Source: Nereocystis luetkeana (taxonomy: Eukaryota; Sar; Phaeophyceae; Laminariales; Laminariaceae). From it: a stretch of DNA of 64,000 nucleotides. The notes below the pieces were generated by a model. The model was not told where the DNA came from, made no database searches, and was given only the letters and a program-made list of their open reading frames with translations. This document shows positions 1 through 64,000 of this stretch, piece after piece; position 1 is the first letter of the stretch; the number at the start of each line of letters is the position of its first letter. Location of the stretch: the NCBI GenBank assembly GCA_031213475.1, contig JARUPZ010000011.1:1-64000 (forward strand), read 5' to 3'. The translations under genes were made by a program, and so were the position numbers.

Positions 1-3000
1 CTAACCCTAACCCTAACCTAACCCTAACCCTAACCCTTAACCCTAACCCTAACTAACCCTAACCCTAACCCTAACCCTAACCCTAACCCTAACCCTACCC
101 CTAACCCTAACCCTAACCCTAACCCTAACCTAACCCTAACCCTAACCCTAACCCTAACCCTAACCCTAACCCTAACCTAACCCTAACCCTAACCCTAACC
201 CTAACCCTAACCCTAACCCTAACCCTAACCCTAACCCTAACCCTAACCCTAACCCTACCCTAACCCTAACCCTAACCCTAACCCTAACCCTAACCCTAAC
301 CCTAACCCTAACCCTAACCCTAACCCTAACCCTAACCCTAACCCTAACCCTAACCCTAACCCTAACCCTAACCCTAACCCTAACCCTAACCCTAACCCTA
401 ACCCTAACCCTAACCCTAACCCTAACCCTAACCCTAACCCTAACCCTAACCCTAACCCTAACCCTAACCTAACCCTAACCCTAACCCTAACCCTAACCCT
501 AACCCTAACCCTAACCTAACCCTAACCCTAACCCTAACCCTAACCCTAACCCTAACCCTAACCCTAACCCTAACCCTAACCCTAACCCTAACCCTAACCC
601 TAACCCTAACCCTAACCCTAACCCTAACCCTAACCCTAACCCTAACCCTAACCCTAACCTAACCCTAACCCTAACCCTAACCCTAACCCTAACCCTAACC
701 CTAACCCTAACCCTAACCCTAACCCTAACCCTAACCCTAACCCTAACCCTAACCCTAACCTAACCCTAACCCTAACCCTAACCCTAACCCTAACCTAACC
801 CTAACCCTAACCCTAACCCTAACCCTAACCCTAACCCCTAACCCTAACCCTAACCCTAACCCTAACCCTAACCCTAACCCTAACCCTAACCCTAACCCTA
901 ACCCTAACCCTAACCCTAACCCTAACCCTAACCCTAACCCTAACCCTAACCCTAACCCTAACCCTAACCCTAACCCTAACCCTAACCCTAACCCCTAACC
1001 CTAACCCTAACCCTAACCCAACCCTAACCCTAACCCTAACCCTAACCCTAACCCTAACCCTAACCCTAACCCTAACCCTAACCCTAACCCTAACCCTAAC
1101 CCTAACCCTAACCCTAACCCTAACCCTAACCCTAACCCTAACCCTAACCCTAACCCTAACCCTAACCCTAACCCTAACCCTAACCCTAACCCTAACCCTA
1201 ACCCTAACCCTAACCCTAACCCTAACCCTAACCCTAACCCTAACCCTAACCCTAACCCTAACCCTAACCCTAACCCTAACCCTAACCCTAACCCTAACCC
1301 TAACCCTAACCCTAACCCTAACCCTAACCCTAACCCTAACCCTAACCCTAACCCTAACCCTAACCCTAACCCTAACCCTAACCCTAACCCTAACCCTAAC
1401 CCTAACCCTAACCCTAACCCTAACCCTAACCCTAACCCTAACCCTAACCCTAACCCTAACCCTAACCCTAACCCTAACCCTAACCCTAACCCTAACCCTA
1501 ACCCTAACCCTAACCCTAACCCTAACCCTAACCCTAACCCTAACCCTAACCCTAACCCTAACCCTAACCCTAACCCTAACCCTAACCCTAACCCTAACCC
1601 TAACCCTAACCCTAACCCTAACCCTAACCCTAACCCTAACCCTAACCCTAACCCTAACCCTAACCCTAACCCTAACCCTAACCCTAACCCTAACCCTAAC
1701 CCTAACCCTAACCCTAACCCTAACCCTAACCCTAACCCTAACCCTAACCCTAACCCTAACCCTAACCCTAACCCTAACCCTAACCCTAACCCTAACCCTA
1801 ACCCTAACCCTAACCCTAACCCTAACCCTAACCCTAACCCTAACCCTAACCCTAACCCTAACCCTAACCCTAACCCTAACCCTAACCCTAACCCTAACCC
1901 TAACCCTAACCCTAACCCTAACCCTAACCCTAACCCTAACCCTAACCCTAACCCTAACCCTAACCCTAACCCTAACCCTAACCCTAACCCTAACCCTAAC
2001 CCTAACCCTAACCCTAACCCTAACCCTAACCCTAACCCTAACCCTAACCCTAACCCTAACCCTAACCCTAACCCTAACCCTAACCCTAACCCTAACCCTA
2101 ACCCTAACCCTAACCCTAACCCTAACCCTAACCCTAACCCTAACCCTAACCCTAACCCTAACCCTAACCCTAACCCTAACCCTAACCCTAACCCTAACCC
2201 TAACCCTAACCCTAACCCTAACCCTAACCCTAACCCTAACCCTAACCCTAACCCTAACCCTAACCCTAACCCTAACCCTAACCCTAACCCTAACCCTAAC
2301 CCTAACCCTAACCCTAACCCTAACCCTAACCCTAACCCTAACCCTAACCCTAACCCTAACCCTAACCCTAACCCTAACCCTAACCCTAACCCTAACCCTA
2401 ACCCTAACCCTAACCCTAACCCTAACCCTAACCCTAACCCTAACCCTAACCCTAACCCTAACCCTAACCCTAACCCTAACCCTAACCCTAACCCTAACCC
2501 TAACCCTAACCCTAACCCTAACCCTAACCCTAACCCTAACCCTAACCCTAACCCTAACCCTAACCCTAACCCTAACCCTAACCCTAACCCTAACCCTAAC
2601 CCTAACCCTAACCCTAACCCTAACCCTAACCCTAACCCTAACCCTAACCCTAACCCTAACCCTAACCCTAACCCTAACCCTAACCCTAACCCTAACCCTA
2701 ACCCTAACCCTAACCCTAACCCTAACCCTAACCCTAACCCTAACCCTAACCCTAACCCTAACCCTAACCCTAACCCTAACCCTAACCCTAACCCTAACCC
2801 TAACCCTAACCCTAACCCTAACCCTAACCCTAACCCTAACCCTAACCCTAACCCTAACCCTAACCCTAACCCTAACCCTAACCCTAACCCTAACCCTAAC
2901 CCTAACCCTAACCCTAACCCTAACCCTAACCCTAACCCTAACCCTAACCCTAACCCTAACCCTAACCCTAACCCTAACCCTAACCCTAACCCTAACCCTA

Positions 3001-4470
3001 ACCCTAACCCTAACCCTAACCCTAACCCTAACCCTAACCCTAACCCTAACCCTAACCCTAACCCTAACCCTAACCCTAACCCTAACCCTAACCCTAACCC
3101 TAACCCTAACCCTAACCCTAACCCTAACCCTAACCCTAACCCTAACCCTAACCCTAACCCTAACCCTAACCCTAACCCTAACCCTAACCCTAACCCTAAC
3201 CCTAACCCTAACCCTAACCCTAACCCTAACCCTAACCCTAACCCTAACCCTAACCCTAACCCTAACCCTAACCCTAACCCTAACCCTAACCCTAACCCTA
3301 ACCCTAACCCTAACCCTAACCCTAACCCTAACCCTAACCCTAACCCTAACCCTAACCCTAACCCTAACCCTAACCCTAACCCTAACCCTAACCCTAACCC
3401 TAACCCTAACCCTAACCCTAACCCTAACCCTAACCCTAACCCTAACCCTAACCCTAACCCTAACCCTAACCCTAACCCTAACCCTAACCCTAACCCTAAC
3501 CCTAACCCTAACCCTAACCCTAACCCTAACCCTAACCCTAACCCTAACCCTAACCCTAACCCTAACCCTAACCCTAACCCTAACCCTAACCCTAACCCTA
3601 ACCCTAACCCTAACCCTAACCCTAACCCTAACCCTAACCCTAACCCTAACCCTAACCCTAACCCTAACCCTAACCCTAACCCTAACCCTAACCCTAACCC
3701 TAACCCTAACCCTAACCCTAACCCTAACCCTAACCCTAACCCTAACCCTAACCCTAACCCTAACCCTAACCCTAACCCTAACCCTAACCCTAACCCTAAC
3801 CCTAACCCTAACCCTAACCCTAACCCTAACCCTAACCCTAACCCTAACCCTAACCCTAACCCTAACCCTAACCCTAACCCTAACCCTAACCCTAACCCTA
3901 ACCCTAACCCTAACCCTAACCCTAACCCTAACCCTAACCCTAACCCTAACCCTAACCCTAACCCTAACCCTAACCCTAACCCTAACCCTAACCCTAACCC
4001 TAACCCTAACCCTAACCCTAACCCTAACCCTAACCCTAACCCTAACCCTAACCCTAACCCTAACCCTAACCCTAACCCTAACCCTAACCCTAACCCTAAC
4101 CCTAACCCTAACCCTAACCCTAACCCTAACCCTAACCCTAACCCTAACCCTAACCCTAACCCTAACCCTAACCCTAACCCTAACCCTAACCCTAACCCTA
4201 ACCCTAACCCTAACCCTAACCCTAACCCTAACCCTAACCCTAACCCTAACCCTAACCCTAACCCTAACCCTAACCCTAACCCTAACCCTAACCCTAACCC
4301 TAACCCTAACCCTAACCCTAACCCTAACCCTAACCCTAACCCTAACCCTAACCCTAACCCTAACCCTAACCCTAACCCTAACCCTAACCCTAACCCTAAC
4401 CCTAACCCTAACCCTAACCCTAACCCTAACCCTAACCCTAACCCTAACCCTAACCCTAACCCTAACCCTA
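1..4470. repeat. Telomere, (CCCTAA)n array
   Basis: Uninterrupted CCCTAA hexamers, so the G-rich strand is TTAGGG and the chromosome terminus lies to the left. The first ~1,020 bases contain about 15 irregular units (for example near 16, 38, 53, 97, 128, 174, 256, 468, 513, 657, 760, 795, 836, 992 and 1017). The next ~3,450 bases are error-free by eye. The array ends at 4470, where the phrase CGTTTTT interrupts it. Confidence 0.99.
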
Positions 4471-4525
4471 CGTTTTTAACCCTAACCCTAACCCCTAACC
4501 CCTAACCCCTAACCCTACCCCTAAA
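4471..4525. repeat. Degenerate telomeric transition
   Basis: After CGTTTTT the sequence returns to telomere-like units with extra C residues (CCCCTAA) and then drifts into CTAAAAATTT. This is the usual junction between a telomere and its subtelomeric repeat. Confidence 0.9.
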
Positions 4526-5372
4526 AATTTATCGAGTGCTCGAAAAGCCGGATTTACAACCCTAACCCTAACCCTAACCTTAACCCTTACCCCAGGGAAG
4601 TGTATGTTGGGTGCACTATAACCGTAATAGTTCCTTTAAACACCGATATGTTTTGCCGAGACTTGGAGTATGTGTTGTTGGAGTTAGGATGAAGCCATAA
4701 AGGCAATGTTACAAAGGCGAATTGATCGAGTGCTCGGAAAGCCGGACGTATAACCCCAACCCTAAATTTGGGGTACAGTGTAGCGGTAATAGTTTCCGAA
4801 AACACTTACAATTTCTTCCGATACTTGGTGTATGTGTGGTTGGAGTTCGGATGAAGCCATAAAGGCCATCTGCCAAGGGCGAATTTATCGAGAGCTCGAA
4901 AAGCCGGATGTAGAACCCAGCCGGCTGATCTCGCCCGAAGGCGCAAGATATTTGCATTTTTATGCTCTCAAGGCCCAGGGAGGTGTATTTGGGTTACTCT
5001 GTAGCCGTCATAGGTTCTTAAAACGCCTATAATGTTTGCCAAGGCTTGGAGTATGTGTTGTTGGAGTTAGGATGAAGCGATAAAGGTAATCTCACAAGGG
5101 CGAATTTATCGAGCGCTCGAAAAGCCGGATGTCTAACCCAGCCGGCTGATCACGCCCGAAGGCGCAAAAGTAGGTGCTTTTTTACGCTCTCAAGGCCCAG
5201 GGAGGTGTATCTTGGTTACACTGTAGCCGTCATAACCCTAACCCTAGAACACCGATAATTTTTGGCGAGACTTGGAGTATGTGTTCTTGGAGTTACGATG
5301 AAGCGATAAAGGCAATATCACAAGGGCGAATGTGTCGAGCGCTCGAAAAGCCGGATGTATAACACGAAATTG
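4526..5372 (+). repeat. Subtelomeric tandem repeat (TAS-like), four units plus a partial
   Basis: Units begin with AATTTATCGAG followed by a GCTCGAAAAGCCGGAT-like block at 4526, 4720, 4882, 5103 and 5329, so spacing is 194, 162, 221 and 226 bp. In units 3-5 the start carries the palindrome TCGAGCGCTCGA or a near variant. Units share the phrases GACTTGGAGTATGTGTTGTT and GATGAAGC(C/G)ATAAAGG. Telomeric hexamers occur inside units at 4559-4590, 4754-4765 and 5233-5246. The short reading frames across this block are products of the repeat, not genes. Confidence 0.93.
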
Positions 5373-5677
5373 TTGACTTCATTAGAGTATAACATATAAA
5401 CATGTAGATATCTCGAAAACTAAGCATCTCCCTAACAATCTGATCCGATCAAAATGATCCCAATGCAATACTGATCAAAATGATATATTTGGTTGTGGAA
5501 AATACCTAATATTGAGGGAGGCGTTTTCGCCAATCACATTTTACACCAAAATCGACTTAACTCGGGGTTCGGTAACGAAATTTCGAAAATCCTTTCCGCC
5601 ACCCACATTTATTTTCTTGTTACGGGGGTCATTCCCCCAAGAGGAAATATTTTCACATTTTCGCTTGGGGACGTCTA
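5373..5677. other. Spacer, nothing recognised
   Basis: AT-leaning unique sequence directly inside the subtelomeric repeat. Short frames overlap on both strands with no domain, no codon pattern and no clear splice sites. I see no gene here. Confidence 0.5.
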
Positions 5678-6016
5678 CTAACCAGCTACGAGCATATTGC
5701 TGCGGCCACGAGCAGTGGTGCGCATTGAGACGGGGACACCAGTATGTTGCTCGATGCTCTTCTTGAGCGCCTTCGCACCGATGTCGGGATTGGCACCCAC
5801 CTTGCTTTCCGCTAGTGGGCCGATTCCGCATAGTCGTATGCGCCCATTACCACCCGAGCAATTCACGTGATCGAAATCGGCATGGGTCACATGCCACTCG
5901 CCAGTGCGCAACTTGTTCGCGCCGACCTCGGCCCTGCAGAAGAACTTCGCCGGTGTAGCGACGATGGGCTCCACGAGGACCAGAGGAGAATCGCCCTGCT
6001 TCGGATCACTGGGCTC
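5678..6016 (-). CDS. Possible exon or gene remnant, unknown product
   Basis: A minus-strand frame stays open from a TAG at 6017-6019 down to about 5678, roughly 112 codons. Its composition is protein-like (Gly, Ala, Asp and His spread evenly), and it contains a WHVTHADFDHVNC stretch. It has no ATG near its start, only a GTG at 5974, so if real it is an internal exon or a decayed fragment. A second minus-strand frame continues the same look at about 6020-6220 in a different phase, which fits either an intron or a frameshift. I do not recognise a family. A chance open frame cannot be excluded. Confidence 0.2.
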   Translation of the reverse strand, partial: EPSDPKQGDSPLVLVEPIVATPAKFFCRAEVGANKLRTGEWHVTHADFDHVNCSGGNGRIRLCGIGPLAESKVGANPDIGAKALKKSIEQHTGVPVSMRTTARGRSNMLVAG

Positions 6017-6249
6017 CTACTATTTCACCCTTTTGAAAGAGGGAGGACCGCCGGAGCAAGGGTACTTTTTCTGGCGCCACCGCCGGTTCCATCAACGAAT
6101 CCTCGACCATCCGAGAATCCGCTTGGACACAGCTGCACGAAGTTATGTTGGTGTGACGAACTTGGAGCCAACCTCCATGCACGGTGCGGAAGACGAGCTC
6201 CGGCCTGAGTTCATGTTGTTGTTCTGGTGTGACGTCGTGGTGTGATGTG

Positions 6250-7303
6250 GCGAGGACGGGGCGCTCAACACAAAATCATAGGAGGACGCCTATAGTGGTG
6301 GCGTTCGCGTTGGGGGCGTGGGGGAACCACTGTGTAGCTTCTGATTGATTCAAAGATGGGCAAAATCAGTTGAAAGCGAGACATAGTAGAAAAAAACAGG
6401 TGTTCCTTGGCCGTTTCGTGCTAAAATCAGTTACAATGTCACCTTGGCCAACTGCAGAGCTCCTGGTGTGTGTTTGTACTTGATTTAAGTCTGTAACTGT
6501 TTTTGGCACGAAGGTGCCCACTGGTATACCTGAATTTGGCAAAAACCCAAACTTTTATTCCCGTACAGGGCCGACACCAGGGGTAGGGGCATGTGAAAAC
6601 AAGGGTAGTAGCGTACAAATTCTAGATAATATCCGTGCAGGATTCGCGCCCTATTGGGTTATTTTGACTTGTACGTAGGGGTGGGGCAGGGGTGCACGCG
6701 GATCTGAATCCCAGATACCCCACTACCCCCCCCCCCCTATATTGGAGGAGAAAAAAAAACAAAGTTCTTTTTTTCCCGTGTTTTTGTTTGTCTCGCGCCT
6801 GCTGACGCTGCTCTATGTACGTGTGTCTAGCGTCTACGAGTACTTCGTACTGCTTGGCTTTGGGTGTACACTGGTGTACACAATAGTTTGTACAAGGTTT
6901 GTATAATATGCACAAGAATGTGTTGATACTGTCGGGAGGGTCGGAGTTGGGGAACCGCCACCACGCTCGCCACACCAGCCACTCGTAACAAGATTGATAA
7001 AAAAACTGCGTTGTGAAATATACCGGCGTGCGAACCTGGGTGGAAGGCGCACGTGCCGACAGTTGCGCGTACTATTAATAGAATAACACCACTGCCATCT
7101 TACACTACGGTGTCAACTACCCGGGTCTTCGAAAAAACAAAATCCGACACCAAACCAGACTACCTCGATGTTGCTCCACGATATACTACAGTAGTACAAA
7201 GCTTGCGTCAAGGTCAATTGAAGCTGTCGTACCGTGTGCCGGTGATAATCCCCTAGCACGACAGTATCCCACGATCGTGCACAATAACCCGAGCGAAACA
7301 TAC
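6250..7303. other. Intergenic stretch with a diverged dispersed repeat
   Basis: About 6338-6505 resembles 46330-46500 (shared phrases such as CAGTTGA..GCGAGACA-like blocks, CAGGTGT..CCTTGGC and GCAGAGCT(C/T)C). The rest has homopolymer runs (C12 near 6726) and no convincing coding frame. Confidence 0.4.
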
Positions 7304-10300
7304 TCAAGACAAATCTACGTACGTACCCGAATCAACCCAATTGACTCCACTGCCTCTTCGACGTGCAGCGCCGCCCGTTCTGCTTACAGCGTAAGGCGTT
7401 GCTGCCCCCACCCCCCGATCCCCACGCCCGCAATCCTTATTCCCTACCCCATCGACTCCCCGACTGTCGTCCTCGTTGTTCCCCCCCCCCCTCTCTTCCT
7501 CCTTGTCCTCCTCCTCCTCCTCCTCCTCCTCTGCTTCGATGTTTCCTTCCTCTTCCTCCTCCTTGTCTTTTTTTTGTTCGTCCTCCTCCTCCTCATCCAC
7601 CCCCTCTTCGTCCTCTTCCTCTTCGTCTCCCCCGTCTTCCTCCTCGTCGCTCCCCTCGTCCTCCTTGTCGTCGCCCTCTTCCTCCTCGTCGTCCCCCTCT
7701 TCCTCCTCGTCGTCCACCTCGTCCTCCCCGTCGTCGTCGTCGTCGTCCTCCTCCTCCTCTTCGTCCGACGCATCGATGTCGATGGGAACGCCGCTTGCTT
7801 GCTGTCGGGTTCCTTTTTCTCCCCTTCCACTCGATCTCTTGCGTGGTCGAAGCGTCACGCTGGCTCCTTTCTTGGGGTGATTTCGCGACCTAATTGAATG
7901 CATCCTCTCCCTCACGGCTACTTTCTCTGACTCGCTCACGTCGTACTTGGCTTGGAACGCCAAAGCCACGGCATCGTTGGACCTCACGGTGACGGCCACG
8001 GCGTGTTCCATCGGCACGTGGTGGGCCATAGAGTACTTCCATACCCAACGGTCATCTTGGCAGAAAAGGCACTTGAGGGGCACGTTAGTGCACGGCGAAT
8101 GCTTGCTACCTTTCGACGCCGTTTTCAGCCTGAGCGTGACGGAGGCGTTTCGCTCGTCCGCCCTTGGAGCGATAGTGCAGCTGGAGAACACGCTAGGCGC
8201 CTTTTTCCCCTTTGGGTGCACATGTACCCATGTCTTGCAGGCCCCCACACCCGCCACACCACAGAAGCCGCATGTGTCGCTCTCCTGCAAGGCCTGTGGA
8301 GTACACGCCGATTTTGTACACGCACGAACAACGCAGGTAAATCGAATCAGAACACGAGTTGCGCAGATTTGTCATGGCTAGAGTTTTCAAGGCAGTGCGA
8401 TACGCCTCGCGCAATAAAACACTACGCGTGGGTTTGCGTGGGTCAAGCGTGGGTACATACTTGTACGAAGAAGGCAGACAGGGCGCACCTTGGTCTCTTG
8501 AATGTGCCCCCATACGTGCTGCCGCAGTTCCCGCACAACCATCGCCATTTTGCAAGCTGGACACTCGACCGTCCCAGCAGTAGAGAATGCGGGTACTTCC
8601 TCTGGTGTCGGAGCCACACCCGACGTGTAGGTTAAGTCAGCGTGCAGAGGAAGAGAGTCGACGGTGTGGGGAACCGTTCGCATGACAGGAGTTTCGTTAA
8701 ACTCCTCCACGAGTCCCACGGTCTCAACCAGTACCTCCTGCGTGGAAAATAACTCCTCCATGCTGAACACGTACGTCATCTTATCCACGCTCATGTCCGG
8801 GTCTAGTTCTATCACAAACTTTAGAGGGCAGATGTAGGTGATCTCTGTGCACAGCTTTCGCGCCTCCCACTCGAAAAGTGTACCATTTCCCCCCACCAGC
8901 AGCTTCATAAGGTGCCCCTTCACGACCTGTCCACCCACCGATCCGACCCGGGTATCCGTGCTTGGCGGTGCTGTTGCCGACAAAACCCCGACAGCGTAGG
9001 TAGTGGGCTCATTGTGTTGCGAAGGAAGTTTGAAAAGTGTTGCAAATGGGTCTCCTATCTGCAACCGTGCAGCGTAGTCCGTTTGGTCGGTTCCGGGGGC
9101 GTCCACCGCCGACACGTCTGAAGGGGCTGGGAATCCCCGCACACGCGCAAGCCGGTCGCGCGAGGCGTTACGGAAGTGCTGTCCAGTGTATTCCTTCAGC
9201 GCCGATGCCTTATGGACCTGCCAGCAGATGATTAAGAGGGGGGCATGAGAAACAAACATGACGCTTTGGTGCAAGTGGCTAATTCTATAGATTGAATGAT
9301 AGTCGAAAGTTGTGTGGACGTAATTTTGCAGTTGGACAAGGGTGTACCTTTAGGGACGCACCTTTTTGCCGCCGAGGTCAAGGTACTGCGAGTGTTTCGT
9401 CAGCCCTGGGTCGTTCGTCTCCAGCGCCTGATCGATGACGACGTCGTGTGGATCCCCGCCGGCTGCGTCTTGGCGTGGTGTAGAAGCCGGAGGATTTGAG
9501 CCACCATTCGTCGGCTCCTCGCGAAGAGCACCCTCAGGATCGCCGTCCACGTCGGGATCAGATGGTGATCGCATGCCGAGCATACCTTTCGTTGGCCTTA
9601 CAGGTTAAATGCAAGCATAACGCAGCTCAAGTCAGGTTTCCACGCGAGATCAGGATGGCATGCGAGTGGCATGCGAACCGACAGCATCATATCGACAAAA
9701 CAGGAACTGGTGGGTACCAGCAACACGATAACCGTATTGCAAGAACCGGCCGGAAATTCGCGTGATATTCCGGAGATTCGACAGTTTGTTTTGCATGCCC
9801 GCATTACGAAGACGTGGATGAGTTACCTGCCGCACCCCGCAAACATAACACCATGACAATACCGTATGAATGGTCGAATGGCTTCGGAAGAGAGACACAG
9901 GGGGGGGGGAAACATGTACGACGAGGTGCGTACCCGAAAGGTCGAAGCATGGTGATGTTCTCGTCCCCCAAGTCCGCGAACGTTTGCTGTGACACCTCGG
10001 TGTAGTCGGAGTGGCCCCGCAAGACCGCAGAAGCGTCCGCCAGCCCCGCCTTCCAGCATGCGGTCACGTCCACACCCCGCACGTCGCAATTCCCTGGGGG
10101 TCCCCCCTTCTCCCACGTTAGGAAGTTCATGTGGTCGAGAGTCTCGCTCAAGCGCCTGGAGGCCTTTGCCCAGTCCGGGTGTTTGTTGTAGATCTCCTCC
10201 TACGCAACAGCAGCATCGAGCCGATCAGCAAGTTCCCGCGGTCGTGCTTTCCACAGCATGAAGAGAGAGTCGACCCGCCCTTACCCGTGTCTCCCACGGA

Positions 10301-10602
10301 AGTCGCTGACTGGCAACACTGTGCAAAGTCACCGGGTAGTTCCTGACTCGAGGCTCAGGGACGTCTGGTGAAAGCCCCGTGCAAGGGTAGGAGGTTTCCG
10401 CCCGTAGAACGCTGTTGGTCGTCGCGGACAAGATTGCTTCGGTGCTACTATCGTCGTCTACCTTTGGCCCGCCTAATGATGGCGGCGGAACCACCTCGAC
10501 CTCATCCCTTTCGGAACCTTTGCCACTGTCCTCCATCGCCGATGATGTTTTCGCGGTCTTCTCTGTGGTGCTACTCGCGGCAGACTGGAAATAGCCAAAC
10601 AA
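7304..10602 (-). CDS. Spliced zinc-finger protein with acidic tail, transposon-associated family (five exons)
   Basis: Exons on the minus strand: about 10602-10285, 10199-9934, 9596-9362, 9217-8489 and 8284-7304. All introns are GT-AG (starts GTAAGG, GTACGC, GTGCGT, GTGCGC; lengths 85, 337, 144, 204) and all phases join without a stop, giving at least 840 residues. Exon 1 carries a CTGL..YPVTLHS..LPWE block. The exon 3/4 join reads GGKKVHKASALK followed by RDRLARVRGF. Exon 4 ends with a C-x2-C-x11-H-x3-H finger. Exon 5 has CGFCG, PCTNVPLKC and a second finger, C-x2-C-x12-H-x5-H with WVWKY. The last ~150 residues are dominated by Asp/Glu. I recall this block order from large, repetitive protein families of basidiomycete fungi, often regarded as mobile-element linked; that is from memory, and the function is not known to me. 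The true 5' end is uncertain: no in-frame ATG was found and the frame stays open above 10602. Zinc binding and a DNA or chromatin role are inferred. Confidence 0.8.
7482..7768. repeat. Imperfect TCC/TCG triplet tract encoding the acidic tail
   Basis: About 290 bases of nearly pure pyrimidine triplets on the plus strand (CTCCTC, TCGTC, TCTTCC). Read on the minus strand they are GAG/GAC/GAA codons of the zinc-finger gene's Asp/Glu tail. Leucine-, proline- and serine-rich frames in the same place are antisense shadows. Confidence 0.9.
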
Positions 10603-10849
10603 CGTCTTCCTGGTCTGTGTCGACGTAACGTAGTCCCCCCCGGCACGAAAACATGAACGCGGCCGATCGTTTGTTAGTCACCCCGTGCATCAATTTACGT
10701 TGCCTACCGTATGTCTTAATTGCTGTACCACTGCAACCCGACGAAAGTAGGGCCTACTCGTAGTCGACAAAACGTGTTTTTTTGGGGCGCCCTGGGTGAG
10801 CAGTAGTGAGGCGACCAATGGAAAATAACAGTGGCGGGGATCCATGCTC

Positions 10850-11191
10850 TCACTTGTGTTTGGTTGAAGCCTCATGCTGCTGCACGTGCATGCCGGTGGT
10901 CTTGCTTGGGTCAACCCCAAAATATTTCCCGCACTTGCAGACCCACTTTCCACTGCTGTTCCTCGTGGCTATACGTGCCAACGGCCAATCACGCTCGGTG
11001 ACCTTCACTGGGCTGCACGTACACGGAGGTTGTGAAACAAACGTACGGGAAGGTTTCATTTTCTGTCGCTTTGAAGAGTTTTTTTTTGTGTTCTTCGTGC
11101 TCTCCCGGTGGCTACGTATACGAGTAGCTGCTATTACTAGTACGAAGAACGAACGCCTGCTGCTGTATTCTCCCTTCTCAACTTGCGGCAC
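10850..11191 (-). CDS. Possible exon with a C2H2-like zinc finger
   Basis: A 113-codon minus-strand frame. The first third is basic and Ser/Lys-rich, then PPCTCSPVKV, and the end has WVCKCGKYFG and HVQQHEASTKH before the stop. The cysteines and histidines fit C-x-C-x14-H-x3-H, a finger-like spacing. It starts only 250 bases upstream of the larger zinc-finger gene on the same strand, so it could be a 5' neighbour or a piece of the same mobile unit, but I found no phase-compatible splice between them. The plus-strand 183-codon frame over the same bases is Phe/Cys-rich and looks like its shadow. Start not determined. Confidence 0.3.
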   Translation of the reverse strand: MPQVEKGEYSSRRSFFVLVIAATRIRSHRESTKNTKKNSSKRQKMKPSRTFVSQPPCTCSPVKVTERDWPLARIATRNSSGKWVCKCGKYFGVDPSKTTGMHVQQHEASTKHK

Positions 11192-11511
11192 CCCTGGTAT
11201 TCCAAGTCAACCACAATCCCGAAGGGGAGCCTTCTATCTCGTATTATTCCGGCGGAGGTGTGCAGGCAGGTATGTGTGTCGCTCGAGTGCCGTGTGGTGC
11301 GACGTGCGAAGGGAGGAGGGGGTCTCCGCGTACGTCGGCATAAATTTGTATACGTAGGGGGCATAGCGTGGACATAAAAAGAGCCTTTCATTGGCTTAAA
11401 AATGACCAAAAAAAACGGTGAAAGTCAAGCAGAGTAGACAGAATCAGGTATACCTACAGTATGCATTGTCTGCTCTGCTTACTGCACTGTTCAGCGTAGT
11501 ATCTCTGTGTC
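11192..11511. other. Spacer, nothing recognised
   Basis: No convincing coding frame on either strand. A short stretch near 11395-11450 (AATCAGGTATACCT) resembles 49085-49115, so part of it is old dispersed repeat. Confidence 0.4.
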
Positions 11512-11632
11512 GTAGTTTTGTGACCACAGAACTGGTACCTCTCTAGGATGAAGAATCGGCACGGACACTGGGTGTGCTGGATGTCGACGGGTAGAAAGGA
11601 AGGTTTAATGTGAAGAACACACACACACAGTA
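11512..11632 (+). repeat. Repeat A core, copy 1
   Basis: About 120 bp with the family signature: TGTGACCACAGAACT, CTCTAGGAT, AATCGGCACGGACACTGG, TGTCGACGGGTAGAAA and a terminal (AC)n run. Further copies lie at 15505, 19715, 24725, 27373, 27518 and 35341 (plus) and 40431 (minus). Confidence 0.85.
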
Positions 11633-12697
11633 GGCAAAAACACGTACAACGAGTTTTGGACCAATGGCAGGACACGTGGAGTGCGTTTTCACTTGAGTTC
11701 AAGTATGTACCTGTTTTTATTCCCAAACGGACCACGTATACCTGTTTTTGGCCGCTGCCAAGCCGCTGCCCCGGTATTTATGTACAAGTTTGTACCAGCT
11801 TGAAACTCCGGCAAGAAATCATTGAGAAAGCAGCCTTTGCGAGCCTTTTATAAAATAGGAGAACATTTGCTGCGAGTCAACCGAGTCAAGATATCGTGAT
11901 TTATTATATATATACTCGACCCAGTAGCGCTGCCACTCACCGTTCGTGCTCCTTGGAACACTCGTGCTCTCTAGCCAATGCCGCGTCAAGCGTCGAACCA
12001 TCCCCGAAATCATGGCCGCAGCAGCAACCCACACGTCGTGTCCACCGCTTCCAGCGTCGCTGGAGCTCTTGCTGCAGTGACGCTGCAACCAACCCTGAGC
12101 AGTGAACGGCGCTGCTGTGCCTGCTTCCTCGGCATCGACGGTGCTCATGCTCTCGGCCGTGTCCATGATTTTTCTTCCCCAGAGTGTTCAGCTACAAGCA
12201 GAAACGCTGGGTGGTGTTGTATTGTCTAGAAGGCCTTGCGTACCCTCGGGAATGCGGGGACGATTCAATCTCATCCCCTGCTATTGGTGTATATAGGTTT
12301 TAGTATGGATTCGGATTATATAGGAAATAGTATGGTACTGCGCTTTATGGGTGGTCTGATTTCGTTTATATAGGATTTAGTGTGGTGTGCACCCCCCTAT
12401 ACGCCGAAGGGTGCCTAAATAAAAAACTTGACACCCCCCCCCCCTATATTTGGTTTCTTAAAAATAAATTTTGGAGTGTGGTGTCGTTTTTTTTTTTTTT
12501 CGTGCACCCCTGGGTGGGGTGCCAATTTGTAATTTAGCTGTATAAAGATGTATCGTCCCTTAACTTGAGTTTAACCTTCACGATCAACATACTGATACTT
12601 ATACTTGTTTGCTACACTTATAGGTGCGACTGGACTATTGCGACGACTCAAGCACTTTGCCACGACTATCGCGCAAGCTGCGGGTCGACTGCTTTGT
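11633..12697. other. Gene-free stretch
   Basis: Short overlapping frames only. Around 12290-12400 the phrase TATATAGG(A/T)TTTAGT recurs three times, and 12430-12520 has C- and T-homopolymers. I see no gene. Confidence 0.4.
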
Positions 12698-13064
12698 CTA
12701 TCCTACTTTCAAGCACGTGTTCTTCCGTACTTGCCTTGCAATGCCGCGAACAGTGCCGTCTACAAACCCCCAACAGTTGTCCAGGCGATATCCCCACGAG
12801 CGCAGGGCTCCGCGAAGTCCCCCACCCGAGGAATCAGTCTATCCATGTCAAGTTCGTGAAGTGTAACATGGAGTTGAAAGCCTCGCTGATGCATGATTCC
12901 GCGACGCCGAACAACATGCCCATGTCTGTCAGCCGATGTGGGAACGCCGAGCGATACAAGTGGATGTAGAACGCCTCACGCCCCGACACGACATAGTCGC
13001 AGTCGGCACGAATCACAACGGGAACACCCAGGCTACCCATCATCGTAGCGATCTGCGTTTTCAA
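12698..13064 (-). pseudogene. PIF/Harbinger-type transposase remnant
   Basis: Three minus-strand frames give consecutive pieces of one protein type. About 13064-12834 gives a segment with YRSAFPHRLTDMGMLFGV and SEAFNSML, matching the N-terminal region of Harbinger transposases (usually a PNRL..LE..FGR..S.IFN pattern). About 12850-12765 gives DRLIPRVGDFAEP in a second frame. About 12800-12698 gives LDNCWGFVDGTVRGIAR in a third frame, the hallmark GF(V/I)DGT block containing the first catalytic Asp. It then stops at a TAG (12698-12700). Frame changes and the missing later DDE blocks mark it as dead. The family assignment rests on motif order known from the family; no search was run. Confidence 0.65.
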
Positions 13065-13737
13065 ATGGACGTACCACGGCGAGATGTAAGGGTGTAGTAA
13101 AAAGGTTGTTGAGTGTTGCGAATACCTTATCCGTAAAGGAACAGTAGTATGCGTAGCCCGCTTTCATTTCATATCCTATGTTCCTCGTAGGTTAATGGAG
13201 ACGGCATGTACATCCTTTTGCGTCTCCGACTCTTCAATTTTTCAGATGTATGAGTATCTGCTGAGTTTGTGGGCTCTTCGTTTCGAGTGCGTGTATCAGC
13301 CACCGTGAGAGGTACACTACAGCAGATACACTATTTATTGCTGTCAAATGGAACACGATACGAGTAGGACTACTACCGTATACCCAAACTCGCGCCGTAG
13401 AGGCAACTACTGGGGTTGAAGTGAGAGGTGGGGATAAATACCGACAGTACCACGGCTCCCATCGTAACGGTTACCGTGTAGAAAACGCTTGTCTTGGCAT
13501 GCGTGGGAGGTACTACGTACCAAAATACAGCAGTACCTGATAGTTTATTACCTCAAATACTAGAGGTTGCTTGACGGCGAGTGGTCACCGCTGTTCCGTG
13601 GCTTGCCGTTGTTGATACCTACCTGGCACAGCAGTAATTCGATATAAGTCGTTGCGTCTGCTACAGCTGTTGCCCGCTGTTTTTTAAATCAAGAACTTGA
13701 ATACTCGTTTCAGGCGGAGTTATCGCCGGAGGGGTGT
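13065..13737. other. Gene-free spacer
   Basis: Unique-looking sequence without a credible frame, repeat or RNA gene that I can recognise. Confidence 0.4.
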
Positions 13738-14460
13738 GTACCAAGCGCACAACCCGCAGAATACCCGTACGTCGAAAGCCGTCGAAAAGCGAAACTACTT
13801 ATCAAGCGGCCTTTTTAACGAGGAGTGTTTTTTTGTTTTTTTCAGTATTTTCCCGACATTTCGGTATTTTCCAATAGGAAAACACCGATAAATATCGGTA
13901 TTTATTTCGTGAAAATACTGAAATACACAAAAAAACAGCGACCCTCTACGTCAATCTTAACGAGGAGTGTTTTTCAGTTTATTTTCAGTTTTTTCCAGAA
14001 TTTTCGGTATTTTCCTATATAAAAAAAAGCCGACACATACCGAAATTTCGTGAATATACCGAAATAAACCTCAAAAACAGACCTCGTTCAACCGTACCAA
14101 GCGCACAACCCACAGCTAACCCGTACGTCGAAATCCGTCGAAAAGCGAAACTACTTATCAAGGGGCCTTTTTAACGAGGGGTGTTTCTTATTTTTTACCT
14201 GGTACAGTATTTTCTCGAAAGTTCGGTATCTTTTTAGAGGAAAAAACCGATAAATATCGAAATCTCGTGAAAATACTGAAATAAACAACAAAAAACAGTC
14301 CTCCTTAAAATCGACCCTCCACGTCAATCTTAACGAGGAGTGTGTTGCAGTTTTTTTCAGTTTTTTCCAGAAATTTCGGTATTTTCGTATTATAGGATAA
14401 AACCGACAAATACCGAAATTTCGTGAAAATACTGCAATAAGACCTCGTTCAACCGAAAGC
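13738..14460. repeat. Nested palindromic tandem repeat (MITE-like)
   Basis: Two ~358-bp units start with ACCAAGCGCACAACCC (13739 and 14097). Each contains two ~145-155-bp subunits that begin AACGAGG(A/G)GTGTTT (about 13818, 13960, 14173, 14332). Each subunit folds back on itself: a left arm like TTTCAGT..TTTCGGTATTTTC and a right arm like CGAAATTTCGTGAAAATACTG. The structure fits foldback MITEs amplified in tandem. Confidence 0.75.
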
Positions 14461-14889
14461 AACAGCAACAACATCACCCAAGCACCACCACTCCATCAAG
14501 TACATATCATTACTTGAAAACACTCCGAACCCAAGGCGAGGTGTACTCTTTGGATAACTATGAGACGACGCCTCCAAATCGGTACAGCGGCAAAAAGCGG
14601 TAGAGGGTTGAGGCGAGCTCCTATACTCGAAAGGGGATCTACCCGTACAGAGTACAGATTCTGATCTGATGCAAGACAACATGATATGGGCTTGTACAGC
14701 AGTAGTGCAAACAAAACTCGTACACACTGCAGTAATCTTTGTGTTTCGCGTAAAGTGTTGCAAATACTCGTACCGGTTCCCGGGTGAAGCAAACTAACTT
14801 CTTGCAGTCCTGGTAGCTGAAGCGTCTCGACATGTCCCTCCTAACAATCCGTGAGGGTGTATTGTCAATCCCTAACCGGCCTACTCTTT
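14461..14889. other. Gene-free spacer
   Basis: Overlapping frames on the minus strand are short and Cys/Leu-rich with no domain. Nothing recognised. Confidence 0.35.
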
Positions 14890-15630
14890 TCTGATTGATA
14901 AGCCGTACTGAGAGAGCCGTGCGGCGTGGTTGGATGACGAACCTGCTCTGCTCGTTTCGTATTATTATTGTCTGACGCCAAGGGGTTGGGCATACTTGAC
15001 GAACGCAGGGCGGATACGGCAGTCTGGGTAGCAAGGTACCAGGCGGATTAGCAGGGAGAACCTGGCCATACTACTCGTACCACAAACTGTTGCCGCCACC
15101 TTGAAGGTGCTTTGGGCTTTGGTCTGCCTGTTGTTTCCTTTTTGGTATTTTTCCTTGTTACTTTTTTCCTTGGTTCTTTGTCTTACTCTGTTTACAAGCA
15201 GTGGTGTTTTTTCTTATTATTTTTTCTTCCTTTTTTTCCAGCTCGTTTTTTTTTTAGGGTTGGCCACCTCGCCTGCGGGGGGGGGGCACGACAGATTGTT
15301 TCTCCTAGATTTTGTTTTCATGTTTCTTCTTTTTCCCTTTCGATTTGTCTGCTACCTTGTTTTTGTTTTCTCTTTGATTGTTTCTTTTCGTTACACTATT
15401 TCATAGATTGCGTATGTCGTGCCTGTCGTATCTAGTATGATGACATACATGGCTTTGCATTGCCCACTGCAGTGCATACTGCACACGTGGCAACGTAGTA
15501 TCTCTGTGGCGTAGCTTTGTGACCACAGAACTTGTATCTCTTCTAGGATTGAAGAATCGGCACGGACACTGGTTGTGCTAGATGTCGACGGGTAGAAAGA
15601 ACGGTTTAATGTGAAGAGCACACACACACC
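14890..15630 (+). repeat. Repeat A, long copy (~740 bp)
   Basis: Closely matches 34721-35474 over its full length. Order: a head with TCTGATTGATAAGCCGTACT; a decayed coding block that reads LDERRADTAVWVARYQAD then EPGHTTRTT; a T-rich middle with GGCCACCTCGCCTGCGGGG; and the repeat A core (15505-15630) ending in ACACACAC. The 14940-15085 block is the same peptide remnant seen at 23629 and 34800 and, in decayed form, on the minus strand at 46700-46800 and 49740-49830, so the family once carried or captured an ORF. Confidence 0.85.
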
Positions 15631-16002
15631 GTGTGCAGCAGTCCTAAGTTCGCCACGCTCCACATATATATACGTGCGCAAAGGACAATCACCCCGCAGA
15701 TCGAGCCAAGCCAATGCTAGTTTGTTTCTTGCGCTTGACCCTCGCGCTGATTATCAGACGAGAGATCTTGCGGTACCGGTTGGGCGGGTGCGCTGACTGC
15801 ACGCACCTTCTGGCTCTGGTTCTTGTACCGTGGTGGGGACCCTAAGCTGTGTAGAATTATCTGTAGGTGGTGTGTGTTACTTGTGATCGAGTGGTGGTGG
15901 TCACCCTTTTCTGCGGCGGAATACGGCAAAACTGCCCAGCTGCGGTAGGATTCACCTACCAATCAGTTTAAAGCAGTCGGCTTGTGTCATCTCTTCGTAC
16001 AT
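15631..16002. other. Spacer, nothing recognised
   Basis: Between repeat A and the SINE. Short frames only. Confidence 0.35.
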
Positions 16003-16342
16003 TCGCCCCAGTGGTTCAAGTGCTTAACCTCGAATTCTACTTGTGTTTGAGTCCTGGGTTCGAGCCCCAGGTGGGTCGGACATTTGACTTTATTTGCAAA
16101 AATAAAAATAAAAACGATTCAATTTTTGAGAGCGCCTTGCAGCGTGGGTAGGCACAATTCGATGCGAGTCGACGAGGGAAGAAAAGGCTGAAAGCTTCTC
16201 GCGAAAAAAATGAAGGCACGTATCGTAGCGGGAAGGGTGTAGACGAGCCTACTATGTGACCCCGGATCTGTGATAGGAGTTGGAAGGAGAGAGAGAAGAA
16301 GATGTGCGAAGATAATAAATGAGATGAAAACAAAAAAACAAT
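16003..16342 (+). mobile_element. tRNA-derived SINE, copy 1
   Basis: About 340 bp. The head (16003-16080) is tRNA-like, with an A-box-like TGGTTCAAGTG and a B-box-like GGTTCGAGCCCC, the two internal parts of an RNA polymerase III promoter. The body contains GCGTGGGTAGGCACAATTCG, GAGTCGACGAGGGAAGAAAA and CCGGATCTGTGAT. The tail is AAATGAGATGAAAACAAAAA. Three more full copies on the minus strand (36211, 37021, 39810) and a 3'-end fragment (24531) define the family. It carries no coding sequence and would depend on a LINE for movement. Confidence 0.88.
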
Positions 16343-16372
16343 ACTTCGTAACTCGTAACCTTGAGCAGTGTT

Positions 16373-16376
16373 CCGA
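16373..16376 (+). other. Target-site duplication CCGA (left)
   Basis: CCGA directly before the left LTR; the same four bases follow the right LTR at 23537-23540. Confidence 0.75.
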
Positions 16377-16939
16377 TGTTGCAGCGCTACGGGCTTCAGG
16401 AGTCGCCCAGGTGGGCGACAGGGTATTCTGTGATGTACGTTGACTGACCTGACCAGTGACGCACGGAGGGTGCATCGTGTAAGGCAGCGATAAAGCCGTA
16501 GGATGGCTCGCTGTCATATCGATGTAGGTATACAATGGAGTGTCCCTGGCGGGGGGGGCCATGGTCTGGGTCATGGAAACCCCGTATCGGATGTAATGGT
16601 CGATACGGGTGCTCTCTGGCCCTACCTGGGGTTAGTCAATCCCACCAAAGAACGAAAGAAACAAGTCAAACCATATCCTGTTCACACACCGTGCATGAGT
16701 CTTGCCCACCACGTTCATGATTATCGCCTATCACGTGCCTGTCTGTTAATCACACGTCGCACCTGCTGAGCAATACAAACACTCAACTCGCGTGGCGTCT
16801 GGCCACCCCGTGGCCAGAGAGGATTTAGGAGCGAGGTACGGAGGAAATCCCCATGAGGACTCTCTCAACGAACGACAACAGCTAGCTATCGAGGTGAGAC
16901 CGAGCCGATAGCGGCACACAGGAGGAGGCAGCTGTAACA
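16377..16939 (+). repeat. Left LTR
   Basis: 563 bp; differs from the right LTR at two bases near 16550, one in AGCT(A/G)GCTA near 16884, and one in the terminal CTG(T/A)AACA. The 88-codon frame inside it occurs in both LTRs and is taken as non-coding. Confidence 0.85.
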
Positions 16940-17039
16940 TGATGAACCCAGGCCGATGACAGAGAGAGGGGGAGATTGGAGCGCAAGGTCATGAGCTCTG
17001 GCGGGGACACGAGAGATCGGTACCCAGGGAATTTGTTTG

Positions 17040-17250
17040 GCCCCGAGCACCTGGGCCCGAGTTTTCTCCCGGGCGGAACGAGGGCCCGAATAACTGGGCC
17101 CGAGAGTCCTCCTGGGCGGAATTAGGCCCAAACATCGGGGCCCGAGTTTTCCCTGGGTGGGATCAGTGTCTCTGCCCGAGATTTTCCGGGATGGAATCTG
17201 ATGGGTGGCCAAGTATCGAGCCCCGAGTTCTGTCCGGGATGATGGAGTCT
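17040..17250 (+). repeat. ~45-bp tandem repeat inside the LTR element
   Basis: Four to five imperfect copies of a unit built on GGCCCGAGTTTTC..CCGGGCGGAA. Basic minus-strand frames here derive from the repeat. Confidence 0.7.
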
Positions 17251-19699
17251 AATGGGTACCAGCGGCGAGGGATACACGTAGAAACTACGATAGAGTACAT
17301 ATATTCGGGTAGCACTACTGCTGTTTATAGCAGTGACCATGCATAACGTATCAGGAAACAGTAGTCACGGCAGGTAGCCACCATCGCATACTTGCGATAA
17401 GGCAGCACCAAAAAAGAGAAGGCCACAAATCTCTCCGTCCTGACCCTCGATTTGTTTTTTGTTCCCGCGCACGCCTTGATGATTGTTTGCGGCCGGCCTT
17501 CGCCTCAGGTGTAACTAACTCTCGTTTTTTTGCGGCCGTTCTCCGCCTCAGGCGTAACTCTCGTTTTTTTTTGTTTTCGGCCCCGCACATCTCGTCTGTG
17601 TTTTTTGGTGCGGCCGGTTTTTTTTCTTGCTGTGCGGTACTCCTCGAGGAAAAAAATGGGGGGGGTCGGCTGTATTCATGTAGACTACCATGGCAATACG
17701 TATGCGTACGACTCTAATAATCAGCCCAACCTGAGCGACAGCAGTATTTTCGTGGTCACATGTCACATGTAACTGCTGTTTGTTGAAGTATACCTCGCTG
17801 CTGGTATCGAAACAGGGAGTACTTTTGAATATCGTTGCGGGAGGAGCGCTTTCCGTAGATGGTTCTAAGTTTGAAGTTGTACGCAGGAACCGATAACCTA
17901 CCATGCCCCGAGCACTGAGTAATAGCTGCCTGGAGCAAAGGCGCCTCAACTTGAAAATTACACAGAAAAGCCGTATCCCCGTCTACAATACCATCAGTAG
18001 TCTATACACTACCTGGTACGCAGTTTCACACGATGCTCAAAAAGATGAGAAGATGGTATACCAGGGTATATTATACGACGAGTTGCATTACCGTGCGTAC
18101 ACGACTAAGAATATGAATATTAACGATAGTACATGTAATGTGGAAAAAAGATAGGAAACCATATTCCTACTGCTACTGCTCTACTCTGTACCTGCAGTTT
18201 TTTATTTATTTTTTCTACCCCGAACAGGGTGAGCTCTTGATACACGGTTAAGCATACAGGGGGGGTGGCTCGCAGTATGTATGCTTTTAACAACATCAAT
18301 AAAGGGCGTTTATGGGCTGATGTATAATACTACACACTCCCGGAAACCTGTACCAGGTACCTGGTAGGCCGTATGGCATAATCCTTAGGGACCATTTCGT
18401 ACATCTCTCTTCCCATCTTTTGGAGTCATGATAACGCGTTGAAAAGCGACATATCAGGATGTACGACACACACCGTATGCACACGAGTACCATGTATCTG
18501 GGATTCATACGGGGCATACTACGGTGAGGAAGCTGGGTAGAAATTACGAGTTTAGTCGAAGGCCACATATCATACGTGGAGGATGTATCCACAGTATAAT
18601 ATACAGTATTCATACCACTATCAAAATAACCGTTCATGGGACTGAAGGTCGCACGGCAAAAGCTCTCTAGATCCTTGGGTCCATCGCTCCTCTTGCTTTC
18701 ACAAGCGTGGAGATGTTTAACTTTGGCCCCACACATCCCTACACACGTACGGGATGAGTGTCCCCTACTACCGGAGCAAAGTAATGTTGTTGGGAAGCCG
18801 TGCAGCTGTGCAGTGTACGGCATGTTACTATTCGGGGGTAGATGAAAGCTATGTTGAAACAACTGAGGGCACACAACGAAAGTCATAGCGGGTTGTTATG
18901 GTCTCCAAGTACCCGATACGCTGGAATTCCACTTGTTTCACCCGTTCGGGTCTTCTCACCCGGTACGTTGGCATTTCACTGGCTTTCCCTGGTCTTTTGA
19001 CCCGGTACGTGGCCATAGGAAACAACCATCCTCATTAGCTTTCGCGCACATAATTAGTCCGTCAATTATAAGAAAAAAGAACGGACAACCCAGGCGATGG
19101 GAATGTTTGCAAAACTGTGATATGAGGGGTGATCGTGTTCTTTCTATAATCCCACGTTCCATCTTGCATACTATGTTATGGGATACTCGTTATATGCATA
19201 TATCCACATGTTTTCGGTGTTGCCTGCCTTGTAGGACAGTGATTCGTGTGATATACTGTTATGTATTCACGCTGCCGATGGTGCTCTGCCTGTTGTTTCG
19301 TAAGGCTTTGAAGATACTTGTCTGGTCAATGCATGCAGGCATACTCGTTGCTCGTGCTCCGTTTGCCTGTTGCTCGTGCTCGTATGTTCGCTCGTTTTTC
19401 ATGATCGCACACACATGCATGTTCGTTAATAAATGTCTGCATGCGATTGACCACATAATGTCTTCAAAACCAAATACAACCGACAGGTGTCGATACAAGC
19501 CATAGGTGCCGTACGTACTATTAATAATACACGCATGCTCTCGTGGACCGTTTGCTCGGTTAAGTGATAACGGAAACTAACAATGTCGAGCCTTACGCTG
19601 TTTGGGCGTACATAACCACCCTTTAGAACGATGAACCCCTGGACAACAACGTGCATTGTCGGCTGGCAAACATGGAACTTTCGAGAAATCCACGTATAT
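17251..19699. other. LTR-element interior, no recognised gene
   Basis: Includes a short duplicated GCCTCAGG(T/C)GTAACT..CTCG block at 17500-17575. A 196-codon minus-strand frame (18296-18886) has a Cys/Ser/Tyr-rich, patternless composition and I could not link it to Gag, protease or any family. Another 190-codon plus-strand frame (18933-19505) is likewise unremarkable. Confidence 0.35.
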
Positions 19700-19714
19700 T
19701 GTGATGACTGTGGT

Positions 19715-19830
19715 GTAGTTTGTGACCACAGGAAAAATCTCTCTCTAGGATCAAATAAAGGGCACGGACACTGGTTGTGCTGGATGTCGACGGGTAGAAA
19801 TAATGGTTTAAGGCGAAGAACACATACACA
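19715..19830 (+). repeat. Repeat A core, copy 3 (nested in the LTR element)
   Basis: TTTGTGACCACAGGAAAAAT, CTCTCTAGGAT, GGGCACGGACACTGG and TGTCGACGGGTAGAAA, in plus orientation. The core alone is present, without the long T-rich head. Confidence 0.8.
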
Positions 19831-20480
19831 ATACGTGCAGAGTACGAGTCGAACACGTACGGCCGCATTACCTTATTCATCCCCACTGCTGTAAAGTATG
19901 TATATTATCTTCATTCAGCATACGGAGCTGGTATCACATCACACTGGATACGGCAGGCACGACGCACGCATTCCGTCCAAGAACAGAGAGAGATAGCAGT
20001 GCGACACCAACGAATAAATAAAACCTATTAACCTAGTGGCACCGGGCATATTAGTACTGGTAGTTACAAACCACCCGGCACTAGATTATCGACTACCAGG
20101 ATGTCGACAAAGCAGTTTGTGTCACAGAATCGGGGATCACACACATAAAAAGTTGCAATCCCGTGATCCCAGCGCCCGAATACTGGGGGATGCGTGAACA
20201 GTTACTTGATAGTATCATGCACGAATATTTGAAAACCGTGAAAACAGGCGTTTGTTTTACATTCGTGCTGAAAGGACCTCGGAGCGCTGGCCTCTATCCG
20301 GAGCGCTTTGCCTGTAGCAAGGGTGTCTGCTCTTCAAGTACAAATACATGCATCCTAAGCAGCGGATACGAGATACGCAATGCAAATCAAACTGAGGAGA
20401 GAAAACCTGGTAGTTTCCGATAGGAAAACAAAGCCCCTCCCTAGCGCGCATACACACACGCCGTCTTAGTCGCTGACGCA

Positions 20481-20846
20481 GTGAACGGAGAATCAAACGA
20501 GCTTGACTTTGTTCAAGTATCTGACATGGTTCCCAATGACGATTGGGCATCTTCACCGTTTGAGTACTACACTGCTGTACATGTACATAAGGTTGACCCT
20601 AATTTTCAAGTGCTTCGTCCCCGCATGGGGAGGGCAGTTCTATATAGGCGAGGCCACATATGCCCACTGCCCAAACTAAAGGTTGCCTTCATTTGCGAAC
20701 GCGATCGTGAAGTGGTTGGGCGTACCACGCACCTGTTGTGTCGTCCGTCTCAAGCATCGAGCGATCCGCCTGATCGGAGAAGAACGGTTGTAGCAATTCT
20801 AGATTGCATGACTAATGCTGGAAAACATGATGTAGGCATGGTGTAA
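20481..20846 (+). CDS. Uncharacterised frame in the LTR element
   Basis: 121 codons with balanced, globular-looking composition (acidic start, then PFEYYTAVHVHKVDPNF, a basic middle, and TVVAILDCMTNAGKHDV at the end). No usable ATG at the start of the frame, no zinc knuckle, no DTG protease motif. It could be an exon, a Gag remnant or chance. I do not recognise it. Confidence 0.2.
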   Translation: MNGESNELDFVQVSDMVPNDDWASSPFEYYTAVHVHKVDPNFQVLRPRMGRAVLYRRGHICPLPKLKVAFICERDREVVGRTTHLLCRPSQASSDPPDRRRTVVAILDCMTNAGKHDVGMV

Positions 20847-21111
20847 CCGAGCAGGATACCTTCCTATTTGACTCTCCAAGATTAGTGGCCCAGTGTTGGA
20901 AACACGAAGCGAAAGGTGGGATTGGGATGCCAATAAGCAGTAGGTAGTTTCCGTGCTGGGGGGGTGTTTGTCACCACCTTTCTACAACTACTTTCACGAA
21001 AACCGTTATACAAGGGGTACGATCTTGAAGTGGTGGTGGATGAATGACGTTTGAGGACTCATGAATTAGTTTCAGAACGAAAGGGTCTCACCAGTGGACA
21101 CTGTTCGGGCT

Positions 21112-21925
21112 GGGGGGGTGGCGTGAAGGTGGCATGAACGTCAGTGCCTTCAAACGGCTTACTTACGCGGAGTCACGTCAGTACTGGGGGGGGGTGGCGT
21201 GAAGGTGGCGTGAACGTCACTGCCTTCAAACGACTTACTTACTCGGAGTCATGTCAGTACCTTCAAACGTGGCGTGCACGTCAGTACCTTCAAACGACTT
21301 ACTTACTCGGAGGCACGTCAGTACCTTCAAACGACTTACTTACTCGGAGTCATGTCAGTACCTTCAAACGTGGCGTGAACGGCAGTGCCTTCAAACGGCT
21401 TACTTGCGCGGAGTCACGTCAGTACTTGGGGGGGTGGCGTGAAGGTGGCGTGAACGTCAGTGCCTTGAAACGACTTACTTACTCGGAGCCATGTCAGTAC
21501 CTTCAAACGCGGCGTGCACGTCAGTACCTTCAAACGACTTACTTACTCGGAGTCACGTCAGTACCTTCAAACGTGGCGTGAACGTCCGTGCCTTCAAACG
21601 ACTTACTTACTTGGAGGCACGTCAGTGCCTGCAAACGACTTACTTACTCGGAGTCATGTCAGTACCTTCAAACGTGGCGTGAACGGCAGTGCCTTCAAAC
21701 GGCTTACTTACTCGGAGTCATGTCAGTACCTTCAAACGTGGCGTGAACGTCAGTGCCTTCCGACGACTTACTTACTCGGAGTCACGTCAGTACCTTCTAA
21801 CGTGGCGTGAACGTCAGGGCCCTCAACCGATCTGCTTACTCGGAGTCACGTCAGGACTTGAGGGGGTGGCGTGAACGTCTGAACCTTCAAACGACTTACT
21901 TTCTTGGAGTCAAACGTCAGTATCT
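21112..21925 (+). repeat. Minisatellite of two alternating short units
   Basis: About 800 bp of CAGT(A/G)CCTTCAAACG followed by either ACTTACTTACTCGGAGTCA (long unit, ~37 bp) or TGGCGTGAACGT (short unit, ~27 bp), roughly a dozen pairs, with G-run variants near 21115, 21186, 21427 and 21860. The THVSTFKR-type peptide frames are read-through of the array. Confidence 0.92.
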
Positions 21926-21990
21926 TCAAAAGACCACACTAGGGGTGCACCAAACGTTCCCGAGCGAAGTTTCACACAGAGCTTGCAAAG

Positions 21991-22221
21991 ATGAGTTTCG
22001 ACGAAATCCTCGATTGCACAGCTGGTGTTGGGGTATTGGCAGCCAAACTCAAGATCTTCCATGAGCGGCCGAACCACATGAGGCTCGAATTCGTCCAATT
22101 TCGTGGCGGAGAGGCAGCAGATGTTCTGGAGGCTGAGAGGGATACTCAAGAGACGGCAGGGGAAAAAGAGCCCCAGAAGAGCGCGGGACGACGCGGCAAC
22201 TCAGAGGAGTTCCTCGGGTGA
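21991..22221 (+). CDS. Possible 5' exon, unknown product
   Basis: Starts at an ATG and reads MSFDEILDCTAGVGVLAAK, then a charged Glu/Lys-rich end. The frame passes a candidate GTGAGC donor near 22218 just before its stop. It lies 3' of the minisatellite and 5' of an Arg/Ser- and CAG-rich block. No family recognised; it may be part of whatever the element carries. Confidence 0.25.
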   Translation: MSFDEILDCTAGVGVLAAKLKIFHERPNHMRLEFVQFRGGEAADVLEAERDTQETAGEKEPQKSAGRRGNSEEFLG

Positions 22222-22468
22222 GCAGACGCTGGGGGTTAACAGGGTCTTGATCAAGGAGGCGGCCAGCAAACGCGGAAGGGAAGGCATCCACGCGAATCGG
22301 GCGCACGAGCATTGGACCGGGGGGTAGCGAATCACTTCCGTCGAGCAGCCCGGTCTGAGCTATCAAGCGTCTATGAGAGGACGCCGGATCAGGGGTCGGG
22401 TAGGTTTGTGTGTACCCCGTTACATAAGTGGCAAAGGATGCTAAAGCATCGTACCATTTTCAAGTTAG

Positions 22469-22961
22469 ATGCACGGAGCCGCAGTCGCAGTCGTGACCGC
22501 CGTAGCAGCCACCACCGCCGTAGCAGGAGTGCCACGCAGGAGCGCAACCGCAGTAGCAGCAACCGAGCACGGCAACGGGAACCGGCAGGACGGGGGGGCA
22601 ATCAGGTCCACCACCTCCGCCGCCGCGGATGGAGAGCAAACAGCCGGCCCAGCAGGAGAAGGAGGAAGAGGTGGAACAGCATCAGGCGCAGCAACTGTGT
22701 CATCAGCAGCAGCAGCAGCAGCAACTGCAGCCGCCGCAGAAGCCGAAACAGCAGCAGCGACCGTCAGAAGGAAAAGCGGAAGGCGTAGGAGCCGCGTCAC
22801 GAGCATCGGGGATGTCCGTACGTGGCCGAAGCTCGTTAATCGTCGAATGGATAAGGAAGGACGCGGCAGCCGGTTCGTCGGGGATATGGAGGAGGAGTTG
22901 CCCACGCTGTTACCGGGTAGTGGCCGGGATACCCGCTGTGCACCGACGATAGTTATGCGTC
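22469..22961 (+). other. CAG/GCA-rich block
   Basis: Triplet-biased sequence giving Ala-rich, Gln-rich or Arg/Ser-rich peptides depending on frame, including six CAG in a row near 22705. All three plus-strand frames and one minus-strand frame are long, which is what such composition produces by itself, so I do not choose one. Confidence 0.4.
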
Positions 22962-22973
22962 GGGCAGGGGGGG
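22962..22973 (+). other. Polypurine tract
   Basis: GGGCAGGGGGGG abuts the right LTR; position and near-pure purine content fit the plus-strand priming site of an LTR element (one C within it). Confidence 0.65.
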
Positions 22974-23536
22974 TGTTGCAGCGCTACGGGCTTCAGGAGT
23001 CGCCCAGGTGGGCGACAGGGTATTCTGTGATGTACGTTGACTGACCTGACCAGTGACGCACGGAGGGTGCATCGTGTAAGGCAGCGATAAAGCCGTAGGA
23101 TGGCTCGCTGTCATATCGATGTAGGTATACAATGGAGTGTCCCTGGCGGCGGAGGCCATGGTCTGGGTCATGGAAACCCCGTATCGGATGTAATGGTCGA
23201 TACGGGTGCTCTCTGGCCCTACCTGGGGTTAGTCAATCCCACCAAAGAACGAAAGAAACAAGTCAAACCATATCCTGTTCACACACCGTGCATGAGTCTT
23301 GCCCACCACGTTCATGATTATCGCCTATCACGTGCCTGTCTGTTAATCACACGTCGCACCTGCTGAGCAATACAAACACTCAACTCGCGTGGCGTCTGGC
23401 CACCCCGTGGCCAGAGAGGATTTAGGAGCGAGGTACGGAGGAAATCCCCATGAGGACTCTCTCAACGAACGACAACAGCTGGCTATCGAGGTGAGACCGA
23501 GCCGATAGCGGCACACAGGAGGAGGCAGCTGAAACA
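22974..23536 (+). repeat. Right LTR
   Basis: 563 bp, TGTTGCAGC..GAAACA, about 99.3 % identical by eye to the left LTR and followed by CCGA (23537-23540). Confidence 0.85.
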
Positions 23537-24338
23537 CCGAATCATTATTGGTTGGGTCCGCCGGCCCTCAGCAACCGACCCTAAGCAATTGCTTCTTTTT
23601 TATTATTTCCGAAACTGTATACGTACGAGGTATTGTCTGACGCCAAGGGGCTGGGCGTGGTTGAGGAACGCAGGGCGGGGACGGCAGTCGGGGTAGCAAG
23701 GTGCCACAGGCGGACTAGCAGGGAGAACCTGGAAATACTATTCATACTCGTACCACAAACTGCTGCCGCTAGAGGATGTTTTGGGCTTTGGTTTACCTGA
23801 TTGTGTTCTCTTTGTTATTTTCCCCTGTTTTTGTTTTTGGTTAATCATCACTTTTACTTTCCAGCCTAGCTCGTAGTAGGAGTTTTTTTACCCTGGGCGA
23901 TATTCTGGACCAGCCGTGGTCACTGGTGTCGTCCTTTTCCTCCCCCGGTACGTGCCTTTCTTTTTTGCCGCGCATAGGGTTCAGCATTCATTCCCACTGC
24001 TCGTCGAGTTTCATCGAATGTAGCTAACTCACGCTCTCGCGCTTTCTGCTAATCAATTTCTTCATGCGAGAAAAAGTCCCTGAGAGCATGTGCACTCGGT
24101 GAGACTTGAACCCACAAAATTGATCTTGATAGGCACGCGGACCACCTACCAAGCCACCGGGGACGCCGGCTTCCCTTGGCTTTTTGTCTTACTCTGTTTA
24201 CAAGTAGTGGTGTTTTTATTATTTTATCCTTTTTCCATCTCTAATCAAGTGTTTGCTACCTCGCCTGCGGGAGGGGGGGCACGACAGAGTGTTTCTTCTT
24301 TTTTTAATTTTATATTTCAGTTTTTTTTTTCCTCTTAA

Positions 24339-24427
24339 CCCTTTTAGAACCGCAGTCCCGTTTTGGGGACAAACTACTTGGAATTTGACTGGTTTGTCCC
24401 CAAAATGGGACTGCGGTTCTAAAAGGG
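24339..24427. mobile_element. piggyBac-type MITE, 89 bp
   Basis: A near-perfect foldback: 36-bp arms starting CCCTTTTAGAACCGC and differing at one position, around a 17-base centre. It is flanked on both sides by TTAA (24335-24338, 24428-24431). A TTAA target and CCC..GGG ends are the known signature of piggyBac elements. Too short to code. Confidence 0.88.
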
Positions 24428-24530
24428 TTAAGATTTGTCATCGTTGTTTTTGTTTCTCTTTGATTGTTTTGTTTTCTATTGCACAGAATGCGTATGTCGT
24501 GCCCGTTGTATTTTTTTATTTTTTATTTTT

Positions 24531-24640
24531 TCTCATCCCATTCATTATCTTCGCACATCTTCTTCTTTCTCTCCTTCCAACTCGTAACTCAGATCCGGGG
24601 TCACATAGCAGGCTCTTCTCCCCCCTTCCCGCTACGGTAT
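24531..24640 (-). mobile_element. SINE fragment (3' end only)
   Basis: Matches the distal ~110 bp of the SINE family (TCTCATCCCATTC, CAGATCCGGGGTCACATAG, CCCTTCCCGCTACGGT) on the minus strand and stops there; the tRNA-like head is absent, as in 5'-truncated copies. Confidence 0.8.
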
Positions 24641-24929
24641 CTACAGTAGTACGATGATGGCATGGTATTACACCGCCCACTGCTGTGCTTACTGCATACC
24701 AGGTACAACGTAGAATCTCTGCGGCCAAACTTTGTGACCACAGAACTTGTATCTCTTCTAGGATTGAAGAGTCGGACTGTGTGTGGTTGTTGTGCTGGAT
24801 GTCGACGGGTAGAGAGAACAGTTTAATGTTTCATGTGAAGAAGACACACACAAACAAATGGGAACATAGGACCCCGAATGTATCTCGTAGGGGAAGAGGC
24901 AAGCTATATCCGCCGGGGGCCGTGTCACC

Positions 24930-25125
24930 ACAGGATGGGACGACAATATCCAACGGGAGTGACTATATCGCCGGGACAGGACGGCAATTTGTCGGTGTCA
25001 CGGCCGGACGGGACGGTAATTTTTCGGTGTCACGACGAGACGGGACGGTAATTGTTCGATGCCACGGCGGGACGGAACGGTAATTTTCAACGGGAGAGTT
25101 TTTTTCGGCGGGACGGGACAGTAAG
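24930..25125 (+). repeat. GGACGG minisatellite, array 1
   Basis: About five units of (A/C)GGCGGGACGGGACGGTAATT separated by TTTCGGTGTC-like spacers, some mutated (CCGGGACAGGACGG). Same family as 31490-31740, 37985-38360 and 41018-41285. Confidence 0.9.
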
Positions 25126-25129
25126 GGGC

Positions 25130-26820
25130 ATTTCTAACGACACATATTTGGCGAATAATTTGCCAAAATAGCAAGTTTATGGAATAGTGAATAATATGCC
25201 AAAAAAGCAAAAGACTTGACCAAAGGTTTTTTTATATATTTTCGTTCTGCCTCGTTGGCAAGTTCATGGAAAGTGGTAGCATGGTATTTTTTTGCTATTT
25301 GAGCCCAATAACGCTTACGCAAGGCTGTACAAACCAGACCACCCCACGACGCACGTAGACTAAATATACTCGCTCTCACTTGTGGAATAAAGGGAGATAA
25401 GAAATATACCCGGTGGCATTGATCACAGCGATAATAGGGCTGGCGACACTGGCCGTGAGCCGTGGGTGGATAGGGCATCGGTATCGTTTTGTGCGGGAAA
25501 TAAAACAGAATCACAAACAGCAGCCGTCCCAGCTTTTCCCAGCCGTCCCAGCTTTTCCCAGCCGTCCCAGCTTTTTTAAAGAGGGTTTAGCTGGGTTGGA
25601 AGAACTGCCGACCTCTGAGGTACGTTGACTGCGCCTGGAGTCCTTTCTGCGACAGCATTTACTCCATAGAGCGCGTTGGCGTGCCGTCGGCTACCTTCTG
25701 AATAGAGGGAGATACGAAGGATACCCGGTGGCATTCATCACAGCGATATAGGGCTGGCGACACTGGCCGTGAGCCGTGGGTGGATAGGGCATCGGTATCG
25801 TTTTGTGCGGGGAATAAAACAGAATCACAAACAGCAGCCGTCCCAGCTTTTTCCAGCCGTCCCAGCTTTTCCAAAGAGAGTTCGGCTGGGTTGGAAGAAC
25901 TGCCGACCTCTGAGGTACGTTGACTGCGCCTGGAGTCCTTTCTGCGACAGCATTTACTCCATAGAGCGCGTTGGCGTGCCGTCGGCTACCTGCTGCTGCT
26001 GCTGTAGGGGTTTGACGACAACTCTGAGGGCGTTATGTTGCGAATACTTGCCAAATATTGCCACATATATCTGCAGTGTTTCACGACATATATATTATAT
26101 TTTATGTGTGTGGCGAATAATTTGCCAAAAAGGCAAAATGTTGGCAGAGCGGACTTACTTGCAAAAATAGCAAAAAACTTGCCAAAGTTTGTTTTGATAT
26201 TTCCGTTCTGCTTCGTTGGCAAGTTTCTGGAAAGTGATATTTGCTATTTATTTGCTATTTGAGCCCAATAACGCTTACGCAAGGCTGTACAAACCAGACC
26301 ACCCCACGACGCACGTAGACTAGATATACTCGCTCTAACGTGTGGAATAGAGGGAGATACGAAGGAGACCCGGTGGCATTGATCACAGCGATAATAGGGC
26401 TGGCGACACTGGCCGTGAGCCGTGGGTGGATAGGGCATCGGTATCGTTTTGTGCGGGGAATAAAACAGAATCAAAAACAGCAGCCGTCCCAGCTTTTCCC
26501 AGCCGTCCCAGCTTGTCCAAAGAGAGTTTGGCTGGGTTGGAAGAACTGCCGACCTCTGAGGTACGTTGACTGCGCCTGGAGTCCTTTCTGCGACAGCATT
26601 TACTCCATAGAGCGCGTTAGCGTGCCGTCGGCTACCTGCTGCTGCTGCTGTAGGGGTTTGACGACAACTCTAAGGGCGTTATGTTGCAAATACTTGCCAA
26701 ATATTGCCACATACATGGACATATGCAGTGTTTCACGATTGAAGGTTTTGGCAACTTTATGGAAAGGATGACTGGCCAAAATAGCAAGTTTTTTGCTATT
26801 TCAATCTGTCGTTAGATACG
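25130..26820 (+). repeat. Large complex tandem duplication
   Basis: Three copies of a ~300-bp block (starts near 25376, 25698, 26340) share GGTGGCATT(G/C)ATCACAGCGAT, GGCGACACTGGCCGTGAGCC, AGCCGTCCCAGCTTTT and GAAGAACTGCCGACCTCTGA. Copies 1 and 3 are each preceded by GAGCCCAATAACGCTTACGC and by an AT-rich stretch with foldback phrases such as AATAGCAAGTTTTTTGC. The block is a segmental duplication; frames in it recur with it and have no domain. Confidence 0.85.
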
Positions 26821-26834
26821 ACCCTAAGTGACGA

Positions 26835-26960
26835 CGGTCAGGGACTCGGTCGGCGGGACGGGACGGCGGGACAATTTTGACGGCGGTTGAACCGTCGTAT
26901 CCCGTCGCATCCAAACGTTACGGCCGTTATCGTCTCGAGGAAATGCCGTGATAAAATCAA
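26835..26960 (+). repeat. Fragment of the GGACGG repeat end
   Basis: GACGACGGTCAGGGACTCG, then CGGCGGGACGGGACGGCGGG and GACGGCGGTT: the same terminal segment that closes arrays 2 and 4. Confidence 0.75.
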
Positions 26961-27114
26961 GCTTTTATAGGGGTATTCCCCAAGCCCGTAGTTGGCAATT
27001 GTTTTTAATTTGGTCTTATTATTTCTTTTGGCAAGTTTAGCACCACTTCAGAGCCCGAATTTTCAAAAACTTGCTTCTTAGGCAAGTTTTCACCGCATCC
27101 TTAAAAACGGTGCT

Positions 27115-27638
27115 AAGCAGTGGTGTTTTCTGTCTAGGTCGTTCTTTTGAAGTGTCTGCCGCATCTCCTTCGGGGGAATACTAACATTTTTTTCCTCCGC
27201 GTTTTTCTCTTTTATTTTCTGTTTTCTTTGTTTTCGTCGTTTTCTCTGATATAGTTTGTATGTCGTGTCTGCTATACCCAGTATCATAAGCTGGCATTGC
27301 ATTGCCCACTGCTGTGCTTACTGCGTGCCTGGTACATAGTATTACCTCGTACGATCGTACCAGGTATGTAGTATATATGTGGCGTAGTTTTGCGGCCACG
27401 TAATAACATGTATCTCTCTAGGATTGAAGTATCGGCACGGACACTGGTTGTTGTGGATGCCGACGGGTGCAAAGAACAGTTTAATGTTTAAGGTGAAGAA
27501 CAAACATATACATCTATTTGTGACCACAGAACTTTTATCTTTCTAGCATTGAAAAATCGGCACGGACACTGGTTTTGTCTCGATGTCGACGGGTAAAAAT
27601 AATTCTAGAATGATGAATGTACAGAACACCCACACACC
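27115..27638 (+). repeat. Repeat A, two adjacent copies
   Basis: A partial T-rich head and core (27115-27510), then a second core (27518-27638) with TTGTGACCACAGAACTTTTA, AATCGGCACGGACACTGG and GATGTCGACGGGTAAAAAT. Confidence 0.8.
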
Positions 27639-27963
27639 CTTCATGGGGAACTAATGACCCCCGCAATTGGCTGGGACGGACGTGGTAACATACCAACCCG
27701 TGCTGCACCTTTTTTCAGACACTCCGGGGAGAGATGGCCATCGTTTCTATTTGTGTGGTGGGTTTTGGGTCAATTGTGCTCCTTTCGCACTGCATGACCT
27801 CAAGTCTTCATTCTGACAGCACCCCAGACAGCAGGCGTGTTTCTCTCTGTGTTCACGACTACAGTGCGTTTCGTACGGTTTTGGCAGCAGTCTCCAAATA
27901 ATAGCAATCATCGCTGTTGTCAGTAACCACGAGTTCGTTACAATTGTCGTGGGAACGGGGGGA
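27638..27963 (-). repeat. Repeat D, diverged inverted copy
   Basis: The reverse complement resembles 32590-32910: CATGGGGAA, GTGCTGCACC, GAGATGG, and CAGTAACCACGAGTTCGTTA against TAACCAACTCGTGGCTGCTG. Clearly older than the plus-strand copies. Confidence 0.65.
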
Positions 27964-29221
27964 AGTCTAAAAGCTGTGGTTAAGAGAATTAACCCGCCGC
28001 CACGTCAAACAGTTAGTACATTATTCCGTATTATTGTAAGTCTTGCCGTTCGACAATGTGCAGCATGAGCTCCCACGTTCATCAATCAAAACAATCCTGA
28101 AAGAAGGAATTCCCGTACAGAAAGGAAACCTATGCACAAGGTCTACCTACCTTCTTGTGTGATATATTATGCTTTATCTACGAAACTCTTTGTTTTGTGC
28201 TATGACGTTTTGCTTTGTATGAAGTTGAAAGCCCGGTGATTACCTGGGTTTAGGCTCTGGGATCGTATTTATTTGTAGTTACCTGGGTTTAGGCTCTGGG
28301 ATCGTATTTGTAGCACTTGCAAGGGGTATCTTAGGTGGGAAACCAGAGGATTTTCCTCAGAGGCACGAGCGTGGTCTCACTCTCCGTCCACCTGTGTTGC
28401 ATTGCCCATAAATAAAGGGTTTTTAGGTTCAATAAAAAATGCGAATATTATTGAGACCGAGGTTTGGCAGAGATCAGACCCACAGAGCGCCTCTTGAGGC
28501 TCTCTTCGCGGTCACCGTGCTGCCTACTGAAGCACTCAAATGACACAGGACGCTCCGAGGAACTCAACCAAGTCATAGGGCCCATTTTGTGGCTGGTTGG
28601 CGCCTGGCCGTCCTAAGCTTGGATAAATTCGGTTTTATCGCGGCTTTCAAGCTAACGGCAGCTTTAGTCGAGGCTATTGTGCCGCCCGATTAGGCCATTT
28701 TCACTGTGGCAGTCGAGGTCCGACTCGTAGACCTTGACGAAATTGACCAGAGGTCCGGCTGTGTGCTCGCATACAGCCAATCATGTCATTTCCGCGAGAT
28801 TAAGGATCCAACCTCCAGCTGCCACGGTCGACCTAAGAATGGTGCCCAAAGAAAAATACCAAAAACATGACCAAAACGGCTATCCTGCTCTTCTTGCTTG
28901 TGCCGACAGTCGAAGCCTGTTTGATGTCACGATGCATACGCAGAGAGGTGGTACGTGCTGTCCTTGGTATTACAGCAGGTACCGTATCCTTGGGAAGAGC
29001 AGCGGCAAAGCGGTGGAGCATGTTCTACGCTTTTGCCGCTGGGCTAGACCAAATATCATTTTAAAACAAAGTTACTAAAAACCATCCCAATGAAACTGGC
29101 ACGACGAGTATGTACGAACACCTTTTCTACAGCAGCAGCAAAAATAGATTTGCCTCAAGAACAAGAACATACAATTCAAACGCCTGGAACCGTATTTTTT
29201 AGGGTTATTTTCATACTTCGG
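27964..29221. other. Gene-poor spacer with a small tandem duplication
   Basis: 28238-28314 holds two copies of TTACCTGGGTTTAGGCTCTG plus GGATCGTATTT. A 65-codon plus-strand frame at 28867-29064 opens with a hydrophobic, signal-peptide-like start (MTKTAILLFLLVPTVEAC) but nothing else supports a gene. Confidence 0.35.
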
Positions 29222-29341
29222 CGACGAGGTCCGACATGAAGCAGGGCACGGAAACTGCTGCGGCTTTGCCACCGTCACGGGGACGAGGTCCGACATGAAG
29301 CAGGGCACGGGAACTGCTGCGGCTTTGCCACCGTCACGGGA
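29222..29341 (+). repeat. 59-bp direct duplication
   Basis: GACGAGGTCCGACATGAAGC..GCCACCGTCACGGG occurs twice back to back (from about 29223 and 29282) with one visible mismatch. Confidence 0.9.
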
Positions 29342-29545
29342 GTAAACCAAGGGGCCCATATCTGCCTTGCGAAATACATGATCAATGGAAAAGGTCTGAG
29401 CTACAGTAAAGCCGAAAAACAAAATATCGGCGGCAAAATAAACGGAAGTAGAGGTGCTTCCAGGCACTTATTTGAGTGCACAATTGGCCAAAATACCTTT
29501 TTCTTGGTGGGCAATGCAACACAGGCGCGTCGTGCACGAAAGGAA

Positions 29546-29655
29546 TAAAGCCGATCTTCTACCTCTAAGCCAGAAACACATGTGAGTACCAACGAGTACC
29601 GGCTCAATAGGCAGACCTGTCCAGGGATACAAAGTGTCCCGCCGTCCTGTACCTC
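29546..29655 (+). repeat. Repeat E, left copy
   Basis: Shares ACACATGTGAGTA(C/T)CAACGAG, TACCGGCT, GGCAGACCT and CCAGGGATACAAA with 31219-31330 in the same orientation. The two copies bracket the 52-codon repeat region. Confidence 0.75.
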
Positions 29656-29814
29656 AACACGTGGCGTTTGTCGGCTTACGACCTTGCGCTTTTTTGTCAA
29701 AATAAGTTTTCTGTTAATGTTTTCCTTTCGCTTTGCTTTTTTAGTCGAGTGAGTTTGCTCAACCCACTTCACAATGGAGACTCATGACTAGGGAGGGTCT
29801 GCTTACCCTCATGC

Positions 29815-30114
29815 TTGACGAAGGCACTGAGGCCCAGAGCCCTTCAGTGCTCCACCGCCCATGGCTTGTCGATGGAGACCGAGCACCTTGCACAGCAGAC
29901 CACCAAGCGGAGCGTGTGTCTCGGCGTTTGCCCCATGATGACGACGTGGATCGTGCGCCTGTACAACACGCCCGCGCGAGGAGCCAGAGCCTCGGCTGGA
30001 GCTCCAAGACGAAGCTCGAGCAGCTTCCGGCAGACGGACCTCGTTCAAAACCTTTTCCCGGACTTCTCGCTCGCCGGTGCGAGCTCCGCCGTCGAAGTCA
30101 CCTGGCTCCGCTGA
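29815..30114 (+). CDS. Possible exon, unknown product
   Basis: About 99 codons, with KRSVCLGVCPMMTTWIVRL and a Ser/Arg-rich stretch, ending in AVEVTWLR. Frames on both strands are open in this GC-rich block, so coding is not proven. Not recognised. If real it may be upstream of the repeat protein at 30240-31140. Confidence 0.2.
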   Translation: MTKALRPRALQCSTAHGLSMETEHLAQQTTKRSVCLGVCPMMTTWIVRLYNTPARGARASAGAPRRSSSSFRQTDLVQNLFPDFSLAGASSAVEVTWLR

Positions 30115-30239
30115 GAGCGTTGCGCCAGTTGCTTCTGCTCGGGACCGGAGCGCGTCGGACAAACTTGGACGTAGCACTTTCCACGCCACCCAGCTGCGCT
30201 CTTCGTCGTCGGATCTAGCTGCTTCTGGGCCAGACGGGA

Positions 30240-31140
30240 GAGTGATTGAGACTGTTTATCCGCCTCTTATTCCGTTGCTGCCCCACCTCGCTCGCACGCG
30301 TAGGATACCCGCGAGCGATGCTGCCTCTCGTGTTTTCTTTCCCGCGATGCGAGCACACGGTGCGATTGTTTCCGTGCCTGAGTCACACGATGACACACTG
30401 GATTTCGGTATTGATCCCGCTTCCCTCGCTGCTTTTCCTGCAAACGAAGATTCTGTGTCTGGCAATTAATTCCGTTCTGCTGTGCATTTGAATACTCCTG
30501 ATAGAGGGAGCGATGCTGCTGCTCGTGAGTTTTTTCCGCGCCTCGCCCATAAGCCCACAAGACGTCACAATGGATTTCAGTATTGAGCCTACTTCCCTCG
30601 CTTCTGTAGCAACAAACAGATGTCCTGGAAACTCCAGTACTGCTTTGAGGTTTACTACTCCTGTTAAAGGGAGCGATACGGCCGCTCGTGAAGAGTTTCT
30701 CACGCCTCGCCCACAAGACGGCACACTGGATTTCGACATTGCGCCCGCTTTGCCCGCTGCTGTGACCACCCGCGCCGATTCTGATGAAAATTCCAGTAGG
30801 ACTGCGAGTTTTGATGCTGCTGTTAGAGGGAGAGATATGGCCGCTCTTATTTTTTTCCCACGCCTCGCCCACACGACGGTACACTGCATTTCAATAGTGC
30901 ACCTGCCTTGCCCGCTGCTGCGGCCACCAGTGCCGAGTTTGCTGGAACCTACAGTCCTGCTGCAAGGTTTGATACTGCTGTCAAAGGGAGGGAGACGGCC
31001 GCTCGAGATTTTAGTCGTGCGTCCCGTCCACAAGATGGCACCGTAGGGTTCAGTATTATTGTGCCTGCCTTGCCCTCTGGTGTAGCGACCCGCGATAATT
31101 CACCTGGAAAATATCGTGCCGATGCACATTTTACAAGCGT
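30240..31140 (+). pseudogene. Remnant of a 52-residue tandem-repeat protein
   Basis: DNA units recur near 30401, 30573, 30729, 30888 and 31047, i.e. 172, then ~156, 159 and 159 bp. A 156-bp unit is exactly 52 codons. On the plus strand the units encode variants of AAREFF.RLAH, DGTLDF(D/S)IAPALPA(A)V and FDTAVKGRDTAA, but the frame changes between units (stop near 30467, shift near 30880-30905), so no single frame covers all. The minus strand also has 200-codon frames, because the period is a multiple of three. I do not recognise the repeat; the strand choice is a judgement from the residue pattern. Confidence 0.4.
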
Positions 31141-31218
31141 CGTCTCAAAAAATTTTTGGAAAAAACGCTCTCCGACAAGAATGAACCTCGGTCTCCGTCG
31201 CGCACGAAAAACAAAAAG

Positions 31219-31330
31219 AATGAAGCTGCTGTTCTATCTCTAAACAAGCAACACATACATGTGAGTATCAACGAGTACCGGCTTACGAGGCAGACCTAAC
31301 CCAGGGATACAAAAGTGTCCAGCGGTCCAT
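31219..31330 (+). repeat. Repeat E, right copy
   Basis: See the left copy at 29546; about three quarters identical by eye. Confidence 0.75.
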
Positions 31331-31429
31331 GATCTTGGCAGTTGTCTTTACATTGATTTCATATTGTATACGCTTTATTCGTCTCGTGTAGCAGAATTTT
31401 CAAGGCTTACCACGTTATTTCCGCGGGAC

Positions 31430-31740
31430 GGTAAAACCGCCGTCAAACTTAGGGTTAGGGTTAGGCCCCGCCGTCCCGTCCCCTGACAAATTCCCTGACC
31501 GTGGTGACTTACCGTCCCGTCCCGCCGATAGATTATCTCCCGTTGAGTATTACCGTTCCGTCCCGCCGTGACATCGAACAATGACCGTCCCGCCCTCACC
31601 GTGACACCCAACAATTACCGTCCCGTCGCCGGGACTTCGAACAATTACTGTCCCGTCCAACCGAGACTTCGAACAATGACCGTTCCGTCCCGCCGTGACA
31701 ACGAAAAATGACCGCCCCGTCCCGTCGTGACACGGCCTTC
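31430..31740 (-). repeat. GGACGG minisatellite, array 2, with embedded telomere repeat
   Basis: Minus-strand units of GGCGGGACGGGACGGTAA with ATTGTTCG(A)..GTCACGG spacers, about seven to eight. The terminal segment, which in array 4 reads GGCGGGACCAATTTTACGG, is here interrupted by TTAGGGTTAGGGTTAGG at 31449-31465. Confidence 0.9.
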
Positions 31741-32297
31741 GGCAGGCATAACTTGCCTCTTCCACTGCCAGATGCATTCGTGACCGTCTGTTCCCATCCA
31801 TTCCCACCACTAATTAATTGCGAAATTTATCAAGAAATTTGGAGTTGCCCTAAACTTCAGTAATAATTATTCCTAAATATATACCTGGTACATGTGAAAG
31901 TGTTCGGTGTCGACCTTGTTTTCGACCGAATACGACCGATATCAGCTCCCAAAATTCAGGATATATATGGATAACCCTCTCGATGTATCGTATCTTGCAC
32001 TACTATCTAATGATATATAATATGACATAACTATATATCGCGATATATCATGTGATATCACGCCAGATCACCCCGAAACAGCAGGCAAACACAATTTCAA
32101 CGACGCCTCGCGGCCTTTTTGCCGCGGCAGCCCACAATCCACAACAACACGCCCAGGTGCTTCCAGGACAACACCAAAACAAGTAGGAGGTCCACTCAAG
32201 TGGTGGAAGTCGGAGCGGTATTTCCCGTGGTGGCCCAACTTGCCCGAATGTACCTCGCCGACATCAGCCTCTTCGGAACATCTCTCCGTCAGCACTA
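31741..32297. other. AT-rich spacer
   Basis: No gene. Contains a 16-bp perfect palindrome ATATATCGCGATATAT at 32033-32048 among TATATA runs. Confidence 0.45.
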
Positions 32298-33060
32298 TTT
32301 TGTTGTTGTTGTTCTCACATTAACCCTTTTAGGACCCCAGCCCCGTTTTGGGGACAAACTACTTGGAATTTGACTGGTTTGTCCCCACATATATATGGTA
32401 GTGCGGTGCTAAGAGGGAAGGAGTCCGTGGTCACACAAAGGTGCTGGAGCCCTAGGAAGATCAGAAAAAACAAAAAAATCGAAAATTCGGCTGCCTCAAA
32501 ATAAACGAGACGAAGAAAGCGCACACGAGCTAAAACCCATGTGCAAACTGAACTATTAATGACATGGCCGCGGGTATATCCTCTCAACTACAACATAAGA
32601 GTACCCCCGTTCCCACCACTAACCAACTCGTGGCTGCTGACTACAGCGGCTGCTGTCTGGAGTGCTGCCTGCACCGTGCGAAACGCACGGTAGTCGTGAA
32701 AATGAAAGATGAACACACCTGCCTGCTATCTGGAGTGCTGTCAGAGTGAAGACTCGCGGATATATATGCAGTGAAAAAAGGAGCAATCGAACCATACTAC
32801 CACACGAATATCAACGATCGCCATCTCTTCCTGGGCTGTCTGACACAAAAAGGTGCAGCACAGTTATGATACCACGTCCCTGATAATTGCGTAGGTTATT
32901 CCCCATGAAGGGTATACAACTCGTTAATAAACTACAAAGACCAATGACGACGTTAATATGAATAACAAGCACTGGTAGATACTATTCTGCCTCGTGAAAA
33001 ACAATACCAGGAAAAAACAAACTATGACTGCTTCTTCTCTCGTGATGATAGTGGGCTATT
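32298..33060 (+). repeat. Repeat D, full copy a
   Basis: Starts with a (TTG)n run and GTTCTCACATTAA; includes GGAGTCCGTGGTCACACAAA, GGTGCTGGAGCCCTAGGA, TACCCCCGTTCCCACCACTA and TGTCAGAGTGAAGACTCGCG, and ends CGTGAAAAACAATACCAGGA..CTCTCGTGATGATAGT. It is followed head-to-tail by copy b and matches copy c at 44493-45140. It contains a MITE insertion. Confidence 0.88.
32324..32417. mobile_element. piggyBac-type MITE, second copy
   Basis: Follows TTAA (32320-32323) with CCCTTTTAGGACCCCAGCCCC..TTTTGGGGACAAAC, the same central AATTTGACTGG as the 24339 copy, and a decayed right arm ending CTAAGAGGG. Repeat D copies b and c lack it, so they show the pre-insertion site around CACATTAACTCTCTG. Confidence 0.85.
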
Positions 33061-33459
33061 ATTGTTGTTGTTGTTGTTCTCACATTAACTCTCTGGCGAA
33101 GGAGTCCGTGGTCACACAAAGGTGCTGGAGCCCTAGGAGGATCCGAAAAACAAAAAAAAATCGAAAATTCGGCTGCCTCAAAATACACGAGACGGAAAAA
33201 GCGCACACAAGATAAAACCAATGTGCAAAACTGAACTAACATGGTCGCGGGTATATCCTCTCAACTATAATATAGAAGAGTACCCCCGTTCCCACCACTA
33301 ACCAACTCGTGGCTGCTGACTACAGCGGATGCTGTCCGAAGTGCTGCCTGCACCGTACGAAACGCACGGTAGTCGTGAAAACGAAAGAGGAACACACCTG
33401 CCTGCTATCTGGAGTGCTGTCAGAGTGAAGACTCGCGGACATATATGCAGTGAAAAAAG
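33061..33459 (+). repeat. Repeat D, truncated copy b
   Basis: Same start as copy a. Breaks off after GCAGTGAAAAAAGC, where TACCAGGTACGAGGTACCTG follows. Confidence 0.85.
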
Positions 33460-34289
33460 CTATACCAGGTACGAGGTACCTGGTAACTCGTAACTGATAA
33501 CCAGTACTCGTATCGAGAAACAAAACAAAAAAAGGAAAGAAAGAAACGAAACTAAACTAAAATGGTTGCTGCTTGCTCGTACGGTCAGTCATACGTATGG
33601 TATGATGTGTCCAGCTGATGGTGAACAGAAGGAAAACAAGAAAAGGCCAGACGGAAGACATAACAAGAAGAGGGCAGAGCCAAAGCGTCTATATATAACC
33701 AAATCCACGATTAACCACCGCGGTCTAATTCGTATACCACGGTTATCAATAGTTCCGCACTATACGAGTATTCGGTCGCTCAGAATTCTACGTTATTGAT
33801 ATTTTTTTCGTATAGGTCTACAAGAGTGCTTCGCTGGCGGTATAATGACCGCCAACGAAGCTAACGTTAAGACCCAAAGGCTAAGCTAAGCAACGCTAAG
33901 ACCCAAAGGCGGCGAAGCTGAGGTTCGCCGGCAACGCGTTATGACCCGCAGGCAACCTACAGCTAACGGCTAAGGCACGTCAGTTTATGATGCCAAGGGG
34001 CCGTTGATGTAGGAGCAAGAATTGATGCTCGAAATCCGTCCGCCAAAAACAGGTCCTATTGTTGATTCCTGACTTACCGCATGAGATAAAGAAGACCCGC
34101 GACATCAAACGAAGTCCCGTTATAATGTTGTCGATTATTGTCGATCCCTGACGCAATTAATGCGCCCCAACCTAAGCCACGTTTTCCAGCGATGACGCAC
34201 ACAAAAGCACGCGATGAAGAAAACACAGCCAAATCCGTGGATGAAATCGAGGTATTCCAATACGTGAATGTAGTACACTCTCAGACTAC
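33460..34289. other. Spacer with a strong hairpin
   Basis: 33828-33861 folds: GCTTCGCTGGCGGT, loop ATAATG, ACCGCCAACGAAGC, 14-bp arms with one mismatch. After it, AAGACCCAAAGGC and related short phrases recur to about 33990. No gene seen. Confidence 0.5.
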
Positions 34290-34610
34290 TTTCCCGCAAC
34301 GCACCGGGGGATCCTTGAAGCAGCCGAACGGTTCATGGTGAGGTGGCTCGAGGCTGAGGCTGAGATGAGTAGGCAGCGCCGCGCATCCGCCGTGGATGGT
34401 GCCCACGGGAACGGGGGGGGAGGGGGCAACAACAGGAGAAGTGGGAGAAAGCCCGACCGAGGGAATGCGGAGAGGGGGGGGGACAGGAGGGGTAGAAGGG
34501 AAACGGCGGTAGACGAAAGTAGGAAGGAGATGGCAGACAGGGTAGCAAGGCACCAAGTCGACTAGAAAGTAAAACATGACCATACTACTAGTAGTGCTAC
34601 CAACCGGTGC
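34290..34610 (-). repeat. Repeat H, copy 1
   Basis: The minus strand matches 50005-50300: both give FYF.V.L.P then CPV.H..PTFV and FPSTPPVP, with a shared CGGCGCTGCCT(A/G)CTCA block. On the plus strand the same DNA reads MVRWLEAEAEMSRQRR with an RKEMADRVARHQVD end, which resembles the RRAETAVWVARYQADLQ remnant of repeat A, so repeat H may be the upstream part of the same lost ORF. Confidence 0.65.
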
Positions 34611-34720
34611 AGCTGGTTCGAACGTGTCTTCCCTTGTCTTCTCTCCTTGTTTTTCTTTTTTTTTTCTTTCTTGCGCTGACTCTCCGTGATTTTCATGTTA
34701 TTTTTCTCTTCCTCTTCCTT

Positions 34721-35474
34721 TTCTGATTGATAAGCCGTACTGAAGGAGCCGTGTAGCGTGGTTGGAAGACGACCCTGCTCTGCTCGTTTCGTATTGTCTG
34801 ACGCCAAGGGGCTGGGCATACTTGACGAACGCAGGGCGGAGACGGCAGTCTGGGTAGCAAGGTACCAGGCGGATTTGCAGAGAGAACCTGGCTATACTAC
34901 TCGTACCACAAGCTGCTGCCGCCACCTGGAAGGTGCTTTGGGCTTTGGTCTGCCTGTTATTTCCCCCTTAAAGTTTGTTATTTTTCCTTGTTACTTTTTT
35001 CCTTGGTTCTTTGTCTTACTCTGTTTACAAGCAGTAGTTGTGTTTTTTCTTATTTTATTTTTTTTCTTTCTTTTCTCCAGCTCGTTCTTTTTCAAGTGTT
35101 GGCCACCTCGCCTGCGGGGGGGGGGCACGACAGATTGTTTCTCCTAGATTTTGCTTGCATGTTTCTTCTGTTTCCCTTTCGATTTGTCTGCTACCTTGTT
35201 TTTGTTTTCTCTTTGATTGTTTCTTTTCGTTTCACTATTTCATAGATTGCGTATGTCGTGCCTGTCGTATCTAGTATGATGACATACATGGCTTTGCATT
35301 ACCCACTGCAGTGCATACTGCACACGTGGCAACGTAGTATCTCTGTGGCGTAGCTTTGTGACCACAGAACTTGTATCTCTTCTAGGATTGAAGAATCGGC
35401 ACGGACACTGGTTGTGCTGGATTTCGACGGGTAGAAAGAACGGTTTAATGTGAAGAACACACACACACACACAC
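34721..35474 (+). repeat. Repeat A, long copy 2 (~754 bp)
   Basis: Closest match to 14890-15630. The peptide remnant is cleaner here: DERRAETAVWVARYQAD, then LQREPGYTTRTTSCC, without the stop present at 15050. T-rich middle from about 34950; core 35341-35474. Confidence 0.88.
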
Positions 35475-35943
35475 GGCAGACAAGCCCCACACCCATCTAC
35501 GCTCTCGTCTACGCTCTCCAGAAAAAAAACTACCAGGTATGGTTTTCCAGTGTCTGGCCCCGAAAACCCAAATAACAACGAATGCTCTTCAGCTATAATA
35601 ATGACAACAAAGAGAAACCCTCGATCAACATCAACAATCGAAACCGAAGAAGAAGCCCAAAGCCGTCCAAGGGGAAGGTATGATGTTTTCTCGTCCCGTA
35701 CAACCCACGACAGATAATGCAGACTAGTCTACGCTCTGCGGCAATCAAGCAAAAGAAAACAAAAGGTGTTATTTTCCACGGAGAAAGCTCTTCAGCATTG
35801 TCGACGAAACGAGAAACACTCTATCTAAACACAACAAAGAGCAGTACTTGCGTTACTTTTGTCGGAAAGGAAGCACCGACAACAAAAGCTCCAGAAAAAT
35901 AAACGGGCGTAGTCGGGCAGGTATTAGTAATAATAGCGATGAT
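35475..35943. other. Spacer, nothing recognised
   Basis: A-rich plus strand with Lys/Arg/Thr-rich short frames. No domain. Confidence 0.35.
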
Positions 35944-36183
35944 GACACACCAGGCATAGTTCGTTTGAATACTTGACAAAAATATTGGGGGGGGAGAAGT
36001 CCCTGCTCTATGACCGACCGCGGATCTTCAGTGGGTTGTATGCGATGCATCGCAGAAGGGAGCAAACAAACACAGAGTTGTTTGTCCCCAAGACAGGACT
36101 TAGGGTTAGGGTTAGTTTGAGGGGTTAGTCTCCCCCCCCCCACAATAAAACGCAGGCGCCAAAGCAACGTCACACACGCCCAA
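35944..36183 (+). repeat. Repeat I, copy 1, with embedded telomere repeat
   Basis: Matches 37566-37810 (GTGGGTTGTATGCG, GAGTTGTTTGTC, CCAAGACAGGACT, ACGCAGGCG(C/T)CAAAG, AACGTCACACAC). Between CAGGAC and TTTGAGGG it carries TTAGGGTTAGGGTTAG (36100-36115), where copy 2 has TATACTGCAGTAC. Confidence 0.85.
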
Positions 36184-36210
36184 TAACATCACTTGCGAAT
36201 TCAGGTTGTT

Positions 36211-36538
36211 GTTTTTTTCTCATCCCATTCACTATCTTCGCACATCTTCTTCTCTCTCTCCTTCCAACTCGTAACTCAGATCCGGGGTCACATAGCAGGC
36301 TCTTCTCCCCCCTTCCCGCTACGGTACGCGCCTTCATTTTTATCGCGAGAAGACTTCAGCCTTTTCTTCCCTCGTCGACTCGCATCGAATTGTGCCTACC
36401 CACGCAACAAGGCGCTCTCAACAATTGAATCCTTTTTTATTTTTGCAAATAAAGTCAAAGTCCGACCCACCTGGGGCTCGAACCCAGAACTCAAACAAGT
36501 AGAATTCGAGGTTAACCACTTGAACCACCGGGGCGACC
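36211..36538 (-). mobile_element. tRNA-derived SINE, copy 2
   Basis: Full-length minus-strand copy. The head, at the right end, reads GGTCGCCCCGGTGGTTCAAG on the minus strand with the B-box GGTTCGAGCCCC. Confidence 0.88.
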
Positions 36539-37020
36539 ATATAGGTGTTCAGTTGGATGAAGTTGGTGTTATTCGACGAATTATGTCAGCCTTTTCATTT
36601 TGAATGCATAACGCCCTGCACATTGTCGGGGGGCAAATACAAAAAAGTTTGAAATAGATGACTGTGCACATAGGACAAGTCACTGACCATGATATACCAC
36701 GAAAAAAACATTCACTACAAATATGTGGTGCTATTACAGGGGACCACAGTAGAGATAACCAAATCTTGATGGTAGAAACAGGAAAAAAAAAGTATATTCT
36801 TTTTGTGGGTACGATAGGTCCTGTATATCATGTTTCCTCGTTCTATACGTAGGCGGGTTTACTACCAATATTACTATCATACTGTGACCGCCAGATTTCT
36901 ACGGCACGCATCTGAACACGATTACGACCAAAATTTCCTTTTCCAGTCTACGCAATTCAGTTTGGAATTTTGAAAATTAAATTTCTACCTTGGTTACCTG
37001 ATTTTGTGTTTTGTGTTTTG
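36539..37020. other. Spacer between SINE copies
   Basis: AT-rich, no gene or repeat recognised. Confidence 0.4.
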
Positions 37021-37361
37021 TGTTCTCTTTTTTGCTCATCCCATTCAGTATCTTCGCCGATTTTCTTCTCTCTCTCATTCCAACTTGTAACTCAGATCCG
37101 GGGTCACATAGCAGGCTCTTCTACCCCCTTCCCGCTACGGTACGTACCTTCATTTTTATCGCGAGAAGATTTCAGCCTTTTCTTCCCTCGTCGACTCGCA
37201 TCGAATTGTGCCTACCCACGCTGCAAGGTGCTCTCAATAATTGAATCCTTTTTATATTTATTTTTGCGAATAAACTCCAAAGTCCGACCCACCTGGGGCT
37301 CGAACCCACGACTCACCACAAGTAGAAGACGAGGTTAACCACTTGAACCACCGGGGCGACC
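37021..37361 (-). mobile_element. tRNA-derived SINE, copy 3
   Basis: Full-length minus-strand copy with the same head, body and tail order as copies 1 and 2. Confidence 0.88.
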
Positions 37362-37565
37362 ACCTTTAGTACACTATTAATAGGATTGGATTACGTATCA
37401 TACCAATTTCATGCTGTTAGTCCCTAGAACGGTACTACCTCAGTACTAAAGGTTTATTATCCCCTAAAGAAAAACACACGCGGCACCTAATAAAATCAAC
37501 AACTCACCAGTCACTGTGTGGTAGTTGTTGCTGCTGCCTGCTGTACTGCGGGGCAGCAAGTAGCG

Positions 37566-37810
37566 ATGCAGACCAGGCAGAGTTCATTTTAATGGTTGAC
37601 AAAAATAGGGAGGGGGGGGAAGTGCCTGCTCTGTGACCTACCACAGATCTACAGCATAGCAGTGGGTTGTATGCGTCACCTCGCAGAAAAGAGGTAAAAA
37701 CATTTGTAGAGTTGTTTGTCACCAAGACAGGACTATACTGCAGTACTTTGAGGGAATAGTCTACCCCCCCACGAAAAAACGCAGGCGTCAAAGGAACGTC
37801 ACACACAATC
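37566..37810 (+). repeat. Repeat I, copy 2
   Basis: See copy 1 at 35944; lacks the telomeric insert. Confidence 0.8.
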
Positions 37811-37984
37811 CCAGCGAAACTGAAATCGGACGAACACAGGTAGGTAGGTGTCGAATCGTTGGCATGCTTGAACAGAGATAATGGGCGGGCGTCATATCAA
37901 TAGACTGTACGGGGAGTTATCTGTTTTCAGCACTCGGGGAGACGAAATAGAGGAAACAACCAAGGCTTATCACAGTGACTGAGA

Positions 37985-38360
37985 ATCGTGGCGGGACGGG
38001 ACGAGACATATTTTTCTTGTTTGGCGGGAAACCAAATGACAACGGGACGGTAAAACGAAAAGAAAAAAAATGGTGTGACGGGACGGGACGGCGGGTGCAC
38101 AATTTCTCGACGGGACGGGACGGTAAAATGCAACAGGACAAATTTCACGACGGGACGGGACGGTAATTAATTGTTTTTTTCTCCGGCGGGACGGGACGGT
38201 ATTTATTGTTTTCCTCGGCGGGACGGGGCGGTAAATATTTTTCCCTCGGCCGGACGGGACGGTATACATGTTTTCCCCTCGGCGGGACGGGACGGTAATT
38301 TTGTTTTTCTTCGACGGGGCGGGGCGGTAATTTTTTCTCATCGGCTGAGCGGGACGGTAA
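37985..38360 (+). repeat. GGACGG minisatellite, array 3
   Basis: Roughly ten GGCGGGACGGGACGGTAA cores with variable T-rich spacers (TTTTTTCTC, TATTTTTCCCTC), unlike the regular GTGTCACGG spacers of the other arrays. Confidence 0.9.
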
Positions 38361-38445
38361 ATATACATTTTTTTTATTGCGGCAAGGCCTCGGCGCGGTT
38401 GTGTATGAACTTTCCCCCGCAGCACTGCTGATTGCGCGAAGGGAG

Positions 38446-38458
38446 CTAACCCTAACCC
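38446..38458. repeat. Interstitial telomere repeat
   Basis: CTAACCCTAACCC, about two hexamers, in otherwise unique sequence about 85 bp beyond array 3. Confidence 0.7.
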
Positions 38459-38602
38459 GACGCAGCCGTTGTTCTTCTCGACCCGCAGCCCACAAGCTCC
38501 GAGAAGTTCTACCACTACAAGGCCGACGTATTTTCTCTTTTTTTCCCACCCCTGCCTCAAGTACTCTTGTTGCTGTGCTAGCTCATCATGGTATTCTGAA
38601 GA

Positions 38603-38914
38603 TTATTGTGCTTGCGCTGTGTTACTGGTTTGGTTGTGGAGGTAGGCGGAGATAGGTGGTGTGGTGGAGGCAGTGGCGGCGGCGGCGGTGATTCTACTGC
38701 CGCTCTCTGCTGATTGATCGACCCCCCGCCCGTGAGATAGGCATCCATGGCGTCCGTACCGGTCATACCAAATATATATGCTAGGAGACAGCATTTTACC
38801 CGGCGGCGGCGGTGATTCTACTGCCGCTCTCTGCTGATTGATCGACCCCCCGCCCGTGAGATAGGCATCCATGGCGTCCGTACCGGTCATACCAAATATG
38901 CTAGGAGACAGCAT
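38603..38914 (-). CDS. Possible exon fragment containing a ~125-bp tandem duplication
   Basis: The minus-strand peptide MLSPSIFGMTGTDAMDAYLT, then GGGSINQQRAAVESPPPP, is encoded twice (about 38919-38801 and 38789-38671). The second copy has two extra AT units that shift the frame after MLSPSIYI. The sequence looks protein-like before the Pro/His-rich end, but no family is recognised and no splice partner was found. Confidence 0.3.
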   Translation of the reverse strand: MLSPSIFGMTGTDAMDAYLTGGGSINQQRAAVESPPPPGKMLSPSIYIWYDRYGRHGCLSHGRGVDQSAESGSRITAAAATASTTPPISAYLHNQTSNTAQAQ

Positions 38915-38947
38915 TTTACCCCTTCAAAGACAGCAAGTCGGCCTTGC

Positions 38948-38997
38948 GACACATATATACATACATACATACAAACATACATACATACATACATGCT
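38948..38997 (+). repeat. (CATA)n microsatellite
   Basis: About eleven CATA units with one CAAA interruption. Confidence 0.95.
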
Positions 38998-39198
38998 TTG
39001 ACTGACACCAAACTACTAGGTTTCGTGTGGAAAACTCGGCCCTACATCGTTGACAGCGCACGTTTTGCGTCTCGCTTGATGAAAGGTCGCCTGACATCTT
39101 TTTGGGCCACACCAGTATAAAAATATTTTGGTGGTGTGCCCGTGAGTTGAGTGGCCGCTGTGCTATTCGTGTGTAGTGGCGAGCTTGCGGCTACTACT

Positions 39199-39588
39199 AA
39201 ATCGGAAAAATGGGAACAAAGCCTAAAATGAGAACCAAGCCGTATCTCCAGAACCATGTGGTGTATCAGATAACCAAAATGATCCTGCGAAACCCCTTGG
39301 CCAGCCCTGTGAGAGGAGCTCGTCAGAACGGTCATGCTCCATCTCGTGCCTTCGGGTGGGCGCAAAAAGCGATACACGCTGGCTCTATTGTGATTTCTCT
39401 AGATAGATGCTGGCTACCGCGGCGATGCCGGGGACTTCCAGCCTGAGCGACAGCTCATTCGAAGGCTGCTATACAGCCCCACAGGACTGTCAACTGTTTT
39501 TCTTGGAGTTGTGCACAATTGGTTTGCTTTCTAAAAAAAACCGTCCGTTCTCATTTTTTGTTTCGTTCCCATTTTTCCGATTTGTCTG
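39199..39588 (+). mobile_element. Terminal-inverted-repeat element, copy 1
   Basis: Ends mirror each other: AAATCGGAAAAATGGGAAC at the left, and the reverse complement of the right end gives CAGACAAATCGGAAAAATGG; similarity continues inward to AAAATGAGAAC. Inside is a frame MGTKPKMRTKPYLQNHVVYQ..FGWAQKAIHAGSIVISLD, continuing after an apparent 4-base insertion (TAGATAGATG) as AGYRGDAGDFQPERQLIRRL. A second copy lies inverted at 42363-42754. It looks like a small DNA transposon or a MITE with a captured exon. The protein is not recognised. Confidence 0.75.
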
Positions 39589-39809
39589 TTTACTGCTTGC
39601 TGTGGAGGTCCTTACTTTGATTTCAACATATATATATATAAAAAGCCCAGCCATACAGCAGCTATTAATCGATGCTGATCATCAACGCCAGCACCTTTTG
39701 CATGTTTGTGCTAAAAACAAAACTTAAGGTGGTGCGGAGCAAATTCATGTTTTTCCAAAATTCAAGTGCTGAAACGACCGAAATATGTCTTCAGTCATAG
39801 CTGTGATTG

Positions 39810-40158
39810 TTTTTTTTTTTTGTTTTGTGCTCATGCCATTCACTATCTTCGCACATACATGTTCTTCTCTCTCTCCTTCCAACTCGTAACTCAGATCCGG
39901 GGTCACATATCAGGCTATTCGACTCCCTTCCCGCTACGGTACGTGCCTTCATTTATCGCGAGAAGATTTCAGCCTTTTCTTCCCTCGTCGACTCGCATCG
40001 AATTGTGCCTACCCACGCTGCAAGGCGCTCGCAACAATTGAATTCTTTTTATTTTTATTTTTGCAAATAAAGTCAAATGTCCGACCCACCTGGGGCTCGT
40101 ACCCGAACTCAAACACGAGTAGAAGACGAGGTTAACCACTTGAACCACCGGGGCGACC
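39810..40158 (-). mobile_element. tRNA-derived SINE, copy 4
   Basis: Full-length minus-strand copy. B-box slightly altered (the plus strand reads GGGGCTCGTACCCGAAC). Confidence 0.87.
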
Positions 40159-40430
40159 GGCTCGACTGGATATTAATTACCAGGTGTATAGTATTAAGAG
40201 TTGATACACTCAATTTCCAATTTTGCAAGATGCGTAATACGCCAGTACAACTATTAATAGTTACTCCTACTACTGTGTTCTTTACGTCTTTTACTCATAG
40301 TAGTATATATATGGGAGTTGTTTATAATTTGTGATGACATGTATGTAGTACCTCCTAGTTTTATCCTGGTAGGAATTACTGCTAATTATAAGTACAACTC
40401 GATTTTATTGTCTTTATTTCGTGATTCGTG

Positions 40431-40930
40431 GTGTGTGTCTCCTTCACATTAAACCGTTCTTGCTACCCGTTGACCAGTGTCCCGTGACATCCAGCACGAC
40501 CAGTGTCCGTGTGGATTCTCCAATCCTAGAAGAGATACAAGTTCTGTGGTCACAAAGCTACGCCACAGGTATACCACGTTGCCACGTCACCAGTAAGCAC
40601 AGCGATGGGCAAAGCAATGTCATGGCATCATACTAGATACGACAGGCAGGACGCACATATTCCATGAAATTTAAGAAACGAGAGGAGACAAACAGAAAGA
40701 AAACCAAAACAAAGGAGACAACTCGAAAGAGAAAACGTAAAAAAGAAACAAAAGGAAGAAACAATCGGTCGTGCCCCCCCCTCGGCAGGCGAGGTGGCCA
40801 CCACTTCAAAAATAACGACCTGGAAAGAAAAGGAAAAAAAAAAAAAAAAAACACCGCTGCTCGTAGTAAACAGAGTAAGACAAAGAACCAAGGAAAAAAA
40901 AAACAAAGGCAAAATAACTGGGAATCGATG
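40431..40930 (-). repeat. Repeat A, inverted copy
   Basis: Core on the minus strand at 40431-40570 with a short duplication (CCAGTGTCCCGTGACATCCAG..CCAGTGTCCG), then the T-rich middle in reverse (A-rich here) with the GGCAGGCGAGGTGGCCACC block near 40785. Confidence 0.82.
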
Positions 40931-41017
40931 GAAACAGACGACCACGAATGAATGTATCTGGCAGGGGACGAAGCACGTTATGTCCGCGGCAGGCCATACT
41001 TTCGCGGGAGAGATTTT

Positions 41018-41372
41018 ATCGGCGGGACGGGACGGTAATTATTGGGTCTCACGGCGGGACGGGACGGTAATATTTCGGTGTCACGGCGGGACGGGACGGT
41101 AATTGTTCGGTGTCACGGCGGGACGGGACGGTAAATTGTCCGGTGTCACGGCGGGACGGCACCGTAAATTTGTTCGGTGTCACGGCGGGACGGGACGGTA
41201 ATTGTTCTTTGTCATAGCGGGACGGGACGGTACTTTTCAACGGGAGAGATTTTATCGGCGTGACGGGACGGTAAGTAAGTGACGACGGTCAGGGAATTTG
41301 TCGGCGGGATGGGACGGCGGGACCAATTTTACGGCGGTTTTAACGTCGTCCCGTCCCGCCGTTACCGTCCCG
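41018..41372 (+). repeat. GGACGG minisatellite, array 4
   Basis: Seven or eight regular ~32-bp units, GGCGGGACGGGACGGTAA plus (A)TTGTTCGGTGTCAC, then the terminal segment GACGACGGTCAGGGAATTTG..GACCAATTTTACGG. Confidence 0.93.
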
Positions 41373-42190
41373 CAGTAATACCGTGAAAAGTTTTGGAAAC
41401 AACATACACTACACGATAAACTTTCAACCTACTCCGTGACAATAATATTTCTTATTTCTTCTCCCCCTATTCAAAGTTAGCTTTGCTACGCACTGTAATT
41501 TTAACAACTCTCACTGCTGCTCACAAGAAGTATGTATTAAATCTCAGTACCGGCGTGGAGTATGGTCCAGGCAGAATATTTTTCCGAAGGGGGCACCCTT
41601 TTTTTCTCCTTCATTTCTTAGAATTGACAGGTGAAATAAAAAGCTCCAGAATCGCGCGATTAAGAGGGATCCGAAACCGGTCTAGAAACCCATGAACAAT
41701 GGACAATGGTTTTTTTTTTGGAAATTTCCCCCGATATTACACTGAAATATTGAAAAAAAGACATTATCAAAAAATCGAATAGAAAACATATTTAAAGACG
41801 ACGCCCACCGTTACTGGACTAGTCGAGAAGACACTCGTTCGTACGTATACAGAAAAAAATAAAATATTGTACCAGGTACTATATATTTATCCACAATGAT
41901 ACGTCTGTCCATATACTACAATAAAATTTCTTTTTGTTTCCGAGGTTTTCTTCTTTCGGGAAAGTTATGAGTGATCCATGTTGAAGATCATGCTGCACAG
42001 TGTCAGATGGCAAGAGGAATAATAAAATATCGTAAACAATATGAGGATGCATGAAAGGGCCTTTATCGGCCCGTATACGTTTTTTTGTCGAAAAACAAAA
42101 CAGTCCGACGTCCAGGTCCAATTCATCCGAATCCGACAAGTTTTCCGACATCCATCGTGCCGATTTTGAGCTACTACTGCTGTTATAAGG
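41373..42190. other. Spacer with one possible minus-strand exon
   Basis: The minus-strand frame around 42180-41879 begins SSSSKSARW, then MSENLSDSDELDLDVG and PFMHPHIVYDILLFLLP, a composition that looks like protein, but it has no recognised domain. The remainder is AT-rich. Confidence 0.3.
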
Positions 42191-42310
42191 ATTACCCTGG
42201 GCTGGGTAATCGATCTGTCTTTTCTCCCTAAAGCTCAGTAGGCAACACTCTCACATTTCACATCGTCCAGGTCACGGGTTCGAATCTCATTTCGAACGTT
42301 TCTTTTTACA
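42191..42310 (+). mobile_element. Second tRNA-related SINE-like element, copy 1
   Basis: Starts with the hairpin GATTACCC..GGGTAATC and continues into a tRNA-like part: an A-box-like AGCTCAGTAGGCAACAC and a B-box-like GGGTTCGAATC. A decayed relative sits at 42865-42975. Confidence 0.55.
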
Positions 42311-42362
42311 GAAGAAACGCTTGCACACCTAAAAAACACATCTATCTATCTCCCTGGTTCTC

Positions 42363-42754
42363 CAGACAAATCTGAAAAATGGGAACGAAACAAAAAATGG
42401 GATCGGACGTTTTTTTTTAGAAAGCAAACCAATTGTGTACAACTCCAAGAAAAAAAGTTGACAGTCCTGTGGGGCTGTACAGCAGCCTTCGAATGAGCTG
42501 TCGCTCAGGCTGGAAGTCCTCGGCATCGCCGCGGTAGCCAGCATCTAGAGAAATCACAATAGAGCCAGCGTATATCGCTTTTTGCGCCCACCCGAAGGCA
42601 CGAGATGGAGCATGATCGTTCTGACGAGCTCCTCTCACAGGGCTGGCCACGGGGGTTTCGCAGGATCATTTTGGTTATCTGATACACCACATGGTTCTGG
42701 AGATACGGCTTGGTTCTCATTTTAGGCTTCGTTCCCATTTTTCCGATTTGTCTG
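42363..42754 (-). mobile_element. Terminal-inverted-repeat element, copy 2
   Basis: Inverted relative to copy 1. TIR CAGACAAATC(T/G)GAAAAATGGG at both ends. The minus-strand frame reads SPVRGARQNDHAPSRAFGWA and SIVISLDAGYRGDAEDFQPE without the frameshift of copy 1, ending VVHNWFAF before a stop. Upstream, an extra G near 42650 shifts the N-terminal part. Confidence 0.75.
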
Positions 42755-42864
42755 TTAATTCTGAAAAGGTGGTAATGAAACAAAGCGGGTAGATCAGCGT
42801 ACGGCAGAATACGGTACCGACGCCCCAAAGATCCCGCCGTTGAGAGGGGGGGAAAGTGCTATTC

Positions 42865-42975
42865 GGATCACCCTGGGCTGGGTAATCGATCGGTCCTCTA
42901 CCCCTATAATAGCTGAGTAGGTAACACCTTCACACTACAATCTCCACAGCTGCAGCCTGGGAAAAGCGGGGTTTT
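42865..42975 (+). mobile_element. Second SINE-like element, decayed copy 2
   Basis: GGATCACCCTGGGCTGGGTA, then AGCTGAGTAGGTAACACCTTC, parallel to the 42191 copy; the B-box is lost. Confidence 0.45.
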
Positions 42976-44492
42976 CGTCTATATTTCACATAAATATTGG
43001 ATGCGTTCTACGATAGAGGTTCACCCTAACTTTTTAGAGGCTCCTACTTACTCGTAACTCCAGGAGCTCCCTATCTCACCCGAAAACTCACTTTAGCAAA
43101 CATGAAATTGCATCCCGATAGATGTGCCCATGGTCCAAGGACTCAAAACTGCCTGGTTTCGAAACGAGATTGGCCTTCGTACGATTTTGGGTTGAGGAGC
43201 CGCGTCATTGATAAACAAAAAAAGGGGAAATGTTTTAACCCTATCGTAGAACGCGTCATTGATAAACATAAAATTCGCATACACAGGAAGTTGCCCCTGC
43301 GCGTTCAAAACCGATGTAAAAAATACGAATGACAACACTTTGCTGTGTCGACTTCCCATATATTAACTACTATTTGCCGCAAAAACGAATTACCCCGACA
43401 AACCGACGAAGTGTTACAGAGTCGTGATATACGTGTATCGAACCTGGATGTGCAGTAGTCGTAGTGTTGCTTGCATGTATATCACACATGATGGGACCCC
43501 GTTGGCCCAGTAACAAGATAATATACATTAAAACACCATTGTTCGTATTTTTTCCAGAGGGGCAGTCCGTGCCATGCACCGGACCTGCCAATAATACACT
43601 TTCACGCTCTCGCTGAGTTCATGTAGAGACTGTCCGTTGTACCAAGCAGCCTGTTGTCCTTGCTGGTGAGCCGTCGTCTAGTATCGTTGTTCTGCCCGGC
43701 ACGCTTCATGCGGAGTATAGCACCGAGGATAACAGAACAAACTACCTGAGCTACAGATGTTGTGCACCCGAGAGGCCCCCATCACTAAACTCCGTCTCCA
43801 TGGGCAGGCGTTATTCTCCGGGTTCAATTCGCATTGTCCCCTTTGATTATTACGCCGTGCCCTTCTCTGGAAACCCCTCGGATCCTTGCAACACCGCCGT
43901 AACGGAACACGGAAAGACAAAACTTCAAAACTCAGTGAGTGGTTGATCCGTCTGAAACACATCTTGCCGGCAATATACTTTATGTCTTCTGAAATAAGCG
44001 TAGAAGATTGAACAGAAGAAATCTGGGGTTTGTGCATTGAATCGTTGGCATGCGTGAAAAGAGGGGATGGACAAGAGATTCATTGATCACCTAACCCTAG
44101 GATATATCTGGATATATAGTCCCACAAATACCAGGTATATTCCTGACCTGTGTAGACCTGACCAGCGACAATCTATCGCCCAAACAAACCGATCTAACCT
44201 TGCCTGGTGTCAATGCACCTCGCCTGCGTACCTGAATCTGTATTTATTTGTCGTGTACGTCACTGTCGGAAAATCAGGGAAAGTATCTCCTGGACACTCA
44301 GATAATACATGACGGCACGTTTAGCTTGGCCGTAGAAAATACAGATTACCCTGAATTACACGTACATGTCAGCTATGTATGCCCGTTAAACCACACGACG
44401 ACGCAGTGGACAATCAAGCATCAACACAGAATACTACTAAGACCACGTGTGCTACATATATCGTATACACCTGGTACCTGGTACCTGGTATA
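42976..44492. other. Gene-free stretch
   Basis: Frames of 70-120 codons on both strands without recognisable domains; GCGTCATTGATAAACA is repeated at 43202 and 43252. Confidence 0.35.
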
Positions 44493-45140
44493 ATTGTTGT
44501 TGTTGTTGTTGTTCTCACATTAACTCTCTGACGAAGGAGTCCGTGGTCACACAAAGGTGCTGGAGCCCTAGGAAGATCCGAAAAAAAAAAAAAACGAAAA
44601 TTCGGCTGCCTCAAAATACACGAGACGGAAAAAGCCCACACAAGATAAAACCAATGTGCAAAACTGAACTAACATGGCCGCGGGTATATCCTCTCAACTA
44701 TAACATAGAAGAGTACCCCCGTTCCCACCACTAACCAACTCGTGGCTGCTGACTACAGCGGATGCTGTCTGAAGTGCTGCCTGCACCGTACGAAACGCAC
44801 GGTAGTCGTGAAAACGAAAGAGGAACACACCTGCCTGCTATCTGGAGTGCTGTCAGAGTGAAGACTCGCGGGGATGGAGTGAAAAAAGGGAGCAATCGAA
44901 CCTTACTACCACACGAATATCAACGATCGTCATCTCTTCCTGGACTGTCTGACACAAAAAGGTGCAGCACAGTTATGATACCACGTCCCTGATAATGGCG
45001 TAGGTTATTCCCCATGAAGGGTATACAACTCGTTAAACTACGAAGACCAGTGACGAGTACCGGTAGATACCATTCTGCCTCGTGAAAAACAATACCAGGA
45101 AAAAACAAACTATGACTGCTTCTCTCGTGATGATAGTGTG
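44493..45140 (+). repeat. Repeat D, copy c
   Basis: Full-length apart from short deletions and free of the MITE. Directly preceded by three overlapping copies of ACCTGGT(A/T) (44470-44490). Confidence 0.88.
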
Positions 45141-46329
45141 CGCGCAAATCATGGGTCTCCATGCACCGTCTTCCTGCCGCTCTTCATGGATGGCCGCATC
45201 ATCGCCTTGGCCCAATCCACCCGCTCCTTTGCGCGTGCACTCGTTGCCATTCCCTTCCAGTCGTTTCCCTTTCTCCGTCATCCTGAAAAACAAAATGCTC
45301 CTCGCACTTGCGGTTCTGATCTGGGAAATAAAAATTCTCGCGCAGGGGGAGGTCAATCCGTCTCCTCCCCGCACGTCGACGCTCAGTCTCCCTCCTCCCT
45401 CGTCGTCGAATCCAGCCTCCTACCGGCGCAATAGACTGTGCCGTAGTGTGGCCTGTGGTGGCGCCTGCCTCCGCGCACGGACCCCCCGATTGAGCATTGC
45501 TGCTCTGCCGCAGCTGCCTAAAAAGACGCGCGAATCGTAGGTCTCCGTGCCTGACGCACCACGTACGACCCAACTCTACTGCCGCCTGAGCCTCGCGGCC
45601 ACAGGCAGCAGCAAGAAGGTATCACTCCTTGAGGGTGAGTCCGGCCTTACACCCGCCAGAAAGACCTACCCCACTCGCTATTAGCCTGATAGGGCATGCC
45701 TCGCAGCATTCCTTGCCGAGGCAGCGAGGGGAACGGTATACCAGGCTGGTACAATATACCAGGTACCAGGTTTTCGAGTAGGGGAAACGACGCCTTGATA
45801 CGTGAAGGAGTACGTACGCCTTTTCAGTACCTCAGAAGTAAGTACTGCAACACAAATCATAAAAAAACACAGGTCAAGCCAATTGTTTTCGCCCCCTCCG
45901 GGGGGGGGCGGCGTTAGGTGCATGATATTGCAGTCTGCGTGCGCCCTCGAGCCAGGCAAGACATAAAAAGAAAGCAAGAAATCAAGAAGAAACACACACA
46001 TTTTAGTAAATTGTAGGCTAGCACGCTACGCGAGGGGTGTAGAACAAAGAAAGAACAAACAAACGCTACTGCTTTAGACTAATAATGTGGCAATAGAAAA
46101 CAACGGAGTACGCATCACAACAACCTATAACTTATAAGACCTGAAGCATATCGCACACCCCAAAGAAGACACAGTGAAACCATCGTACGCATATATATCA
46201 TATATATATTATACTTTGACGTCCCCCCCGCACGAGTACAGAGTTTATGCGTTTAATACCAACGAATTTCAACCTAGGGAGGGCAGGCGCATACGGAGAG
46301 AAACGATAACAGTGTACGTATGGCCTCTC
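45141..46329. other. Gene-poor stretch
   Basis: GC-rich to about 45650 with overlapping long frames on both strands, none with a domain; the rest AT-rich with TATACCAGGTACC at 45756. I do not call a gene. Confidence 0.35.
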
Positions 46330-46940
46330 TGATTGGTTCAGTGTTGGCCAAAGTCAGTTGAGAGCTGAACAGAGTACAAAAGGCAGGTACACCTTGGCTT
46401 TTTCGAGACAAACCCAGTTAGGATGTCAGCCTTGCTAATAGCAGAGCTTCCGGGGGGTGTTTTGTACTTACTTGTTTATATTACGTAACTGATTTTCGCC
46501 GAACCGTGATTTCGTCCTAAACGCGAAATATAAGTAAACCAAAACAGGTGTCGCTCCCCGCATGAGATGTGGCAGACACTTGAAAATAATTACAGCTGAA
46601 AAACAGAGTAATACTAAACATCAAGGGAAATAACGAGCCCGTCAAAACATAAAGCACTCTCCAGGTACCCGCAGCTGTTTTGTCGAACGAGTAGCATATC
46701 CAGGTCTTCCCTACTAAAAAACCGGTAGTCGGTCGTGTACCTTGTCACTCTGTCTGCCGTCGCCGTCCTGCGTTCGTCACACATGTCTCATCCCCGGACA
46801 GGATGCGTCCGGCAATACGACACAAGGAAAGCAGACTCGTCGTCTACCCACGCCACAAGACTCTTTTAATAGGGACATGACAAATAATAGAGAAGGAAAC
46901 GAGCAGAAATATAGATATAATAGTACTCTTCAGTTGCGGC
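46330..46940 (-). repeat. Diverged dispersed repeat (G/H family)
   Basis: 46330-46500 matches 6338-6505, and 46560-46800 matches 49590-49830 (CACTTGAAAATAA, AAGCACTCTCCAG, TGCCGTC.CCGTCCTGCGTTCG). The minus strand carries a worn version of the ERR.TA..V.RY peptide. Confidence 0.55.
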
Positions 46941-49060
46941 TGACTTGTACAATGTCAACGTGATATGTGGTGCCTGCGGTACATGCAACTAACACACACA
47001 AAACGCGCAGACAATGGTTCAGTTGGAGCTGAGAAAAAAAAGAATTATCATTTAGGAAATTAAATTAAATGTCGCAAGCATGTGTTTGTTTGCTCATGAA
47101 TCTGGAATTGTTATTTTCAAGTAAGTGTTGTTGAAGTTTATCCACACTTAGCCTACTACAGTAGAATATATATATATGAACACACCCTGATGGGACAACT
47201 CGTGCAACGCGTGTTGCGTCGCTCAACCTTGCCATGAGGAGCGGGAGAAGAAGAAGAGATGGTGTTGTTCTTGTTTAGTGTTGCAGAAAGTACCAGAATA
47301 ATCGTTATCCACCAGACTGAGATCAATGGACCTCTCATCCCTGTTCCCCGTGACCCTGGAAAATCATCCAACTATATATTTTATGCAAGCCATTCGGGAA
47401 AGCACAAAACCCAACGCATATTATGCCGTTGGGCAATTTTCAGCTTCATGAATCACACCAATCTATCAATCAGAATACATCAGACATTTGCGCGACTGTG
47501 AACGACTGCTACGTCTTACAGTCTCCCCATTCGCGGCACACTGCTGTCATGATCGTAGTGGCAATGCCGTACTACCGTAGGTCTACAATCATCCAATACA
47601 TAGGGGCTGTCGCCGTGGCGCTACAAGTAGTAGTGCTGCCAATTAAAACACACAAAAAAACATAAAACCCTTGCCTCCCTGCTAAGAAATCACCAACCTC
47701 ATCCCGAATCCAAAAACTCAAATTTAATGCAAAATTCCAAACCGTACTGTACTGGCGTAAGCTTCAACAATCTCACAACCACTGCACTGCCGTAATTACA
47801 GGCCTCTGCCCGCGATATTCAAACGGCTGTCAGTTCAAAATCTAGTACACACACGCACAACCGCCTCCCGGCTGTATACACATCGTCCTTCGAATTCCAA
47901 AAAACGAATAAAATTCAACCTGTCATTCTCCTCCAAGTCAGTACATTCACTATAATCCGAAACATCCCACTCCTCCTATTCAGTAGAATCCCACCCGAAC
48001 GTCTCGACGGCGTATCTTACCAAAGCTTTGTCTTCATTATCAACCAACCACTAAAAAAAAACATTGCATTCAAACAGTGATAAACAATGCATAGGTACGC
48101 GCACGAAATGTAGTATCATGCGTAGTCTCTTAGCTCCTCCCTACGTACGCGACCGTACATCATGCCGTATCATCAATATTTGCAATAACTAAACACTAAA
48201 CACTGCATTGGGGGGGGGGGGTGGGGGGTCACGAGACAATCAAACGTAGCCCGTATTCATCCGCCAATTGTTCAGTGGCGTGCGGTGGGGAGGGGCGGGG
48301 GGGGAGGTATCCGATCATGACCCAGTCAACACACAGAAAAGTCAAACATTTTCCAATTTACGAAACAAAACAAAAAATCCGAGCAATCAAGTCTATTGTT
48401 GCATACCGCACACAAAGGCACTCGCGCGCGGGGGGTGGGGGGGTATACATTCCAGTTGCGATGCCACGCGAGCAGAATCAAAACAAATTTATGGGTCTCG
48501 ACTCGAAGGACGTACGTATGTACACGCGTGCATCATCTCCCCCCTCGCTACCAATCTGGGACGGATGCCTCGCCGCGACCTTCGTTCTCCGATCTGATCT
48601 CCTCCCGCAGCTCAGGGATCGTGTCCACCCAGCCAGGTGATAGGACCGTCGCTCCGGAAGGAATGAACTAAATGTCAGCATGGGGCAGATACCGTAGGGA
48701 CACGTGAGAGCACCATATACACGCTTTTGCTGTATAACAATAGCGAGATATATGCTGATTTTCGAGTATATAATGCTACAGCAAGGTTATGTAAAATATT
48801 GCTATCATATACCTTGTACGTAGTATATATACCGCTGTTGTCCCTCCTCCCTACTCGACACGAGCGTGCAAGCTCTTGCTAACAGTTTAGAACCACCCCC
48901 AAACCAGTAAACGAAAAACATGAAAGCTATACCAAAGCTACGTTTTGTACGAAACTTCCACTGGAACAATCTAGGCGCATTTCATCCAGAGATAGTTGGT
49001 ACGTTCGTATAACACCCTGTGGTGATATTATTGTTGGTGGAATGAGCTCCACAAGAGCAT
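46941..49060. other. Gene-free stretch with G-rich blocks
   Basis: No credible gene. G-runs at 48209-48230, 48285-48307 and 48429-48442 could form G-quadruplexes. The longest frame (48221-48640) is driven by this composition. Confidence 0.4.
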
Positions 49061-49970
49061 AAATAAGCAAAAGGGCAAGTAAGTGGCGAAATCAGGTATA
49101 CCTTGTCCGTTTGAGCCAATATCAGTGGAATACTAAAACCACAAAAAAAACGCGCGCCACGAGCGGTGTTCTGTTAATGAAAGTCCGGTTAAAACGAATG
49201 CGCCTGAAGCGTTAGTCGTGGCACATGTTCTCCAAAATCTGAAGTAGGGGGCTTCAGGGTCTAGATACCAGGGGCTCCACTACTAGGAGCTGCAAAGAGC
49301 CACTACCAATAGGCTTTGTTTGTTTCGCCACGGCGAGGCCGCCAAGACAACTATTTACTATGGCGGCACCCCCCGTTGACAGCTTTAAATCTTCTAGACC
49401 ACCCTCGCGGAACCGCCTGCTCGGCACGAAATTATCTTCCCGTGCCAAACACCGGAGACCACCTTGACGCGGGGTGGTGCAGACTAAGACCATGGTGCTG
49501 TATAGATTGCTGTGAAAAAAAGAAACAACAGAGCGGAGAGGAAAATAACAAAAAGTGATAAAAACACGGTGTCGTGTCTAACCGGAGGGGATGTGCCAAG
49601 CACCTGAAAATAAAGAGCCAAAACAAACACCACTACCTATCAACCGAGTGAGACTAAGAACTGAGGGGAATTGACAAGTAAACCCAAGCACAAAACACCC
49701 TCCAGATAGCTTCAGCGGTTTATGGTACGAGAAACATAGCCAGGTTTTTTGTACTTGTCCGCTTGGAACCTTCCTGACCTGCCTGCCGTTTCCGTCCTGC
49801 GTTCGGCAACTAAACTATGTGCCGCCCATCGGCGTGAGACAATACCAAAGATGCAAAGTAGGATACTCATCCGCCCATGCCACACGACTCCATTCATAAG
49901 GCTGATCAAACTAAATAAAAAGAATAAACAAACAAAATAGAAATCCCCGGGGGTCAAGCGCAAAAAGAAA
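49061..49970 (-). repeat. Diverged dispersed repeat, second copy
   Basis: Parallels 46400-46940. The minus strand reads AERRTETAG, then GRFQADKYKKPGYVSRT, another form of the repeat A/H peptide. Confidence 0.55.
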
Positions 49971-50004
49971 ACGACGACAAAGAAAGACTACGTTCGAGCC
50001 CGCT

Positions 50005-50300
50005 GCACCAATTGGCGGCAGGAGAAGCACAGGCATGTTCTACTTCGTAGTCATCCTGTTGCCTGTCTGCCCTGTCTACCATATCGTTCCTACTTTCGTC
50101 CACCGCGGCTTTCCCTCTACTCCTCCTGTTCCCTTCCCCTCAGTCGGGTTTACTTTCAATCCTCCTGCTGCCCCCCCTCCTTCAACTGCTTTGGGCAACA
50201 CCCACGCCGTATGTATGCGCGGCGCTGCCTGCTCAACTGCGCCTCACTCTCGTGCCACCTCACCGTCAACCGTTCGGCTGCTTTGATGACCCCGCGGTAC
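50005..50300 (+). repeat. Repeat H, copy 2
   Basis: Inverted relative to 34290-34610; plus-strand peptide FYFVVILLPVCPVYHIVPTF. Confidence 0.65.
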
Positions 50301-50568
50301 CACGTCCCCGTTATGTTTGCTGGGGAGGACCGCAGTGTTCAATCAACTTCAAACATCAAGGGGGCAAGTGCCGTTGACCATTCAGTGGCTCGGAACCCCC
50401 TAAGTTGTATCTCGGTGTGTGTTTTCATATGAATACCCCTCTATTTATTCTAGGTGAATAATATGAACATTGCAAGCCAAGGTTTCTTTTTCCCTCTTCT
50501 TCAACATTCTGAGTTGGTATCAATATCATTAAAATGAAAAACATATGATACCAACATACCTGGGTTGT

Positions 50569-50690
50569 CTTCGGCATAAACTGCTGATATTGTAGATCAT
50601 GCCACGGGCAATCGCGATTACGGTATTTTCTCGGAATGCTTCCGCAGCCAGCGAAAACTGCGGCAGTTCCGGTTCAGAAATATCTATTTT
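50569..50690 (+). repeat. Repeat F, single worn unit
   Basis: GATCATGCCACGG..GGAATGCTTCCGCAGCCAGCG..CTGCGGCAGTTCCGG, as in 52993-53140 and 53618-53870. Confidence 0.65.
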
Positions 50691-50859
50691 CGTTCTTGCC
50701 ATCTGACAAAGTGCAGTGTTCTGAAAACAACTGAGGAGCATAATGTGAAGAACTTTCCAGAACGAAATGGCGGCAATATCATACGACTAATCAAGACCGG
50801 TGTGACGCACATGAAGACTACCACAACCAACATCCCTCCATCTCATCCACCAGAAATGG

Positions 50860-51640
50860 CCCACTCCCTGCCGCAGCACTCCCTAAGAAGCATCCGCCAA
50901 ACAGCCGCTGTCCATAAACATGGCTGGTGTTTAACTGCAACGCGCATGTTTCAACGCGCAGGAGGTCGTGCGGTGATGAAAGTCTATTCTATCGATAGTG
51001 ACTAGGAGAGAGTCCCTGCCGTCTCGCTCTATCTGTAGCTCTTCCACCTGCTCCAACCCCTCCCCCCACGTATTACATCTACTGCTACGTACTGTAGCCC
51101 TCACCCTTCCACCTGCAACCGCAAGGGCCCAGTCCTCCTTCCCAAGCACGCTCGGAGAAGCATCGACCAACAACCCGATGTTCATCGAAATGGCTCGTAT
51201 ATATCTGCTACGAGTATTTTTCAACGCGCAAAACGTCGTGGGCGGATGCTGGTTTACACCGCCATCCGTAGTATCTAAAAAGGAGTCCTTGCTGTCTAGC
51301 TCTCTCTGTATCTCTACCACCTTCTCACCCCCTCCCCCCACGTGCTACCACTGCCTTCCCGTACCCCTGACCCTGCAACCTCCGACCGAAAGGGCCAAAT
51401 CCTCCTTCCGAAGCATTCCCGAAGAAGCACCTACCAACAATTCGCTATCCGTACAAATGGTTGGTTTATGACTGCTGCGTGCATGTTTCATCTCGATTAG
51501 GATCGTGCAATGCTCCTAGTCAACATTGCAATCCGGCGTGGTTGGGAGAGAGTCACCGCCGTCTCGCTTTCTATGTATCCTTACCTGCATCTCGATTCCT
51601 CCGCCCCTCGACAGCGCTACTTCGCTAAAAGGCACGATAA
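50860..51640 (+). repeat. ~270-bp tandem repeat, about three units
   Basis: Anchors recur: (G)AGAAGCA(T/C)C near 50887, 51158 and 51422, and GAGAGAGTC(C/A) or its variant near 51008, 51283 and 51549. Each unit has CCCTCCCCCCACGT and GGCCCAGTCCTCCTTCC-like phrases. The minus strand gives a protein-like repeat (EGLEQVEELQIERDGRDSLL), the plus strand a Ser/Pro-rich one; neither is recognised. Confidence 0.75.
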
Positions 51641-52231
51641 CCCCCGTTTCTGCTTTGATTGCCCTTACTGTTATCCATGCCGTGATCACATGAATGAAGC
51701 AAAAATAGAAAGTGCATGGTTCCTGCGAAATACTTGGCACTAGTGTACTTGTCGGTGCTACGTACTGCAGCGGTGATCGAAGGAATAAACAAAATCCGAA
51801 ATATCCCAAGCACAGACCGCAGCATATAAACAGTGGTCAAAAGGAAGTTCATTGAAAGATGTCGGGCGCAGAAAACATTAAGGGACGATCGTCTGCCCCA
51901 GCACTCAACACACCCTTTGCCTTGGGCGTCGTGCCAACTCTGGTTGCAGTTCCAACTGAAGCAGTCAGTGTTGCAGAGCAGCACCCGTCCAAAATCCCAA
52001 ACCAAGGGCCGATTAAGAGATACCTGGTACCTACAGTGTAGTACGTACTTGTATACTGTTTTCCGCCTTTTGTCCCCTCTTTTTAATTTAATTGTTCGCC
52101 TGCCGCCTCGTTTACCGTACTACAATGACAGCCGTGGTAGTCGTTCTGCCCAGGGGGGAATGTGTGATGACGACCAGCACAGCCGAGTAAAGTGGTATCT
52201 AGACAGCTACAACGAAGGAGGATGAGGCGCA
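51641..52231. other. Spacer, nothing recognised
   Basis: Short frames only; TACCTGGTA at 52021. Confidence 0.35.
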
Positions 52232-52732
52232 ATGTACAAGCAAAAGGCTCTACCTGTCGACAACCGACCTCTCGCTGAAACTACTGCCAATGAACCGAAG
52301 GGTGAACCTACGTCCGCGGTGGGAAAATATAAAACTTCAACATCCCTCGTCGTACCTTTGTATAATTTCCACGAACAAAACCACCGACTAGCACTCCCAC
52401 CCGTTCCCCCTCTCTCTTCTCTGCCAACCCACTCGGACCATCCAGTCTTCCTTCGCTCCTTCCTCGCTTCACACGGCAGAGCCGCTCCGCTCCCACTCGC
52501 TGAAGCCACCCCCGCGTCGAACACCCACCTGTCGCACGTCCGCGTCGCTCCTGGCAGTGAGGTTCCTCTGGCTTTTGGGGCACGCGTACCCCCGCTCTTT
52601 TCTCCGTCCCCCGTTTGCATTCTGGTCCCCTCAAGACTCGCGGCCTGGTGCAGAAATGCACGATCGAGGGCTCCCGTCAGGACCGCGAGCCTGACCGTGC
52701 ACCGGGTGTTTCGACCATTTGTGCTTTTTTGA
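52232..52732 (+). CDS. Open frame of 166 codons, unknown product
   Basis: Starts at an ATG (MYKQKALPVDNRPLAETTAN), is Pro/Ala/Ser-rich from residue 55 on, and stops at 52732. The minus strand is also open for ~137 codons. No domain, signal or membrane segment. Could be real or a GC-composition artefact. Confidence 0.2.
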   Translation: MYKQKALPVDNRPLAETTANEPKGEPTSAVGKYKTSTSLVVPLYNFHEQNHRLALPPVPPLSSLPTHSDHPVFLRSFLASHGRAAPLPLAEATPASNTHLSHVRVAPGSEVPLAFGARVPPLFSPSPVCILVPSRLAAWCRNARSRAPVRTASLTVHRVFRPFVLF

Positions 52733-52782
52733 GCTTTCCTCTGCGCCTCGCGCCGCCCCCGCCACTCGTTTTACTGAATCAG

Positions 52783-52810
52783 TGCACGTACGTACGTACG
52801 TACGTACGTG
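52783..52810. repeat. (TACG)n microsatellite
   Basis: Seven consecutive ACGT units within CACGTACGT..GTACGTG. Confidence 0.95.
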
Positions 52811-52992
52811 TCAATGCCCCATTCCCCCTACTTCATTGTTTTCTTGTACATTCTCGACCGGCGCCCCAGCCTGAGCTCCCAATTGGGACACGTGCCTTGA
52901 AGACACGCGCCCCCGCCACCCGCTGCTGATGCTGCTGCTGTTGTTGCTGTTGTACATACCATTCTCCAGGTTTTATGTGTGCTTATGCCCAA

Positions 52993-53140
52993 TGGTTCCG
53001 TTTGAAATCACGGCATTTCCACGGCACGCTTCCGCAGCGAGCGAAACCCACGGCAGTCGCGGTAGAGAAATCCGATATCACGACATTTCCACGACCCGCT
53101 TCCGCGGTGAACGTAAAGCATGGCATTCTAGGTGCAGAAA
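52993..53140 (+). repeat. Repeat F, two units
   Basis: ATCACGGCATTTCCACGGCA, CGCTTCCGCAGCGAGCGAAA, CACGGCAGTCGCGGTAGAGA, then a second copy (ATCACGACATTTCCACGACC). Confidence 0.85.
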
Positions 53141-53617
53141 AAAAAATACTCGGCATTTGAACCCATTGGCTGCTACTGAGACAGGACCGACTGCTCCGGA
53201 AACGGGACCACCTTCTCCTGCTGTAGAACCTTCAGCTACGGATCCTGAACCCGGAGGCGATACACCGGCGTCAGTACACTCCTGTGGTGTCACTACTAAG
53301 AATTCCTTCCGTATCATCTCCTCGGCGATGTGGGGTGTACGCACGTCATGGGGTTTTGTTTGATGAGGTGGCGTTCCGCTCCAGGCAGCGAAAAAGGAAC
53401 CACATATATATCCCGGTGCCTCGTACGAAGACTATGGGTTAAATCGTACGCATTGTACTGAAATCATGCAATACTTATATTTGTTTGAAGGATATGATTG
53501 AAACCAAATGTGGACACGTACACAGACGATATACGCAGGCGGGGATTCCATCCCCCCTCTGAGTGTCCGCCGGGCTGAAATCTAAAGCTCCGCCTCGGAA
53601 TAAAATGTTGATACGGT

Positions 53618-53870
53618 AGATCATGGCACGGTTACTCGTGACCACAGCATTTTCACGGCATCTTTACGCGGTACCACGGCAGTCGCGATACAGCAAACAG
53701 AAATCACGGCATTTGCACGGCAAGCTTTCGCAGTCAGTAAAAAAAATCCACGGCAGTCACGGTACAGTAAGCAGACGTCAGGGCATTTGGACGGCACGCA
53801 TCCACGGGAAGCGATAAAAACGGTAGTTCCCGCAATCACGGCATTTACCGCCAACCATGGTTGAAAGGAA
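53618..53870 (+). repeat. Repeat F array, about four units of ~62 bp
   Basis: Phrases CACGGCAT(C/T)T, CACGGCAGTC(G/A)CG(A/G)TA and AGCAAACAG/AAGCAGACG recur in order. Confidence 0.85.
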
Positions 53871-54239
53871 AAAATATCGAGGACTGCCCTGGAAAATACC
53901 AGGCTTCCACAAAAAACAGGTGAAGGGCGGTAGGGGGTATATAATTACGCACCAGTAGAAGCAGGGAAGGGTAGTACTAGTTGGTTAGAGAAAAAATATG
54001 GTACTCGACGAATTGTGGCGCAGGTTTCCTCACCCTGAGTGAAGATTGCCCTGCACGACATTGTCAGAGAGGAAATTTAACAATATAGAATGCTTACATT
54101 ATGTATGTATGATTGTGTGACATGGTCACACGGTATATACAACCAAACGCAGACCTCGCCCCAATACAACGTAGCTGTGCCTGTCCGTATCATCGACATA
54201 AATAGGTGTTGAGCACTCCCAGGGTTAAACCCGAATGCG
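53871..54239. other. Spacer, nothing recognised
   Basis: No gene or repeat seen. Confidence 0.35.
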
Positions 54240-54645
54240 TACCAGGATCCCGGGTATTGTGACAAAGGCATATCAACAGTCAGTCGTATTTCGGGTATCG
54301 TGTAAACCCCTCACAGAATTTACAGAGGTTCTACATGCGGGTATGAATGGCGTCCGTAACTCAAATAAGTTCCTGGTACGGGTATAGAAGTCATACATAA
54401 CTCACAGAAGTTCCGGATATTGTGGCACGGGCTTACAGAACTCGCAGAAGTTAAGTTCTGGGCAGGTATAAGAATGACATACGCGTACCCTAGGTATTGT
54501 GGCTCGAGCGCACATAATTAATTAGAGAAAATCCGGGTGAGGATATGAGTGTCGTGCAGAACCTACAGAAGTGCCGGAAACAGGTGTTAGTGTCGTAAAT
54601 ATCTCACATAAGTTATTTGTAGGGTAATACCCAGCAGGAAAATGC
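54240..54645 (+). repeat. Degenerate ~60-bp tandem repeat
   Basis: Worn units built on GGGTATTGTG(G/T), AACTCACAGAAGTTC and GGGTATGAATG/GGTATAGAAGTC recur six or seven times. Confidence 0.6.
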
Positions 54646-55932
54646 CCCGGGTATGTTCTGTACGTACCCTACAGAACACAACCTTCCTATATTTCAAGAG
54701 GGGGAATCCACAAATGCTTCGCAATTAGTGTACAAGTATTTGAAGTCAATTGGTTAGAAATAGATGTTCACTAGCTCCTGGGCTTCTGTACTACTGTCGT
54801 CGTTCTCGTTGTCCCGAAGTTCGTCATTGAAAAGTGGACCAGACAACGCTCGGGCTGGCGAAAAACACGTCCAAACTTTTGATAGACAATGTATTTGCCA
54901 ATCAATGTGAATCAGTAGGTTCCTGACCGTGGAGAGTTGTTTTCACTTACTTACGAAAATATGTAAAAACAATTCTCCAATTTTTGTCTCATTGCAGCCC
55001 GGGGTGTGCCCGCTACTGACGTCGGTGTATGAGACTGACGTCGGTGCGAGCTTAAGGTCGTTTGTCGCGGACAAATCGCTTAGTTATCCGATTAGACTTC
55101 GTTCGGCACTTCTCCCAACCCGACATCGCGTTAGTGAAGTGCATCTGAGCATTCGCGTGGTACAGGCGCACATGAAACGTGTTCAGCCGTCTCGTAGTGT
55201 GGTTGGGTTAGTTCAACATATTGTTCCGATTTTACGCTCTAAGCGCTCAACCAGCAATCAATCGGAAATCATTTGGGGTGTAACGGTTAGTCATACTATC
55301 TATGGAGTTTAGTCTGTACCAGACGTAAGTTGAACACATTTTCACTCTTAAAAACTTCCAGAACCACGACCTCCCGGTTGTCCCCCTCTCCGAACATTGC
55401 CTCGGCCGTTTAGTCGTGATGTCTTGATGTCGACGCTAAGAATAACCCCCAATCCGACACCGCAATGCGCTTAAGAGGGTCGCACGTCGGCCCACACTGC
55501 TAAGCGAGATTTTAGCACCATCCTTGTATCAGCAACGGCCGGTTACAATTGATGCACAGCGAAACACTACAACGAAAAGTGGCTGCTTGGCAGAATGTAT
55601 TTTGTACAATTCGCATGTCGGTGAAAACAAGCCCCCGCCTGAAAGCAGCATGTTTAGAGTATTGGTCACGTTTTGAGACAACGTCCTTGTGACCTTCATG
55701 TTTCCGCGGAGAGTCATTCTTCGCGGAGAAACCTTCGTCAAATTGACTCTTGTAAACTCACGATGGAATAAAGTTCCAACTGGATCATTCGACAAACTGT
55801 CGCTACCCCTCTGTCACCCTTGATCTCGATTCAATCAATGTGTTCGCACACTGTACGTACGTGTATGCGCAGAGGGGGGCGCTACTTACACGAGTTGGCT
55901 TGACTGCCGGCCAGGCAACAAACACGCACAGT
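54646..55932. other. Spacer upstream of the GT23 gene, with one possible exon
   Basis: A frame to 55312 becomes protein-like after TCTCATTGCAG (54994), a good acceptor, and reads CPLLTSVYETDVGASLRSFV and onward to a stop after TIYGV. No family recognised. The 55529-55932 part may hold the promoter or 5' UTR of the next gene; no clear TATA box. Confidence 0.3.
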
Positions 55933-58893
55933 ATGTACGGTTTCGGACGAATACTGCAGAGGCCTCACCTATGTGTACTCGCTCTTCTCCAAGGGTTGAC
56001 ATGTGGTGTGACAGTCGGGCGAAGCCAAACAGCAGAGACAATCCGGGTAGTCCAAGACGTGAGTGTCAAGACGGACGTTTTCTCCCCGACATGGTTGGAG
56101 CAGTACACCAAGGCAGCACCCGAGTGTACGCTGGGTAGGGGGAGCTACACATGGCGAGAGTGCGGCCTCGGCAGCAATATCAACAGTGAGTAACTAAAAG
56201 GATGCTCTTCGCGACCCTGGAAAAATACAGCAATGTCGAGTGTACCTCTATCGCCACTCTACGGTTGGGCCCAAACAATGTGATGTTCCATGTTCCTCTA
56301 GAAACTTCAAATCAGCCGTACCTACTGCTGTAGTGCCCACGAGTGCCGCGTTTGCCCCTCTGTGTTACCCTGGGGGCCATAAGTCGACCCCTGTCTCCTA
56401 TTGGCACGTGGTGAAACTACAGGGTTTCTGTGTGTGATCGGTTACCTGAAGGAGGTGTCAGTAGTAATCATCGGATGGTGCGTGACATAACGTAGAGCCC
56501 CGACGTATATTGAGGCCACATTCAAGCGCACGAACCAGGCGTATGCCGGTAACGTTTACCGCTCGGACTCGGTTGCAGACAATGACATCATGCCCAAAGG
56601 CCTTACTCCTGGCACCCCACTGAGCGCCTGGTGCCCTGAACGACAATGCCCTTCTTTGCTACTGCTCACTACTTTCCTTTGGGTTCCGTTCGATATCGAC
56701 GACGCGGTGGCGACACTTGACATATATGCCTCACGCTAGCCATGGGTAGAAAATGATGACGTAACCTGTAAAGTGCTCTTCCACCCGTTTCCCGCACTCA
56801 AACGTCGCGTGTGTTTCAGACATGCTCAACTCCTGGGTGTATTACCTTGCAGTGGAAGACTGGAACGACATATCTCTTATATGCGACGACAACCAGTTCC
56901 AAAGCATGAACTGCTTCAATGCGAGTGGGGGTTTGGTGTCTCACGGCTGGGGCTGCTTATTTAGCAGCATGCCACACATGTGCGTCTTCGATACAGCCGA
57001 GGTCAGTTTGGGAAGCCGTTGATATTTTTTTTTTCAGGATGATGGCGGTACGGCATGAAGTTGAGCCACACACTGTACGAAAGAGCACTCTGTTTTGTGT
57101 CGTCCCTCTTCAATCTGCCCTTGAGTCTCTTGCGAGTACTGGCGTTCGCTATGATGGGGAAACATCACTTTAACGCTGAAGCACCCTCATATCCCTGCGA
57201 CAGGCCTGGACAAACCACTCTATTTCGGCAAATGTTTCAGATGAAGACCTACATACGGCCGCCGGTTGCACGTTTGAGGAAATCCGCAGCTCGACATCTA
57301 GCATCGTCAACTCTCTCCAGGACCTGAACATCGATCATTTAGGCGCTTTGTCAGTGAGCTTCGACAATATTTATGGGTAGATGTAAGAAGAGCTCACCAA
57401 TAGGTGACCCCCCCCGTCACGACCGCGTGAAATAAATCACGTGCATAGGCCTGTAGAAGTCTGTACATATTGTAGCCAAAACATGATCCGTGGTGGAGAT
57501 CAAGTCTAAGAACCTGAGGTTTGGGGGGAAATGTCTGAGGTTTTCCAAGCAAACCGTCAGCTGTTTCGGGCGGATGTGGAGCCTCACGCTCTTACCGCAA
57601 TCTGGCAGCACGGCAGCTATGACAACGCAGCTAAATCGTCTCGGTATTTGGTTGTGATATGCAATCTGGGTGGCGTGCACTATACATGCCGACCTAGTCC
57701 TTGCACGTTTTGCCCCGTCATGTTTCAGGTGATGGCCAAATATCTATGGAGTTACATGACGCCTTGGGTCCGAAACGACGTGAACTTTGTGATCCACACA
57801 CAGAAGGTGGTCGAAGGGTTGCCCTTCTTGGGAATGCACGTCCGACGTGGAGATAAGCTAGCAAACGAGGCCAAGGCGATTGACGTCAAGGTTCGTTCCG
57901 CACAGATGTTATTCCGGAATTTAATTGTGGCCTAGATCTGAGTCACCTCACCTCTTTGGTAAGCAGAACATGAAATTGTTGAAACGCCGGTAAGGCCACT
58001 ATGTTTTGTTTGAACAAATATATATATACATATATATACCCTGGAACACTTTCACATGCATGTTGCTCATATCTCTAGGAATACTTGAAGGCAGCGGTTA
58101 CCTACCTTGATGACGAAACTACTTCAACGGGAGTGGATGGCATCAAAGCCATATGGGTGGCCTCCGATACTCCGGAAATTGCGGATGAGGTTCGTACACT
58201 CGCCCCCGCGTACTTTCCCAACGTACCCATGGAGACCATCGTGTACGTCGGACACGGGTTGGAAGGAAGTTCGTTCTCCACGGTACAGGTGTGTTTTGCG
58301 GCACTTGGAAGATTATCCCATTTTCCCACTCTTTTAAGCGGCGACGACACAGCTGAATTGTCTCGCCCAAGGTGAAACCTTGATGCGCGGCGGGAACGTC
58401 ACGATATAGAATTCGCCTTGAACGGGGTACCCGCCTACCAGACATCTGATCAGTTTTTATGTTTTCACAAAATGCCAAGGAAGACCGTGCGCAGATACAA
58501 CTCAATTCGCCGTCCAAAAGCATGTTCGGATTGAACAGAACTCACGAGATCGGGGGCCCCACTTGCTCTGAAGCTGGCAAACAATGTCACGCACATACAT
58601 GTAGAGTTTGCTGGGAGAAATGAGCATATCTCATCCAGCTTTCCGCCCGTCCCCTTTGTCGACCCGCCGCGTTCTTGCTCTACTTTCGCAAGGATTACGG
58701 GTCATTCGTCTCTTTTCTGGCAGACCTCGAGAAGCTGGCGGCAGCTGAGCTTTTTGTCGGTACCTTCAGCTCCAACGTTGCGAGACTCGTGGTGCTGTTT
58801 CGGGAGAGTTTGGGTAAACCTCGAAAGTCGAGCATTAGCTTGGACGTTCCCTCATGGTACCCAGCGAGACAGCGTAGTCTTCAGGTGGACTAA
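55933..58893 (+). CDS. GT23-family alpha-fucosyltransferase-like protein (FUT8-like), seven exons
   Basis: Exons 55933-56185, 56820-57001, 57204-57353, 57519-57650, 57729-57890, 58079-58288 and 58693-58893 total 1,290 bp, 429 residues plus stop. All six introns are GT-AG and phases agree. Exon 1 gives a type II signal-anchor-like start (LCVLALLQGLTCGV). Exon 2 has GWGCLFSSMPHMCVF, comparable to the Gly-Cys..Leu-His stretch of FUT8. Exon 5 has the donor-binding motif GMHVRRGDK after KYLWSYMTPW. Exon 6 has IWVASDTPEIADEV, and exon 7 LFVGTFSSNVARLV, the second and third fucosyltransferase motifs. By family knowledge it would transfer fucose from GDP-fucose in the Golgi, to an N-glycan core or another polysaccharide; the acceptor is unknown. 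Exons 5-7 are firm; exons 3 and 4 rest on phase and weaker similarity; exon 1 could be replaced by another start. No domain is missing, but at 429 residues it is shorter than animal FUT8. Confidence 0.82.
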
Positions 58894-59800
58894 GGGTTAG
58901 CCTCATACTGTGCGCAAAGCATGCTTGACCCTCCGTTGTATTGCAACTATTGGGTTTTGGCAGGGGGTGGGTTTTAATTGCGATGTTGATCTGTAGGTGT
59001 AGCCTCTAGTTGGTTGGATGCTTTCGCAGTACGGGTGTGGCCACAACTTAATCCATACTGATTGATGTTGAACGCTTTACAATCAAGCACTGACTGAGGT
59101 CTGGGGCTCACACGGGGCATTCGATTGCAAATTGGGCTGGTCTACCGACAATCCATACTTCTGACAGCGGACCAGGATTGGTAAGAGCGAAGGGTGCTAC
59201 CAGGTAACTTATGTTCTGGGAGCGTACGAAACTCCCCTACCGTTCAAAATATAGCGCTACTATGATATTCAGCATTTATCTGTCCAAACCTGGTGCGAGG
59301 CGCTTCGTCTTCACACTCTCGTGAATTTACCGTGAATCACCAACGTGTCAAGTAAATACGACGTTTGGTAAACGCGCCCATTTTCTCCGAGGCTTCACAC
59401 CGTTGATAGACATTTTCGTTGATGGAGAGTGATAGGAAACTCGCACCAGCAGGTTTCTGTCTTGATCGATGTTGGGATTGTTAAACAGCAGAGGATGCGG
59501 TCATCGCCGCATACTACTGAAGCATGATTGAAACTGACATATGTTCGCGGTGTATTTCGGTATGTTTTATTCGTAAAGCGTAGTCTATACTAGCAATAAT
59601 AATAGTCGTCGCAATCACGTATTCAGCGTGGTATAGTACAGTAGTAGCGGTATCGCCGTACTAGAACGATAGGAGAGTGCTTGCTTTGGTCGAGGATCGG
59701 GCAGTCGCTACATTGAGAATATCACGTGGAATGGGTATTGCCACGAGCGAGTTGACGCTTTCCCCGCGTCCCCGCGCAAGCATCAACAGATAGGGGACAA
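58894..59800. other. 3' flank and spacer
   Basis: No gene or repeat recognised; no AATAAA-type signal stands out. Confidence 0.35.
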
Positions 59801-59819
59801 GGTTATGGTTAGGGTTAGG
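59801..59819. repeat. Interstitial telomere repeat
   Basis: GGTTATGGTTAGGGTTAGG, about three hexamers with one variant, G-rich on the plus strand. Confidence 0.75.
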
Positions 59820-62800
59820 CCGGTCAATGCTTTGCCTTGTAGGGTACACATAGCCGTGGAAAGTGTATTTGCCGAGTTGATAATGAGTGTATACACCCCG
59901 AAAACTCTCTCACATAGTCTAGGTTATGTTTTTGACCCACAATAAGCCTTTTTAGCATTGCACATCTTATATCCTTTGCGAGCACAAGCCAGGTTGTGTA
60001 ACCACTACCAGCGCAAAGCTTGTGCTTGTCGCCTTTCATCCTAGTAGAGGCCACGGGGTGCGCCCTCTCCTCGTTTAAAAAAGTGAAGATATTTACACCG
60101 CCCGCCTTTTTACGGGGACGCTGGCACGCGCAGGAATACGTCGCCAAGTGCTTGCGCGTAGGGGTTTCGGCAACATGTACCCAACACTTGGAAGTACAGT
60201 TATGAGGGATTTGCAATCAAGATTCATGTATCGTGGTTGTAGAATGGTCGACGCAAGTGTACCGAGGATCCTGAGCTTTTTCGCCCATATCTGCGCTTTC
60301 TTGGGCCCAATGACCTACTACCCATCATGGGAACGAAGCTTTGCGCCAGACAGCATCTTGGACGGCGACTTCCTACGAGTTATACCACCCCCTTAGGAAG
60401 GAGCAGTCTTCTAGTCAAGGCTATATCTTCATCGGGGATGTGGCCATTATTTGTGCTATGCTCCCTTGAGTAAAAGGAAACATTTTAGCTTTTTTTGCGT
60501 TTTTTTTGTGGCATTCGCTCGCTACTTCGAATACACCGAAACATATCGTGTGTTGTTCATAGCTGCCTACGACTGCCGCCTGCCCCCCCCCGACGCGCTC
60601 ACAAACGCCGTCCTGATCATCCCTCACTTTCGCGGGCTGGAGTTTTCTGTCAAGAGCTGTAGCCGTCGGCAAGTAAAGTGCAAACGTTCTATTGTTGGGG
60701 TTTGTTTCTTATCTTATTTTGTGCACCCCAATGTTCGACCAATCGCGACAACTGGAGCACCTCTTGGTCGAGGTGTAGGCCTCTGTTGACAACCTGCGGG
60801 GAGTCGATTGCGAGAGAACCCCAACCTGCGCTGTGATGAACCCCTCCCACGTCACGGTCGCTCTCTAATGAGCACGAACCCGAGCCAAATGTTTGAACAA
60901 AGCGTGTTAATATAGCGGGTTTTTTTCTTTTGCGACAAAACATCTATTAATAGATATTAGAGTCACTTGAAACCCGGGAACCAGGGGACGCTTGGGTGCC
61001 ATCGCCCCTTTGAGGCATAACCTTTAGTTCCTATTCAATACCGGTGGCGTGCAGCAGTAGTGATTTTCGTCCTCTGCCACGTACGCAGGTAGAATGTAGT
61101 ACCACCTGGAGAGTACACTGGCCAACATAGGCCTCCACCCTAGTTTGTTTTGTCATCCGTTTTCGACTGATAGATTGTAGTTTGCACTTGCTTGGTGTTG
61201 AGTGCATCGTTGTCGTGTGTGTCTTGTTGAACACGGTTTATACGGGTAGCTCGACGGCGCAACCGGGGATTTTGATATATCACACCTACATCCCCCCCGC
61301 ACACTGTCAGGCGTCAAGACAAACAAAATATCTGGTTTGTGTGTGTGTGGCTGGCGGTCGGTGTGATGTGTGTGATTCGTGTGACAGCGACAGCGATCCG
61401 ATGCAAATTCCCTCGCATAAAGTTCAAAAACGTTCAAGCTGATCACGTCCCTCGTATGAATACGACATATAATGGCTGGTGTTATTCTCCTTCGCTGTTT
61501 GGTTGTACACTGCGTGGTCATGTGACTAACGATTTTACAAAGCTGGCACGTACTTGTGGTTCAGCGCAGTCTTACCGTTCCACGGCTTTAAAAGGCATTC
61601 CATGCTGGAGTATGTGAGTGTCGAAGACTGTTCGCGATGTTTTCGACAGTAGCGCCCAGAACACGACGAAAGCAGGTAAGGACGCGAGGTTTTAAGGACA
61701 CAAGACACGGTCAGTGCTTGGTTTCCCTCACAGACTATCGTCGCAAGGGCAAGGGTCGACATTAATTTATACATAGTTTGCGCCCAAGTTCGGCGACCTA
61801 TTACAATGTGCTTAAGCAAGAACTTAGCGCACTCAACATAGCATGCCTCTTATTTCTCCCACCAGGTTGTTCGTCCATCGTAGCTCTTATGAACCGCTCA
61901 CCACAGGTACAGTCGTTGTCGCTTTACAGGCCTACAGGTAGCCACCCAGCAAGTAGTACCTGTATTAGAGTACTAAGGAAGGTTCAGGGCGGGGAAAACG
62001 CCTAACTACCATCTCCTGTGTTCAACTTTATAGGGTGTTTCCAAATAAATGCGTAGAGAGAAGGGGCGGGGTCAAGTACCTCAGTCACCAGTCGGGAGGG
62101 TCGAAGTCGAGTAATTCGACGTGAGGTGTTGAGGGAAGAAATACGCCCCCCCTTCAGTAGCACGTCAATTGTTTGTGAGTGTATTGGACTACGTCTATAC
62201 GCATGCGTGTACGGTAATACAGTAGTATCACCAGATAGGTACATGTATCACTTTCATCGCTCCAATACAGCAGTAAATGTATGCATCGCGGGGTGTTTTG
62301 TAGTGTATTGCTGTTTCACTTTGCCCCCCCCCCCCGATAAGTGTCCATGACGTAACTTGTACACTCTAATATAGGGCTTGGGGATATCTGACTAAATCAA
62401 AACAGCATGTATTGATGTCGTCTACATCAATCCCTAGGTTGGATTGCAGCAGGATACTGGGTCAGCGAAGCGACCAGCACCGAGCGAGGCAGTCCACCGT
62501 ACGACCACCAATCGCGCGCCCCCGGCTGGTGCAGGGGGGGGGGCAGGAGGCCTCGCCGGAAGCCTGATTTCGCTCTGTGGCGCACTCAAACCCGCATTGG
62601 CCTGGGGCGGTTGCGGTCGTCGACACGAAACAAGTATGAACACATTGTGGCGAGACAAATGGATATCGCATGTGTCCACGATATGACGATCTTCATTTGT
62701 TTTCCTTTAGCCGGTGCAGTGTTAATCGCCCTTGTTTTAATACCTGGTATGTAGTCCTACTGCATCCCTATCACGCATCGGACACACAATAGTCGGCTCT

Positions 62801-63275
62801 CGCCAGCAAAGCAAACACAAGAACACACAGACAAATGGAAAGCGAAGCGAAAACCAAGTAAAAAAAACGATGTAACTGCTGTGCAACGAATGCTGTGTAA
62901 ATTATGTAACCGGTATTTAGTACCTGGTAAGAGGTACTCATCTACGAGGAACAGATCAAACATGATACAAGTGGAAGAAAGGAACGCGTCGACACTCCCA
63001 GCAGCCCACGGGTGGCGGAGAGTTCCTCCTGAATTATCTATCCACCGGGAATGCTTGTGGTGGGCTTCAGTAACAAATACGACGTGTTTGTTGGACGTAG
63101 TTGAAAAAGAAAACACTGCTGGCGAACGTACTGACCACGTCAATCAGTAGACCACTACTACCGGTACATACTGTTGCAGTGGCAAACCCTACCGGCCACT
63201 TGCATTTGTCGTGTCCGCATCGTTGATATCGAATCATTGAGCAGAAGCCCCTGCAAGCCAAACTACTGTGGGTTC
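59820..63275. other. Gene-poor stretch
   Basis: Frames up to 130 codons overlap on both strands. One plus-strand frame (60148-60396) has a reasonable composition (MYPTLGSTVMRDLQSRFMYR, then FFAHICAFLGPMTYYPSW) but no domain; it may be an isolated exon. GC-rich 62450-62640 is open in several frames by composition. Confidence 0.35.
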
Positions 63276-63295
63276 GGGTCAGGGTGAGGGTTAGG
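63276..63295. repeat. Degenerate interstitial telomere repeat
   Basis: GGGTCAGGGTGAGGGTTAGG: telomere-like with variants, G-rich on the plus strand. Confidence 0.5.
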
Positions 63296-63349
63296 AGGTC
63301 AAAATTAATGGTCAATTCCAAATACGAGTACTAAGATTCTGTAGTCGTC

Positions 63350-63419
63350 ACCGCCGGTGGGTCGTGATCCCACTCCTCTCTGCGTGAGCAGAGTGTTCTA
63401 ACTGGTAAACTACGACGGC
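63350..63419 (-). tRNA. tRNA-Val(CAC)-like sequence, probably a pseudo-tRNA
   Basis: The minus strand folds as a cloverleaf: acceptor GCCGTCG with CGGCGGT, D arm GTTT..GAAC, anticodon arm CTCTG..CAGAG around CTCACG, and T arm GTGGG..CCCAC. The A-box region TAGTTTACCAGTTAGA is fair. The anticodon loop is one base short and the T loop reads ATCACGA instead of TTCGANN, so it is more likely a decayed tRNA or a SINE head than a working gene. Confidence 0.4.
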
Positions 63420-64000
63420 TGGAGTGTGTGACAACTCGGAGTGAGACAGCAATCCGATGACAAGGGAGAGACGAGAAGTCGTAGACAAGTGAGAGCGGAG
63501 GGGCGAGCAGTTGTCGTTGCTGCCACGGCGCTCGGGTCAAAGGACCATCCAGCGGGGCTTTCCTAAGTCCCGCTGCGGAGAATCCGCCAGGCAGAATAGC
63601 CGCCGCGGAGGATCCGTCAGAGGAACGTAGAGGAGAAGGTTCCGTGGCGAGGTCTCGACGTGACAATCTCCCGAGTTCCCGAGGAGAGCTTCGAGAACGA
63701 GTTTCCCGAAGATGCAAGGGGTTTCGACTTATATGAGTAGGCGTGTTGGTTCCGGGGACATGGTATCCACATCACCCCCTAGTTTTGGTGGTGATAGAGC
63801 TCGCACTCCACCAAAACTTGAAAGTAATGGAACCAGAGACAAAGGGTTACAACACGTCTAGTTGACATTGTATACTTCCAGTGGCGATTCGCTTAACGCC
63901 TGGAGTTTTTATACACTCATTTTGACAAGGCAAGAGAAATATCTTTGCCAGACATATAAAATGTCAGACATGACAGCAGGACATACCTTCTGCTGTAGTA
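63420..64000. other. Right-end stretch with a hairpin
   Basis: 63781-63818 has 11-bp perfect arms AGTTTTGGTGG/CCACCAAAACT around a 16-base loop. A 128-codon Arg/Ser-rich minus-strand frame overlaps the tRNA-like sequence and is not believed. Confidence 0.4.

Follow-up and report, generated by a model that had tools for sequence, protein, structure and literature searches.

A zinc-finger locus close to a telomere array in the kelp Nereocystis luetkeana is part of an internally deleted DNA transposon

The zinc-finger locus reported at positions 7304-10602 of a 64,000-nucleotide stretch of the Nereocystis luetkeana genome (the window, which is the start of contig C11, JARUPZ010000011.1, in assembly GCA_031213475.1) is part of an internally deleted DNA transposon rather than a host or subtelomeric gene. 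The transposon copy occupies positions 6687-12512 (5,826 bp) and has ends common to other copies in the genome. Its coding sequence is what is left of a transposase gene, the N- and C-terminal parts with the catalytic core gone, and the core itself is found in another copy, on contig C5. We consider it very probable that the window copy is a non-autonomous cut-and-paste element, derived by internal deletion from a full-length element with a multi-exon, DDE-like transposase that carries a P-like string of motifs.

The locus is one of many copies. A search of the species' own genome (465,085,209 bp in 1,987 contigs) with positions 7304-10602 returned at least 58 dispersed matches, with 40 of 388 candidates scored. 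Among the matches listed, at least 15 places besides the window lie on larger contigs at 88-98% identity (three on C1 and one each on C3, C5, C6, C8, C9, C13, C14, C17, C20, C21, C28 and C41), and one identical shorter form, covering query positions 1-2573, is present on at least 14 small contigs. Twenty stretches around 16 copies, including a diverged copy near the start of C8, were compared with window positions 4525-20000. The match to the window starts at 6685-6694 in 13 of the 16, the exceptions being C14, where the contig ends inside the element, C6, where the left end is displaced, and C8. It stops at 12507-12513 in 11 of the 16, the exceptions being C5, C9 and C1c, where the end is missing, C8, and C14, where the match continues into a shared flank. 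Between these common ends the internal gaps vary among the 16 copies, in the manner of deletion derivatives of cut-and-paste transposons. The ends are marked by 12-bp terminal inverted repeats (TIRs) that are common to the copies, CAGGGGTGCACG at 6687-6698 on the plus strand and its minus-strand counterpart at 12501-12512, which reads CGTGCACCCCTG on the plus strand. TIRs at both ends, dispersed copies and internal-deletion derivatives, three features of a cut-and-paste TIR transposon, were thus found, and together with the target-site duplications described next they support the mobile-element half of the proposal in the earlier note.

In the window the element is flanked by the 7-bp repeat GGTGGGG, at 6680-6686 on the left and 12513-12519 on the right, a target-site duplication (TSD). 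Eleven distinct insertions with both ends were available for a tally, the window included and the identical contigs C1798 and C1725 counted once; C14, C5, C1c, C9 and C8 were excluded because one end was not in hand. A TSD of fixed 7-bp length was found in eight of the eleven. Five of these are exact at the expected ends (window, GGTGGGG; C1798, CCCGATC; C1a, TCCCCTC; C41, GAAGAGC; C6, TCACATC) and three lie at slightly altered ends (C1b, C13 and C28). A clean TSD is absent from C3, where a 7-bp repeat appears only after both ends are shifted by 3-4 bp, and from C17 and C20, where it is imperfect. Seven base pairs is the longest possible TSD in C1798, C13 and C28; lengthening it to 8 bp or more in the window, C1a, C41 and C6 would mean borrowing one or two bases from one of the terminal repeats, and the TSD of C1b can be read as 8 bp too. 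The left end of C6 is altered as well as displaced.

A 17-bp direct repeat, largely poly-C, lies on the plus strand at 6727-6743 and again at 12434-12450 (17 of 17 positions identical, E 0.006). Both copies are inside the element, one near each end, and the repeat may be a binding site for the transposase. Two other structures were considered at this locus. The inverted pair 6392-6435/11706-11749 was rejected as the element ends and is part of a set of dispersed palindromic repeats. A Harbinger element carrying the gene was also dropped, since the Harbinger-like fragment at about 12690-13163 falls outside the transposon; that fragment, which we take to be Harbinger-like, is without a Pfam match.

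The earlier note had described a five-exon gene with GT-AG introns lying wholly within 7304-10602. An initial joining did give five in-phase exons with GT-AG introns on the minus strand, but the gene does not start in that range. The first transposase exon seen, at 10854-11059, had been missed; it has an ATG start and a CxC...HxxxH finger, is mostly open in C5 also, and extends the model to 913 residues. It is followed on the minus strand by an exon at 10285-10609 (KTLFGYF ... LPWETR, with a GTAAGG donor at 10284), by the 3' part of the last core exon at 9934-10236 (ELADRL..EEIYNKHPDW..MLRPF), which was recognised by comparison with C5 and includes the second exon of the earlier model, and by an exon at 9362-9596 that ends in LGGKK. 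The two large exons come last: that at 8489-9217 contains VHKAS, RDRLARVRGF and the first C2H2 finger, and that at 7304-8284 contains the CGFCG cluster, the TNVPLKCLFC..WKY finger, a basic stretch, the acidic tail and the stop. The exons at 10285-10609 and 9362-9596 are supported by GT-AG joining and codon-position bias, and the last two by joining, codon-position bias and matches elsewhere in the genome.

The exons show a strong codon-position bias (chi2 p = 5e-16 over 748 codons, not counting the acidic tail), which the introns lack (p = 0.96). Taken singly, five of the six exons reach p < 0.05; the N-terminal exon at 10854-11059 alone is not significant (p = 0.40). The protein features listed in the earlier note are all there: two C2H2-type matches, CPACKMAMVVRELRQHVWGH and CLFCQDDRWVWKYSMAHHVPMEH (two or more arise in 16 of 5,000 residue shuffles), CGFCG, TNVPLKCLFC, W.WKY, and a tail about 100 residues long that is rich in Asp and Glu. 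The longest open reading frame tested has 320 aa, which is above the 95th percentile (249) but below the maximum (386) in 500 shuffles, so that reading-frame length alone is weak evidence.

What the window copy has lost can be seen in C5, which has 3,167 bp extra between window positions 10236 and 10234; the gene in the window is thus incomplete. The deletion scar, at 10234-10236, carries a 3-bp microhomology, TCC. Parts of the C5 segment recur at 98.9-100% identity in C20 (791 bp), C1b (68 bp) and C41 (57 bp), and the segment therefore belongs to the element. On its minus strand are six exon pieces, the last of which extends into sequence shared with the window, with a codon-position bias of p = 1.6e-24 over 638 codons; judged by eye, four of the six pieces end at a GT donor, and for the remaining two the donor is no more than two bases away from the end. 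The pieces contain IFILQMDEIACEERARF, SLASDGDSQRR, CYDLKHNLKRF and GTDGLENLFALVRT, and thus the motif string MDEI, SDGD, DLKH, LENLF. If the D of MDEI, the D of SDG, the D-x2-H and the E of LENLF are taken as the putative catalytic residues, the approximate spacings, with exons joined by eye, are 126 residues between the first and second D (D1-D2), 44 from D2 to the D(2)H motif and 228 from D2 to E. The C5 segment thus appears, from its motifs, to encode a DDE-like transposase core with its motifs in an order like that of the P element.

The comparison with C5 also accounts for one of the splice junctions in the earlier model. In C5, the exon with the LENLF motif runs unbroken upstream of EEIY through ...NVDAKELADRLGAAVALEEIYNKHPDW..., and the codon before EEIY is TTG in both C5 and C14, where the window has the nonsense codon TAG (10200-10202, minus strand). 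The intron end read as TAG|GAG is therefore not an inherited splice site, since the codon is TTG in C5 and C14 and the nonsense change adjoins the deletion scar. The junction between donor 10284 and acceptor 10199 was accordingly rejected as an artefact, its AG being a window-only nonsense change within a transposase exon. A deleted transposon can in this way yield a plausible multi-exon gene model.

A protein search of this genome at E <= 0.001 recovered the whole core from C5 alone; C20 also matched its first part, and C11, C14 and C3 its last. C5 itself lacks the element's right (5') end and is frameshifted by a 25-bp deletion in exon 1. It is the only one of the 16 copies compared that has the whole core, and none was seen to combine the core with both ends. 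A Pfam hmmscan of the core to E 5 yielded no more than two matches short of the cut-off, to the unrelated families CPV_RdRP_C (E 0.076) and Pilosulin (E 0.098), and phmmer of the core against the PDB found no chain. Pfam failed to recognise this transposon family in these searches, and the comparison of copies now provides its ends, its TSDs and a putative catalytic core.

The ends, the TSDs, the dispersed copies, the deletion and the core sequence in C5 were observed directly; from them we infer how the element binds DNA and is cut, how its excision gaps are repaired, and that it could move in trans. The full-length element would encode one multi-exon transposase, made up of an N-terminal zinc finger that presumably binds the element ends, the DDE-like core, and a C-terminal module of zinc fingers, basic stretch and acidic tail. 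The transposase would bind the subtermini and cut at CAGGGG/CCCCTG, and the element would be inserted at a target whose two strands are cut 7 bp apart. Where the gap left by excision was repaired incompletely, copies with intact ends and internal deletions would arise, and the window copy would have lost its 3,167 bp in this way across the microhomology. As only the ends and the N- and C-terminal coding remains survive, the window copy should be mobile only with transposase from another copy. The nucleic-acid-binding protein proposed in the earlier note was thus an understatement, the protein being the remains of the element's own transposase.

The superfamily is left open, with P-like as our best guess, at somewhat better than an even chance. 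P elements likewise have TIRs, many internally deleted copies and a zinc-finger transposase (described in PMC7776569), and in the P element and THAP9 the transposase is also multi-exon with an N-terminal zinc finger. As read from exons joined by eye, the order D, D, D(2)H, E fits that of the P transposase; the residues given for the latter in PMC8230255 are D230, D303, D339 (in a [C/D](2)H motif) and E531, with spacings of 73, 36 and 228. The D2-E distance is 228 in both, and this exact agreement may be luck, as the exons of the present element were joined by eye; the order of the motifs and the large gap before E are probably the meaningful part of the likeness. In contrast, the TSD is 7 bp here and 8 bp in P elements, the TIRs are 12 bp as compared to 31 bp in Drosophila and 13 bp in zebrafish P elements (PMC7776569), D1-D2 is 126 (joins by eye) as compared to 73 (PMC8230255), and the present transposase has the additional C-terminal zinc module and acidic tail. 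The core had no match to P-type Pfam models (hmmscan to E 5) and the N-terminal 112 aa none to THAP (Pfam to E 1); PF21787 gave 0 matches in the species' own genome, in a search whose controls were silent too. With 7-bp TSDs and no match to P-type or THAP models, membership of the P superfamily is not established. Table 1 of PMC12477816, which lists transposon superfamilies of the brown alga Ectocarpus, is without superfamily P and has 51 DNA families as 'unknown'. The element might instead be a Kyakuja-type (KDZ) transposon or a hAT with 7-bp TSDs, a reading that we consider unlikely and that is compatible with the deleted-transposon explanation in all but its P-like part. As described in PMC12730594, two Kyakuja families of Laccaria have 7-bp TSDs and 5'-CA..TG-3' ends, both of which fit the present element, and hAT7 of rust fungi has 7-bp TSDs; KDZ elements have also been reported in Ectocarpus (PMC12477816). 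However, the two Laccaria families are without TIRs (PMC12730594), whereas those of the present element are 12 bp, and Pfam searches with the window protein and with the pieces of the core returned neither a KDZ model nor a hAT transposase or dimerisation domain. The KDZ transposase domain PF18758 is absent from the core matches to E 5; in the species' own genome nothing was found with it, and the search controls there were again silent.

Two further readings, one on residual function and one on origin, were weighed. Small non-autonomous P elements often encode repressors, for example the 207-aa KP protein (PMC7776569), and the window copy could by analogy still make a fusion of N-terminal finger and C-terminal zinc module that represses transposition; its N- and C-terminal exons are open, and the GT-AG join restores a single 913-aa frame. 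This would be a claim about residual function, compatible with the deleted-transposon explanation, and we regard it as improbable. The acceptor used for the join is absent from C14 and C5, which both have TTG, and when the two large exons are aligned across seven copies, the private changes, nonsynonymous to synonymous, are 10:3 in the window and 13:1 plus a stop in C14, with no sign of constraint. The corresponding counts are 5:2 in C5, 9:3 in C3, 9:1 in C1798, 2:3 in C41 and 1:1 in C1a, those of C41 and C1a alone being uninformative. In sum the private changes look as expected from free decay, with no sign in these sequences of constraint since insertion. The decay is recent, as the large exons are mostly frameshift-free across the copies: both are free of frameshifts in most other copies, and of 14 close copies that cover exon 5, 11 have it in frame, C14 alone carrying a stop. 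That the locus is a host or subtelomeric zinc-finger gene duplicated around the genome, and not a transposon, we consider highly improbable. It does lie near a telomere, as had been noted, with minus-strand open blocks lying about 2.8 kb beyond the CCCTAA array at window positions 1-4524, and a second copy stands at the end of C14. However, C14 has the same TSD as the window and a common right flank (96.1% over 799 bp), so that it is the same insertion, copied along with the chromosome end, and a duplicated gene would not account for common ends with inverted repeats, 7-bp TSDs at different sites, the internal-deletion series or the transposase-like core in C5. The subtelomeric family of the earlier note is likewise not supported: among the matches listed, the distance to the contig ends could be read for 14 of the 15 other places on larger contigs (all but C21), and it exceeds 100 kb in 13 of them, C14 being the one at an end. 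The diverged C8 copy is about 90 kb from a contig end. The proximity of the deleted transposon to the telomere looks incidental, with no special role seen.

Relatives were also sought outside this genome. The best Pfam match of the window protein was zf-Di19 (E 1.4, below the cut-off), and other window pieces and open reading frames (5 and 10 proteins) gave only DUF2586 (E 0.13). In the PDB, phmmer with the window protein returned 12 chains at E 0.28-7.1, CTCF fingers among them, none significant. Protein searches of a viral contig collection found no relative, nor did a degenerate pattern there (70 stretches, best tblastn score 27.7 bits); a pattern scan of prokaryotic genome contigs gave 6 stretches, none of them a relative, and Rfam had no match. 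No existing description of the element was found in the open-licence literature searched. The block order LPWE, HKAS, RDRL.RVRGF, CGFCG, TNVPL.C..C, WKY may, as the earlier note also proposes, be that of repetitive, multi-copy basidiomycete proteins of unknown function, and these may also carry upstream motifs like those of the C5 core. The fungal link is a lead only. It is conceivable, and we put it forward tentatively as somewhat less probable than its opposite, that the element founds an undescribed DDE transposon lineage, perhaps a superfamily, common to algae and mushroom-forming fungi and marked by the P-like string, a TSD of 7 bp and a transposase that has zinc fingers and an acidic tail in its C-terminal part. 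The 'hypothetical proteins' of one large orphan family in basidiomycetes would then be unrecognised transposases; and should the fungal resemblance prove real, a function, testable as that of a transposase, could be assigned to many basidiomycete proteins that are still unnamed.

Within the Nereocystis genome, more distant relatives were found. A relaxed search (E <= 1) gave 95 matches, with 68 of 68 candidates scored, and 17 places beyond the close copies reach E <= 0.001 at 35-68% identity, mostly over the block after CGFCG. In the four diverged relatives compared, similarity is confined to that block. SPCTN.PL is kept in all four, and the spacing of the next cysteine pair in only one (L118), which points to old, partly decayed families. 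As a separate observation, and as fits a photosynthetic eukaryote, the light-harvesting family PF00504 has 68 matches in the same genome.

Diverged relatives of the transposase's C-terminal zinc block were found in the kelp's own assembly (G000) at contig positions C3:4068608, C11:8236357, C14:9039044, C29:6385967 and C33:3743485, among others, and point to older families of the same transposon. A single deleted form, covering positions 1-2573 of the query (window 7304-10602), is carried by 14 small contigs of this assembly (C1798, C1725, C1713, C1704 and ten more). C1798 and C1725, the two whose target site duplication was determined, have an identical one; the 14 may be redundant or satellite-like contigs.

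The element itself contains a dispersed repeat (11470-11630), with further copies in the window at approximately 15467, 19708, 24680, 27368, 35306 and 40431. Palindromic, MITE-like dispersed repeats are present at 6340-6512 and 46328-46503, and also at 11675-11749 and 49089-49161. Entirely outside the element, with no overlap, the minus strand at 12690-13163 carries a fragment, VVSGREAFYIHLYRSAFPHRLTDMGMLFGVAESCISEAFN ... CWGFVDGTVRGIARQ, interrupted by a frame change, that resembles a PIF/Harbinger transposase; a Pfam search with this fragment returned zero matches.

The segment 12513-13510 belongs to a chromosome-end block that the window's contig, C11, has in common with C14, where it lies at the contig's end (L085), and comparison of the copies revealed that the counterpart of 13005-13510 is present several times on C14. 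Adjoining the telomere array are subtelomeric repeats with a unit of ∼221 bp (4526-5363), through which telomere motifs are scattered. The satellite reported for Ectocarpus in PMC11541908 is 98 bp long, so these are two different repeats.
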